From NCBI GenBank assembly GCA_015680905.1, contig CM027378.1, positions 38,661,001 through 38,725,000 on the forward strand: a stretch of DNA of 64,000 nucleotides, given 5' to 3'. Both the position numbers and the translations under genes were made by a program. This DNA is from Coptis chinensis. Taxonomy: Eukaryota > Streptophyta > Magnoliopsida > Ranunculales > Ranunculaceae. The notes below the pieces were generated by a model, which made no database searches, was not told the origin of the DNA, and worked only from the letters and a program-made list of their open reading frames with translations. Shown here piece by piece: positions 1 through 64,000 of this stretch (its first letter is position 1; every line of letters begins with the position of its first letter).

Positions 1-410
1 TGCCTACTAACAATCATTGTTAAATATCAATATCAAAATAAAGGACTACTCAACAATGAGTAAATTAGATTGTTGGAAACTAAAACGCTCATTCAGGAAA
101 AAATAACAATTAACATTCAAATTTCCACAGAAAATCTAATTCCTAAAACCAGCTATTTGTTCAGAAAAAATCAGTTTCAAATCTGACTAGAACACCAACC
201 GGCAAGGTGGTGCATTGGATAGTAATCCTCAAAATTCATTGAGTTCAAAGACGCAACTTAGCCTTCACTGAATTTTCCAACACGTAACCCGCTATTTCAC
301 CATCTTCGGCTCTTTACTTGCAAGTTACAAGAAGTATACCGCATACACATATGCGCTGCAGCTTTTAGCAACCAAGGCCTGCAGACTGGTAGATACAAAA
401 AGGAAATTCA
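1..410. other. 3' flank of the TDP1-related gene; nothing else seen
   Basis: AT-rich sequence downstream of the stop codon at 411. It should include the 3' untranslated region, but I see no clear polyadenylation signal and no other gene. Confidence 0.5.
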
Positions 411-3400
411 TCAATTGTCGGCTGAATCTACTTGGCTCCAAAGTGTCTCGGCATAAGCCTTTTCTTCTTCTTTTTCTTCGGAAACATACTCAGCCACCTC
501 TACCATCTCCTCCTCTTCAGGAATCTCATCCATCATCTCTTTCACAACCTCGTGCTCCTCATTAACTTCTCGTTCAGCAAGTTCAGCAACAGCCTCCCTC
601 ATGGCTTTCGCTGTTGCCGCCCGATCTCTGGGCCGATATTTTGGCGCTGGGAGGATAAAGGGTAATGTAATATCATCAAAGCTTAAATTCTGTTGGCTGA
701 TTTCCAAAGATATATTCACTGGAGGAACAATGAAAATGATCCCAAGCTCATAATTACAGATGTGGAGTCTCGCACCAAGAGAACAATTTGTTTCTGCAAC
801 TCCAAATTTTAGACCAGTTGATGTTGTTGGACGTCCCCAGGCAGCCGGACTAAAATTATGTGATCCACAATATACCCATCCAAAAGATGAAGAATTTGTG
901 TTAGAATAGAAGCGTCTTCTTGCTACCTGCATCAAACAAATTTTATTAGTAAAAAAATGTGAATGTAGATTACGCCTACCAGTTTGGATTAAAAAACATA
1001 TAGAAAAGTGTAAGAATGTACATAATATACCCAAAAACAATCTTTATTAACCAAATTTGTTTTATTGAAGTATCTACTGACGGAGTGGTTTACTTGGCCG
1101 CATAAAAATCCAACAGGAGAACCTAAGTCTCTGGCAGGAAGGCAGGCCGCTGCCTCTTCCAATGCTTACCCATATGTATTTTATTAAAATTCTCTTCCAC
1201 TCATTTGTATATTAGACATTTAGACCTTCTCCTAGCTAGGCGTCCCTATGTGCAACTACCAGCAACTCTTGCAGGTTCATTAACTATTTATTGGTTTCTA
1301 GCCAAGTCACATTGACACGGATACAAAGTGTCCAACAAGGCAATCTGTATGAAGTAGGACACAAGGATACAACTAATTAAAAAGAAAACTATTTCTATTC
1401 TTTAGTTACACAACTAATTCTTGGGGTCAAGACCTTACAAAGTGCCTCCTTTACAAATATATAACTACGAAAGTGGCATACTACGGAGTTGTAACTATGT
1501 GAATAGTTTCCTTGGTCCTTTAGGGTATAAAATAAACCCTAGTTTGAAATCGTATGCACAACGTGTCCGTGTGTCTGACACGAGTGTCAGAGGGTTTGTA
1601 TGTCCGACAGGAACTTTATAAGAATATGAAGTGTCTGTGTTACTTGAATTTCTAGGTAATACAAAATTTTCATAGTGCGGATATAGTCGTCTACCATGAA
1701 CTGCATATATTCCATGCCTTGCCTGCACATGATTCTACAATTTTATACAGGAAACTGTTCACCCAGCTTCTAAAACACAAATCCTGTCATCAATATAAAA
1801 AATTGAAACTTTACCTTGACATGCATTGGGTAACCCACTCTGTGACTAGGGTAAGGAATTGCATCATGAAATATGTCTGCTGATCTCAACCTTTGCCATG
1901 TCCCCTGGCCAAATAAAATTCAACTCCATATCAAACAAATACTTGACACAGCATCTTTTAATACCAAACAGCACTTCAGCTATAACTATCATAAATATTA
2001 TTCAAACTTCCCCACAAGCACAGCAAACTAGAGCGACAGTAAGACCATAGTAAAAAACAAAAGTGGTCAGTTGAAAGACCACAAACATGAAAATAAACAT
2101 AGAGGAACACCTGCAATCCCAACATCTCCTTTCTAAAGTTTTTGATTTGTCTGCCACTTTCTAGAGCAAGAAGAGTGGCACATAATCGATATGACTACAC
2201 GGTCAAAAGAAAGAAATATTGAACCTTTAATCATTCCATCGAGACACGGATAAACACCTGTAATATGTTGTTTGCAGCCATTATTGTCGTCTTGACCAGG
2301 CCTTGTGAAATAGCGCAATTTGAAGACTTATCAGAAAACAGTTTCGAAAAACTCTGCAACTAACCAACTCTAAAAAAATCTTCAATTTAAAGAAGTGAGT
2401 GTTTGCCCAAAGCGGGAAACTGCCTCCTTTCTTCTTCGCAGATAGCTTTTTGTCTTTTTGCTTTCTGTTTTCTGCTTTGTAACCAAACACCCCCGATGTT
2501 GGTTTACACTTCTTTGATTTTCGACAATGTGAGAAACGTCTCAACCATACCGACATACCGGGTTAGGATTCTTAGCCAAAATATTGTGTGGTTCCGAGTT
2601 TTGGATAATTTATGTCAAGTAAAGTCCAATTTTCCGAGATACACTTTTGATAATAATTATTGGGCGAGAAATGTGTGCAAAAGTTGATGAGGTGTCCCCT
2701 TAATATTCCAGTACCACGTTCTCTCTCTACCAACTTTGAATTAATAAGAGGCAACTTTTGAAAGTTAAGGCAACATTGTCTGTGCATTATTCTGAAAGTG
2801 GTCTTAATGAAAAAACTGGTAAAAGATTATGCATTTATGCGAACAACTTAGGTCGTTTGCCAATGGCTAAAATTGCTCAAAATTCAATAAAACTTTCATT
2901 CAAGTAGTTATCGTTTGAGACTTTATTGGGTAATATGGGAAAAAAACGTTTCAACTTGAGCAACTTTGCTACTCTGAGATCTGGCTGCATCAGAGGTAAA
3001 ATTATCAACTACTTAAAGTGGCTTCAAACAGTCTCAGCAGTACAAAAGAGCTACAATCTGCTTAATTAGATCTAGTGAATTCATCTTAACAGGTTAAAAT
3101 GGTGGGACCTGAAACCACTTATAGGCTAAAATTCATACCTCCGAAAGGCAAAGCAATCGCCTAAAAGGCCAAATTCCACAAGATGCATCTTTGACTCTTT
3201 CAATAGTAGGGAAAATGATCCTCATGGAAGGATTTTTAAACTCTGCATTGGCATTCCAGCGTCCCCACTGCCAAGCAAAAAGTACCCGAGTGATACATAA
3301 GTTCATATACAAGCTTTCATAAGTAGTAAATCAGAAGCATTAAAGAGTACCTCAGGATCAGACTCGTCTGACTCTGGAAATTGGGTTGACATTTTCCCAG

Positions 3401-6400
3401 CGGCAGATGAAAAAGCAGCTAAAAACTGTAAATTAATTGATGTTCCGATAGAGGATGAACCTTCCAAAGAGAAAAAAGATAATAAGACTTAAATGATAAA
3501 AGATGATTTCTTGATTTTTTTTTATGTGTATCATTGTTTCACTATCTCACCATAAACAAAATCGGTTTCTTCTAATTCCGGCCAGTTGTATTGACCTAGC
3601 ACCTAGTGTAGCAAAAGCAAGAAAAGCATGGTTAAAGGTTCTATGAATAAATTTTAATATCAAGTTTACCAAATAATCATTTTAAGAACTCGAGAAAGGA
3701 GCGGAAATTAGCAGACCTTTACCTGGTTATCACAACTAGTCAAGAAACCAGTTACCAAGAAAAATATATATACATATACAAATCACCTTTACCAAAGAAA
3801 ATCAAACCAGAAATCTATTAACTTTGACTTGTTCAATAGGAAAGCCTAGCCTAAATCACTTCCGAAGCACATCATGTCACACTTGCTCCTTGGTATTCCC
3901 ATACTAGAGCTTGATCTTTCCTTTTGCTTCTACTCTGAGATAGTAATACTTAACTGCAATATGCTTTGTTCTGCTATGACATACCGGTTCTTTGCTATCG
4001 CTATTGCTGAGTTATTGTCACAATAAATCTCAGTAAGCTCCTTTTGTTTCTGCCCCATGAAGGGATGTAAATGGGGCGGGTCGGGGCGGGTCATACCCGC
4101 TCCATCCCCACTTGAAAGGCAGTCAGGGATTCCCCATACCCGCCCACCCCCCATTAACCTATTTAACAAAAAATAATTCTTTATTTACTTATCTAACTAA
4201 ACTATTTTTCATCTAAATATTAAATATACTTCATGAATTTTGCATTAAACTAGTGGAAAGATGGTCATGGTTTCAAGAATGAGATCATTATTTTAATTCT
4301 ACTCTTGCAACACTTTTAGAGATTTTAGAAATTAAGTTTAATTAGTATTTGGTTGTTTATGCAATTTTTATGTAAAGGGTATTTTAAATTACGAATTCTA
4401 ATTCCGGAGAAAGCCATTGGGCCATAGGTAAAGTTGAAGATTAATAAAGTTTTGTCAATTTAGAGAAAGGTTTTATAAGTTTAATTCTTCACGAATAACA
4501 AGGTTGTCTAACCCAAAATCGAAATAGGCTTTGAAATTCGGATTCAAAGTCATATCTTGGTCATACGAGTGCATCATTATTACTAGTTGCAAATTACTTG
4601 TATGGAATTGGGAGTCAAATGCTCCTACTGTTAGAGAAATAAAAAGTTAGATATGATATTTTGATGGCAATATGGAAATATATTATCAGGCCATCTTGAT
4701 CTTGGTTTTGTACTTATGGGTTTGGGCAAAAAAAAAAAAAAGAAACACAGCCTATCTCTGGTCCTTACATTCTCTAGAGTTTTTGTCTATCATCAAGATA
4801 TCTCTAGACACTGTTATTCAGTCATTGTCTAGAAATATCTAATAACAACTACGACTCCTACAAATTGCAACAGCTTTAACAGATTTTAACAAATTATTAT
4901 GGTACCCCATTAAGGGTTTCGTTCCCCACATGAATAGGAAATCATCTTGGATCCTGGAATAATTTTAGTTATCTACCACTTACCCGTGTGAATGCCTTTT
5001 GAGAAAACCCCACACCCATAGGCCACGCTTTGGTTTGGGCCCTTGGGTGGCAAAGTGAGGACAATTTCAACTATTAGTATGTTGCGGACCATTAGAAATT
5101 GGGTATATGAGGTTGAAATAGCCAGTGACATAGATCCTGAATAAAATGTAAAGGTGACCAGTGATAGATCAAAGAAACACACGGCGTAGAGGAGGTAATG
5201 GCAACTCACATGAACGTGATGAACCACAAAATGATACACCACAATCTGCCATCACTCACCAAGCATTCATGGAGGTTGTGATAGCGTCCATCAGGAAGTG
5301 CGTCTACGGCTGGGCTATTAAATCGTTGAGTACTCCCCGAGTTATCGGTGAGTACTCGTTACTCGCTGCTTAGCCGACCTGACTAACAATTTAATCCCCG
5401 ATTACAATCGGGCTCAAAAACTCGATTAGTCGAGTAATTGTGTTCACTATTTCAATGTTAAACATTGAACTCGACATTTCGCCGATTCGACCAACCCTCG
5501 ATTCTGTAAAGTTCTACATTTTAATCATATTTATTTTAGTTGATTGAGTGTTTTAATTGTTTATTGATTGATTGGGTTCTTAACTTCATTATGTTGGTAT
5601 TTCAAAGTTAAATATATTTAATAATTATTTGTAAAGAAATATAGTGTTATGAAAAATCGTTTGATTAATCCCCGACCGATTACACCTACTCGCTACTCGC
5701 TATTCAAGCGAGTAGCGACCGAGTAGCGATTTAACTGCACAGGTCTATGGTTTCTTCCAAGACTACTACCGGATGCAGGAAGGACACTCACCTCCTAGGA
5801 TGTTGCCCTATGAAGCACGGATACTCCTATAAAGGTGAAGTATCGGTATCCGACACGTATCCGATACGGATACGTCCGGATACGCGTCCGATACGTGTCG
5901 GATACGCGATTTAGAGTATCCGATTTTTTAATTAATTTTTTAATTTCCGATACGTGGGGGATACGTGGGGGATACGCCGAAATATTAATCTCACAATTTT
6001 TTTTTAGAATTTCAAAAAAAAAAAAAATAAGAAATAAAATCCAAAATAAAAAGAGATGCAAAAGAAGAAAAATGAAATAATTAAGTGGTACCTGACTAAC
6101 TAATTCTAATCTGCAAAAAAATAGAACTTTCTTTTAAAACCTCCATTGATAAATCTTGAAAACCTTCTTTTTAAAACCCTATGAAATCAATGGGAGAGAG
6201 TGAGAGACTGATATCAATGGGAAATGAGAGAGAGAGACAGTAGAAATTGGAGAGGAGTCGGATATCAATGGGAGAGAGGGGGCTGATTTCAGACCAAGTA
6301 AAAAAGGGAAAAATATTTAATTATATAATATATATATATATATATATTATTCAAACGTATCTATGACGTATCCGTATCCTATATTTTTGAAAAATGCCGT

Positions 6401-9400
6401 GTTCGCGTATCCGTGTTGTGTCGTATCCGTGTCGCGTATCGGTATCCGTGCTTCCTAGATGTTGCCCACAAATGGGAACTCCAGGTGGAACTTCCGACCA
6501 CACAAGTGTTGGTGACTTCCAAGGAAGAAACCACAACTTCCTAAGGAAAATATTCCGATAATAGCTTTCTTTTTTTAATTAGTTGTGTTCCCGTGTCCTA
6601 CTTCATATAGGTCCCGTGTCGGACACCGCCACGAGTATCTGTGTCAATGTGACTAAGACATGGAGTACATCGCCCTTCAGGCCAGAGTAATAGGCTACTC
6701 TGATATCTCATTAAACTATTTATTAGCAGATTGGCCCCAGGAACTTCATATTACTATGTGATGCTTTAGACACCCAATATGGGAATATAAATCCGACAAA
6801 ATTTTGTCAGAATAAAATCTTTGAACCACTTTAAATAAGGGTGTACTTGTCAATTACTAAATTTTAGTTACAAGGTAAAGTAGTACACCCATATAACATA
6901 ACTTTCCAAAAAGCATGATGAAAAGTGAGCATTACTAAACTACCGCTACCAACCTAGACCTGCTGGATTTTACAATTGTCTCCATGTCATGACTTTAAAG
7001 TGGGAGTTAAACAACAACATGAGCACACCCTGATATTTGCATGAACAGGTAACTGAAACAGAACTAGCTGAAGTACTAATACAATGAGCAGTAAAATTCC
7101 TAACTTACCTCCTGTAAACGTGAAAGTCCTACGCACCTCTGCAAGGACGCAACAAGCGAGCATATGGAAGCAACATGTTCAGTACAGAACAAACTTGATA
7201 TTTCAGTAAAACAGGGCCCCTGCAAACGATTATCATAAGTAGCACATCTTTCATCTAACAATATTCTCAAGGGTTCAATGATAACAAATTCACTACGTTA
7301 TATGGACACCATATTTCAAAATAATCCGTGTCGGATACGTAACCAGGTGTCCATGTCGGACACACGAGCACATAGTGCATGTGATATACTCCAATTTTTT
7401 ATAATTCGCAGTGTCAGACGCTTCGTATGTGTCGGATAGTCAATGTAACTTAGCAAATTCAAACTCCCAATGAAGTAGCCAAAGAAAAAATTATAAGGGA
7501 TATAGGACATGCCTGTGAGACATACATTATCAGCTGTACTTTGTTGTTGCTTCCTTCCAAAGCAGCCGCAAGTACTTCTTTTGGATATATATACGCAGAG
7601 AAACAAAAAAAACCAGAATCACATAATGGAGCTACCCACTTTGCAATATCTCTTGGCAGAAACCCAAGTTGAATATAATCTGGTCCACAAGACAGTGCAT
7701 TACAGTTAATTAAAGAGCATGGCATAGTAGGTAAATCCGTAAGATTTTTTCCCAGAGTAAATAAAAGTGCATTTTCCTAGATCATTCTTCCTTAAATTGT
7801 ATCGGAAGACCAGCATACATAGTATTCCACCCTTAGATATTTGAGATAACACTTTCAAAGAACAGGCAGCTGTTACTAGTAACGAGGATCTTCAAAACTA
7901 ATCTCATTGCACATCTTAAAAATATCATTCTTTTGGTCATCTAGACATGTTGGTGTGACATGAAGAACACAAAGATGTACAGTTTTTCCAAAATCACAAC
8001 CAGAGAGCACCACAAGAACAATATAAAAATAAATGGATAAATAAACAAAACCCAAAACAATAACAAAAAACAGATAAAAATCCAGCACTGCTTCCTCCCA
8101 TTTGATTATAATACCTTTGGTGATTTGACATTAGGGTCTATCGAATTCCTTAGTCACGTCTGCTAGTTTTTTTAAAGGTTACATGGACACGCCATATTCT
8201 GAAAAAAATCTGTCGGATACGTATCCACGTGTCCGTGTCCGTTTCCGTGTCGGACACATATTGTATTTAATTTACCTCGAATTTCTGATTTACCATCTAA
8301 TTTAATAAATTTATAATTATTAAAAAATTAATTAATTATTCCTATCCGTGTCCCCGTGTTGATCTTCAACTGCTCGCCGTATCCGACACCTCGTATCTGT
8401 GTCGGACACCAACACGCGTGCCCGTGTCAATGTAACCTAGTTTTTTTTGGATCAGATGTCTGCTAGTTTTATATTTTGAAGAATCAATTTGTAACACACT
8501 TGTCCATTAACTTTGTGCAATACAAGAATACATAAACATAATGAGTTTCTCCGGGATAAAGAAAAAAAAATGCAGAAACGAACAAATCAACAATAAGTAA
8601 TGTTTCTGAAACATACCTCCTTCAGAAAATTCATCAAGGTCGCAAATGAGAACACTAACAGCATTGGCATCGGCAGGAATATTCTTATATCTTCTTAATA
8701 CAACTTCCAACATCCCAAATTCATTTTCCTGGCATTTTCTGAGAAAAGCAGCCAGTGTCTTCAGAGCTGCTCCATTCGAATCAGCCGCAGAATGAAAGCG
8801 GTGTTTCAAACCAACTAATGATGCTTCAACAGAACCTAGAAACTTGATGCGACTCAACCGTGCTACGCAGTGATTACCCTGGTCAAGACAAAAGGATCTG
8901 AGTATTAACACAGACACAAGAACCCATTAAGACCTCTTAAAATGTAGTTTGTCAGTTCATGTAATATCACTCAAATGAGATACAAAATCAAAATCAGTCC
9001 TCAAACAGATGCTGTATTAGCACCAAAGGACTTGTTAGCACCACAGGCAAGCTCAAATTATTAGTCATTTAGTCATATATCTCCACAAGAAGTTGGGTTT
9101 CCTATAACAAAATCCAAACTAATCAGGATTACTAAACCCTTAGGAACCACAAAACAAGCTCTAACGATGCCGTATCCAAGGCTTAGAGACGAGCATCTTT
9201 GATTTGGCTTGCATTGATCCCCAAGTAACCAAAACCTACCTTCCTGAATTGGACTGCTACCCAAAGACATGAAAAGAACTAAAATAATAGATAAAGAAGT
9301 AAGGGGTACTCTATATGGTTCATAACATATCACAAAAACCTATAATTCTACCACAAATACAAAGTCTACTTACAGATAAAAAGTACTTTGACTCCAATGG

Positions 9401-11304
9401 ATATGGAGTCTTGTGGCTGTGCATTCCAGGGACTGAAGCAATCAAATATCCATTGGCCCCTCCAAATTCGTATTTAGTCAACTCTGTGATCCAATATGCC
9501 TCACTCGGTACATCAACCACAAGTGATGCCATAAATCCAGCAAGCTGGGCAGCAAAATCTGACTTGAACCCTTCCATTTTACCTTCCTCAGTAGAAGTAA
9601 AGAGAGCTGAATAATCAGGTTGACATCTGCGAGGAAAATCTTGCCACCATACTGTATTGGTCACACTATTCCACTGCCAAAGTCAACAAAGTTTGAATAG
9701 TTATGCAATAACTTAGGAAATAGCAAAAGATAGGTCCAGTACATAGTAAGCAAAAATATTCTAATTAACCAGGATAAGACAAAAAGCTAATGAGCTTATT
9801 GTCAAAACAACAAAAACTACACCAAAGGATGGCCTCACTAGACAAAGAAAAGTGAAAAACAGCAAACCGCCTTCTAGAAACTACACCAACCACCAGTCCA
9901 GTCAATAGTACAAAACAAATGCACAGAATGCCATTACCTTACTATGGGGATAAAAAATTATTTTCAAATAAATAGAAATCAAACAGTTTATTTTTGAATA
10001 AAAATGTGTTTTTTCAGTCAAATAAATACCTTTTGAAATACAGAAAGGCAATCCAAACAACTCCTTAGAAGTCTTAGAATACGTGTCCTCAAGGGCCTTC
10101 CACATCTAATTTGTAGTACTAAGAAACTGAACAACGTAAGCAACATATGGTTCCATACGAAGCCATAACCAGGTTATCACCATAGACATCTCAGTCCAAT
10201 AGCAAAAACACTGAATCCCATGGAGAGAGAAGAGAATAATCAAGAGATCCGTTTAATAGAAAATACCCAATATATAGGTTTGGCTGAAATAAGCAAAGAA
10301 ACAACTATTTGTTAAAGGCTTCAAAGAAAATCACCATGCACAAAAAAATTGCAAATCCACAAAAATTTGGTGATCTGAAAATAGCTCCCACCAAACTAGA
10401 GTAATTCCTCTGTTATTACCACACTACATTGATCAATCAACAAATCCCAAGAACATCATTTTATGTTGCATAAATAAACAAATCTTAGGGTTTTCCTAAA
10501 CTTCAATCAAACCAGCAAATGTAAAGGGTTCAAGAAAAGAAAAAAAAAAATTGTGGAGGAGAGATTAACTCGGCGCTCTAATACCATCTTTTAGTTGGAG
10601 CATCCAATTGAAAACCAATTGGCTATAACTGGAACTTCCCCAGGAACTTATGTACTATGATGCCAGTGTTTAAATTTTTGATATAATACAATTAATCTCA
10701 ACACAGTGGCGTGACTTGAGCCTAACACGTAAACTTTGATTTTACTGTGTGACACAGAGCATAGATAGGCTATTTGGGGACAAATCCGAAATAGTCTGCT
10801 CTGATACCAAGTCAAAGTATATGTTTGTTATTGAACAACAAACATAGAAATGCAAAAAGAAAGAAAGAAAGCCGAAAACATGGAGAAATTCCAAAAAAAA
10901 AGTACAACCTTAATTTATTTTGACCCTGGCTCCTGCATATATAAATAATAACTTGAAAAGAAAATTTTCAGGTCTAACCTCAATTATACTGAGTTTGTTG
11001 TTATTAAAACACAATCTTCCAAATTTTCATGAAATACGATTGCAATCTATAAGCATCATTTACCTCCCACCAATTTAAATTTTAATAACATAATAATTCA
11101 TTATTGTTGTCTTTCGTACATGTTTTCTTCTATTACTAATTATTTCCCTAGTCACACAACATAGGTTATGATATGCGATGACATCATTCCATGCCACTCC
11201 ACTCACAGCCAATCAATTTTAATTTGGATCCAAAAGTTTAAGACCATCAAAACCAGCCATGCAGAAGCAACGGACTTGTAACTTGCACTCTGTGGGGTAA
11301 GAGG

Positions 11305-11344
<40 letters not shown>

Positions 11345-12201
11345 TGTGAATGCTACCGTCCCCCAAAAAGTTTTGGCGGAAGCGTTCCATGGTAAGATTG
11401 TTGTTGGTCTTAAGAGGGAGTTTGTGTTATCTGCTCGTCAAAAAGCAGTCATTGGATGCTTGTAGTCAGAACACGCAAAGGATTTTCTACTTGCTATTCC
11501 GATGGAAAGACTTGGACAGCGTATGTCGCCAGTGGAGTATCGTTCTATTCTCCGGTACCGTCTCATGATTCATTTGTACTCTGATGGTGGTATATGCCCT
11601 GTTTGCAAAAAAAATATACTAGATGCTTTCGGGGACCATACAGCACATTGTAGACATTTTCCAGGTTTTAAATACCGACATGATCATGTCTGAGATATTT
11701 TATGTGATGCATTTTGGAGGGATGGGGTACAAGTGAAGAAAGAGACTCCCGTGAATTTTCTCACTGATCCGAATGAGGGAAGATCTACACTTCGGCCTGC
11801 GGATGTATTGATCTACAGTTAGTCTGAGGGGAGACATGCATGTGTTGATGTAACTGAAGCCTCTCCGTTGGTAGGGCTTGGGAATGGAGTCTTTGAGGTG
11901 GGAGAAACAACTAAGAGAGCAGCGACAAGGAAGATGGAGAAGCATGAGAAAGCTTGCACGGCTAACCAGCATTGTTTCATTCTATTTAGTTTCGACACTT
12001 TCGGTTTATTGGAACAACAGTCTGTTGAGCTTCTCAAAAGACTTCAGAAAGTTATGGGCAGTAACGTTATGACAGTTGGTTCTAACGAGTTTGTTTTTAG
12101 AAGAATAGGATTTGCTATTCAGAAAAGACTTGCGACGCAGCTTGTTGCACGCTTGTCCTAAGTATTTGTAAAATTCCTTATCAGTATCAATAAAATTTCC
12201 A

Positions 12202-12235
<34 letters not shown>

Positions 12236-15200
12236 ATGAGACAACTCGAAGATTTTGGGTCAAAATCATAAACCAAGAAAACATCGCTGCTCAAGTTCCC
12301 AATACAAATAACTTTCTCAAGTCGTGATAAACATTTAGTCGCTTATCCAACATCGAAACTGAAATAACTTCCATATCAAAATATCTAGTATTTAGCCTCC
12401 CAACCCATCCAACATTGCCAACCTCGGAGCCAATGAGTACAACAGGTTCCAAGACTTATATTCCTCGATCTCCCACAATTCCAAACAATGAACCAGTTAA
12501 AAACAATAAAGAAGTGGATATCTAACCAAAATAAAGCTCTAGTACCCCTTTCTAACTAAGATGCATACTATAATGCAAGATAAAGACTGCAGTTCACATA
12601 AAGCACATTATTGACGACAAAACATGTCCAATCACTGACTTGAAAGAATTTGACCAGCGTAAACAGTCCGTAATAATTATTTAATTAAGATTTGTTTTTA
12701 CAATATATATTATTCAAACATGCATCTTCGAAAATGTATGCATCTTTGAAAATGTAGTTGGTCTTTGATCAATTGACTGGATTCGTGAAACAACTTGGCC
12801 CGTAATATTTCGTATTGAGTCTTGTGATACTCATGGATATATGTTGAAACTAAAAGAAAGTAAGAAACAAGCATAACTAACTATTATATGTACAGGAGAA
12901 AAAACCCAAAAGAAATAGAAAAAATATTCGAAAACAAAGCAGTTGAAAGTCTGTAATTGTTTTTTCATAAAATGAAATCAAATTCTCACCTGTTTTGAAA
13001 CTAAATTTGCTGATGTAACAACAATACGGATACTACTATCCCTTTGCAAGACCAACAACTTTGGGTGATGACACGCAATGCCTTGTTTCTTACGATCTTT
13101 ACCAAAGGCTATAACATCTGGAAATGGAGGATAGCTAAAACAAAATTGATAAGGGAACTTATATAAGCTAATTTCCTACAACAAGATACTTTTCAAATAA
13201 ACAGAAATTGACTTACATCACCAGTAAGTTGGGGAAATTCTCAAAGGGAGCAGACATCCTTTTATCAGGACTTGAACTCCAACATCTCTTTGTGTTATGA
13301 CATGCAATAGTCACAGGCAGATTATTGGGGACCTCACAGTATTGCAGAAACCTGCCCAGTTTGTTTCTCATGAGCAAAATATTACAACAAACAAGAAATC
13401 TAAGGAAAGTGATAAATAAATAACTAACTAGAAGTCTACAAGAGCGTTGCACACGCTTTTTTATTTTATACTCAACAATTATCTAGAGCCCCTTGATGTC
13501 GTATTCTTATAATTTTATCTGCAACATAAGATTTCAAATAGTACTAACAGTAAGAGTTCTAAGGACCCAAACTAAAGTTTCTATTCTTATTCTTGTAACT
13601 CTATTATTTTCTTATATATATTTAAGTAATACAAGTCCGAAACTAAAGTCGTATAATCTTTTTCTCCAAACTTCTTCTCCATCAACAAAAATACAATTTT
13701 ACTTGGTATCAGAGCATCAAGTCAATAACCGATCATTTCCTATTCTTCTTTCACTGAACTATATCTATAAGGAGGCTATTATCATATTAATAATAACCTT
13801 GCCTCCTTAAACCCCAAAAATAAAAAATAAAAAAATAGCCGGGGTTTTATTCCTTAGGCCAACATGGCTGGCTACCTAAACAATAAATTGAGAAAAAATA
13901 AATAAATAAAAAGTCCCAAACAGTACTTGTATAAAACAGATTACATCAACATCTTTAATCACTTTGCAAGACCCTGGAGGAGTGTATGATACTATGATTG
14001 ATCTTTTAGTAATTTGGTCTTTAGCTCACCATGTTTGGTAACTATTCCTTCCTTCCTTTTGTTAAACCTTGGTCATCTCCTTCTAACTTTAAAGAGGTGT
14101 TGGGGTCAAGGATATTACAGAGGTACTGGTAAATAAAAATGAAGTTGCTAGTGCCATGGTGAAGCATCTACCTACAACTATTGGTTGGATATTATGGAAG
14201 GAAAAAATATGATAAGTTGTAAACTAAAGCTGTATTTGCACAAGACAAGGTGGATTGCGTATTTGTACCTTAAGGGAGATAGCTAGTGGACGAGCCATGA
14301 AACGAATAAACATTGTTTACAACTCTAATCTTTGTTGGTTATCCCTACAATTTTCTCCCCTTTCTTCTACTTCTCTCAAAAACTCTACTTTCTCGTTCTT
14401 CTAAATCACGTTGTGCTTCCACTACTTACTTCTACTTGTCAAATTGTCATAAACATCGACGGAGTTGACAAATAACAAACGATGCCAAAAACATAATAAC
14501 AAATTACAATTAAAGTCCTGAAACCTTAACTCTCTAAGCAATGGAACTACCCTTAACCAATCAAATTAAGTTCTTTAATCTCAACCATGATTAAGTGTAT
14601 GTTCTTTGCCTTTTTCTAAAAAGTTATTCTATAGTGTTCATGTCATATATCCCATACAATTGCTTTCGGCAAATGAATAGCAACCATTTACTTTTGTCAA
14701 AGAAGATTGATACTTCAATCCTTAACGCCTCCTTGTAACACTCCTTAATTCCCAAGATTAGTTGAACTACGCGGGAAATTGAGTATATATATATATATAC
14801 TCTCTAACGGACATCCGCAAGCAGACCAAATCTAAATAGGGAACATCACATGACTTTTACATACACTCGCTCTAAAAAATAGAAAGTTAATCTCCTATTT
14901 CTATTTCTCTCCCACGGGTCCCACCTTTGTGACCCATCTTCACTCTTTTCTATCTTGTCTCTTTTTTCTCTCCTGAAACTTCTCTCTTGTCTTCTTCATC
15001 ACTCACCTTTTTCTTTGTCTTTTATCTCAAATTTTATACGGTTTCGATTTACAGTCTCCATCTTTTGTTTGAATAGATTAGTTAACCCCATTTGGGTTCT
15101 CGAATTTATGGAGATTTGCTCCACTCTAGAATTATGAAGAGGTTCTGCCACATTGTTGAAAGTTGTTTGAAGGTTTAATAGTGACGACTCCATTAACCCC

Positions 15201-18200
15201 AACAATCTCTGTTTTGTTGCTGACTAAATTGGAGTGGATTATTATATATATTTTTTGGTGTTAATCTTTGTTTTTGTTTACGCTAACAGTGTGAGATCAA
15301 CTAATATTATCGTTGTTGTCAAGAAATAAGAGAAGTAAAATTGGGCAAAGTTTTGGGGTGTTAATTTCTATTTGATTTTGACCAAGGGACGTTAACTACA
15401 ATTAGAAAAGCCTACGAACTTGGTGCAATTACCAAAATCTACCATAACTAGTTATTATACCAGTAAGGCAGTAACGCCATGAAAATTTCTTCAGTAAACA
15501 AACTACTTTTGAGAATTGCATCCATGAAGCCATGAGAAATAGTTGTTACAGTAATTTGAGTGTTTGACGTACTCCACGTTCACCCCAAGTAGCGTGAGAA
15601 AGAGAAGCAAAATGAGTAGTAAGGAAATAGAAGTGACTTTTTTAACTTCTTTGTTTATTGTGGCACCATGGCTAGTTGAGAGAATTTAGAGAAAAGAGAG
15701 AGAGAGAGAGAGAGAAAGTTTAACACGTGAGAAGCTTTTAATTGTGAAATCCATTTGCGGATGTCCGTCAAAGAGCCAACCTATATATATATAATTCTTC
15801 TCTAAAAAATAGCTATTTAAGTTAACTTAAAATAAATAGGTAAGTAAAACTTTACCTAGAAAAAATGAATTCAACCCTAATTTTTTTTATTTTTTTTTTT
15901 TGTGGTTATGAAGTACTCACCATAAAGATCATCTCCACAAAATTTCAACTCATTTAGAAACTTCTAACATTGGCAAAAGATAATTGCAAAAACTCAACAT
16001 ATATAATACAAAAAAAGAATGAATAAATATAATTAAATAAACAACTAAATGAAAGATTGTACATACTCTAGCCAAAGGACGATGTTCTACCTTTATAATT
16101 GCAATATTTACATTCATTGACAATATGCACCTTTTTAGGGGTGTTCACAAAAACCGACAAACCAAATCGAACCGGCCTGAACCGGTCATTTTTTTCAGTT
16201 TACTACATGTCCGGTTCGGTTTTCGATTCCTAATTGTAAAACCAACTTCATTTGGTTCGGCTCACAGTTTTTGCCCTCGGTTAACCGGGACCGAACCGAT
16301 AGCTGTACACTAGTAATAATTGTTATAAACCCTTAGATCGTTAAGTTAATTTATGACCATTGATTTTGAATGGACTATCTAACTTAAGCCACCAAACCCT
16401 AACTCTCTCACCCAGCCGCATGTGCCTCTCTTATATTCTCATTTCCAAAGTTCAAACTAACAACCTCTTCAACAAAATATCAGTGACCCTTTCCAAGATA
16501 ACAACCACTACCTCTCACCTTCTTCTTTTCTAGTTTAATTTTTAATTTTCTATCAAGGATCGTTGTTCACCGTGAGAAGAATGAACACTGATTATAGATC
16601 AATCGATTGAGAGATCTCACAAATATGTTTTCTGTAAATTAAAGCCAAATGATATCAATTTTCATGTTGGGTTTGATGTTCTTTCTGTTCATATCTCAAA
16701 TCTAATTGATTCAATAGATCAAAATTAGTTATCTTACTTGGTATAATTGGTTATCTCCCTTCTTAATGTTGCTGTTTTATAAATGCTTGCACCGATAAAC
16801 CGATTTAAGTTGGAATAGTTGAGCTTTAAGTCAATAGATTCGGTTTTAAACCAAACCGAACCGATTTTATAGTTCAGTTAGAACTCGGTTTTCTTCAGCT
16901 GTGGTTCGGTTACGGTTTGGAAAGTTAGAAACCGACTCTTGTGATTCGGTTCATATATTTGGACTAAACCGACCCAAACCGAACCGTGGACAGCCCTACA
17001 CCTTTTACAATGAACTTGTCAATAGTTCGGTTAGGACCAAGGAGAGCCATTCAAGTGAAAAATACAATTCTAAAATCCATCCAACTTTATCAATAGATGG
17101 GTTAAACCAGGGACTTTGGATAGACCTAAAGTTCAACCAAACCCGGTGATTTCAGCATTGATCCAGGAGTTTCTGTAAAATCTGCCAGAGTTGACTAAGG
17201 AGACTTGCAATCATTTTTAGCACTATGATGTAGTAAGGAACTTTATTTTTTTTTGAAGAAGCTAGGGGTTAGGTCCCATATCAAAGACACAAGACAGATT
17301 CCCATCTTGGGTCCCTGAAGAGTATAGGTCAGTATCAGATCAGTCTGAACGACAACCACCCAAACTTATCCACCTTAAACAAACTACTGTTGAGAACACG
17401 ACGAAAGTGGGAACGAATAAGACAAATACATGTGTTGCACTGGTTCGAGAGACATGAATACGATAACTCACTACAACCCACGGTGCCCTGATCAAGATTG
17501 AAGAGTACCAATAGCCCTAGAATAAAACAAATATTGATCTATAAATAGGAGTCCTAAGCTAAAAAGGGAAGTTCACAATCTTTGAACACTTTTGCAGCTG
17601 CTTCATTCCTGAATCCTAGAATAATTTGCTCACGGTAGAGCGCCAATGGAAATTGAAGAAGCCACATCAGTGTCTTTGTTTCCGTTAACGGATTCATTTA
17701 GAGCACACATACAGAATTACAGGTTGTTTAATTTCCGATAAGAAATATGTTCCGTGATTGTAACAGTAATCAACCATAATGCAAGAGCAACTCAAAATAT
17801 AAGCAAATATAGATATTTGACATAAGACAAGTTGATACAGCTTTGCACGTAATGGAAGTAACAAATAAAAGCAGTAGAAATTCTATAAAAGTGTTAGAAT
17901 TCAACGTACCATAAGATATCACAAGTAAATGTTGCAATAAACATGCGGGTAAGACTTTCAACAGGATGAAGAAGCTCTGGTAAGGAAACCACCATTTCCT
18001 CCTGATCATCTACTAATCTATTCTCCTCCTCACACTGAAGCCGGTTCAGAAAAAATTTCTTCCCTGATGAGGAACTAATAAGAACACAGTGTTGTTGCCG
18101 CAAAGTATCAACGGGAACGTTATTATCTCGAGAAAGCTCGTTTCGTATAAAAGAAATGGGATCTGCACTCTCTAAAATCATTCTACATCGATTCAATAGA

Positions 18201-18712
18201 AAAACCGCTCGACCAGTCGGATCACCATTTATGAGTCTTTTATTTTCAGTTAAATCAGTAAAAACTACTCTCTCAATTACAAAACCAATTTTCTCCACGT
18301 GATTATTACTACTATTACAAACAAAATTAACCTCATCACCAACAGACAACTCCACAAATTTACCCTCTCCAATTCTAAGACCGTTAGCAAATACACCATT
18401 CAAAGAAGACCTAATTTTAAACCCATCGAATATAAATATTTTACGGGCCGAACCATCAAGGAAAATTTGGCAATGACGGTTACTGACACGTGGGTCATTG
18501 AAGACGATATCGCAGTACTGAGTGTTACGGCCGATAGTGTAGAGACGGTTGGAGTTTAGACAAGTTGTGGTGGTGGGACCGGGGAAAATAAAAGGAGTGT
18601 CAAGTGATTTGAGGTGTAAGAATCCTGTTGATTGTTTAGTAATCTTTCTCTTCTCGATTTTGGTTACTGATAAGATATCATTACTTGGTTGTTGCTGCCG
18701 CTTATTAGACAT
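411..18712 (-). CDS. TDP1: FHA-domain tyrosyl-DNA phosphodiesterase (TDP1-related), 12 exons
   Basis: Predicted nuclear DNA-repair enzyme that removes tyrosine or other adducts from DNA 3' ends. Exons, 5' to 3' on the minus strand: 18712-17910, 13351-13217, 13134-12990, 9673-9374, 8878-8617, 7679-7513, 7219-7109, 3602-3551, 3460-3351, 3267-3139, 1904-1815, 926-411. Phases agree at every junction, giving 2820 nt and 939 residues. The FHA domain lies at about residues 57-125 (GR at 61-62, S77, H80, NG at 105-106). The phosphodiesterase part starts at about 250. The first HxK is H336-P-K338 followed by SANL; the second is H766-V-K768 followed by YCGSHN and PAAWG. A Glu-rich acidic tail closes the protein. 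It matches the plant lineage of Arabidopsis At5g07400 rather than the short TDP1. The start is the only ATG in frame before the FHA domain; TTG codons lie upstream. The frame is intact although TEs fill the introns. Exon joins are inferred from sequence alone. Confidence 0.9.
1295..1690. repeat. Degenerate repeat with GTGTCC/GGACAC motifs (intron 11)
   Basis: Sequence rich in cacggata, gtgtccgtgtgtctgacac and related motifs. The stretch 1301-1390 reappears in inverted orientation at about 6560-6655, and related motifs recur at 7300-7455 and 8177-8437. This is a dispersed small-element family within the introns of the same gene. No clear ends here. Confidence 0.45.
1905..3138. other. Intron 10 of the TDP1-related gene
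   Basis: AT-rich intron sequence between the exon ending at 3139 and the exon starting at 1904. Short open frames here have no recognisable domain. No element ends were identified. Confidence 0.6.
3838..4055 (-). pseudogene. Ty1/copia RNase H remnant
   Basis: On the minus strand the sequence reads KELTEIYCDNNSAIAIAKN, then after a frame break a TKHI-like stretch and a KYYYLR-like stretch. This is the order seen at the C-terminal RNase H end of copia Pol. Frameshifts and stops are present. It is a short fragment inside intron 7 (3603-7108) of the TDP1-related gene, in the same orientation as the gene. Confidence 0.75.
4056..4175. mobile_element. hAT-like end fragment (GGGCGGGTC-rich)
   Basis: The stretch ggatgtaaatggggcgggtc and the following cccgcccaccc motifs resemble the GGGTCGGG subterminal arrays of the hAT-like elements at 19422 and 45474. 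It sits directly beside the copia remnant. No second end was found. Confidence 0.4.
5161..5314 (+). pseudogene. Possible LTR-retrotransposon gag start fragment
   Basis: An open frame reads NTRRRGGNGNSHERDEPQND then QSAITHQAFMEVV, which resembles the hydrophilic N-terminal part of gypsy gag proteins. After the inserted repeat at 5315-5745 the same kind of sequence seems to resume (FFQDYYRMQEGHSPPRMLP), and is broken again by the element at 5809. Family assignment is weak. Confidence 0.35.
5315..5745. mobile_element. MITE-like element with GAGTA(C/G)C repeats
   Basis: The left end has ttaaatcgttgagtactc and the right end gagtagcgatttaa, an imperfect inverted pair, with gagtactcg and gagtagcg motifs repeated near both ends. 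It interrupts the putative gag fragment. No clean target duplication was identified. Confidence 0.45.
5809..6454. mobile_element. Small inverted-repeat element with GGATACG arrays
   Basis: Terminal inverted repeats of 13 bp (gaagcacggatac at 5812-5824 and its complement at 6442-6454) enclose tandem variants of tccgatacg and gtatccg. The flanks share ctaggatgttgccc (5795-5808) and ctagatgttgccc (6455-6467), so the target was duplicated over about 13-14 bp. It contains (GA)-rich and (TA)n tracts and no gene. Confidence 0.6.
7108..7512 (-). other. Intron 6 of the TDP1-related gene with a GC-AG splice pair
   Basis: Exon 6 ends in CACAG followed by GCATGT, and exon 7 begins after TTTGCAG at 7220. 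Using the GC donor keeps the frame open through exon 7 (GPCFTEISS onward). The nearest GT donor, GTATGT about 15 nt upstream, would shift the frame and stop within exon 7. GC-AG introns are a known minority class in plants. The intron itself runs from 7512 down to 7220. The small repeat at 7300-7453 lies inside it. Confidence 0.65.
7300..7453. repeat. Short relative of the 8177-8437 element
   Basis: Begins gttatatggacacc, ends gtcaatgtaac, and has cgtgtcggatacg and gtccatgtcggacac inside. It shares both ends and internal motifs with the element at 8177-8437 but is shorter. It lies inside intron 6 of the TDP1-related gene. Confidence 0.45.
8177..8437. mobile_element. MITE with TIR GGTTACATKGACACG
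   Basis: Left end ggttacatggacacg and right end cgtgtcaatgtaacc match as inverted repeats at 14 of 15 positions. The interior carries gtgtccgtgtccg and gtgtcggacac arrays. Both flanks have tagttttttt tracts, a possible target duplication separated from the left end by three A residues. It lies within intron 5 of the TDP1-related gene. Confidence 0.6.
9700..10560. other. Intron 3 segment without recognised gene
   Basis: AT-rich intron sequence. I see no element ends or coding similarity. Confidence 0.5.
10798..10810 (-). other. Copia-type primer-binding site (initiator Met tRNA)
   Basis: The minus strand reads ttggtatcagagc, the primer-binding site typical of Ty1/copia and TRIM elements. The sequence upstream on the minus strand (10811-10920) is therefore probably the end of an LTR. 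A degenerate copy (tggtattagagcgcc) lies at about 10570-10590. No gag or pol was found nearby, so this is a non-autonomous or decayed element. Confidence 0.5.
11308..11341. repeat. (TA)n microsatellite
   Basis: Uninterrupted TA dinucleotides immediately before the LINE fragment. Confidence 0.95.
11342..12233 (+). pseudogene. 5'-truncated LINE-like 3' end with poly(A)
   Basis: One frame reads through AVNATVPQKVLAEAF, KREFVLSARQKAVIGC, QRMSPVEYRSILRYRLMI and a zinc-binding-like stretch (CPVCKK, then HTAHC). It goes on to VNFLTDPNEGRSTLRPADV and ends FAIQKRLATQLVARLS. Three in-frame stops (about 11464, 11691 and 11820) show decay. An AATAAA signal at 12189 precedes an A-tract of about 28 nt at 12205-12233. 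This C-terminal module is common at the ends of plant reverse-transcriptase-derived proteins, often annotated as auxilin-like. It lies antisense inside intron 3 of the TDP1-related gene. Confidence 0.75.
12234..12989. other. Intron 3 segment, no gene seen
   Basis: AT-rich sequence between the LINE poly(A) and exon 3. Nothing recognisable. Confidence 0.5.
13500..13715 (+). mobile_element. Copia/TRIM LTR end with primer-binding site
   Basis: The site ttggtatcagagc at 13703-13715 matches the initiator Met tRNA. It follows a U5-like AT-rich stretch with a TATA-like tatatatatttaag motif at about 13613. Only the LTR end and the site are evident; no gag or pol follows. It lies inside intron 1 of the TDP1-related gene, in opposite orientation. 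Confidence 0.5.
14801..15775. mobile_element. Non-autonomous TIR element
   Basis: The left end carries aacggacatccgcaa (14806-14820) and the right end ttgcggatgtccgtc (about 15755-15769), an inverted pair of about 15 bp, each set beside (TA)n tracts. The interior of about 1 kb has CT-rich and (GA)n stretches and no transposase. Superfamily not determined. Confidence 0.55.
16136..16998. mobile_element. hAT-like element with CCGAACCG subterminal arrays
   Basis: Ends taggggtgttcac and gtggacagcccta form an imperfect inverted repeat (11 of 13). Both flanks carry the exact 8-bp sequence CACCTTTT (16128-16135 and 16999-17006), the target length typical of hAT. The end regions are packed with ggttcgg and ccgaacc repeats. 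The interior has no transposase, so it is non-autonomous. It lies inside intron 1 of the TDP1-related gene. Confidence 0.8.
17007..17909. other. Intron 1 segment next to the FHA exon
   Basis: AT-rich intron DNA with a stretch at about 17395-17470 that looks transposon-derived. No element ends were defined. Confidence 0.45.
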
Positions 18713-18856
18713 CAACTCAAATATAATCAAATAAATAATTGAGTTTGTAAATTGGTCAAGGCTTGAATAATCAAATTGAATTCATTTTCTTTCCGGCCTC
18801 AACTTATACCCCTGGGGTTCCGATTTTGTAAACAGAAGCTCGTTTGGCTGATATGT

Positions 18857-18862
18857 CACGTG
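18857..18862. promoter_or_regulatory. G-box (CACGTG) upstream of the TDP1-related gene
   Basis: A palindromic CACGTG core lies about 145 bp before the start codon. This is the core bound by plant bZIP and bHLH factors. A chance match is possible; only its position supports function. The hAT-like element at 18971 begins about 110 bp further upstream, so the gene-specific promoter may be short. Confidence 0.35.
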
Positions 18863-18970
18863 TTGCATACCGGAAAGTAAATTTCAATATTTCGTAATCA
18901 TCGACTTTTGATTTTGATATTCCACTGCTGAGTTGGCACTTGGCAGATTGCAAAATGGTTAACGTGAGAC

Positions 18971-19402
18971 TAGGGCTGTCAATGGATAACCGATCCGAAC
19001 CAAACCGATAAAAAATGGTTTGGGTTGGGATAATTTGATTTATTTTCTATCGATCCGAAACCGAACCGAACCGAACCGATAAGATATTGGTTTGGTTTTA
19101 GGTTTGCCCCCACCGAACCGATATGAATCCAAACCGATAAGATGACATTTTAGTCATATTTATGATTAATTTTGTATATGTTTATCAATTATGTGATTGA
19201 AATTAATTGATTTAATTTAAATTTTAATTGATTTTATAGTTTTCGGTTTGGGTTCGGTTTACAATATTTTTTATCGGTTCGGTTTGGTTTCGGATTCTCA
19301 ATATCTTTATCGGTTCGGTTTGGTTTCGGGTTCCTAACTTTCTTATCTATTTGGGTTCGGATTTTCTAGAACCCGACCCAAACCGACCCATTGACAGCCC
19401 TA
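18971..19402. mobile_element. hAT-like MITE, 432 bp
   Basis: A perfect 15-bp terminal inverted repeat (tagggctgtcaatgg and complement) encloses arrays of aaccgat, ggttcgg and tttggtttcgg. The flanking 8-mers CGTGAGAC and AATGTGAC agree at 5 of 8 positions, so the target duplication has decayed. It lies 258 bp upstream of the TDP1-related start codon and 19 bp from the next hAT-like element. Confidence 0.75.
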
Positions 19403-20645
19403 AATGTGACTGCGTACAAAGTAGGGGTGGGCAATGGGTCGGGTCGGGCTAGCCCGGCCCTAAACATTTAAAGCCCTTTAGATATTAAGGTCGGGTCGGC
19501 CCAATCCTAAAGTCAGCATAGAATCGGGTTGGGCCGGGTCACAAGTCTAAATCTCAAGCCCTGACCCTACCCTAAGCCCTCTTTAAAGGTTTTAGGGCCA
19601 GGTTTTAAAACTGGGCCTATATATTTTCTTCTTTTTACTACATTAGTTTTAAAACTCATTTATATTACAAAAATGTACAGAGATCTACAAACTCAAAGTC
19701 TCACTAATCTAGTAATAATCCTTGATAAGTCCAACAATTTAAAATGCACATCCACAATCTAATGAACTAAAGTACATCGAGAGTTCGGAATTTGTTCTTC
19801 CTTGTACTCAAACCTCACTAAAATTACATTTAACATTGAAAAGTACATAGACAAATAATCGTATTATCATTTTAAAAGAAGAAGTAATAGATATAAAGAA
19901 GAAACAGAATAGCTTTGGTTAAACTGTTTCCAATATCATAAACTGTTTCCATAATAGATTCAAATGGATATAATATTATATTTCTTCTAATTTAAAAGTG
20001 ATTCAAGCTTTGTATGTGGAAATGAAAAGATTAGCTTTTGAACAAATGATGGAGAAAGGTTTGAAATTACAAATGCCATTTTTCTGACAAAGGTTATTTT
20101 TTGGTTTATGTGTTACGAATGTCTAGTCTGCTCTGTATTTCACTTTAATGGTGTACGTGGAAGGAAACCTTTAGTTATAGACTGTACGTGAATAAAAATA
20201 TAATTTATAATAAGTAATTAAGTGGGGAAAGAAATTGAAAATAATAAGTTATAAACTTTGATTTGATGATCAAATGAATAAAGTCTTATTTTTTAGGGTA
20301 ATTTTGACTTAACCCCCCACAGATGAGTAGCGGTTTGACTAAACCCCCCATTTTTAAAATCATTTGAGTTTGCCCCCCACTCCGTCAATTTTGTGTGTAA
20401 CAGACGTTGGTATTGTAGCTATTGACCATTTTACCCTTATGAAATATTGCCCCCCACATTAACACGTTAAACCTAGCTTTGCGAAAACCCCCCAAACGTT
20501 GCCATTATTTAATTCTTGCACTCTCTCTCTCGGATTTTACATAATGGCCATTTTGCCCTTATGAAATAGCCGTTGAGTTTTATATAAATCTCATCACCTC
20601 CTCGACCCTTTAGTCTGCAATCAACACAAATCTCATCTCATTTTT

Positions 20646-21275
20646 ATGGGCAGTGGCACTTGCGAGGTTAGCAACACAAATCAACCATCTCAGGTTCTAT
20701 TATTACACTTAATCTTCTTCCTGACCTTCTTCTTCTTCTGCTTCTTCTTCTTCTTCTTCGTTGACTGTTTACTTTAACATTGGGGGGTTTATGCAAATAG
20801 CATATTGACGTTTGGGGGGTTTACACTAACTAATATTAAACCTCAACCTTAATTTGTTTTGTTCTGTTTTCAGATTGCAATGTCATCATCAAAAGCAATC
20901 AACTATGGGTCTTGTTTTCTTTGTGGGGATGCAGGGAACCTTTGGAAGGTTGATTGTCGTTGGCTTGATTATCCCTGTGTTTTAGGATGTCCAGATACTA
21001 TGAAGGTTCGCTGGAGTGGGCAAGAACACACTAAAGGATTGAGATTCCTCAGATGTAATAGTGCACCAAGATGCAACGGTTACAAATGGATAGATGTACC
21101 AACTAAAGCAAAAGGGAAGGCTGTGGAAGTGGAAGTGGAAAGGAATGAAGTGAAGAACAAAGAGAAGTCTAAAGAGGAGGGGAAACTTAAGTTGTGTATT
21201 GATGGTGTTATTAAGATGAATATTGAAGGCAATGTGTCTGATGTAACTGAACTTGTGAGGAAATTAGCATTTTAA
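20646..21275 (+). CDS. Small GRF-like zinc-binding protein carried by the MULE
   Basis: Two exons: 20646-20693 (MGSGTCEVSNTNQPSQ) and 20874-21275, joined in phase 0 by a GT-AG intron with a good acceptor (tctgttttcag). The 149-residue product has a CxxC pair (FLCGD), then C-x23-C-x5-C with RFLRCNSAPRCNGYKWID. This resembles the GRF-type zinc finger, in which Cys residues and a Gly-Arg-Phe-like turn bind metal. A Lys/Glu-rich linker and a C-terminal amphipathic segment follow. It has no stop or frameshift, unlike the MURA gene beside it. It may be a captured host gene or a second element gene. Without the intron, ATG at 20880 would start a 132-residue form. Confidence 0.65.
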
Positions 21276-21682
21276 TGTAATGGACATATTCAAGTCTATA
21301 TTTAATTCTGACATAGTGTTCAAGTTTACATTTAAGTCTGACATGTTAATATGATAAAAAATGCATAACAGCAAACATGCCTTAAAATGATCAAAACACA
21401 GCACTTAAGTCATTGAAGTCTTACAACAAATCCATAACACAACACTTAAGCATACATAACACTTCTCTAACACTTAATAGAATAACAAATCAAGTACATT
21501 TTACATAGCACTTGACTCAGGTCTGACACAACAAATCAAGTACATTTTACACAAATCATTAAGTCTTATAGCAAATCATTGAAGTCTTACACATAATACT
21601 TAAGTTAACCTCAGTCTTACAACAAATCCATAACACAACACTTACAAAATCCCATAAAAAACATAGCATTAATGTAGTCAAG

Positions 21683-24600
21683 ACTCTGCCTGTGAAGAAG
21701 CTTGAGAGGATGTTGTACCCTTCCTGGACCTCTTTCTTGGAGGTGACATTGGTGGCATTGCGGGTATGTTGGTGGCCTCAATGGAGCAACACTTTCTTGA
21801 GTTTGAATAGGTTCGACCGCTAGGTTGTGGACCTTGTGAACTTCCAAATAAAAGTTCGGATAGATGGCCTTGATTAGAAACATTTCCCCCCCTCCCCCCT
21901 AGCACCTCCCTCCGCCTCTGCCTTTTCCACCCCCATCCTCACTTGCGGTCCCCTCTTGGCTCCCATCAGTAGCATTTCTCCCCCCCCTACTCTTGCTTCT
22001 ACCACCTCTACTTCCTCTCCCCCTTTGCGGCGGTTGACTCCCATCTTCACTTGCGATCACTTGGCTCTCATCCTCACCACCACTTATACCCCTACCCCCT
22101 ACCTCTAACACCTCTGCCTCTACCTCTTTGGCGGCAAATCACCTTCAACAACTTGACTCCCATATTCACTTGTAGGCAGTTGGCTCTCATCCTCACCACT
22201 TGTACCCTACCCCCTACCACCTCTGCCTCTACCCTCTTGGCGGCAAATCACCTTCAAAGAACTTGACTCCCATCTTGTGCATTGATTGGTGCGAGAAGAA
22301 AGGGGTTTGGGAGTGGCCTTGTTCTTGGTCTCCCCGGGCCTTCCTCTTCCTCTATGAGATTCTCGGCAAAGAACTGCAATGGCAAAGTGGCTTAACGTGA
22401 TTGACATTATCTCCCGCTTTGACCTCCTTGACAACCTCGGCATTATGCCCATAAACTTGGCACCTTAAACACCCTACGCCCGTTAGATTCATCTCGCACC
22501 TCTTCTTCTATTCACCCTTGGCCTACCAGTTGTCTTTGTCGATTGGTGGATAGATATACTCTTCTCTTGAGTACATTTGTTACAAACACACTACTATCGG
22601 ATAACATACTACAACTATAATACCAAACATGAAATGGAGTGCAACTATACTTACAATAGGCCATTCATCTTCATGCAAGTAAGGTACAATGTGACCAAAG
22701 ACAAGCTCTTTTGTAAGTTGCTTCTGGAGAAATAAGGGCTACAATACCTAAAACAACACAAATGGAGGTACAATGATTCACGGAAAGGCGAAATGATTCA
22801 CATAAATGACTCACGAGAAAGAAGAAGATAGAAATGACCCTTCACGAAAAGGCGGACAAAAAATGATTCACAAAAAGACATAAATGATTCACAATTATAG
22901 CAGAAATTATTCACAAAAAATGATTCATAGAAAGACAGGACATAAATGATTTTTAAAATGGGGGGTTTAGTCAAAACGCTATCCAACTTTGGGGGGTTTA
23001 GTCAAAACGCTACCAAACTTTGGGGGGTTAAGTCAAAATTCCCCTTAACGTAAAAGACAGAAAGAGGGCAGATGTGAAAAAGGATTCCGCGAAAAGGCGA
23101 AATGATTCACGGAAAGGCATTTAAATGATTCATAGAAAGAGAAATTCAATGATCTTACTCAATCCATTGTTGCCTCCTTGGTTTAATGAAATTTCTGACA
23201 TGAAGGCAAGGAATGCCAATGACTTGCCATTCATGACAATCACATGTGTGTCTCTTTAAGTCCACATTCCACCATTTTCCAGTAAAGACATTAGTCACTA
23301 AAAATGTGCCTTCAATTGCTGAACCACTCACATTCAAATTTCCAATTTTGCTACTAAGGTCAATAATAATATCCTTAACCCTTGGCACTAAATCATTATC
23401 ATTCCATAGCTCACATTTCTCTTTCCTGCCATATAATAACTTAATTTGCAAGATCATCACTTGTGAAATCATTTTGACAATGGGTTTGTCCCTAGCCATC
23501 AATATATGACTATTCCATGCTTCTGAAAAGTTGTTAGACAAATGATCAGACTTGCACACTTCATCAAAGTATGATCTTGCCCACAACCTTGGGTCTTCAC
23601 CCATCAGATAGTCTTTTGCTCCACTGTCAAGCTTTTCCAGCTCATCCATCAGTTTTGTAAACTCTGACTCTGAATATGTTTTGGCAAAGACTCCGGGCTT
23701 CAAGCTCAACTCCCTCGTACTTAGTTTTCATGTTCTTGACCATGTATGCAAAACAATACCTCCGGGTTACAATCGGGGAAAACAAATTTTGTCGCGAGAA
23801 GAACGATCCTTTATGCCTCGGAGATAATAGTCAACCGAGGGTGCCTATTTAAGTGTGGTGCCATCTTCTCTAGAAAATCAGTCCATGTCTCGTATTTTCA
23901 GCAATACACAAATAAAAGCAACAGGGAACAATCCATTGTTACCATCCAATGCAATAATAGATAGGCGGACACCTCCATGCTTCCCCTTCAAGAAACAACC
24001 ATCGAAGTCCTATCATGGGCCTTCTGAGCCTTGCACAAAACCATCTAGACTAGCCTTGAATGCAATACACACGGTCATAAAACTATGGAATTTTTCATGT
24101 CTAGAGTGCTTTGCAACACTTCCCTGGGTTAGCTTGCAAAAGGCGCCTACACAACGAGGTAATTTTGCATAAAGTATCATAACAACCATGGATCTTCTCC
24201 ATTGCCATGTTCTTTGCATGCCAAGCTTGCCAATACTTAATCCTAACCCGATACTTATCCATCATTTCCACCATAACATCATTAGGTGTGTATACCCTAT
24301 AATGAAGCCTCATTTCTTTTCTCAAGTCGGTTTGCTATCCACTGCATTTGCCATTGGATTCTTGTCTTCCCTATCGGACTCACATGTATGTGTGTTCACC
24401 AACTTCCTACACTTCATTGTATGTTTATTTGGTAACACCCTCACATAAATTATCCGGGGATGACCATCACCTTGCATTTCCATTCAATCTTATTACTATC
24501 ATTTCTTGTGTATTCAGCAACAAACTTATTACTAATAGCATAAAGTCTGACATAATCCCTACACTCATACCTATCCTTCTAGCACTGCCCAACCTCCAAC

Positions 24601-25890
24601 TTCAAAGATTGTGGAACCCCAACCACTCCTTCATCAGTTGGTATGTTGTATGTTTTCTCCAAGACCTCATTTATCCTACCAACATCCCTTTCATCTCATT
24701 TCCTCTCAAGTTTTCTTCAACCAACTGTTCTTCTTCACTATCACTTTTTCTTTGCATCGGTATGTATTCTTCATCGATGAGAACTCACTATGGTAAGCCT
24801 CTTCTTCGCATCAATTTGATCCACATTTAATCTACCCCCTTCTGTATGTGCTCTACCAGTTTGGGTTTCATCTACATATGAAATTAAAACCAATGTAATT
24901 AGACACTGTAATAGAAAAAGGTTACATATGAAATTAAAACCAATCTAATTAATATATCATTATCAGTGGTCACATTAGCAGTACCAGCAGCATGGTCATC
25001 CACTCCAAAGTTTAGAAAATCCAAGTTGAAGTAGTCATCAACAACTTCATCTAATGAATAAGGGGTAATGAGATATGTAAGAAGAATAAATGAAAAAATA
25101 AGCTCTAAGTAAACCCAATAAATGAAGGCGCACATGAACTTGAGAAGAAAGGAAGAGGAAGTATAGTTTGCCTTACTTTTCTTTTGACTCTGTTTAGAGT
25201 CGCTTTGGGACTTAGAGCTTTTCGGGTCTTCCTTCAAGATGACCAACTAGTTTGGGTTTCCACCCCACCCAAATGGTCCCCTCCAAGTGATTCACCACTT
25301 AAAGTCTGGGGCTGAGACCCACTACCATCAATATTGTATTCTAAAAGTTTTCTACCCTTACATGAACCACTTGTTAAGTCCACAATCCTATTAACTTCTT
25401 CCACAGTTGGCCACTCATCGAGATCAAATTCAATCCCCTTCTTGTATTATTTCCCTCCTACAATTACAACATCATCATCACTTACTTCTTCCTCATCGTC
25501 ACTTACTTCTTCCTCATCAGCACTACTACTCGACAATTCCTCAACCTCAGTAATTTTCACATACAAATTAGTATATCCACTTCTATCGGCTTTTGCATAA
25601 ACCCACATATACTTCAAATCATCATCAGGAACTAGCTACCTTAGATTTCCTCGTTCATTCCAATTAATCTCCAATATAGGGTTACAGTTGCAGTCAACAT
25701 GTTTTGTGATCCACTCAACTAATTCTGCCATGTTTGCCTTCTCGCCATCAACTAACTCTGTATTTAGTTCATGCCCACCCATATACACATTACGCCTAAC
25801 ACCATCCCTAGTAGCTTCTCTCCATTCACCATTAATATGCAATCTAAGAACTCGATACCTTAAAGCTGACCATTTTTCTCGAAACTACAA
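21683..25890 (-). pseudogene. MURA transposase of the MULE, decayed
   Basis: Minus-strand pieces follow the order of MURA. The N-terminal part has HINGEWREATRDGVRRN (about 25835-25790), followed by an acidic stretch near 25540-25480. A helical part at 24325-24100 has VYTPNDVMVEMMDKY and RRLLQANPGK. Then come GVRLSIIALDG-like DDE-domain sequence near 23970 and the clearest block at 23709-23155. That block ends in a SWIM zinc finger with C-D-C, W and GIPCLH spacing. A zinc knuckle (CLRCQVYGHN) near 22465 and a Gly/Arg-rich tail to 21683 close it. Stops and frame shifts separate the blocks, so no functional transposase is expected. Confidence 0.85.
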
Positions 25891-25963
25891 CATACAACAA
25901 AATGAGAATTCCCCTTACAAGTAATCAACCTAAACCCTAAAACAAAAGGGTAGAAACACACAA

Positions 25964-25966
<3 letters not shown>

Positions 25967-26013
<47 letters not shown>
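25967..26013. repeat. (GA)n microsatellite
   Basis: Long GA run inside the MULE near its right end. A second GA run lies at about 26129-26171. Confidence 0.95.
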
Positions 26014-26016
<3 letters not shown>

Positions 26017-26126
26017 TGTACAAAAAACGAAACAAAAATGTAATCTGTTTAAACAAAACTAAATTAAATGTAGATAAACGAGAACGAGACTTACCAACAA
26101 TCTCCACATACAGAGATCGAGAGAAT

Positions 26127-26174
<48 letters not shown>

Positions 26175-26891
26175 GATTAGGGCAATATTTGGGTGGTTTT
26201 TCCAAATGGGTATTACGTTTTAATGTGGCGGGAAACCCAACATAAGGGCAAAATGGCCATTATGTAAAATACGAGAGAGAGAGTGCAAGAATTAAATAAT
26301 GGCAACGTTTGGGGGGTTTTCGCAAAGCTAGGTTTAACGTGTTAATGTGGGGGGCAATATTTCATAAGGGTAAAATGGTCAATAGCTAAAATACCAACAT
26401 CATTACACACAAACAAAATTGTGAGTGGGGGCAAACTCAAATGATTTTAAAAATGGGTGGTTTAGTCAAACCGCTACTCATCTGTGGGGGGTTAAGTCAA
26501 AATTACCCTATTTTTTATTAGGCTAGTGCTCATTGTTCTTCATGGCTGCTAAGTTGACAAGTTTTTGTTATAGAAGACAAGTTATTGGAAGTACCCATGG
26601 GTGTAACTGATAAATTGTAAAGGACAATGTTATTTTAATTTAAAATATTTAACAAAGAGTTGGACAATTATAGTATGTATATTTATAGTGAAAGTGTGAA
26701 ACTATAACTAGGGCTTGGTTAGGGTCGAACTAATGAGGGCTGAATTAGGGTCAACCTATGTTTTAGAACCTTAGCCCTAGCCCTGCCCTAAACTCTGTAA
26801 GGGCTTTATAGGGGTTAGGGTCTGGTCGGTCAGGGCCGGGTTAGGGTCGTTAGGGCCAAATTCCCACCCCTAGTACAAGGGTATTGAACGG

Positions 26892-26892
<1 letters not shown>

Positions 26893-26946
<54 letters not shown>
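26893..26946. repeat. (TA)n microsatellite, target of the Helitron-like array
   Basis: TA run that directly abuts the first Helitron-like unit. TA repeats resume at 29424 on the far side of the array, so the array sits inside one microsatellite. Confidence 0.9.
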
Positions 26947-26949
<3 letters not shown>

Positions 26950-28541
26950 TAATATTAAAACTCCCACAAGGGGTATTTTCGAGCTTTATTAAAATTCATC
27001 GTCATCTCCTATTAAAACAGAAATTTCTCTCATATTTGAAAACGGAAATCTTTTTTTACAACGGGAATTTCTCTCGAGAATCCTTCTCCTATTAAAACAT
27101 AAGCTCTCTCCCAATTGAAAAAACGGGTTTTTAAAACTTAATTAAAACTTCATTAAAAACAATTTGTTAGAAAATTAAAACAGGTTAGCGACTAAAACGG
27201 TAGTTCCAATTTTCTAAAAAAATCTAAATGTTTTCAAAAGAATCGGTGCGTATGTAGGAACCGTTATTTTCAGAACGAATATTTCTACAAACCGCGAGAA
27301 CCCACGCGCAGCGTAATCAATGGGGTTCTCACGATTTTGGATTAGAGAACATACCTTTTAGATCCGGTTTAGATAACTCTTAGAATCCAAGCTTTATGAA
27401 TCCGAATCAACAATCAACCCATTGATCTTCTGTTGTATTCTTTTAGAACAGATTGGACGTTGTGTGGGCAACGATCTACCAATCCCCTTCTTTCTCACAA
27501 AGCTAGATCCAATTTTGGATTTATCTTTCCTTGCCTCTTTTTCTATTTCAGTGAATAGTGAATTTCGGCCAGAGAGAGAGTATTCTATTTATAGGCTACA
27601 ACAGGGACCATGAGGAGAAATTAGGGTTGAGCCTCCTGATGGGCTTGGGCTTCCCATGTTCGCCCATAACACACGGCCCAAGTCCGTTAACAAATGGCTT
27701 ATTCCATTAAAAGTCATTGTTGCACTACCGCCCTAATCCCAAATTACATGTCAACATTTATGGGCTCCATATTATATGCTCGTTGATCTCCCCGTGTTTA
27801 AGATATCGAATGTCCATTGATTAAGTCAAGTTACTGACAACTACATTAATCAACTTCTTATGTCCTTGAGTAGTACAACTCAACCTCATTGTCATGTTGG
27901 AATAAATCCACTTGCAGGGTTTACATGACAATCTTTTTGAGCTCCTCAAGGGGACATCATCAACCCGACTTCCAGCGGGTCACGGATTCTTTCTATAATC
28001 AACAACACACCTTAAATACAATGTCATTACCCAATTCATCGAGTTTGTTGATTCACAAATGAATCTCACTCATTGATGATTTAAAACAATATACAATGCA
28101 AGTAAGTGTCCGTTATTATATCCGGATTAAGAGGACAAGCATCCATAATAACAGAGGTGTTTGTTCTCTTACATAGTCAGTATAAAGAGAAACAACCTCA
28201 CTTGGTCATGTTCAATACACACAAAGTGTACTAGTGTAATCATATAGTCAAGATAGACTAATACCAAATTATACTACAACCATATTAATGATCTTCTGTG
28301 TACTAGGTTGTGAACGATTACTTATACTTTATAAGGCACTGATGATATGATCTTCTGTGTGTTCAAACCATATCATCTACAACATAAAGTATTAGACACA
28401 TGCATATAACTAATAACATATATAATATGCATAATATTTGCCCATATGATTCTCATTCAAAATATAAATAATTAGAGTTAATACAAAAGTAATGCTTTTA
28501 GTATATAACCCTATCAGCGTATGCATGGGCCTACAAGCTAA
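26947..28541 (+). mobile_element. Helitron-like unit 1, split by a solo LTR
   Basis: Starts TCTTAATATTAAAACTCCC and ends with a GTATGCATGGGCCTACAAG stretch plus CTAA. The end would form the hairpin expected of a Helitron 3' end. About 326 bp remain once the solo LTR and its 5-bp duplication are removed. The interior consists of cctattaaaacgg-like repeats. Non-coding. Confidence 0.6.
27253..28516. mobile_element. Solo LTR, 1264 bp
   Basis: It begins TGTAGGAACC and ends CCCTATCA, giving the TG...CA ends and short inverted termini of an LTR. It is flanked on both sides by GCGTA (27248-27252 and 28517-28521), a 5-bp duplication. There is no internal retrotransposon sequence, so recombination between two LTRs probably removed it. 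A TATA-like tctatttatagg occurs at about 27585. Family not assigned. Confidence 0.75.
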
Positions 28542-28966
28542 TCTTAATATTAAAGCTCCCACATGGGGTATTTTTCGAGCTCTATTAAAATTTTACGTCA
28601 TCATCTCTTATTAAAACGGGAATTCCTCTCCTATTGATTTTTTTTTAGGCATTTCTAATTAAAACAGGAATCATCCTCCTATTAAAACGGAAATTCTTCA
28701 TCTATTAGAAAAAAGAAATTATAGCACTTCTGATTAAAACATGAATCATTCTCTTATTAAAACATGAATCATTCTCTTATTAAAACGGTATCTCTCCCTC
28801 AATTAAAAAACGGGTTTTAAAATTTAATTAAAATAATTTGTTGAGAAATTAAAACAAATTAGCAAGGAAAACATGAATCACGATTTGTTAGAAATTATAT
28901 ATATATTTACGATTGTTGAGCAAATTTTTAAAAGAGTCGATGTCTATGCACGAGTTTACTTTCTAG
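28542..28966 (+). mobile_element. Helitron-like unit 2
   Basis: Starts TCTTAATATTAAAGCTCCC directly after unit 1 and ends gcacgagtttactttCTAG. It shares internal cctattaaaacgg and gtttttaaaatttaatta motifs with units 1 and 3. 425 bp, non-coding. Confidence 0.6.
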
Positions 28967-29423
28967 TCTTAACATTAAAGCTCCCATAATGGTTATTTTT
29001 CGAGGTTTATTAAAATTCTACATCATCTCCTATTAAAATAGGAATTTCTCTCCTATTTGAAAAACGAGAATATTTTTTTTTACAATGAAAATTCTTCTCC
29101 TATTATAACGGGAATTTCTCTCCTATTAAAACAAATTCTAACACTTCGAATTAAAGCGAGAATCATTCTCCTATTAAAATGGGAATTTGTCCCCTATTGA
29201 AAAGAGAAAATCTAACATATCTAATTAAAACATAAATTATTCTCCTATTAAAACAGGATCTCTCTCCCAATTGAAAAAATTGATTTTTAAAATTTAATTA
29301 AAACTTCTTTTAAAACAATTTGTTAGAAAATTAAAACGGGTTAGCGACTAAAACAGTAGTCCCACTTTTCTAAAAAAAAAATCTAAATATTTTCAAAAGA
29401 GCCAGTACAGGCCTACAAACTAG
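28967..29423 (+). mobile_element. Helitron-like unit 3
   Basis: Starts TCTTAACATTAAAGCTCCC right after the CTAG of unit 2 and ends ggcctacaaaCTAG, then (TA)n. 457 bp, non-coding, clearly related in sequence to units 1 and 2. Confidence 0.6.
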
Positions 29424-30844
29424 TATATATATATATATATATATAGCACACGTTTTCAAGACAATTCGTTCCTCTTTCCATAGGTAAATAGTTTTGACAG
29501 TGAGAGATATAGAGTGATCGAAAACTTAGAGATATACGTTATATGGGACGTTTATGGGCAAAACTGGGAATACGTGCCAAAAAATGCCCTCTGAATTTTT
29601 AGGTCGTCACGCCTGTGTAAAGAGAAGATTATCAAGCTGGATTCTGTTGGTCGTTGGCTCACACAAAATTTGAATGCTTAATTCCTAGTAAGTATTTACA
29701 TGGTGTTCCAGCTTCATTTGAGAACTGTGAGTTTGTGATGGTAATACACCATTTGTGTACTACTCCAGGAACATCTCTGCCGGGCTTACTAAATCTCCTA
29801 GGCCGATCAGGTTTCAATATCGAACTTCGGACTTACATACGTAGAGTGGTGCTTAGGCCCAAATCTTACTGCTAATGAATTTGTGTCCATCTTATCAACA
29901 AGCACAGGTTGAATACAAAAACCGAAAATGGAAAATAGATACGTAAAGAGGTCTAAATCACAATAGCTTTAGGCTTCAATGTTTTATACCAGACATAGGA
30001 TCTCCCCAAACAATATAGGGTGTGGTAGCATGATAGGAAAACAGAAACATCAATGAAAGTGAAAATAAATAGTAGTGGAGGACAATTCATAACCACTAAG
30101 CTTGTTTAGTGTCATTCACTGCGCCGTGCTGTTAGGAAAATGATAATGATAATGATAATGACAATCAGTAAACTAATTTGGTGACCCACTAGGCCACTAC
30201 GCAAGGAAGAGACTACAACATATAACAAAGGCTGACATTCGTTATGATCTGTATTAAGGTGGATAACACCAGGAATTGCTGAAAAACTGACGTGGAGAAC
30301 TAGACTGGTACCGTAACAGTTAGAATATATATGCATAGCTCATACAGTGTGCAACTTGTAAATCTATATACAGAAAAGTGGTGTACTGTAGAAAACATCC
30401 AAAGCTGTTGTCTTCCTTGCTCGACTGATCTGATTCTTTGGCACCCACTAGGAACAGAGACAGGGCACCTACTAGGAGGGCCAATTAATTAAGACAGGCA
30501 GGGCAGAGAAGATTAGATTAGATTTCCAAAATAACTGCAACATTCAAAATGCTAAGAGCCTAGTTACTTTTAACGATATCATAGGTCATCAATACTTCCA
30601 ACCATGAGAAAGAATAACACTACCAGAGTGTGCAAGAACCACAAGTGTCTTCACCAGGGTATCTGTTGACGACCTACGTGTTTAGACAAAGAGTCTTGGG
30701 AAAACAATGTAGAAATAAATGAGCGCGCAGGGTAAATCAGTAGAGAACTATCCTCGAGTAATGAGCATAATTTCAACAAAAATAGTAGTAGATGATGTCT
30801 AGTAACAACAAGCAGCAGAGAAACATAAGAGAAGGCCTATTAAG
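29424..30844. other. Non-coding stretch, no gene seen
   Basis: TA repeat at the start, then mixed AT-rich sequence. Short open frames have no recognisable domain. Confidence 0.45.
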
Positions 30845-31000
30845 TTCAGGAGTACAGTGAAGAATTTGTTCCACGCTCCATTGCAGCGAACATAGAATTC
30901 AAGAGTACTCTAGAATTTGTTTCAGCATTCCTTGCAGTCAACATGGAGTTCAGGAGTACTGAGTGGAATTTGCTCCAAGCTCCTTTGCAGTGAAGAAATT
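30845..31000. repeat. Degenerate tandem repeat, about 52 bp units
   Basis: Three imperfect units, each with ttca(a/g)gagtac, then gaatttg(t/c)tc and (c/t)(t/c)tgcag in the same order. Confidence 0.55.
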
Positions 31001-32069
31001 CCAAATATTGGAGGAGATGGAGGACTCTAAGATAACAAAAAAACAATATTAGAGTACTAGGACTTGTATGAAGAAAACAAAGGGGGGTGATACAATAGAG
31101 TCAGATAAACTCAGTGTAATATCCATTTATTTTAGTGATCCACCATTCAAATTGGCGTAACTAATGGGATTGAAGTAACACATAATATATAAGTAACGTC
31201 AAAAAATAAGAAGCAGAGCAAGAACAAGGTCTCTTCTTGAAAGTAATCAGACCTCAGGTTCAACAGCTGAACAGCAAGGATAAAACATTCAACGAGTAAA
31301 GACAGCGGGGAGTCTTAAGTCTTAACGGCATCTTCAATACCAAAGTGGAGGGAATAGAACCGACTCTCACGTGAACTGGTTCGGGCTAAAGTAACACAGT
31401 TGTGTACTGAAGCTAACTACTCAACACACTCTTTTGTCAGCTACGCTGCAATGAGTTCTCCAGATAAGAGCAGTGACTGGACAAGAAATCTTACAAGATA
31501 TGCATTTTCCTTCAACTGATTACCTAGTTACCGAGGTTGTGAAGGTAAACTTCTTTCAGTGAAGGAATCAACTCAGGTGGTGATGTGGAAGACTGTAGCA
31601 TGGATGAACGTCTAGGCTAATTTTCACTTGTTATAATTAGGGTGGACTGTGGAGGTGCATAAGAGCTGTTTGTCATAGATAATAGGTATTATTAAGTCTT
31701 TACGCCTTATTGAAAAACCTTAAATCCTTAATGCCTTCACAATCTTGTAACTCTTGTACTCATAGATAGTAGAGAAAAACTGAACTTGCATTTTCAGTAA
31801 AAACTAAAGTTCAACATCCCCATGGTACCAAAACCACAAATCTACAAAAGCATGGTTACTAAACTCACAATCACAGAAAACTTAATATACGAAATTCATG
31901 TTGCAAAACCTATAATGCATAAACTAGACAAGACACAAAGCCTATGGTGCAAAAATAAAGAATACACAGAAAAGAAGATTAGAGGATAGTGATTAGCAAG
32001 TCTGAAGATTTGTGAAGCACACATGCAATATCTAGTTCCAAAACTTGATGACAACTCAGATCCAGATGA
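31001..32069. other. Non-coding stretch, no gene seen
   Basis: AT-rich sequence with no element ends or coding similarity that I can identify. Confidence 0.4.
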
Positions 32070-32405
32070 TCAAACTGCCTCTCCTTTTCCATATTTTTCA
32101 AGACTACAGAAGATCTTGCACCCTTTATCAATCTCACTGAATACTCGTCTCAGTTTTACTTTCCCTACTGTTTCTGTTCTGACGCCTCCATATATAGTTG
32201 TGCTTTTACCAGGAGATGTGAAACCCTTTTTGCTGTCTTCTATCTTAATTTTTCCATTGCTAAAAGGTACTTCCCCAAAGTACTGCATCCATACGGGCTT
32301 ACTTGGAAGTGTTTTTTTGTCTTGCGAATTAAAAAACATAACTGGAAGACCAGTTTTGAACATAAGTGTGCCTTTTAATGGGGTGGTTTGGAACTTTGAA
32401 CGCAA
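32070..32405 (-). other. Unassigned open frame on the strand of the HAD gene
   Basis: An open frame of about 111 codons reads KGTLMFKTGLPVMFFN and PSKPVWMQYFGEVPFSNG. It lies about 880 bp beyond the HAD stop codon. It has a balanced, protein-like composition, but I do not recognise a family. It begins from TTG, with a stop a few codons upstream, so as a gene it would need an upstream exon. It could be a gene fragment; a chance open frame is not excluded. The opposite strand is open over the same stretch for a Leu/Ser-rich frame, which looks less protein-like. Confidence 0.25.
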
Positions 32406-33283
32406 CTCAATTATGACTTATTCAGCAAACGTCATTAGGTTATAACACGAGAGCTTGCCGGCTTACCGCGTATCAGAGAAACATGAACTGCAGAAACATG
32501 GAAAGTTGACAAAAAAATACTACCATGTCCTATCTGTGGCACTTTATAAATCTTGCCTAGGATTTCCTCATCTCAAATCCATACAAATCATAATAGGGTA
32601 CCTTAAATTGCAAGTGGAAGAAACGCTATGATCTATGCTGAAAGTAGTTCTACAAATGCTTAAAATTAGAGAACACACGTCGGCAGAAAGAAAATCAGAA
32701 AGCTGTTTTGCCATTTATCTCTATAAAGCGTAATGGAACCCGGTGTTAAAAAATTTACAGAGAAAAAAATGACACCAAACGCAAGAAATGGACAATGATG
32801 ATCCTAATGCTCGTTTTCACTATTATTTTCATTTATAAAACCTAGTAAGACATTTCATCAAACCCTACATAATCTACATATATAAATATGAAACATTGTT
32901 TTCCTTCAATATAATACAACCAAAGCTATCCTCCATAATACAACAAAGGTGCAGTGAAGTATAAACAGCAATACCTCCATATAGAAGTAACCGAGCATCT
33001 CAAAGAGCATGTGATTGTAGTGAGGAAGTGTTGGTCAATGAAGAGAGTAAAGAACATTCTCCACATGTCACGCCCAAGCAAATATTTGCTTTAGGAAAAC
33101 AATATCCCTATATATCAACATTGGTGCCAAAAGTTGTTAGAAGCTGTAACCTCTGTTATGCGGTAACATCTTTCTGAAAGAGTCAGATTTACAAAAATTG
33201 TTATATCATTTACAAAACTAAATAAAAAACAACATTGTGACAAAATCAATTGAAGTCTCTAGTTCGATCTTAAAGAGCTTTCT
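32406..33283. other. Region downstream of the HAD domain gene
   Basis: AT-rich. It should include the 3' untranslated region of the HAD gene. No other feature seen. Confidence 0.45.
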
Positions 33284-34123
33284 TCAGGTAGTCAAACCGC
33301 AGTTGATAACCTTACGGTAATAAAGCCAAGACGGATCTTTCTCTGTAATAGCACACTGCCCAAAAGGGTGTTGCTTAATGTACTTTTGAACATTTTCAGA
33401 TGTCGCTAAGCCTTCCAGATACAGCCTAATATCACCACCAGGTCCTAAGGAATTATCATTCTGATTCTGAAATTTATATGAAGGAGGGAAGATTGCGGTG
33501 CACGGAGGATTAAGCAAGGCTTTATAGGGAGAATCATCTATTAGCAATGTGTTTGATTCATTATACTCTCCATTTTCCCAGGGCAGATTAAGGTCGTGCT
33601 TATCCCATAGTTTTACCAGTTGTTTCAATACCAAAGGCTTCTGACTGTTCTCAATAGTGCAAAACCCTGTTTCAGTGCAATGGGATAGGTCCCAACAAAA
33701 TACCAATCCATGTTTCATATCGCCCATGATGAAATCAACAACACTGTCCACATTTGATTTAGTTCGGGATGACCAAACACCAACACTAAATCTTTGAAAG
33801 CAAAACTTCAAAAAATCATCACAGAATGGCCTCCTTAAAAGTGCTTTCCTTGAAATCCTCTTGTCAGCTTTGTATCCAGAAGGAAGATTGTTAACAATGT
33901 CAACAAGTAGACCATTAAGATCAAGAATAAGAAGTTTTCTTTTGATTTTACTGATTGGTGCTCTTTCTGGGGAAGCATATATCTCTATGAGCTTTTCCCC
34001 TATGACCCCATCCCCTATCACCATGACATCCTTTTCAAGATCTGTATTTAACGGAGTCATTTCATCTATCTGCTGTTTATTTGCGGATGTTCTGTTAGTT
34101 CCTTCACCCGTAGAACAATCTAA
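33284..34123 (-). CDS. FCP1-like HAD phosphatase domain, last exon
   Basis: The 279-residue frame holds a HAD-fold phosphatase domain of the FCP1/SCP type. KLLILDLNGLLVD carries motif I, RFSVGVWSSR motif II, and KPLVLKQLVKLW with NTLLIDDSPYK motifs III and IV. Motif I reads D-x-N rather than the usual D-x-D, so the nucleophile is kept but the proton donor is Asn. I recall this pattern from a plant subfamily usually annotated as an uncharacterised FCP1-homology protein. The sequence is in frame from an acceptor at 34124 (cataacag). An in-frame TAA lies just upstream, so the 5' part must be spliced in or start at the ATG at 34060. No other exon was found before the DUF724 gene. Substrate unknown; weak or altered activity is possible. 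Confidence 0.75.
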   Translation of the reverse strand, partial: LDCSTGEGTNRTSANKQQIDEMTPLNTDLEKDVMVIGDGVIGEKLIEIYASPERAPISKIKRKLLILDLNGLLVDIVNNLPSGYKADKRISRKALLRRPFCDDFLKFCFQRFSVGVWSSRTKSNVDSVVDFIMGDMKHGLVFCWDLSHCTETGFCTIENSQKPLVLKQLVKLWDKHDLNLPWENGEYNESNTLLIDDSPYKALLNPPCTAIFPPSYKFQNQNDNSLGPGGDIRLYLEGLATSENVQKYIKQHPFGQCAITEKDPSWLYYRKVINCGLTT

Positions 34124-35482
34124 CTGTTATGCAGAATGATCAAAATAGTTAGTTGATCATTCATGCTAGGTTGGTAAATCAATAGTTCAAGTGAACTACT
34201 TACGTATTAGATGTTATGGGCATTGTCCATATTATCAACATAAAACATAGAAAAAGTACTTCTGATAATTCTAGTAACATTAGAGAACCATTACATATAA
34301 CCTAAATTCAATATCTTGCTGTAAAACGGAATGTGATTTCATTAACTGGAAATAAAAAAAAATAGAAATAGATAATCATATCAATCTTATCCATATAGCC
34401 TGACCGAAGAGTATATTGCCTGTCATACTACAAAAGATCTAATAGCCACAAAGTGCCTGAAAAGAATAATCTAAACCAAATTACAAAAATACACTCTATA
34501 TTACAACTTACAAGACAAATCATATATTATGAATTCCCTTAAAGAAAATGAGTTAGCACCATAAAATCTTCATTCAAAACACACAGTAGTATGGGCTTAC
34601 TAACTAAATAATGTCGAACGGACAGACAAAAGAACATGGACATAGGGACAATGTCTGCGACTGAGATTTTAATAGATTATAACAGATTAATGTTCAATTG
34701 TGCATAGACTCTAAGGACACAATGGCTCATATTTCTCTCCATCCACCACTGTTCTGTGCTCTTTTCACAAAAAAAATTAAATAAAAAAAAAAAAACTCCA
34801 TCTCAAGTTCTGTACAGCTTTTGAGGGAGAGGCCATTTTCAGACAATGGTAATGACACAACCTTTTTAATTTCCAAAACGTAAAGCACAATTCTTTAGAT
34901 TGAGGTTGCAATAACAAAGAAAATTATCAATTGATTCGAGTTAGGATGCATCAAGGTACAACTTCTACCTTCAGTGATCAACATTCAGATAAAATTTCCT
35001 CTTATTAATTCAACAAAACTTAGACTCGGCCTATTGAACTTACACCAAAGTCATGGGACTTGCATCAAAAGGTGAGGTTGATCAAAAGGCTTGTCATACG
35101 TCTGAATGGGCTAGGCCTCCCCTAAATTAATAAAATAGATGTCAAGGGCACTTTCAACCTTCTCATATATGTCCTATATTTAGTTCGAGCATTATATTTT
35201 TTCGTAAAATGTAAAAACAACACAAACAATAGCCTCCAACAGATAACACAAGGAAATGGAACAGAGTCAAGATATAGAGTAGTAAGAAACTAACAAAAAC
35301 ATAAGAAAACAGGCTGAAAACAATCAGTTAAGACAGAAGGCTTGAAAATATTTAAACATTAATGGTGAATATAAAACAATTAAATGGATAGTAAATACCT
35401 TAATGCCATTGTAACGCTGTAGTTTTTTAGCTACATCAATCTCTAAACTACATAGCTTTAACAGAAAAATTACTAAGAAAGT
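34124..35482. other. Spacer or intron between DUF724 and HAD exons
   Basis: About 1.36 kb of AT-rich sequence with no clear exon, element or promoter. It may be an intergenic region or an intron of a joint transcript. Confidence 0.4.
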
Positions 35483-38400
35483 TCACCTGGGACGGGTACT
35501 CACTAAGGGGGAACCAACCATGTTGTCAAAATCAACTTTGAGAACCTGAATGGTTTCTTTTATTGCATCTAAGGTCCTTCGTTGTTCAGCGATATTAAAG
35601 GTTTTCATCTCCTTTTCCCTCATAAGTGTTTGAAGTTTGATATTCAATTGTTTGATAGATTCTTGTACTTGATCAACTTTCCGCTTCTCCTCAATGACTT
35701 TTGTTTCAGCTATTTTCGACTTCTCATCAAGCAGACTATAGCTATCTTTGATCCTCAGTAACTCTTCGAGACGAGCTCGTACACGTTGAACAGTGAAACC
35801 AACCCCCTCTAAGTCATTTAGCGCCTCCAACTTGTTTTGGAACATGATTCTGGGTTCATCAAGATTTGCATTCCATGTTCTTCCCACCAAATTGTTAAAG
35901 TTCACCACGTGTGCTATAGCAAACCCTTCACGAAGCTCCTCATTATATTGTTCAAGGGGTCGGAAATGTGGCTGTTGTGGCATGAACTTGAAAACTTCAA
36001 AAGACTCAAGAATTCCCCACAAAATTGAGCTCTTGATGAAAGGCAATCTTCGAACATCTGGGGGTAGAGACCCCTCATTGTGCTGAATTGGAGACAAAAA
36101 ATTGTTTGTTGTGATATTAACCATGTGAGAGGCTATTTCATCTTCACTTCTGTTGCCATATTGATACTGGTCGCTTTCAGCGAAAGATAAAATCTTGACA
36201 ATGTTTGTTTCATTTGGAAATTGCTCCATTGATGCATCTATCAAAGTGATTGCCTTATTTGAAATAACCTGACTATTACGTGAAACTCCTAGAAAAAGTA
36301 TTGATGATCAACCTCGTTAAATAAATAACAAAAACACATGTAATAAAACCAAACAAACAAAAAAGCAAACATTCCTAGTTACTCCAAAGTACCTTCGTTG
36401 TCTTTTACTATAGGAGAATTGGACATTTCAAGCAGAGAAAGAGGTCGATGCTTTATCGGGACAACTGTCATTCTGTCACTGGCAACTTCATGTTCAGATC
36501 CTATATGGTAACACAAAGGGTTTCTGTTATAAGCCAATAGAAAAGATGTTTGGGAAAATAATTGAAGTTTGTTAAAGTGGACAGGGGTTTAGACAATGAG
36601 CATATATGAGATACAGAATGCATGAAAATTGCACAATCTCAAGGCAGGAACACCCAAAGCTTTCAAAATTCAATCTGCTCCATACGATCATTACCAAGTG
36701 CCGACCTTCCCATTTATATGTTATGCCCACAGCCATAGCTTTGATTTCCCTATTCTTTAAATCATATGCTTTCTGGTGACATATTGTAATAAGGAGTTCT
36801 GGTTCTTGGTAAAGAAATCCTAATCAACAAAATACTCAAAAAATCAAAGAATAAAATCATATACCTTTCAAAGAAATTCTTTTATTTGACCCAAAGGTTG
36901 TACATTTTTCTTTTAAAGACACCAACTCATATTCTTGTCAATTATGATAAACAAAATCACTTTAACAAAATACTACAAAGTGATTCTCAGTTATCTCCAA
37001 TGTATTTTACTTTATGAGAATCAGATTTCCGAAGGAACATATTAAGAGGCTGATGTTTTTTTGCAATATGGCACAACAACGATGTACATTCTATCCGAAC
37101 ATCTGTTATTTTTTTGATGGAAGAATTTTTATCTTGACCTGGAAAGGGCCAAAAGGTTGTCCATCATTGACCAACATGATATGTGCTTCGATTAAGTCCA
37201 TTAGACCAAAAAGAAGTCTCCTGTTTTTGGAGAATATTCTTAGCTCAGAAAATAAATCACAACCATCTTGTACCTTCCACTGTTGATTTTTCACATGAAC
37301 CTTTCGGTCGTCCACGTATCCTATCAAGGACAGCCACAGTTTGCTTGTCTGTTGCTCCTGCATGAAGACACTTATGATCAACCCAATAAGTTTAACATGG
37401 CATTACAGAACGAGGTTAGATTAATACCTTCACTGTATTTTACCACCTGAGAATTGGGTTTGTCAAGTGTCGGAGAAAGACTACAATACTCTTCTTCAAT
37501 ATGAGTCGACAACATTGGTGTACAGTCTGTCCGATAGTCTTTAGTTTCTTTGCTGGCAAATCCATTTTCAAGAACTACAATGTGACAAAAGTTGTGTCAA
37601 TCATAGAAAAAATTAATACATGTTTGTACATGTTTGAGTCATGTTTAAGATAAACAGACCTCCTTAAATATGGTACTCCGAAATAACGGTAGACAGCATA
37701 AAGATTCACATTAATTCAATGATACGAGTGTTCAAAACTTCCCAAATTCCGCATGCCTTGAGCCCATGATTAACCATTACCCACCATGCAATTTGAATTT
37801 CAAACTGAAATCCAAAGCTTGTGGCCTACCTCTCTTGTGCCTTTGACCTAGATGTTGGTTCCGAAAAAAGAATTCCTAAGCCACAGATTATCTTAAACTG
37901 TTCTACACATTTCACTAATGTTTTTGCACCTGAACCTATTTGTCAACCTCTTTTCCTCTTCAAGACAACCCGCAACTAAACATAACAAACCAGTGTGGGA
38001 AACACAATAAAGTTGACCAAATACTTCCAACATTTATAAAGGTAGAATGCACAAAATTGCACTGTCCTCAGAAAGAGAGTGCAGAACTTCTAGTGGTCGG
38101 TGTGCTTTGATTAGTTATCGACTGAAAAAATTTACCAATTAAAATTTAATCCACAAATCAAGAGCATTTAGCCTTCCTTTCTCACATCTTGCACAAATAA
38201 TTACAAGGGAATGCTGAGACACAAATTATTCTACACATTCCACTAATGCTTTTGTTTTTTTTACCTGAACTTATTGACGATTCTCTTTTCCTTTTCACGA
38301 CTTTCTTTCTTTGATTTCTGACCCTTTTCACTCCTTTTAAATTAATCCCCTGTGCAATAAATGAAAGTTATGTTGATTACTTTAATTGATAAACCCAAAG

Positions 38401-41400
38401 AATGCATCAATACATGTATTTTGAGTAAAGTGCATGGGTCAGTAAAAACTTTGTAGCAAAACATAGACTTACTGTGTTGTACAATGGTTCTCTCATTTTT
38501 CCTGCTGGTAGAACATCATGCAGTTTTGTCTGCCGCTGTACATCAGGCTTAGTGAAGCCAATAACCTCAGGGTCTTCCGCTTCTATGACATTTGAACCAA
38601 GGTGAAAAGTTAATGGTGTTCTTTTAAGCATGATTAGGAGCTACAAAAACCCCTACCATTTTAAAATAAATGGAATTCAAATAAAAATAATAATATCGGT
38701 GTGCTTTGATTAGTTATCTACTGAAAAAAGTTACCAATTAAATTTAATGCACAAATCAAGTGCATTTAGCCTTCCTTTCTCACATCTTGCACAAATAATT
38801 ACAGGGGAATCCTGAGACACAAAATATTCTACACATTCCACTAATGCTTTTGTTTTTTTTACCTGAACTTATTGACGATTCTCTTTTCCTTTTCACGACT
38901 TTCTTTCTTTGATTTCTGACCCTTTTCACTCCTTTTAAATTAATCCCCTGTGCAATAAATGAAAGTTACGTTGATTACTTTAATTGATAAAGCCAAAGAA
39001 TGCATCAATAAGTGTATTTTGAGTAAAGTGCATGGGTCAGTAAAAACTTTGTAGCAAAATATAGACTTACCGTGTTGTACAATGGTTCTCTCAATTTTCC
39101 TGCTGGTAGAACATCATGCAGTTTTGTCTGCCGCTGTACATCAGGCTTAGTGAAGCCAATAACCTCAGGGTCTTCCGCTTCTATGACATTTGAATCAAGG
39201 TGAAAAGTTAATGGTGTTCTTTTAAGTATGATTAGGAGCTACCAAAACCCCTACCATTTTAAAATAAATGGAATTGAAATAAAAATAATAATTGATTGTC
39301 TTTACTGTACCACTCAAATTCAGTAAAATATAAACGTACCTCTCAAATTTGACCATAGAATGAGTTCAGAGGAAATGGGAACTCTAGCTCTTCTTTTTAA
39401 GACTTTACTCCTTTTCCCTTTTGTGGTTGGAAACGGAAGCATGTATTTTGCATCACTACCGCTCCCAGTCGATGTTCGTCTTGCTTGGAATACCTCTATG
39501 AATGTTTGAGCATCGGTTGCCTTTCTTTTCCCTATCTTCTTAGAAGTTCTCATGGCCCCAGCAGCGCTTCTAGGAGTTGACTTCTTCCTATTCTCCTGAC
39601 TTGGATATAGAACTTGCAAAGGCAGATATATTCCATTAGAAGTCGACTGATTATCCACACTTCCATACATGTTTCTGAGAGATGACCTCTCCAACATAAT
39701 GTCCCTGGCTCCACATGGAGTTTGTGAAAGTGTAATATCAATGCTAAGTGCCGAGCTTCCAGTTGGATTAGGGAATTGATCACGTCCATTATTTTGTGAT
39801 GAGACTGCCGTTTCCTGAAACATGTGCCCATGACCATAATTATTTATCAGACATCATTCAAACTTTTAAAGTATTCTTACAGTTTTGCAGCTCAAACATG
39901 GAACATTTCAATTCATCTATTCTTAAATTGGGACTACTTTCACATTAAAAATAAACCAACCTAAATGCTAACCAAGACAAGTATAGCCAAACTTTGACAA
40001 GAAATAGTATCATCAAACATCTAAATTCACAGAATTCTAGAAAACCCTACTTATTTCCCCACCACAGTCCAACGTAAAAAACAGATTTCATTGCAATCGG
40101 TTTAAGATAGCAGAGAAAACAGTAGATGCGGCCACCAATATAAGAGAGACAGGAACACAATCAATATGAGAAATCAAATGTTAAAGATATATTGGCCATG
40201 CAATTTACAAAGGAAAATAAACAAAATAAAATGACATTTATACTTTTTTTCGGCTGTAGAAGGCACTCTAGGATTAGGCCACCAATTCCAGTAAAAATCT
40301 TGATACAACGGGCATCCTTCTTGCGTAACGGATCCCTCCTTGGAATGGTTTTTTTTTTTGGAAATAGCCATGGGTTAAGGAGACCCCAACCTTTATTTAT
40401 CATTAAACTCTCAAGTACAATTTACCCTCTTTATCCTCCTTTGTCAAGACATGAAGTCCTTGACCCAAGGGAGAGATAAAATAAAAAACATCATTTCCAT
40501 AAATAATATAATACATAGCTTTGAGAGGTAGTTATCACAATCTACATAGCCTGGTTACCTTCTCTGAATACATGCTCAATGGTTACATCATCAAAATCTA
40601 ACATAATACTTTTAACATGTTCCACCAAGTTTTAACAGATTCAAGGACCGTTCCAGCAGGTTCAAGATTTTGACAACTCTCAGCTATGTTTGGTTCAGAG
40701 AATTAAGATCCCATGGAAAGTTGATCTTCTATTTGTTTTTTGAGGTATGGTGATCAAATTTTGAGATTGAAGTTTCCTTACTCAGTATGATATCTATGGA
40801 AAGCAACTTCAATTTTCCAAAAATGGCATTTGCATTCCTTATATCCACCTTCGCAAGTTGGACTCCCGCGTCTCTCTCGATTCAATTGTTCTCTCTTCCG
40901 ATCTCCCTCTCTCCCTGCAATCTCTCTATTCTTTTTTTCTCTCAACTTTCCAGGAATCTCAATTCCATGAACCATACACAACCTCAGTGAACCAGAGTGG
41001 ACTAGAATCCTCCTTTTGTTTAAGCTTCTGGTGGAGAACAGACAGCTTTTCTGAGCACCAGGGAAAGCTAACAAAACTTCACTATTCCTCAAAGAGCCAT
41101 CTGTGTTCAAGGACTTCAAGATGGGAACACCTTCTTCAGGAACTCTCAATTATACCGATTGTTGCACTGACTGCTTGAAACTCACCAATACACCAAGTTT
41201 CTGTAGTAGCTTTTCCACCTCCACACTACGTTGCACTGTTTCCAACGTTTTACCCAGGTACAACTTCATGTCATTCAATATCTTGTTTCCCACTTCTATT
41301 TCTGTCTTTTTCTTGCCTCTTGATCCTTCAATTTCTCTCATTCCAAATATAGTAGACAGGAGTGCATAAAATAGCTCTTATAATTTCTGAACACATGGTG

Positions 41401-43364
41401 TTTTCTCTACAACGCCTCATCAAGTAATATCATTCATCATGAGAGCCTAGAACCCTTCTAAGGCAGACCCAAGGCTACTTATATTGGATCACAGCAATTT
41501 TGGAATAACTATAGTCAAAGAAAAGGTGGACTGAGCTTTCTTCCTGGGAATTGCAGAAGTAACAGTTGGACTGGTTGATAACTTCCTTGCACATCAATCT
41601 ATTTTGTGTAGGGAGAGACCCTGAGAAGAGTTGACACACTGTAAATGAGTGCTTGGGGATAGACAGTTACCCCAAACAATCTTGTACCACTTTACCTTAC
41701 ACCTAATCTTCATGAGGGAGGCATAGGCCGATGAAAGAGAAAAGGCACCAGAACTGGTGGGGGTCCAAATGACTCAGTCCTCCACATTGTATGAATTGAT
41801 CTCAGTTTTCAGGATCATAGATTTTAAATCTCCATCAGGTAGCTCTGTGATAAGGGAAGACCAAGAGCCATTTACAATCACTGACCCAACATAAGCATCA
41901 TTAGGAATAGCAGGTGATAGTAATGCCCTAGCTTGGGCATTAAAAAGGAGAGGCCCAGAGCAACAGGGGTCATTCCAGAATCTTGTACTGAAGCAATCTG
42001 AAACGCAATGCCTGCCACAATACGTTCCATGTAGCATCTCTATGGTTTAAGATACCTCTCCAAACCCATGAACAATCTTTGGGCACTTTCATGGTCCAGA
42101 AATAACCATCTAAAATTTGGTGTTCCCAAGTCCACTTTACCCACAAACAATCACATCTCTGTGCAATTTTGAAAACTAACCACACACAATAGGCTGCTTT
42201 ATTCCAAGTTCTAGGATCCAGTAAACCTAATCACCAGTTTCCTTGGATGAGTTGTGGTAATTCAGTCAATCTTAAGCTTAGGTCTACATTTGATGATATA
42301 ATTGATGCTGATCCAGTTACTCTGGCAGTGAAATTAAGAAAAACGATGGTACCAGATGGCAATGCGTTTTTTTGCCTTATGACCAACAACTAAGAGCTTA
42401 GGAAAAGAGAATAGTTTGAAATCTACAGCAAACTTCATTTGATGTGCGAGAGCTTGGATGAAATGAGGAACTTTTATGGGTTAGTTATGCCCATCCATGC
42501 AAATATGATTATTCAAAAAGGGAGACTTTACTGCAAAATCCAAAGTTTCAGCTAAACTTGGACACTAGAAATACAATTTTGAGTTTCAAGCATTGTACGT
42601 TTTTGGATAACTCTATCCAAAAGTTACATAACACAGATCCAAAAATAAGCATCTGAGAATAAGGAAGTATATATAATTAAAGATAAAACTTTTCACCCAA
42701 ATAGTTTAGAAAAAAGTATAACAAAACAAATACTATTTTGAGCTGTGAATATTGTTTGATTCGTTACACTTTTTTAAGCAATAGACAAATGCAGCAAAAT
42801 ATTTTACATCAGAATAAACAAAACCTTTGTCCAAATAATCAAGAACAAACAAAGCCAAGTACGGATAAATCAAGTCAGAGAATACACATGTAAAAGCAAG
42901 CACAGAAAAGAAAAAGTGATCCTCAATACCTGGTTTGGAGAACTGATCCATTTTCCATCAACCCAATCTAGATGACTCCTCAAGTTCGAGAGATCAAACT
43001 CCAACTCCTCTTTAGTAGGTTTGAACAAGACTAAGTAGCTAGAACCCTCCTTAAGAATCTTCATAATCACTCCTTTCCACCACCCATCATTGTTGTAGGC
43101 ATTCACCTCTTCGTTTAGATGAAAGGGTCCAGTACCTTTTGGTGGAGCAGGTCTCAAATGTGCAAAATCAACGTATCCCCTCAAAAGCTTCTCTGACTCT
43201 GTTTCTTTCAGTAAGGTTTTGTACTCAACAAAATACTTCTTGTTTTTCTTCTTCTTTTTTAATACTTTTATGATAGTGGCAACAAACCATGAATCTTCAA
43301 ATCCTTGCTCATCACTTGATACTTCAACTTCTTGTCCTTTGACAAACTCATACTTCTTCTTCAT
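35483..43364 (-). CDS. Tandem Agenet / DUF724 protein, 10 exons
   Basis: Exons on the minus strand: 43364-42930, 39814-39340, 39180-39071, 38947-38863, 38582-38473, 38349-38265, 37574-37428, 37357-37274, 36500-36393, 36288-35483. Every junction has GT-AG ends and matching phase, giving 814 residues. Two Agenet domains fill residues 5-145 (VKGQEVEVSS; WWKGVIMKIL). Basic clusters follow (KKIGKRKATDA, KVLKRRARVP). A 65-residue unit occurs twice (304-368, 369-433). An AT-hook-like RGRPKG lies near residue 498. The DUF724 domain (LPFIKSSILWG onward) starts at about 628 and ends in a long coiled coil. Agenet domains belong to the Tudor-like fold, and plant DUF724 proteins are thought to be nuclear and to link RNA or chromatin with other factors. 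Exons 3-6 come from a tandem duplication. Confidence 0.85.
38098..39292. repeat. Tandem duplication of about 600 bp inside the DUF724 gene
   Basis: Copy 1 at 38098-38696 and copy 2 at 38697-39292 are nearly identical apart from scattered changes, with an offset of 598-599 bp. Each holds two exons (110 and 85 nt). The 110-nt exon differs at few sites, including one Leu/Met change; the 85-nt exons are identical. Because 110 + 85 = 195 is divisible by three and both ends are phase 1, both copies can be spliced in frame. Confidence 0.9.
39815..41399. other. Intron 1 of the DUF724 gene, distal part
   Basis: Intron sequence between exon 2 and the LINE remnant. Open frames at 40161-40479 and 40778-41149 have no domain that I can recognise. 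Transposon-derived sequence is possible. Confidence 0.45.
41400..42600 (-). pseudogene. LINE C-terminal (zf-RVT type) remnant
   Basis: Minus-strand pieces read WNKAAYCVWLVFK, RCDCLWVKWTWEHQILDG and FWTMKVPKDCSWVWRGIL, which mark the region after reverse transcriptase in plant LINEs. Then come SGAFSLSSAYASLM, KVKWYKIVWG and CYFCNSQEESSVHLFF, the zinc-binding zf-RVT part. Frame shifts join these pieces. It sits in intron 1 of the DUF724 gene, in the same orientation. No poly(A) end was found. Confidence 0.75.
42601..42929. other. Intron 1 of the DUF724 gene, proximal part
   Basis: AT-rich intron sequence after the donor of exon 1. Nothing else seen. Confidence 0.5.
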
Positions 43365-43689
43365 TCTTGCTTTTTAATGTTTTACTAATTACCATTCTCT
43401 GTCAAAACCATCAAAGGAGAGAAGACACAGTGTGGAGTGGTGTTTTGGAAAAATAAATTGCAGCGTGTGAACATGCGTTGGTGGAGTGAACGGTCACTTC
43501 ATTGAAACTAGTGTCTGTGCATGCATCAACTGACAGCTGCTTTAAAAATATTTTATTTGGAAAACAACAATAGCCTCTCTTTCTCTCGGCTGCTAAGGGT
43601 GCATTGGGCACTCCCCCAAAAAAAATTTGAAATATCACAAGTTTGTCATCGCCTAAAATAAACATGTTTTCAACCCAAGCACAAGCAAT

Positions 43690-44370
43690 GGTGGAACCGG
43701 TCTCACCATGTTAAAACTACCGCCCGTTTGAGTGTACACTCAACCCACTCAAACGATCTCACCATGTAAACTACTTCGTCATGTAGTTTGAGTGTACTAT
43801 GCCACGTAATTTGAGTGTACACTCAAACGATATGACGAAGCCGTTTGAGTGTATACGCAAGCGGTCTGCGCGTGTCGTTTGAGACAAAGCTCTCGGAGTT
43901 TTAGCTAGACGATATGGATGGGTCGTTTGGGCAGTCTCCAAGACGACATGGTGAGGTCATTTGAGGACTCTCTGGGGCAACATGGCTGGGTCGTTTAGAC
44001 TAAAAAAATCAAGAAATTCATTTTGTTTTTTAGTCACGTTCATATCCCTCATTAAACGATCAATTCCAAATACAAATTCCACTTTTCTTATACATAAACA
44101 CCAAACACAAACTATATATAAAATTTCAATTAAATACTAAACACAAATTCCAATTTTCAATTACATCATTCAAAATGATCCTTCCATACACAATTCAAAT
44201 AACTCAAAATCTTGTATTAACTCATACAACTAATATACAAAGGATATTTAAAAAAAAAAAAACAAAGATATTCAAACGACCTCACTAGGTTGTTTTGGCC
44301 ATATACAAAACGATCTCACTGAGTCGTTTGGGGCACCTTGAAAATGACTTCACTGGTCGTTTGAGGTTTT
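43690..44370. repeat. Region rich in CGTTTGAG palindromes
   Basis: The motif cgtttgag/ctcaaacg recurs in both orientations. It includes a perfect 18-bp palindrome, tttgagtgtacactcaaa, at 43810-43827 and imperfect relatives at 43727 and 43850. Related aaacgatctcac motifs recur up to 44370. It lies between the DUF724 start and the MADS pseudogene. It may be a decayed mobile element or part of the DUF724 upstream region. Confidence 0.5.
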
Positions 44371-44508
44371 TTCAAACAAAAATTGTCTTGGTTTTCTCCA
44401 ACACTCGAATTTCTTCCATTACGCTTCAATTCCACCAAAAAATCAGTTAAGTTTGTAACATAAGGTGCGCGCCCAAATAAAATCCAATTTCACTCCAATC
44501 TCATCAAA

Positions 44509-45180
44509 TCACAGTATTATAGTCGTTATGTCGTTTAAACAGACATAACAAAATAATACAAAATAGTCTCTACAACTAAATAAATCACAAAAAAGGTTAC
44601 AGATCTCTTCATCCAATAGCCATTGTTCTGAATAATCACCCACACCAAAATTATCAACATTACTTGTACTTGCATCAGTAGCCCAATATGATTTTTCTTC
44701 ACTTCCCATGTTCAAAATCGTAGTATTATCTTGTTCCGCAAAACTCGACGATGATAGTTTCTCCAAACGACACAAAATACTGTGTTTTACATCCATTAGA
44801 CCCTTCTCCAATTTGTTCAACTCATCCAAAGAATCAAATTTTGAGACGTCAATATTCTCCCACCAAAATCCATTGTCTAAATTTTTACCCACCTCTTGTT
44901 TAATATTTACACCACGCAAATCATCAAAAACTATTAAAGAATTTTGTGAAGTGCTTGATGAAGAAGGGTCGTGGTATCATTTTAGAATGTCGCCAGCCTA
45001 AGTGTTACTATAAGAATAAAGATTACCCGAAGATGAAAACACCAACATTGCAATGTCAGTCTTACATAGTGAACAGAGAGTACTTGCTTTCTTGAATAGC
45101 CCTTGTCTTCTTTTACAGAATGTCACTTGTCTTCTAGGCTTGTCCTCAATTCTCTCAATAGAAATCTTTCTCCTCACTAT
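44509..45180 (-). pseudogene. Type I MADS-box transcription factor pseudogene
   Basis: One unbroken frame, without introns as in type I MADS genes. It starts [20 protein letters not shown], continues [18 protein letters not shown] and [10 protein letters not shown], then has a C-terminal part with WWENIDVSKFDSLDELNKL. The codon where ATG belongs is ATA (45178-45180). TAG at 44998-45000 and TGA at 44977-44979 interrupt the region just after the MADS domain. The TGA sits where KRYHD would be expected, consistent with a CGA to TGA change. The family makes DNA-binding regulators, often active in gametophytes and endosperm; this copy should give no full protein. Confidence 0.85.
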
Positions 45181-45473
45181 TTCTTTCTTATTAACTCAAT
45201 CACCCGATAGCTTTGTCTTGGACTTGGAGAGGAAGATGAAGTTTTGGTGGAGAAGAAAATGAAACCAAAACTGGTTGTAGCTGGTTTTCTCGATTTTTGT
45301 TGAAGTGTGGGGGGTGTATTGGGCTATGGCTATTGGGCTTCTCGTTGGGCTTGGGCTGGAGGCTGCCCAATCGAATTTGGTGGTTGCCCAATACAGGACT
45401 CTATAATAATTCTAGAGAGACTGTTTTTTTACCGTTTTTACTTTTTAGTGACCATACCGTCCGTACGTGAAAC

Positions 45474-46249
45474 TAGGGGTGATAATTTGGCCCTCCTCAG
45501 GCCCTCGACCTGCCCCTCAAAATTGCATAATCAAACCCTCAAAAGTTAGCCCTCACAGATTTGAGGGGCGGGCCGGCCTGACCCTTATGCTTATAAGGGG
45601 CGGGCTAGGGCCTAGGTTCTGAAGCATGAGCTCGGCCCTCATTAAACCCTCACCAGCCCTCACTTGTCCCTCATACGTTTTCTTGTTATTTTACATTATA
45701 TTTATGTATTATACTGTAATTATCTAAGTTGTATAAAAAAAATCACTAAATTAGTTTTCAATAGGGGATAAATTATAACATAACATAACATATACGGATT
45801 TTGTAATTGATTTAACGATAGGTATATAGGTCATACATAAAAGCAAATCCAACCTAACAGCATAGTTAAGTATAAAAAATTTATATGTTTTAAGAATATC
45901 ACCTCTTCTACCATCTCTATCTATTTTTCCTTTTTGTTTTTCTTCTAAAGGCCTAAGAATTAGTTTTGTATATTAAAATTGATATATATAATCAAAGTAT
46001 GATAGAAATAAATAAAAAATCACAAAAAACAAAATTAAACTAGTAAAGTGTAATTAGATCGGGCCCGACCCGGCCCTTATTTGGCCTTCAAAAATGAGGG
46101 TCGAGGTTAAGGGCTTGAGTTTTCATATTTGACCCTACTCGACTTGGCCCTCAATAAAAAATAGGAGCGGGCTGACCCAGCCCTCAATCATGAGGGCTTT
46201 TATAGTTTGAGGGGCGGGCTAGCCCGGCCTGACCCTTTTATCACCCCTA
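45474..46249. mobile_element. hAT-like element, 776 bp
   Basis: A perfect 12-bp terminal inverted repeat (taggggtgataa and complement) and an exact 8-bp duplication, CGTGAAAC, at 45466-45473 and 46250-46257. Both ends are crowded with ggccctca/tgagggc and gcccggcc motifs. No transposase inside. It lies just upstream of the MADS pseudogene. Confidence 0.85.
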
Positions 46250-47334
46250 CGTGAAACTAGAGCAGAGAACGGGTCGGATATGGCCATACCTGAATCTGAA
46301 CCCCAAAAGGCCTGAATAATTTCATTTAATCCGAATTCTGAACCTGGCTAAGGTTTACATATTCACTAGTATATAAACTCAATGTTAGTGGGACCCCCAG
46401 TTTTAGTTCCATATTCATCTCTCTATTTCAACTATTATTACTATATATTATAAAGGCTACCATTGGTATTTAAGAAACACATTGGGGGCAAAATAGTAAG
46501 ATTTAAAAGATTTAGAGTTACATAAAAAAATAAATTTTTACTGTTGCGAGACTGTAGATGAGGGCCATGATTTTTAAAATAGTTATCCGACACAACCCCA
46601 CACATTTCAAACCTGAAGTTGGAAAAATATGCAACATCTATGTACAAAACGGTCAACAGATAACATAATTCATAAATCATAAAAAAGAACATATAGAGAC
46701 GAATATACACTCCTAATTAACTTCTTGCTCATTCTAAAATCATATCAAACGTATAAGAAATTTCAATTTGGCAAAATAACAAGCAAAATATCACAATCAA
46801 AATACAAGCAAAAAACCTCTTCACAAAATATCCACATGATACGTATTCCTGCATATAGGAAAAAAAAAAAAAAAAAAAAAACAAATTACAATAGTTAACT
46901 ATATAGAGTTCCAACTTTATATGAACATAAGTTAAGTTTCTATAAGATTTGGAAATAACAAAATGCAAAATCTAGAGTACACATGCTACATGTGTACTCT
47001 CCCATCTGGGCCCTCCACCAGCAAAAGGTGAGGGTGTATTGCCCCACAGAAGTCTTGAATCTAGAGTCCTTAATCCAACGCACCGGTGCATCCAGCGCAC
47101 TCTAGAATCGCTACATACCCTCAAAAAGTTTGTTTCCAACATCAACTAAAAAAGTTATTGAAGTGGACACTTGGTCAATTTCCCTATACAAAAAAATAAA
47201 AATAAATGACTACACTGGATTTTAAAGTTCAAAGAAAAAAGAAAAACATAGACAAGAAGATTCAAAACCAAATCCACCAATTAAGTAGTGTGTCTTGATC
47301 TATCGACCAGAGATAACAAATATGTTAGTAGCAA
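46250..47334. other. Non-coding stretch, no gene seen
   Basis: AT-rich with an A-tract near 46860-46880. Open frames are Tyr/Phe-rich low-complexity and unlikely to be genes. Confidence 0.45.
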
Positions 47335-48545
47335 TCAATAAAAAATAATTATGACCAATAACATTACTATAATCTGGGAGGACCACGAGGGTGGTTGTTT
47401 ACCTTTAATTCTTTCTTTGAGCCAACTTTGTGTACAAATTAGCATTTGCACCGTTTCAGGATGCAAAGAACTTTTACGCTTAGTAACAACTCTGCCTTTG
47501 GGTTGGGATTCAGATGGAACAGTAGATACCAGAATCCCAAGAACATCACGAGCCATTGCTGACAAGATTGGATACTTTGCTTCATTTACTTTCCACCAAG
47601 ACAATATGTAAAATGGCAGAGACCGAGGCAAAATAGGCTCCTTTAAGTATAAGTCTATATCTCTCTTCGAGCCTTGGTTGGTCAAAGTTTCCTGAACAAA
47701 TTGTTCAAATCCACTACCCATGTTTATGCTATTAGATCCCACATCTATAATAATGTTTTGAGAAGGATCTAATGGTAATTGTGCTGCATACTCATTATAC
47801 AAACTCTCGAAAGCTTCTTCAACCTTCTTGACTTTACCAGCCGAACCAAATACATAAATCTTTGGAAAATAAATATGCCACTAGTATTATTTGAAATGTA
47901 GATCCAAGAAGGCAGTGACAACTAAACCAGAGTGACAAGTGCTCCAATATTTGTCAAACTTAATTTTCAAGATATTTGGCATCGTACGAATTGAATATCA
48001 TCCTTAGGACTATAGACCCACTCCGTTAGTGCAATGTCAATTTCACACGCACAAATGGAGGAAAAAAAATAGTTGATGTCGGATACAAAAAACTAACCTA
48101 AATAACAATATAAGTTTATTTATATCAATCAATACAAGTAAAAAAAAATGCAATAGTTAATTGTAAATAACTTAAACACATGCATACCTGAAAAAGCTTT
48201 AGTTGCATCATTAAATATCTTCAGACAAGCAGCCACATCACATGTCATAGCCTATTCTGCCTTTGAAGGAGCAAGCTTATAATCCCGATCACAATCGTGC
48301 AAGCGTGAAAATACATCCTTGTACATAAAAGCAACTTCAATCATGTCATAGGTCGAGTTCAATTCCATCTAGTTGGACAATCAAGAATTAAGCTTGTTTA
48401 ACAACCTCATCGAAAAGCTCTTGTTTTTTTATGGGATTTTGTAACAAATTTCACACTGTCTCTAACTTTCACAAGCATGTCACCAAGGGCATTCATCCTA
48501 TCTTGAACAATCAAATTGAGAATGTAGGTGAGTGATCTTTGCACT
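47335..48545 (-). pseudogene. hAT transposase (BED/RICESLEEPER type), decayed
   Basis: The C-terminal hAT dimerisation region is clear at 47700-47380: DIDLYLKEPILPRS, then FYILSWWKVNEAKYPILSAMARDVL and ILVSTVPSES, then SLHPETVQMLICTQSWL. Further upstream on the minus strand, 48540-48190 reads LTYILNLIVQDRMNALGDML, a CPTRWN-like motif, MYKDVFSRL and CLKIFNDATKAFS. Frame shifts and stops separate the parts. It lacks an intact N-terminus and BED finger. It could once have mobilised the small hAT-like elements in this window; nothing here proves that. Confidence 0.85.
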
Positions 48546-49399
48546 TTTCAGTGTTTTTAGAAGTTGACTTACTACGTGCTAAAACTTAATAATTCCTTAC
48601 TCACAGTTTTTTTTTCTTTGAGAATGTCAGTCTAGTTCGAGTAGGGATTTCGTTCCAACTTCTAAGACAAGAATTTAAATGATCCTGTTGGAATCTACAC
48701 TTTGGAGAACTAAGTGAGAAGGATTTTATAGATAGATTTTTTTTACACAAGTTATCTAAAATTTGTAAGTTTGTTTATAGTTAAATGAAAGAGAGAGAGA
48801 GAGATAGGGAAGGATTAATCCTACTCATGCAAGGCCTAGCTACAAGTCTTTTAGAAACAGGTCACTACCATCTCAAATCCCTAACATAATATACCTATCT
48901 CTAAACATATCATGCTAGCATGTAGAATTGAAATGATATTTCATCTCTGAAATATCATTCCAACTCCTAGTTCTACTTTACAACAATTGATCAGATAATT
49001 GTCAATCTCTGTCATTTTGGGACAGGATGAAAAATAGAACCTAAGTCTTTTAAGTAGTGATTTTGGAATCCTAAATTTGTAGCATGATCCTCACATGAGC
49101 ATCATTAACCCTCCCCTTGGGAGAGTTTTAGCTCATGATCCTAGGATTGAATTAAACTACAAGAAGATATGTGAAATGAAAAAGAAAGAGGATGAAACAA
49201 GAAAACTACAACCTGTTTACCTAAATGAAGAAGAGTTTATTAAAAACTAGAGAGAGTTCCCCCATTAACAAGTTACAAGCTTTTCTCTCAAAACTAAGAA
49301 CTAAAAAAACAAAATTAAAGACATGGATGTAAATGAAAAGTAAAAGTCAAGGAAGTAAAAGCTTCCAACTCCCAAAATCAGCCCCCCTTTACATAAGAG
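48546..49399. other. Non-coding stretch with transposon-like character
   Basis: AT-rich with a (GA)n run near 48790. No coding similarity seen. It may belong to the 3' side of the gypsy element that follows. Confidence 0.35.
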
Positions 49400-51680
49400 A
49401 GCCTTTTTCTCTTCTCCCACGTGAAACACTCTCCTCTCATTTATTTTTCACTTATCTACAACTAACTCCCATTTGACACCTTTCATTTTTTTAGATAATC
49501 ATCACCTAAATCCAACTAACTCATTAACTTCATGCAAGGTGTCAAAATTGCACCAATTATTTGCACCTTTGTCTTGACTTGCATGATGATTCATCAAATC
49601 TTATGGGCCCGCCTAGTGGGTCCACGTACAGTGTCTAGTGGCAGTCCGGTCTTTTGGCATTTTTACAACTTCCTGCCTATTTGTAGAGTTCATCGACCGG
49701 CGATCGTCGGAGCAGCTCACTCGTCGTGATTCGAGTCTGGTTCAAAGAGATATGAGCTTCGGAAGTTTGATGCTTCGCATGTAATAATCGTTTCGATTGG
49801 ATTACGTACTATTTGAGTCTTTGGGCTTTAGTCCGAATTTGTTGGGCTTCACATGGGGCTTGATCGGAAGGCATGTGTATACTCCCTATTCCGTGCTTAA
49901 ATCTTTGGCTTTATCATAATTTTTATATTAGTTGCTCCAACCCGCAAAAAGCACGAAGATGCGATTATTTCATGATTATTAAGCACAAAATTGACCAAAA
50001 TGTTATGTCTCTATTGGGTTTTATAATACAGTTTTGGGTGCTTATCACACCACTCCCAAACAGCATTTTGCTTGTCCTCAAGCAAAGAAGAGACATTAAA
50101 AGCAGGATAAGTGGCCAAAGCGTGCATTCTAAGCTAAGTCTCGTTTCGCAGAGTGCGGTTGCATTGACCATATGCAACAAGGCCTTAAACCACTAGGAAT
50201 TCCCTAGTGGACGAGTTATAGCCTCGTGAGAGTTTTCCAGAGAAGATACTCACAAACTTCATTTATACTACAATGACTTAGTAACAAAAGCTTGTTTCCT
50301 AAATTAATCTCAGATATCTATACATCTCCTTAGCGGGGAACGAGGATTAATTCTTTCGAAACTCAAGTTAATATGCATACAATAATTAAAACATCTACAT
50401 ATGAGTATGCATTCGGTGAATTTACATTGAATTGCACTGGGGGCTGTTTCGGATTCTTTGGAGAGTGTACTTAAATGGGTTATCACATGTATGTGTAGAA
50501 ACACAAATTCGCTCATAATTTTCCCACTCGGGTTTTGTTAACTCCGATTAATGCGTGGGCACTTTTTTCCTCACATACTCGATGACAGTCAGAGGAGCCG
50601 AGGTCGATTAATCACATCTACTACTTATTATCACACCATCCTAATATACAAAGCGACAAAGGGAAAGAGATATGGAGGTTACATAGATCTAGATATTCTG
50701 GATGAAGTTATGCATGATCGACAGTAGAATAATGACAAAATCTTGTTATCACGAATCTTGTGGATGACCCATTCCGTTGCTCTTTTTCCAATCGCCGATC
50801 GGATCCATTGTTTTGAATGAAAAGATAATATGTGAAGATTAAGCTTTGGATAGTGAGAGAATGAGGTGAGTGAAGGGTGATGAGGAGTGTCGGAATTTAT
50901 AGGCAAAAATCTAACCGTTTTGGATATCTGACCGTTTGTGGATATCTGACCGTTTTTTTCTTAATAATTACGATGGAGATAACATTTGGGTTTTGTGACC
51001 AGACACGTGATTTGGGTCGGTTCTAATTTTTGGTCCAAGCCCAAATGAATTCCGGAAATTTCGCTTATGTCCCAAAATTTCAAACACGGAATTTCGATTC
51101 ATTTCAATTCCAAATTAAACGAATCGAATGCTAAAATGATCGGCATTAAAAATGCCATCCACTGGAATATGAAGAAGGCACCTTCAACCTTTTATTTATT
51201 TATTTATTTATTATTATTATTTATTTATTTTATTTATTTTTTTTTATATACAAATGTACAAGTGGAGATGAACATGGCAATGTACAAGGGAAGATGTATG
51301 TGTCATTATACAAAAGAACGTGACAACAACACCGGACTACAAGAAGAAAATCATTACAGTAAAATCAGGCAACTGTCATGTCGGCTCTGGGGCGAACCCA
51401 ATCCAGCCAGACTATGGCTTAACCTTTATGTTTTGGGGGCCTAGGGTTCAGGACGGTACCATCCCTGACCAATGTGCAATGGTCTAATAATAATATTACC
51501 CTTAGTACATATGGTATAGCCTCAAACCGCCCCGAACTGTCATCAAATAGAAAACTATTAGGGGTTGGCCTGGTGAAATCCATTGCTGTCGCGAGCGATG
51601 GGACTATCCGGTGTTGTTCATCACGACTCTCTTTGTGCACAATGCAAGGGTGAAAATAAAATACGCAGTATATACATGTG

Positions 51681-51746
51681 GAGTCTTTTAACGTCGGATC
51701 CTCAAGGCGAATGTGAGTCTTTTAACGTCGGATCCTCAAGGCGAAT
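51681..51746. repeat. 32-bp exact tandem duplication
   Basis: gagtcttttaacgtcggatc plus 12 further bases occurs at 51681-51712 and again at 51715-51746 within the decayed gypsy element. Confidence 0.9.
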
Positions 51747-52636
51747 CCCACCCGTGGGAAAGCGGGACGACGGCGAAGTTTATCCTGGCCGAGCTGGTGT
51801 CGGACAATAATATACCTTATACCGGCTCATATCGGATAGTAAATCAAGACTGACAGAAAGGTGTTTGACAATTCATACACCCCCCCCCATCGCCGCATTA
51901 AACTTTTCGAGCAAAAGTCTTGCGACCATTACCTATTCGAGATGGGTGAGATTTACACCAAATGATGAGCTGGAGTTCGCGAGGAAGAGAATAGAAAAGG
52001 GAAGAGAAGGAAGGCTGGGAAATTTTTGGTACCCATTGTTTACCGGAAGGCACGCTTTTGCTTTCGATGAACGAAGACATTTATACTTTCGGTTACGAAA
52101 TAGAGTTTTTGTGGACTAAGGTTCCGGCGCAACAACCACACACTCTAGGAGTTTTAGAGAAGAAAATAGAAGAGGGCCGGCTACCCTAATGGTGTACTTT
52201 CCTTGTTTTAAACACACGGAAAAAAATACACCAGTGAATCTTTAGTCTTTATATTTGGATCTTTGAGAAGAGTCTTTTTCGACATCCGGAGAAGCGCAAC
52301 TCATGATAATGTTTAAAGCGTTGGCCATTTACTTGAAATTATTTGTCATCGTTTTCATTTTTCAAAGAGATAGCCCCATAAGATTTGACAACAGAGGCGA
52401 TTGAAAGGACCGGACCATCGAAGTTTTTAGTTTTCCTGGAAAAATGTGTAATCTCGAGTTGTACAACAAAACTTTTTGACCAATTTTGAATTCTTTTCTT
52501 AATATGTGCTTATCATGCACTCTTTTCATGTTGGCTTTATAGGATTTCGAGAGATCATAGGTATCACTCCGAATCTCTTCAAGCTCATTTAACTGCAATT
52601 TTCGCTTCTCGCCTACCGCCGGATCGGTATTATAAT

Positions 52637-53567
52637 TTAGGCTTTTGATAGCCCATAGAGCACGATGCTCGAGTTCATTTGGAAGATGACAAGGTTTACC
52701 AAAAAGCGAGTGTAAGGGGACATGCCTATAGGTGTCTTAAAAGTCGCTGTTCTATATGCCCACAAGGCATCAGATAATCGAAGAGACCAGTCTTTTCTAG
52801 ATGGATTAACTGTCTTTTCTAAAATTGATTTAATCTCTCTATTAGAGACTTCTACTTGGCCCCGGTGCGAGGGATGATACGGAGTTGCCACTTTGTGAGT
52901 AACTCCATATTTCTTTACTAATGATTCAAAAATTTTATTACAGAAATGTTTTCCCCCATCACTAATTATAGCTTTGGGAACGCCAAATCGAGAGAAAATA
53001 TGTTCCTTTACGAAAAATACGACCGTTTTATGATCATTCACCACGACATGCCAACGCTTCAATCCATTTTGACACATAGTCAACAGCTACTAGTATGTAT
53101 AGGAAGCCATGACTATTTGGAAAAGGACCCATAAAGTCGATCTCCCATACATCAAAAATTTCTACAATTAAAATTGGATTTAAGGGCATCATATTGCGTT
53201 GAGTAATGCGTCCTAGCTGCTGACAGCGGTTGCATGCTTTGCAATGCTCGTGTGCATCTTTAAACAGCGTTGGCCAATAAAATCCACATTGTAGGACCTT
53301 GGCTGCAGTTTTCTTACCACTGAAATGACCACCACAAGATTGTTCATGGCAAAAGGATAACACGTCATTATGTTCCCAGTCAGGAATGCAACGGCGTATC
53401 AGTTGGTCGGAACAATACTTAAAGAGGTAGGGATCATCCCAAAAATAAAATTTCACAGTGGATAAGAACTTCTTTCGGTCCGTTCGAGTCCAAGATGAAG
53501 GGACCTCCTCGGTAACTAGGTAGTTTACTATATCAGCATACCAAGGAGATGAAAAAATGGAATACAA
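52637..53567 (-). pseudogene. Gypsy integrase (pieces)
   Basis: An HHCC zinc finger (HEQSCGGHF, then [10 protein letters not shown]) is followed by the catalytic core: [14 protein letters not shown] and [10 protein letters not shown], then after a frame break [15 protein letters not shown] and [26 protein letters not shown]. The three acidic positions of the DDE site can be followed. The C-terminal continuation at 52598-52362 reads SYKANMKRVHDKHILRKEF and GQKVLLYNSRLHIFPGKL. Confidence 0.8.
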
Positions 53568-53627
53568 ATGTTCATCTGGAAATGAATCGCAGATTGGTTC
53601 GGACTCATTATTGACATCATTAACGAG

Positions 53628-54800
53628 TCATGATAAATGGTCCGCTACCACGTTCTTCATAACCTTTTTATCTCTAATTTCTAGAGTAAACTCTTGCAAA
53701 AGGAGGATCCATCGGATCAACCTCATTTGGCATCTTTCTTTGCTAATAGATAACGCAGCGGCCCGCATGGTGGTGTAGACTATTGTAGAAGAACCAACTA
53801 GGTAAGGACCTAAACTTATCCGGGGCATATACAACTGCTAGAAATTCTTTTTCGGTGGTGGTATAGTTACGTTGAGCGTCATTAAGAGTTTTACTAGCAT
53901 AGTAAATGACAATTGGCTTGTTCTCTCGGCGTTGCCCTAAGACGACTCAATAAGCGTAGTCACTTGCGTCACACATTAATTCAAAAGGTTTAGACCAATC
54001 GGTGGTTGAATTATCGGAGTGTAGTCGGTGCTTTAAGGTCTCAAAAGCTTGTTTGCAATCGAAAGTGAAGTCAAATCACGGCATCTTTAAGTAAGAGATT
54101 TGTTAAAGGTCGGGCAACCTTTGAGAAATCTTGAATAAATCTCCTATAGAACCTGCGTGTCCTAAAAAATGCACGTATTTCCCGAACTGAGTTGGTATAG
54201 GCAAGGAAGCAATTTTTTCAATCTTTGCTTTATCGACTTCGATTCCGTCCTTCAAACAATGTGACCTAGTACTATTCCTTTTGTAACCATAAAATGACAT
54301 TTTTCCCAATTAAGAGCGAGATTTTTCTCTTCACAACGCGTACTAAAACCTTTTCAAGATTTGATAAACGGTTATCAAAAGAATTACCATATAATGAGAA
54401 ATCGTCCATGAAGACTTCCATAAAATGTTCAACCATATATCGAAGATATGAAGCATCTGGCGTTGGAATGTACCGGGTGCATTGCAAAGGCCAAATGGCA
54501 TTCGTTTATATGCAAAAGTACCAAAAGGGCGGTGAGCGTTGTTTTTTCTTGGTCGGCCGGGATCTATGACAATTTGAAAATATCCCGAAAAGCCATCAAG
54601 AAAAACGATAAAATGCATGACCCGCTAACCGTTCAAGCATCGATCAATGAATGGGAGTGGAAAATGATCCTTACAGTGGCTGCATTAAGTTTTCGATAGT
54701 CAATGCATATTCGCCACTTCTTTGGAATCTTGGCGGATATGCATTCATCTTTATCATTTCACACAACCGTAATTCCGGACTTCTTGGGAACAACATGGTG
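53628..54800 (-). pseudogene. Gypsy reverse transcriptase and RNase H (pieces)
   Basis: Frame-shifted pieces read ICIDYRKLNAAT-like, VFLDGFSGYFQI, FGTFAYKRMPFGLCNAPGTFQR and VEHFMEVFMDDFSLYG (the polymerase YxDD box as FMDD). RNase H-like pieces at about 53900-53628 read STIVYTTMRAAALSI and ALL-type motifs such as FTLEIRDKKVMKNVVADHLS. Several frame shifts separate them. Confidence 0.75.
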
Positions 54801-55501
54801 GACTTACCCAAACACTATCCGAGATGGGGTAAATAATACCGCATCAAGTAACCTTAAAATTTCTTCCGTACCACATCCTTCATGGTTGGATTTAGGCGAT
54901 GTTGCGGTTCGCGTGATGTCTTGGCATTGTCTTCAAGATCTATCGCGATGAGTGCACCACAGTAGGGTCAATGCCTTTAATGTCATCGAGAGACCATCAA
55001 TAGCGAGCGGTGTTCTTGAATGACCTTAATTAACCGTGATTCCCGATCGTGATCAATTGTGATGATATGATAATTGGGTGACTACCATCTGGATCTAATT
55101 ATGCGTATTTTAAGTCCGAAGGAATAGGCTTTAAGTCGAGGGGTGGGAGGAGTGGGTATTAAAGATTCTTGAGAAAAAGTCGTCTTCCACGGAGAAAACA
55201 GATTTATGTTCGCCAAAGTCGCTTGATAGGATGGTAGTAGAGTCAATTGGTGGTATTGATTCTAAAACTCATGTACCTCCTTTGAATAATCATCAACATC
55301 AAATTGAGAACCGCCAAAAGAATGGAATTGGTGTACTTCATCTTCGGGAAAAGAGTTTGTTAAATATTCTTATGCGAGGGTGTCAATCATGTTAATCTCA
55401 CCATCAATATCATTATCCGGAATTTGTTTCATCAACTTGAACACATTAACCTCGGCGAGAAAGATTTCGAAGGACATGGTCATGGACCCATCCCTACAGG
55501 T

Positions 55502-56209
55502 TTATGGCGCATTAGCGATTCTGCGAGGAATGGGCCCTAATATGATAGGAATGGAGTCACAGGCAACTTCTGTATCCAAAATGACAAAATCTACAGGATA
55601 AAAAAAATCTTGGACTTTTACAAGGACATTTTCCACAATGCCTTTCGGATGCTTAATGGATCGATCGGCTAATTGTAAAGTCATCGTGGTAGGTTTAAGC
55701 TCATGTAGACCTAGTTGTTTGAATAAGTAATAAGGAAGTAAGTTCACACTAGCTCCTAGGTCTAGTAATGCCGTAGCCGTATACTTATCACCTAATGTGC
55801 ATGGAACTGTTGGTCTACCGGGGTCATTGTATTTTACTATACCATTGTATTCAGTGATGGAAGGAAACTGTTCAGTAAGGAAAGCCTGTTGAGGCACATT
55901 TGTTCTTCTTTTTGTGGTGCACATGTCTTTCAAAATTTTTGCATGTTTTGGTAATTGCTTTAGGGCATCGAGAAAAGGTAAGTTTATTGTCAAATTTTTA
56001 AAGGTTTCCCTAATTTCATCAAAGTTTTCATCCGGTTTATTCTTTGCCAAACGGGCAGGAAATGGTGCCTTAGGGTGAATTTGGCATAAGGGTCCACTGT
56101 TCGTTTCCCAATTTTTAGATTGTGACGTTGAACTTGGTGTGTCCATTTGAGGTTCATTATAAAACAGATTCCTTGGAACCTCCGGTATCGTTTGTTTTAT
56201 CATCGGCAT
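55502..56209 (-). pseudogene. Gypsy aspartic protease region
   Basis: A 235-codon open frame ends in an aspartic protease domain: CTLGDKYTATALLDLGASVNLLP, with DLGAS as the active-site motif. ADRSIKHPKGIVENVLVKV and FVILDTE follow. The upstream half is gag-derived linker, rich in Pro and Lys. It is the longest uninterrupted piece of this element. Confidence 0.8.
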
Positions 56210-56261
56210 CTGGTTTGATTATCAACGGTTTTCGGATCGAAGAGTAGTGATTGTATTCACC

Positions 56262-57841
56262 TCACCTTGGGTTGGAGTACTTGTACGGGTATATTAGTGA
56301 GTTCAAAGGCAGTGTTTTTGTCGGGCTTAGGGTTGAACGCTTGGCAGGAAACGCCTTTCGGCTCTTGTCTTGCGCTAATTGTTGAATTGATTGTTGGATA
56401 GGCGTTAGGATTTGTGATTGTTGGTTCATGTAAGCGAAGAACATCTCACTTGTCCTATCGATAGCGGGGAGGCATAGGTTGTGCAACAGTTACTAGTTCA
56501 CAATTATTCTTTGAGAAGTTGTTGATTATAGCGAATTTGGATTATTTGGAACAAAGGTGCGGTTGTTTTGATAGTTAGCATTTGAATTACTTTGAAATTG
56601 ATTTTGACTTTGTTGGTATTGCTGATTATTTCCTTGGCGGTATGGAATAAAATTGTTGATTGGTGAACGGGTGGATTTGCGAAAACACGGAGGAGCCATT
56701 TGTTGGTTATTTCGGCCAAGTTTAAATTAGGATGTTGTCTCCATGGTGCATTAGGAATGTTGAATGCACATGCCTCCTCCGGTGTTTGGTTAGGGGTAGC
56801 ATGTAACAAGGGACAATAAGCATCAAGATGGTCGGACTAAGACATAGAACACATGGGGAAGTGTTAACGTTCATGGCTGTTGTTGTGGAAGTTGATCGTT
56901 TACTTGAACTACAAGAGCATCTACTTTTTAGTGAGGGTTTCTATCGGTTTTTCAACTTCGGGATTGGGTTTTACCTCAAAAATAGGCGTAGCTTTTGTAA
57001 CATTATCCTTAGATGACCTAGAAGAATCGGTGTTACCCTGATGTGTACCTTTTTTCGCTTTGTTTGTCAAGAAAAGTATATGCTTCAAGATAGCTCCTTT
57101 GTCCATGAAGCAACCGCCGTTCATTATATCAAGAGTTTCTTTTTGATGATCGAAAGTCCATTAAAGAATGAGCGAACAAGGACAGCTTTGTCTAGTTGGT
57201 GATGAGGACATTCTAAAAGAAGATCGATTAAAAGCGACTCCATGCTTAAAAAAAAAGGATTCATGAGGATTTTGACGAAAAGAATTGAATTTTTCGAAGC
57301 ATTTCAGTAGTTTTTTCTTCGAGTGTAAAATTGAAGCATGAAAGCTTGAAGAAGTTTATTCCATGTGTCTATGGATTGTGGGTACATTGTCCCCGCTAGC
57401 CAAATTGACGCTTTATCCGCTTAAAGTGAATGGAAACTTGGTAGAAGCAAGAGTTGTTCCTTAGAGGCAATTTGGATGGTGAAATGTTGTGGCTACTTGT
57501 TGTAGCCTACGAAGATGATTGTACGGTTTTTCATGATCCAAACCATGATACATAGGTAACAAACTAAAAACGTTTGGCGGAATTCGAAAATCACCGACAA
57601 TGTCCTCAAGTTTGATGCAGGAAGAAGGTCCTTCCTGTAAGGCTGTATAGAAGTCCGAAAGGGGCTTCTCAGTTGCTGGATTTTCGTCAGCCATAATGAA
57701 TGACGGAAAATGTGACAAGGAATCTTGTTGATTAATAGATGAAGAACTTTGTGGAGGTGAGAACTTACGCAACTGCTTATCGTATTTTCTCCTACGATAA
57801 GTATGTTCAAATTCTTTAGTAGAACCAGACCTTAATCTCAT
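56262..57841 (-). pseudogene. Gypsy gag (pieces)
   Basis: Starts with MRLRSGSTKEFEHTYRRRKY at 57841 and continues GDFRIPPNVFSLLPMYHGL and HLRRLQQVATTFHHPNCL, the beginning of a retrotransposon gag. Further shifted pieces run to 56262 (TPNQTPEEACAFN, QQSQILTPIQQSIQQLAQ). Confidence 0.7.
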
Positions 57842-58120
57842 GCAAGCATAAACTTAGATCTAATTGACAGAAGGAACTTATTATTACTTGAATTTTATAA
57901 TTATGTTCAATCATTAGAGTTGAACAACGTAGGCCTAAGTTGCTGCTAACATAGCAGTGAAACTAGGAATACGTGTACATAAACCAATGACCAGTCACAA
58001 GAGAGATATGAGGGGGAGGCTTTTCGTGCAAACCGCGGTTCTAATTAAGTAACCTCAATTTGTCAAGTTTTCTAGACACCGTTGGAATATGATTAAGAGT
58101 TATGGAATTAAAATTTATGC

Positions 58121-58159
<39 letters not shown>

Positions 58160-59199
58160 GATTTATGCAAGGGTGAAAATACAAACATACAAATACGATC
58201 TACTCATACTATACTAGATGCAGTAGCATGTGAAGATACTAGAATAGGCAAGGTTGTATTATCGATAAATATTTCCATACGTACAGGCAAATATACATCA
58301 GTAATACGTATATGTACGCTAATTTGTAAATCGATATTGCGTGAGTCATTATATATCTATTCTGAGGCAAATTTGAATTACTCATACATTATTTAGATAT
58401 GGTAGCATGTGAAAATATTATACGTACGCATATATATACTAAAATGTGAAAACGTAAACTAAACAGGCAACGTATTTTACCTAGACTAAAATACGACTTT
58501 TGTATTGCATAATAATTCGATTTCGTCAATACTCATTGAGATTGCAAATGTCATATAGAGAGCAGCTTCACCCCTTAGGGTTTAGAAACAACTTACCCAA
58601 CTCAGATTTTAACCCTCGTTGGAATGTTCTCCTCTTTCATGACAAAATCGACTTATTAAACAACACCATTTTCTAAAATGATGATTTTGGAGGGGAAAAC
58701 AGTTGATTTTGACCTCGAAAATGACCTCCACTGAGCTCACCGAGACAGCGTGCGCGCCGTCGAGATCTTTCCGAATTGAGCTCACACGCGTTATTCAGAG
58801 AACTGTAGCCAAAGTTATGGCCAAAATACCAAAACACATCCTAATTACTATGTATAACTCCTAAGTTATAGATGCTAACATGCAAATAATCACTCACTTT
58901 CGATAATATATATGCTAAACATGTGACTTAGATATATATATATATATATATAGATAACCATGCATGAGCTTCGGTTATTTTTATGTATATATACATTAAT
59001 ATGTAATTCATGACCGATTAACGCATATATATACTCACAAAGCGTATTCACATGATTCATGCATATTACTAACCTAATACGCAAAATATAGTCCATTAAC
59101 TATAACACAATAACTACATACATGTGAAGCATGCAAAAATATTTAAAATTTGGAACCTGCAAGCTTCCCGCAAGTCCACTGTAAGAACACTATATACTA
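57842..59199. other. Non-coding stretch between two gypsy elements
   Basis: AT-rich. It should contain the 5' leader and possibly the 5' LTR of the Athila-like element, but I could not match it to a second copy. Contains a (TA)n tract near 58931-58951. Confidence 0.4.
58125..58156 (-). mobile_element. Poly(A)-only retroposition scar
   Basis: A 32-T run (poly(A) on the minus strand) plus four bases (aacg) is flanked on both sides by the direct repeat atttatgcaagg (58113-58124 and again from about 58161). This is the form expected when LINE machinery inserts little more than a poly(A) tail. Confidence 0.6.
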
Positions 59200-59907
59200 C
59201 CCCCAACCTTCAATGGCCTCCAACCTCACCTCCTCTCCACTTCCTCCCTTTTTTCTTTTTTTCCTCTGCCTTCTTTCTTTTTATACTGCCCCCCTTCTTT
59301 TTCTACCCCTTGATCTCCTCTCATCCTTCGGTCCATCTTAGCGCATCTGTCTCTTAGGGTTCCGCGGACTAGCTGTCATGCCACCTGTTCTTCCTCTGTT
59401 AAGTTGTCTCCTATTGGACTTTGACCGCTCTGTCCCCACATGCTTCAGTACGGCCTACCCACTTTTGCAGAGCTGCGGCCCACATCTGGTGCTTCCTGCC
59501 TTCCCTTTCTTATACTACCTCGAGCCTGATCCTGTACACTCGACTCTGCCGCTTGTCCTACTTCGGCCCCCCTATTCCCATCTAACCTCTACTCCCTCAT
59601 TCCGTCATGGCCGTTTGCATCGGTTCGTCGTCTAGCAATCTTCGTAGTCACGAATCCTACCACTACAGATGCCCTTTCTCGGCTTCGCGGCCTCTGAGGT
59701 TGGCCCGAGGCCGAGAACCTTACACCCCTTGTCATTAGTTAGATTTGTTTGGTCCTCCCTCGGGGTTTGCACGCGCCGCATGTCACTCATTGCGTGCGCC
59801 GCTCCTGCGTCTCCTCAGGTACTGCGCTCCACGTGTCAAGCTTCTAACGGTTCCCCTGTAGTCCCTTCGGTTTCCGCACCTTGGCAGTTACCATTTTACC
59901 CTCGCCC

Positions 59908-59915
59908 TATTTAAA
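59908..59915 (+). promoter_or_regulatory. TATA-like box before the opposite-strand ORF
   Basis: TATTTAAA lies about 115 bp before the first ATG of the extra open frame at 60023. A pyrimidine-rich leader follows. Placement suggests a plus-strand promoter, but there is no other support. Confidence 0.35.
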
Positions 59916-60022
59916 CTCCCGCTTTCGTTCTTTCTCCCATTTTTTGCCTTTGGTCTTCCTTGTCTTGCGTTTCCCTTCCCTTTTCTAGCTTCCTTGTGCT
60001 TTCTCACCTGACTTGACTCGTT

Positions 60023-62428
60023 TTGGCTTGGTTCCGGCCGGATTTTGGCGTTGGACTCCGTTTCAGGTTGGTCTTTTATGGTTCTTGTTATTCTTATCGT
60101 TTTTGTCCTCTTTGTTTGCTTCTATCCCTTCTCGTTATACTTCCCCTACAACTGTTAACATCGTTTCTCTATTCTAATATGTTCATCTTCCTCTTGATGG
60201 CGGCGACGGCCTCCGAGTCCCCCCCCTCCTCTCCCTCCGACGACTCTTCGCCCTCTAGATCTACCGAGGTGGCTTCTCCACCTCCAGTGGCCGCCACGGC
60301 GGCCCCCTCTACCTCTGGCCGTTTCCTTGCCCCTTTATTGCCGCCTTCTAGATATCGTAGGCCTAACTTAAGTGCGATTAGGGCTGCCTACGGTATTCGG
60401 TGGCATTTTGATGTAACACGCGCCGTCCGTCACCCACTATCCCCACTTAGTGCCTCCGCTGCCGGGTGTCTAGTTTGTGATGGGTCGGATCGTCGCGACT
60501 CGCGGCTCCCCTCACCGTCTTGGATGTGGAAGTGTGCAATCATTTCAATATCCCTCCCTGCCAAGGCATCGGCAACCACGGAGAATCATGTATGCCGCGA
60601 ACTACTACAAGCGGAGACAGGCAACCCCCAGATAACTTGCCGTGACCTTATCTCCCAATATTTTCTAAAGAAAAGTACCAAGGATGTGGGTATAGGATAC
60701 CAATCCTTCTGTGTCCGCCCCCAAAAGAAAACGTTCTTACTCCGTGTCACCACCTCGGACAAGCGGTGGTGGCACCACCCTTTATGCGTTCCGGTGACTT
60801 CACCGCTGCAGACCTCCGGCGGGGAGTAACACTCAACCACCTCGTTTTCCAATCTAGTGGTGAGTTTCATCCTCGTCCTTTCTTCTTTCGGCCTTTGGTC
60901 CGCCGACTAACCTTAGATTCTTGTTTGTGTTTCTTCGCAGGTTGGCGATCTGATTCCAAATCCAGCGTATACCGGGCGGCTACCCTCGTCCCATCTTCGA
61001 CAGACTCCGCGATCTCGGTATTGCTCAAGCTGAACGCCTGAACGTTAACCCCTCTACTGGTACCCCTTTGTTGGAAGTTCCTCAACTCCGCGACTTCACG
61101 GTTTTTGCCCGCCCTTTTTATCGTCCGCCTCCTCCGAGGAACGTAGACCCGAGCCTCGCCACCCCCACAAAACCGTTCGGTCTCACCATCGCCGCCCGAC
61201 CTATTCGAAGATCACGTTCCACATCCACCGCCCGTCATCTCTTGTTCCCCTCGGGCTTCCTACCGTGCCATCTCTACTTGGGAAGATCAATTCACCCCTC
61301 CACAGTCCCCCTCCGCGAACATGGATCTCTCACAGATGAAGTTGTTTGATAGTGATGAGGACGAAGTAACCGAAGTCTCTCCCCCTATCGCTGCGGCCAT
61401 TCCTGCTGATGGGCCGCCGACCAAGCGTCAGAGGACGGTAGGGTCCGAAGATCCCGTTCCCGCTGCCCGTGTGACCGAAGAAGATGCTCCCCCTCCTATC
61501 CCCCAGCGGCCAGGGAAAGAGGTTGCCCCTCCTGCCGACTTTGTCCCGGTTTTCAAGGTACGCCACCGCAGAGTCAATGTTGAGGATTCGGCTCTTGAGA
61601 ACCCCGCTGTGGCGTCCTCCATCTTTTACGGCTCCCACCTGCCAAAGGACCGGGCTTACGCTGATGCCGGTACCTTTGAACACCATCGCACTTCTCTGTA
61701 TACAAACTGGGAGAACTTTTTTTTTTTTTTTTTTTTTGGGACACCCTTGTCTCGTCTGTGCTTAGGTGAGCCTGAACATGTCGTATATGATCCGCGGCTT
61801 GTTCAGTGCCCGGTCTAAGGTAGATTCCTTGGAGAGAGAGATCAGTGGTCCTGACGGTCTGCGCGCTACTTGTGCATGACTCCAACAACAGCTAGACGCC
61901 GCCGACCTGGCAAAAACTCGAGCTCAGGATGAATTGAGAATCGCCGAGAACTCCCATCAGAATTATATGGACTCAGTCAATGACCGCCTGAGCCAGCAAC
62001 GCGCCTCTCTCCTCCAGCAGCACCAACGAGATACTGCGGCTCTTAAAGATCAGCACCAGGCAGATATGACTTCCCTCCAGGTCCATTACCGGTCCTTGGC
62101 GGACAAGAGAGTGGCCCGAAAGATCCGAGAGGAACATTCAAGGCTTCTCCAGGAAGGCCGTCTCCTACCTGAGGTGCCGTCGATCCCCGCTGATGAAGAT
62201 ATGGGCACCGTGGGGGAGATGGGTACCGCGGTGGAAACCAGACCGGAAGGGTCGGCTGGCGCTGGGGATGTTGTTGAAGATTTAGAAGAAAACCGGGAGG
62301 CTGTTGACGAAGCCCCTACGGAGGCCGCTGCCTCTCCCGCTGATGATGCCGTTGATGTCTCCACTGAAGAGTCCCCTGTTGGCGATTTAGGCAATACCAC
62401 CTTGGATGCACATTTGACTACTCCGTGA
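60023..62428 (+). pseudogene. Opposite-strand extra ORF of the gypsy element (Transposase_28-like)
   Basis: Several exon-like pieces in plus frames. The first has a Ser/Pro-rich part and RYRRPNLSAIRAAYGIRW, then IGYQSFCVRPQKKTFLLRV. A GT-AG intron (donor at about 60861, acceptor ttcttcgcag near 60939) leads to RPIFDRLRDLGIAQAERLNV. A Pro-rich acidic part starts at 61321 (MDLSQMKLFDSDEDEVTE). A coiled-coil part at 61770-62428 has LEREISG, LQQQLDAADLA and RLSQQRASLLQQHQRD, ending acidic. A shift near 60780, a 21-T run at 61717 and a TGA at about 61876 break it. It resembles proteins annotated as putative gypsy-type transposon (PF04195). Role unknown. Confidence 0.6.
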
Positions 62429-62651
62429 ACTCGAACTTGCTTTATTTGTGTTTGTATCTGTTTCTGTATGTTTCAGTTGTGGCGTCCTTGACGTTTTTGA
62501 ATACTGTTTAATTCCCTCCTTATGCAAGGAGTTTTGCTTAAAATTGTAACTTTGTTGACATTGTGGCCTCCTACTGGTGGTACCCTATTTTCACATGTCA
62601 TGTTTAACTCAAATGTTCGCCATCTCTATCATTGCGTGTATTCGATTCTAA

Positions 62652-62982
62652 CTCTCCCCCCGCTCTCTCCACGGCCGGTGGGCCAACTAGGGCATTGCCT
62701 TGCCCCTATGTTTGATCGGACCTCATGTCGCGAAGGGCTCTCCCCGCTCTGTGGACCGGCAAGCCGGATGGGGCATTGCCTTGCCCCTAAGTTTGATTCG
62801 GACCTCATGTCCGCGAAGGGCTCTCCCCCCGCTCTCTGTGACCGGCAAGCCGGATGGGGCATTGCCTTGCCCCTAAGTTTGATTCGGACCTCATGTCCGC
62901 GAAGGGCTCTCCCCCCCCGCTCTCTGTGACCGGCAGGCCGGCCGGGGCATTGCCTTGCCCCTAAGTTTGATTCGGTCATTTG
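62652..62982. repeat. Tandem repeat, about 86 bp, four copies
   Basis: Units at 62652-62737, 62738-62820, 62821-62906 and 62907-62982 share gaccggcaagccgga, ggggcattgccttgccccta and gatcggacctcatgtccgcg-like blocks. Copies 2 and 3 are nearly identical; copies 1 and 4 diverge. They lie between the end of pol and the opposite-strand ORF, where some Tat-type elements carry tandem repeats. Confidence 0.9.
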
Positions 62983-63059
62983 TTAGCTTCTCAAAAGTGC
63001 CGTTGTCTTATATATGTACAAACAGCCTACGTCCCTTGTCTGGACCAGTTTTACATTCA

Positions 63060-64000
63060 GACATGAAATTTTTTCAACATTCTTACATTCCAAGGCCTCT
63101 CTATCTGTTTTCCATCCTCAGTCTGCAGTCGGTATGTTCCGGCTCCTCCAACACCCACCACTAAGTACGGCCCTTCCCAATTGGGTCCCAACTTTCCTTC
63201 GTTCGCCTTTTTAGTGCTTGCGGTGACTTCGTCGGAGAACCTAATCGCCCGGTGCGGACTGCGGATCGCGATCCGCTTGCCATCTTGTCTCCGCGAGATG
63301 GCGGTGATATTCCTCTAGCCTAAATGCATTGCATTGTCGTCTCTCCTCCGCTAAGTTGGTCGCGAGCCAATATGCCTGATTCATCCCATCGTCCATTTGC
63401 ATTTTGTGCGTGTAGTGGTTGCCATCATTTCTGAAGGGATCACGGCCTCGATACCATATGCCAATGAGAACGGCGTCTCCTTTGTGGTCGTCCGTGGTGT
63501 AGTGCGGTATGCCCATAGCACCTTACTTAGTTCATCAGCCCATGCCCCCTTGCGACCTTCCAGCTTTCTTTTAAGGTTGTTCATGATCGTCTTGTTCGAT
63601 GATTCGGCCTGGCCATTCCCCTCCGGGTTGTATGGGGCCGAGAATCCCTGTTTCACATTATACGTCTGCAAGAATTCCCTCACTTTTGACCCCGTGAACT
63701 GCGTTCCGTTTATGCGACGACGATGGTGTGGCAACCCAAATCTACAGATAATGTTTTCCCACAAAAATTTGATCACCGCTCCTCCTCCTTGACTTCTTTG
63801 CAAGGCTACGGCCTCCACCCACTTTGTGAAATAATCCGTCGCCGCCAGCATGAACCTTCTTTTCCCCTTCGCCATTGGCAACGGACCCACTATATCCATG
63901 GCCCACATGGCAAATGGCCACGGACTGGACACGTTATGCAACGGTTCTGCTGGCGCAAATATTAGCTGAGCAAACCGCTGACACTTCCCACATTTCTTGG
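63060..64000 (-). pseudogene. Tat-type gypsy integrase, C-terminal part, cut by window end
   Basis: The main frame (63941-63381) has the integrase core: WPFAMWAMDIVGPLPMAKGK, ATDYFTKWVEA, ICRFGLPHH, then NPEGNGQAESSNKTIMNNLK and LSKVLWAYRTTPRT. A shift near 63400 leads to AYWLATNLAEERRQCNAF (63390-63300) and another to KKANEGKLGPNWEGPY, VGGAGTYRLQT and RPWNVRMLKKF ending near 63065. The integrase DDG region reads HRRRINGTQF instead of a DNGTQF-type motif, a further sign of decay. The start lies beyond the window. Confidence 0.8.

Follow-up and report, generated by a model that had tools for sequence, protein, structure and literature searches.

A tandem duplication of 598 bp was identified within a gene on the minus strand of Coptis chinensis (GCA_015680905.1, contig CM027378.1, 38,661,001-38,725,000 of the forward strand, a stretch of 64,000 nt that is referred to here as the window and in which all positions are numbered). 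The gene encodes a tandem Agenet cassette together with a DUF724 domain. The account we favour, with moderate confidence, is that the duplication has given the gene a second copy of an exon pair, that both units are spliced in and that the result is a longer linker within an exon array that duplicates recurrently.

An earlier sequence-only reading of this DNA had assigned the gene to the DUF724/Agenet family, and both domains expected of a class II member were identified. The N-terminal Agenet domain matched profile PF05641 (82.7 bits against a cut-off of 27, E 2.7e-23) and the C-terminal DUF724 domain matched PF05266 (141.3 bits against a cut-off of 38.4, E 4.2e-41, profile positions 2-185 of 188). 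Exon 1 (42930..43364, 435 nt) holds the start codon and the tandem Agenet cassette, and a PDB search matched its product to the solved AGD1-2 of AGDP3 over residues 4-141 of 145 (E 8.2e-30). Exon 2 (39340..39814, 475 nt), which leaves in phase 1, was placed by its open frame, splice sites and homology to paralogues. Exon 11 (35484..36288) encodes the DUF724 domain and ends with a TGA (35484) or with a possible donor, CCCAG/GTGAAC, immediately before it. A first gene model of 10 exons and 814 aa was replaced by the current one of 11 exons and 835 aa, because comparison with paralogues L015 and L043 revealed a 63-nt exon (D). The product is likely to belong to the Agenet/DUF724 class and to read chromatin in the nucleus. 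Scans of the 64-kb window with Rfam at gathering threshold and for tRNAs returned no match.

Self-alignment placed the gene-proximal copy (unit 1) at 38696-39292 and the gene-distal copy (unit 2) at 38097-38694, with one extra base (38695) at the junction. Counting the gap, the units are 96.8% identical over 598 columns; by direct count, they are separated by 18 substitutions over 597 aligned columns and by an internal indel of 1 nt. This repeat, with a period of 598 nt, scored 799 bits against 31.1 bits for the best of 60 dinucleotide shuffles, well past chance. Each unit contains an exon of 110 nt (A, phase 1 to 0) and one of 85 nt (B, phase 0 to 1), namely exons 3 (39071..39180) and 4 (38863..38947) in unit 1 and exons 5 (38473..38582) and 6 (38265..38349) in unit 2, all on the minus strand. 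AG or GT was found at all eight borders of these exons, and each pair runs from phase 1 to phase 1, contributing 195 nt or 65 codons. In these respects the sequence-only reading, which had described two tandem copies of about 600 bp with GT-AG borders, was correct, and the locus shows what defines a tandem exon duplication: adjacent exons homologous beyond chance, with splice sites and phases intact in each copy. Its description of the copies as almost identical corresponds to 97% identity, with 4.0% of non-coding sites different; the 85-nt exons are the same in both. Exon 5 differs from exon 3 by an L to M change and by its final base before the donor, which is A and not G. The basic, nuclear-localisation-like cluster KKVVKRKRESS, carried by exon B, is present in both units and so is doubled as claimed; the effect of this is probably small, since basic clusters are already present in exons 1 and 2. 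Spaced repeats of at least 32 bits were also found in 4 of the 21 other tiles of the window, one reaching 196 bits, and internal repetition is not unique to the Agenet/DUF724 gene in this region.

When the 16 subsets of exons 3-6 were translated, the frame was kept in five (none, 3+4, 3+6, 5+6 and all four). The other 11, among them those with a lone 110-nt exon, which had been predicted to shift the frame and soon stop, terminate at 305 to 449 aa, ahead of the DUF724 domain (beginning at residue 628; these lengths and this residue are those of the first, 814-aa model). Messages with zero, one and two units would all be in frame, as had been proposed, with predicted lengths of 705, 770 and 835 residues. 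As joint inclusion of exons 3-6 is in frame (835 aa), the duplicated pairs need not be mutually exclusive. Frame neutrality alone is unsurprising, as about one third of such units would be frame-neutral by length and selection on retained copies would act for frame.

Differences between the units were found at 16 of 402 non-coding sites (4.0%) and at 2 of 195 exonic sites, a contrast that is not significant alone (Fisher p 0.07), and chance or conversion could be part of the cause of the low exon divergence, a possibility on which the silent sites, with 1 difference against 1.75 expected, are no test. Amino-acid-changing differences numbered 1 against 6.0 expected (p 0.016). The non-coding K of 0.041 corresponds to about 3 to 14 My at plant substitution rates, so the event, earlier called recent, is recent relative to the paralogues but not in absolute terms. 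From the non-coding and exonic differences, the duplication is probably millions of years old, and both copies are perhaps under constraint. No shared bases were seen at the breakpoints, and the junction carries one extra A.

The linker between the Agenet and DUF724 domains was found to be encoded in short exons, of which some carry an RGRP core and many are flanked by phase-1 introns. Those downstream of the duplicated pairs, on the minus strand, are exon 7 (D, 37785..37847, 63 nt, core KRGRP), identified by its AG/GT borders and homology to the D exons of L015 and L043, exon 8 (C, 37428..37574, 147 nt), exon 9 (B4, 37274..37357, 84 nt, core RGRPKG) and exon 10 (36393..36500, 108 nt), a second C-type exon, each running from phase 1 to phase 1. 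Decayed copies were also identified on this strand. A third B copy (B3, 37930..37975), which matches B1/B2 at 73% over 79 nt (52.5 bits), has an in-frame TGA in the homologous frame, and its inclusion would truncate the protein at 450 aa (first model). A decayed C copy (36993..37139), which aligns with the exon 8 region at 61.9% over 257 nt (81 bits), retains its acceptor AG and has AT at the expected position of the donor GT. Tentative decayed D exons lie in unit 1 (RCEKGRLNALDL, 38728..38793) and unit 2 (38130..38195), each a weak tblastn match (E 0.035) lacking exact splice borders. The older repeat copies in the gene scored 81, 52.5, 39.7 and 38.3 bits against 31.1 for the best of 60 shuffles, and the B1-B3 and B3-B4 DNA scores were each reached by 0 of 300 shuffles. 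Direct homology of B2 and B4 was not supported (score reached by 88 of 300 shuffles), and these are linked only via B3; the stretch at 36939-36835, considered as a possible decayed partner for exon 9, scored 26.8 bits and fell within shuffle noise. Homology was not found between exon A and the C-type exons (protein shuffles p 0.73 to 0.96; DNA score reached by 224 and 180 of 300 shuffles). When B was compared with the last part (3') of exon 2, whose peptides are very basic, the protein p was 0.006, uncorrected among 34 comparisons, and the DNA score was reached by 55 of 300 shuffles; this homology is unproven.

An AT-hook consists of a GRP core with flanking basic residues. Similarly, the gene's RGRP cores have basic neighbours (HKRGRPQA at residue 440 and RIRGRPKG at 519 of the 835-aa model), and linker exons with RGRP or HGRP were also found in L015, L043 and L013, the DNA binding being a prediction. 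The Pfam AT_hook profile gave no match to short peptides up to E 10 or to the 814-aa model up to E 0.1, searches in which most weak matches of short length are lost to the filters of HMMER.

In the genome, 27 rows matched DUF724, and the comparison of paralogues covered 10 of them (one each for the window, L013, L014 and L043-L047, two for L015); the other 17, including C3:17236832, lie outside this comparison. Scans of viral_contigs and genome_contigs found no relatives of the locus outside this genome. L014 is a broken gene copy, and stretches homologous to exon 2 are present in L013, L015, L043, L044, L045 and L046. A single A-B pair was found in each of L043 and L013, the nearest intact-looking paralogues with the pair. 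In a tree of eight rows the two copies of the window gene are sisters (support 100/99), with L043 as their sister (99/97). One A-B unit is thus probably ancestral and two derived, as suggested by two single-unit genes of one genome, while L044 carries two. The L044 copies are sisters of each other (100/100, 76.5% identity), which points to a doubling independent of that in the window gene. In L045 one C-type exon is present five times (83.8-87.3% identity), and L015 contains an exon-pair ladder of about four units (60.7-63.9% identity). Repeated duplication has thus affected different linker exons in the window gene and its paralogues, and this, with the probable one-unit ancestry, was overlooked by the sequence-only reading.

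The linker also appears to be fast-evolving. Identity of L043 to the window exons is 59% for A and 39% for B. Some constraint is suggested by dN/dS against L043, which was 0.60 and 0.63 for the two copies of exon A and 0.36 for exon B, the latter with a dS (1.25) near saturation. When the window D exon was compared with one of the two D exons of L043 and with four from L015, dN/dS ranged from 0.34 to 0.72. Among several D copies it came close to 1 or exceeded it (reaching 2.7, on few sites), so some of the linker may be free to drift.

A regulated splicing switch, in which the pair yields proteins with zero, one or two units (705, 770 or 835 residues), is unlikely, even though all three are in frame and there are three routes to one unit, such as the first A joined to the second B. 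The last exon base of the donor consensus is G, and an A there would weaken the donor; exon 5, which ends in A, could therefore be skipped more often. Tandem exon duplication was reportedly described by Kondrashov and Koonin in 2001 as a source of alternative splicing. It is recognised as such in the available text of PMC2674458, which cites their work. The same text explains the frequent intron retention of plants by intron definition, and 10.0 to 20.2% of the events in four of its table columns are exon skipping together with cryptic exons. Length variants would moreover need a coordinated skip of two exons, because skipping any single one truncates the protein upstream of DUF724. Since both copies retain splice sites and coding sense, they would most likely always be spliced in, giving a longer basic linker and a product of 835, not 770, residues.

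It is more doubtful still that the second unit is mostly spliced out or harmless and is decaying like the older downstream B and C copies. Loss of linker exons seems common, given the decayed B and C and tentative decayed D copies in the same gene, and rapid linker evolution would fit such decay. Against this, the eight splice borders and the open frame are intact across both copies, and amino-acid-changing differences fall below expectation. A false tandem copy, assembled from two haplotypes or a mis-joined read, is very improbable, although the locus is known from one assembly alone: the 18 differences are spread through the unit and mostly non-coding, the period is 598 bp with an extra junction base, only these two places among the genome-search matches listed reach at least 97% identity, and L044 has its own diverged double copy.

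In the favoured account of constitutive inclusion in a recurrently duplicating array, the N-terminal Agenet cassette and C-terminal DUF724 domain are joined by a linker encoded in short, mostly phase-1-to-1 exons with basic stretches. A 598-bp piece with exons A and B was duplicated head to tail, probably through end joining at breakpoints without homology, after the split of the window gene from its nearest paralogue. Both units would be spliced in, the basic and RGRP stretches of the linker may touch DNA or nucleosomes, and linker length may tune how the Agenet end contacts the DUF724 end. The duplication would then be the youngest visible step of a birth-and-death process among the linker exons of the gene and its paralogues. 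A more tentative proposal, which we hold to be possible but less probable, is that the array consists of phase-1 modules, several AT-hook-like, recopied in each paralogue and setting unit number and end-to-end spacing. Each gene would then have its own count of units contacting DNA or nucleosomes and its own spacing between histone reader and partner binder, and the newest 598-bp pair may vary in copy number among individuals via unequal crossing over.

Among known proteins, Arabidopsis AIP1/DUF7 (At3g62300) is described in the available text of PMC4634149 as a class II Agenet protein with DUF724, of 722 residues, without a clear DNA-binding signature and with a reported nuclear location. The window gene resembles it in its N-terminal Agenet pair, long linker and C-terminal DUF724, and differs in its predicted 835 residues, two RGRP cores and duplicated linker unit. 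With the tandem Agenet proteins AGDP1/AGDP3 (PDB 7yta, 7yt9) it shares the exon 1 cassette, aligned with AGD1-2 of AGDP3. The AGDP3 construct 7yt9 comprises AGD1-4, and the available text of PMC6208443 credits AGDP1 with three Agenet pairs, whereas the window gene has one pair and DUF724. Tandem exon duplications of the kind surveyed in PMC9013439, in whose available text a word search did not find 'plant' or 'Arabidopsis', are alike in their adjacent homologous exons, intact splice sites and compatible phases within one gene. The window unit differs from these as an asymmetric exon pair (1 to 0, 0 to 1) of which both copies can be joined in frame, and in the paralogues other exons from this linker are also repeated. 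Tandem exon duplication is thus already known in kind, and here it occurs in an unusually active gene family, with duplications of several ages and independent versions between the same two domains in one genome. For this reason the little-studied family may serve as a natural series on the effects of linker length and charge in a chromatin reader, and it also suits the question of whether phase-1 exon borders render a region evolvable.

An Agenet/DUF724 gene was identified on the minus strand of the window (43364 to 35484), with an Agenet domain at its N-terminus (PF05641, E 2.7e-23) and a DUF724 domain at its C-terminus (PF05266, E 4.2e-41). Its structure was predicted from open frames, splice borders and paralogues, and the final 11-exon model encodes 835 residues uninterrupted by a stop; the last exon, exon 11, may close with its own TGA or run onward from a donor just upstream of it. 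Exon 7, a D-type linker exon (linker exons being the short exons between the Agenet and DUF724 ends), was absent from a first model and was found using the D exons of paralogues. Intron 1 was found to hold, on the gene strand, a LINE-like retrotransposon remnant (41478-41666, also 41597-41773; zf-RVT, PF13966, E 3.4e-10, with an adjoining piece at E 0.018, below the cut-off). Other elements identified on the window were LTR retrotransposon pieces (53034-53627, 55502-56218 and 63381-63998) encoding integrase H2C2 and core and aspartyl protease, which at a guess are of Ty3 type, a hAT transposase dimerisation region (47335-47880; PF05699, E 1.4e-25) and an 86-bp tandem repeat of 3.4 copies (62690-62975), included in a stretch of 52-54% GC that runs from about 60 kb to the end. 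Neighbouring coding pieces (17894-18781, 33284-34126, 23155-23727 and 9320-9682) encode an FHA domain, a NIF-type phosphatase, a SWIM zinc finger and a piece of tyrosyl-DNA phosphodiesterase.

Two head-to-tail copies of 96.8% identity were found within the gene, at 38696-39292 (unit 1) and 38097-38694 (unit 2), each containing a 110-nt exon A that runs from phase 1 to 0 and an 85-nt exon B that runs from phase 0 to 1. Reading of exons and phases confirmed the tandem pairs of 65 codons described in the sequence-only reading. The frame was kept in 5 of the 16 subsets of the four A and B exons, the other 11 causing truncation before DUF724, and the in-frame proteins computed under the final model are of 705, 770 and 835 residues, in line with the claim that zero, one or two units can be carried without frame loss. 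Such predicted length variants are possible and would require the coordinated skipping of two exons; a regulated splicing switch that yields them is unlikely. PMC2674458 links the frequent intron retention of plants to intron definition, and in four columns of its data exon skipping and cryptic exons together account for 10.0-20.2% of events.

The two copies differ by 18 substitutions over 597 aligned columns and by one internal 1-nt indel, the substitutions being distributed as 2 of 195 exonic versus 16 of 402 non-coding positions (Fisher p 0.07). One exonic difference is silent (exon A ends in G in unit 1 and in A in unit 2), and the second changes L to M and is derived in unit 2 with the paralogue L043 as outgroup. 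Had the exons changed as fast as the non-coding sequence, 6.0 amino-acid-changing differences (1 seen, p 0.016) and 1.75 silent ones (1 seen) would be expected; the pattern of differences modestly supports selection acting on both copies. Values of dN/dS relative to L043 (0.60-0.63 for A; 0.36, near saturation, for B) suggest moderate constraint on both exons, over few sites. With substitution rates per site and year of 7e-9 to 1.5e-9, the non-coding K of 0.041 would place the duplication at 2.9 to 13.6 My. No sequence in common was seen at the breakpoints and one extra A is present at the junction, a pattern more consistent with end joining than with recombination between repeats. Divergence and junction together argue against an assembly artefact, which had been considered at the outset, and against a very recent event, so that the duplication appears older than the near-identity of the copies had been taken to imply.

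The genome (936 Mb, 116 contigs) yielded 10 match rows with the 65-residue unit and 27 with DUF724, and a DNA search located exon-A relatives on contigs C9 and C7 and a B relative on C4. The loci read were the seven surrounding the initial matches, then three further genes and another two. Two A-B pairs are present in the window gene and in L044 (C3), one in L043 (C1) and L013 (C9), and none in L015 (C4), L046 or L047, the zero of the last weighing less as little matched there besides DUF724. L045 (C4) carries two A exons, each downstream of one of three exon-2 copies, with no B detected beside them. A maximum-likelihood tree was built from 8 rows of the A-to-B stretch, with L009, L012, L014 and L045 excluded as partial or broken. 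It joined the window copies (100/99), with L043 adjoining them (99/97), and joined the L044 copies apart from the window pair (100/100). Over this stretch the two window copies share 97.6% identity and the two L044 copies 76.5%; the figure is 71% between the window and L043, 99.7-100% among L013, L010 and L011, and 53-63% in the remaining comparisons. From counts, tree and identities among these paralogues of one genome, a single unit is the simplest ancestral state, which addresses the ancestral number asked about in the sequence-only reading. The window's second unit accordingly arose later than the separation from L043, and in L044 the A-B pair was duplicated independently. Exon A of L044 has an AG at the upstream acceptor position in unit 1 and at neither position in unit 2; not all borders of its B exons were found, nor was an exon 1 in that stretch.

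Partial copies of the L013 gene, with exon 2, A and B, were observed at five loci on C9 and C7. They span 545-546 bp at 98.5-99.1% identity in L009 and L012, about 1570 bp at 96.6-97.3% in L010 and L011, and 5.3 kb at 96.8% in L014, which is broken. No convincing match to exon 1 or DUF724 was found in L009-L012. As the flanks of L009 and L012 are also alike (96.8-99.0%), the fragment seems to have moved inside a larger dispersed repeat.

Self-comparison of 35400-39340, with noise set by 60 dinucleotide shuffles (best 31.1 bits), revealed older copy pairs at 37625-37369 and 37188-36939 (81 bits), 37820-37553 and 36741-36479 (39.7 bits), and 37970-37869 and 37335-37231 (38.3 bits), two further pairs (36.8 and 32.6 bits), and a decayed third copy of B (match at 37966-37895, 52.5 bits). 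With such older copies present, the A-B duplication is not a special event. Repeats of at least 32 bits at a spacing of more than 200 bases were also found in 4 of 21 other window tiles (2697 bases), one reaching 196 bits, so the case for older exon copies leans on register too: AG acceptors coincide across the aligned C copies, one decayed C copy having AT in place of the donor GT. The decayed B (candidate exon 37930-37975, 46 nt) retains AG and GT borders but is interrupted, in the homologous frame, by an in-frame TGA; its inclusion would cut the first-model protein short at 450 aa, so a poison-exon role is possible.

Paralogues were found to carry arrays of other linker exons. L045 contains five tandem C-type exons (4804-6003, sense) at about 240-bp spacing and 83.8-87.3% identity, an array longer than that of the window gene. 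In L015 about four units form a ladder (60.7-63.9% identity), with a fused C/B-type exon and a D exon such as GERHERGRPKALDLGMTCEVKG, and L043 has two units of this type. Linker matches between the window gene and L015 (60 to 79%) reach the level of L015 against itself, so part of the ladder may predate their split. The module survey gave 54 rows in six genes, of which 14, the asymmetric A and B, were set aside; exact AG (first codon) and GT (last codon) borders, thus phase 1 to 1, were found in 24 of the other 40 (D, CB, C4, B4, C6). Among the remaining 16 are decayed copies, incomplete matches, modules not followed to their end and the five L045 C rows, all of which miss the donor. The sequence-only reading described the duplication correctly; events of this sort are ordinary in kind and unusually frequent in this gene family. 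Titles and abstract openings of the open-licence papers listed, weak evidence of absence, gave no description of linker exon duplication in the family; the main text of the wheat family paper describes 3-7 introns in group I and lacks the word 'duplication' (PMC10531524).

The linker would set distance and charge between the Agenet and DUF724 ends. The duplicated unit lengthens it by 65 residues, of which the B half is basic, so the proposed doubling of a nuclear-localisation-like cluster stands as to added basic residues; the cluster is not the sole one, since at least 5 K/R in 8 residues also occur at residues 32-45, 236-244 and 279-289, and an effect on affinity or spacing is more probable than an effect on nuclear import. 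The two RGRP cores (residues 440 and 519), which resemble AT-hooks, received no AT-hook call in the Pfam profile search. Among known relatives, AIP1 is nuclear (PMC4634149, whose text lacks the terms 'exon' and 'AT-hook'), and AGDP1 is described in PMC6208443 as recognising H3K9me2 via tandem Agenet pairs. Residues 4-141 of exon 1 align to AGD1-2, the tandem Agenet cassette of AGDP3 whose structure has been solved (E 8.2e-30).
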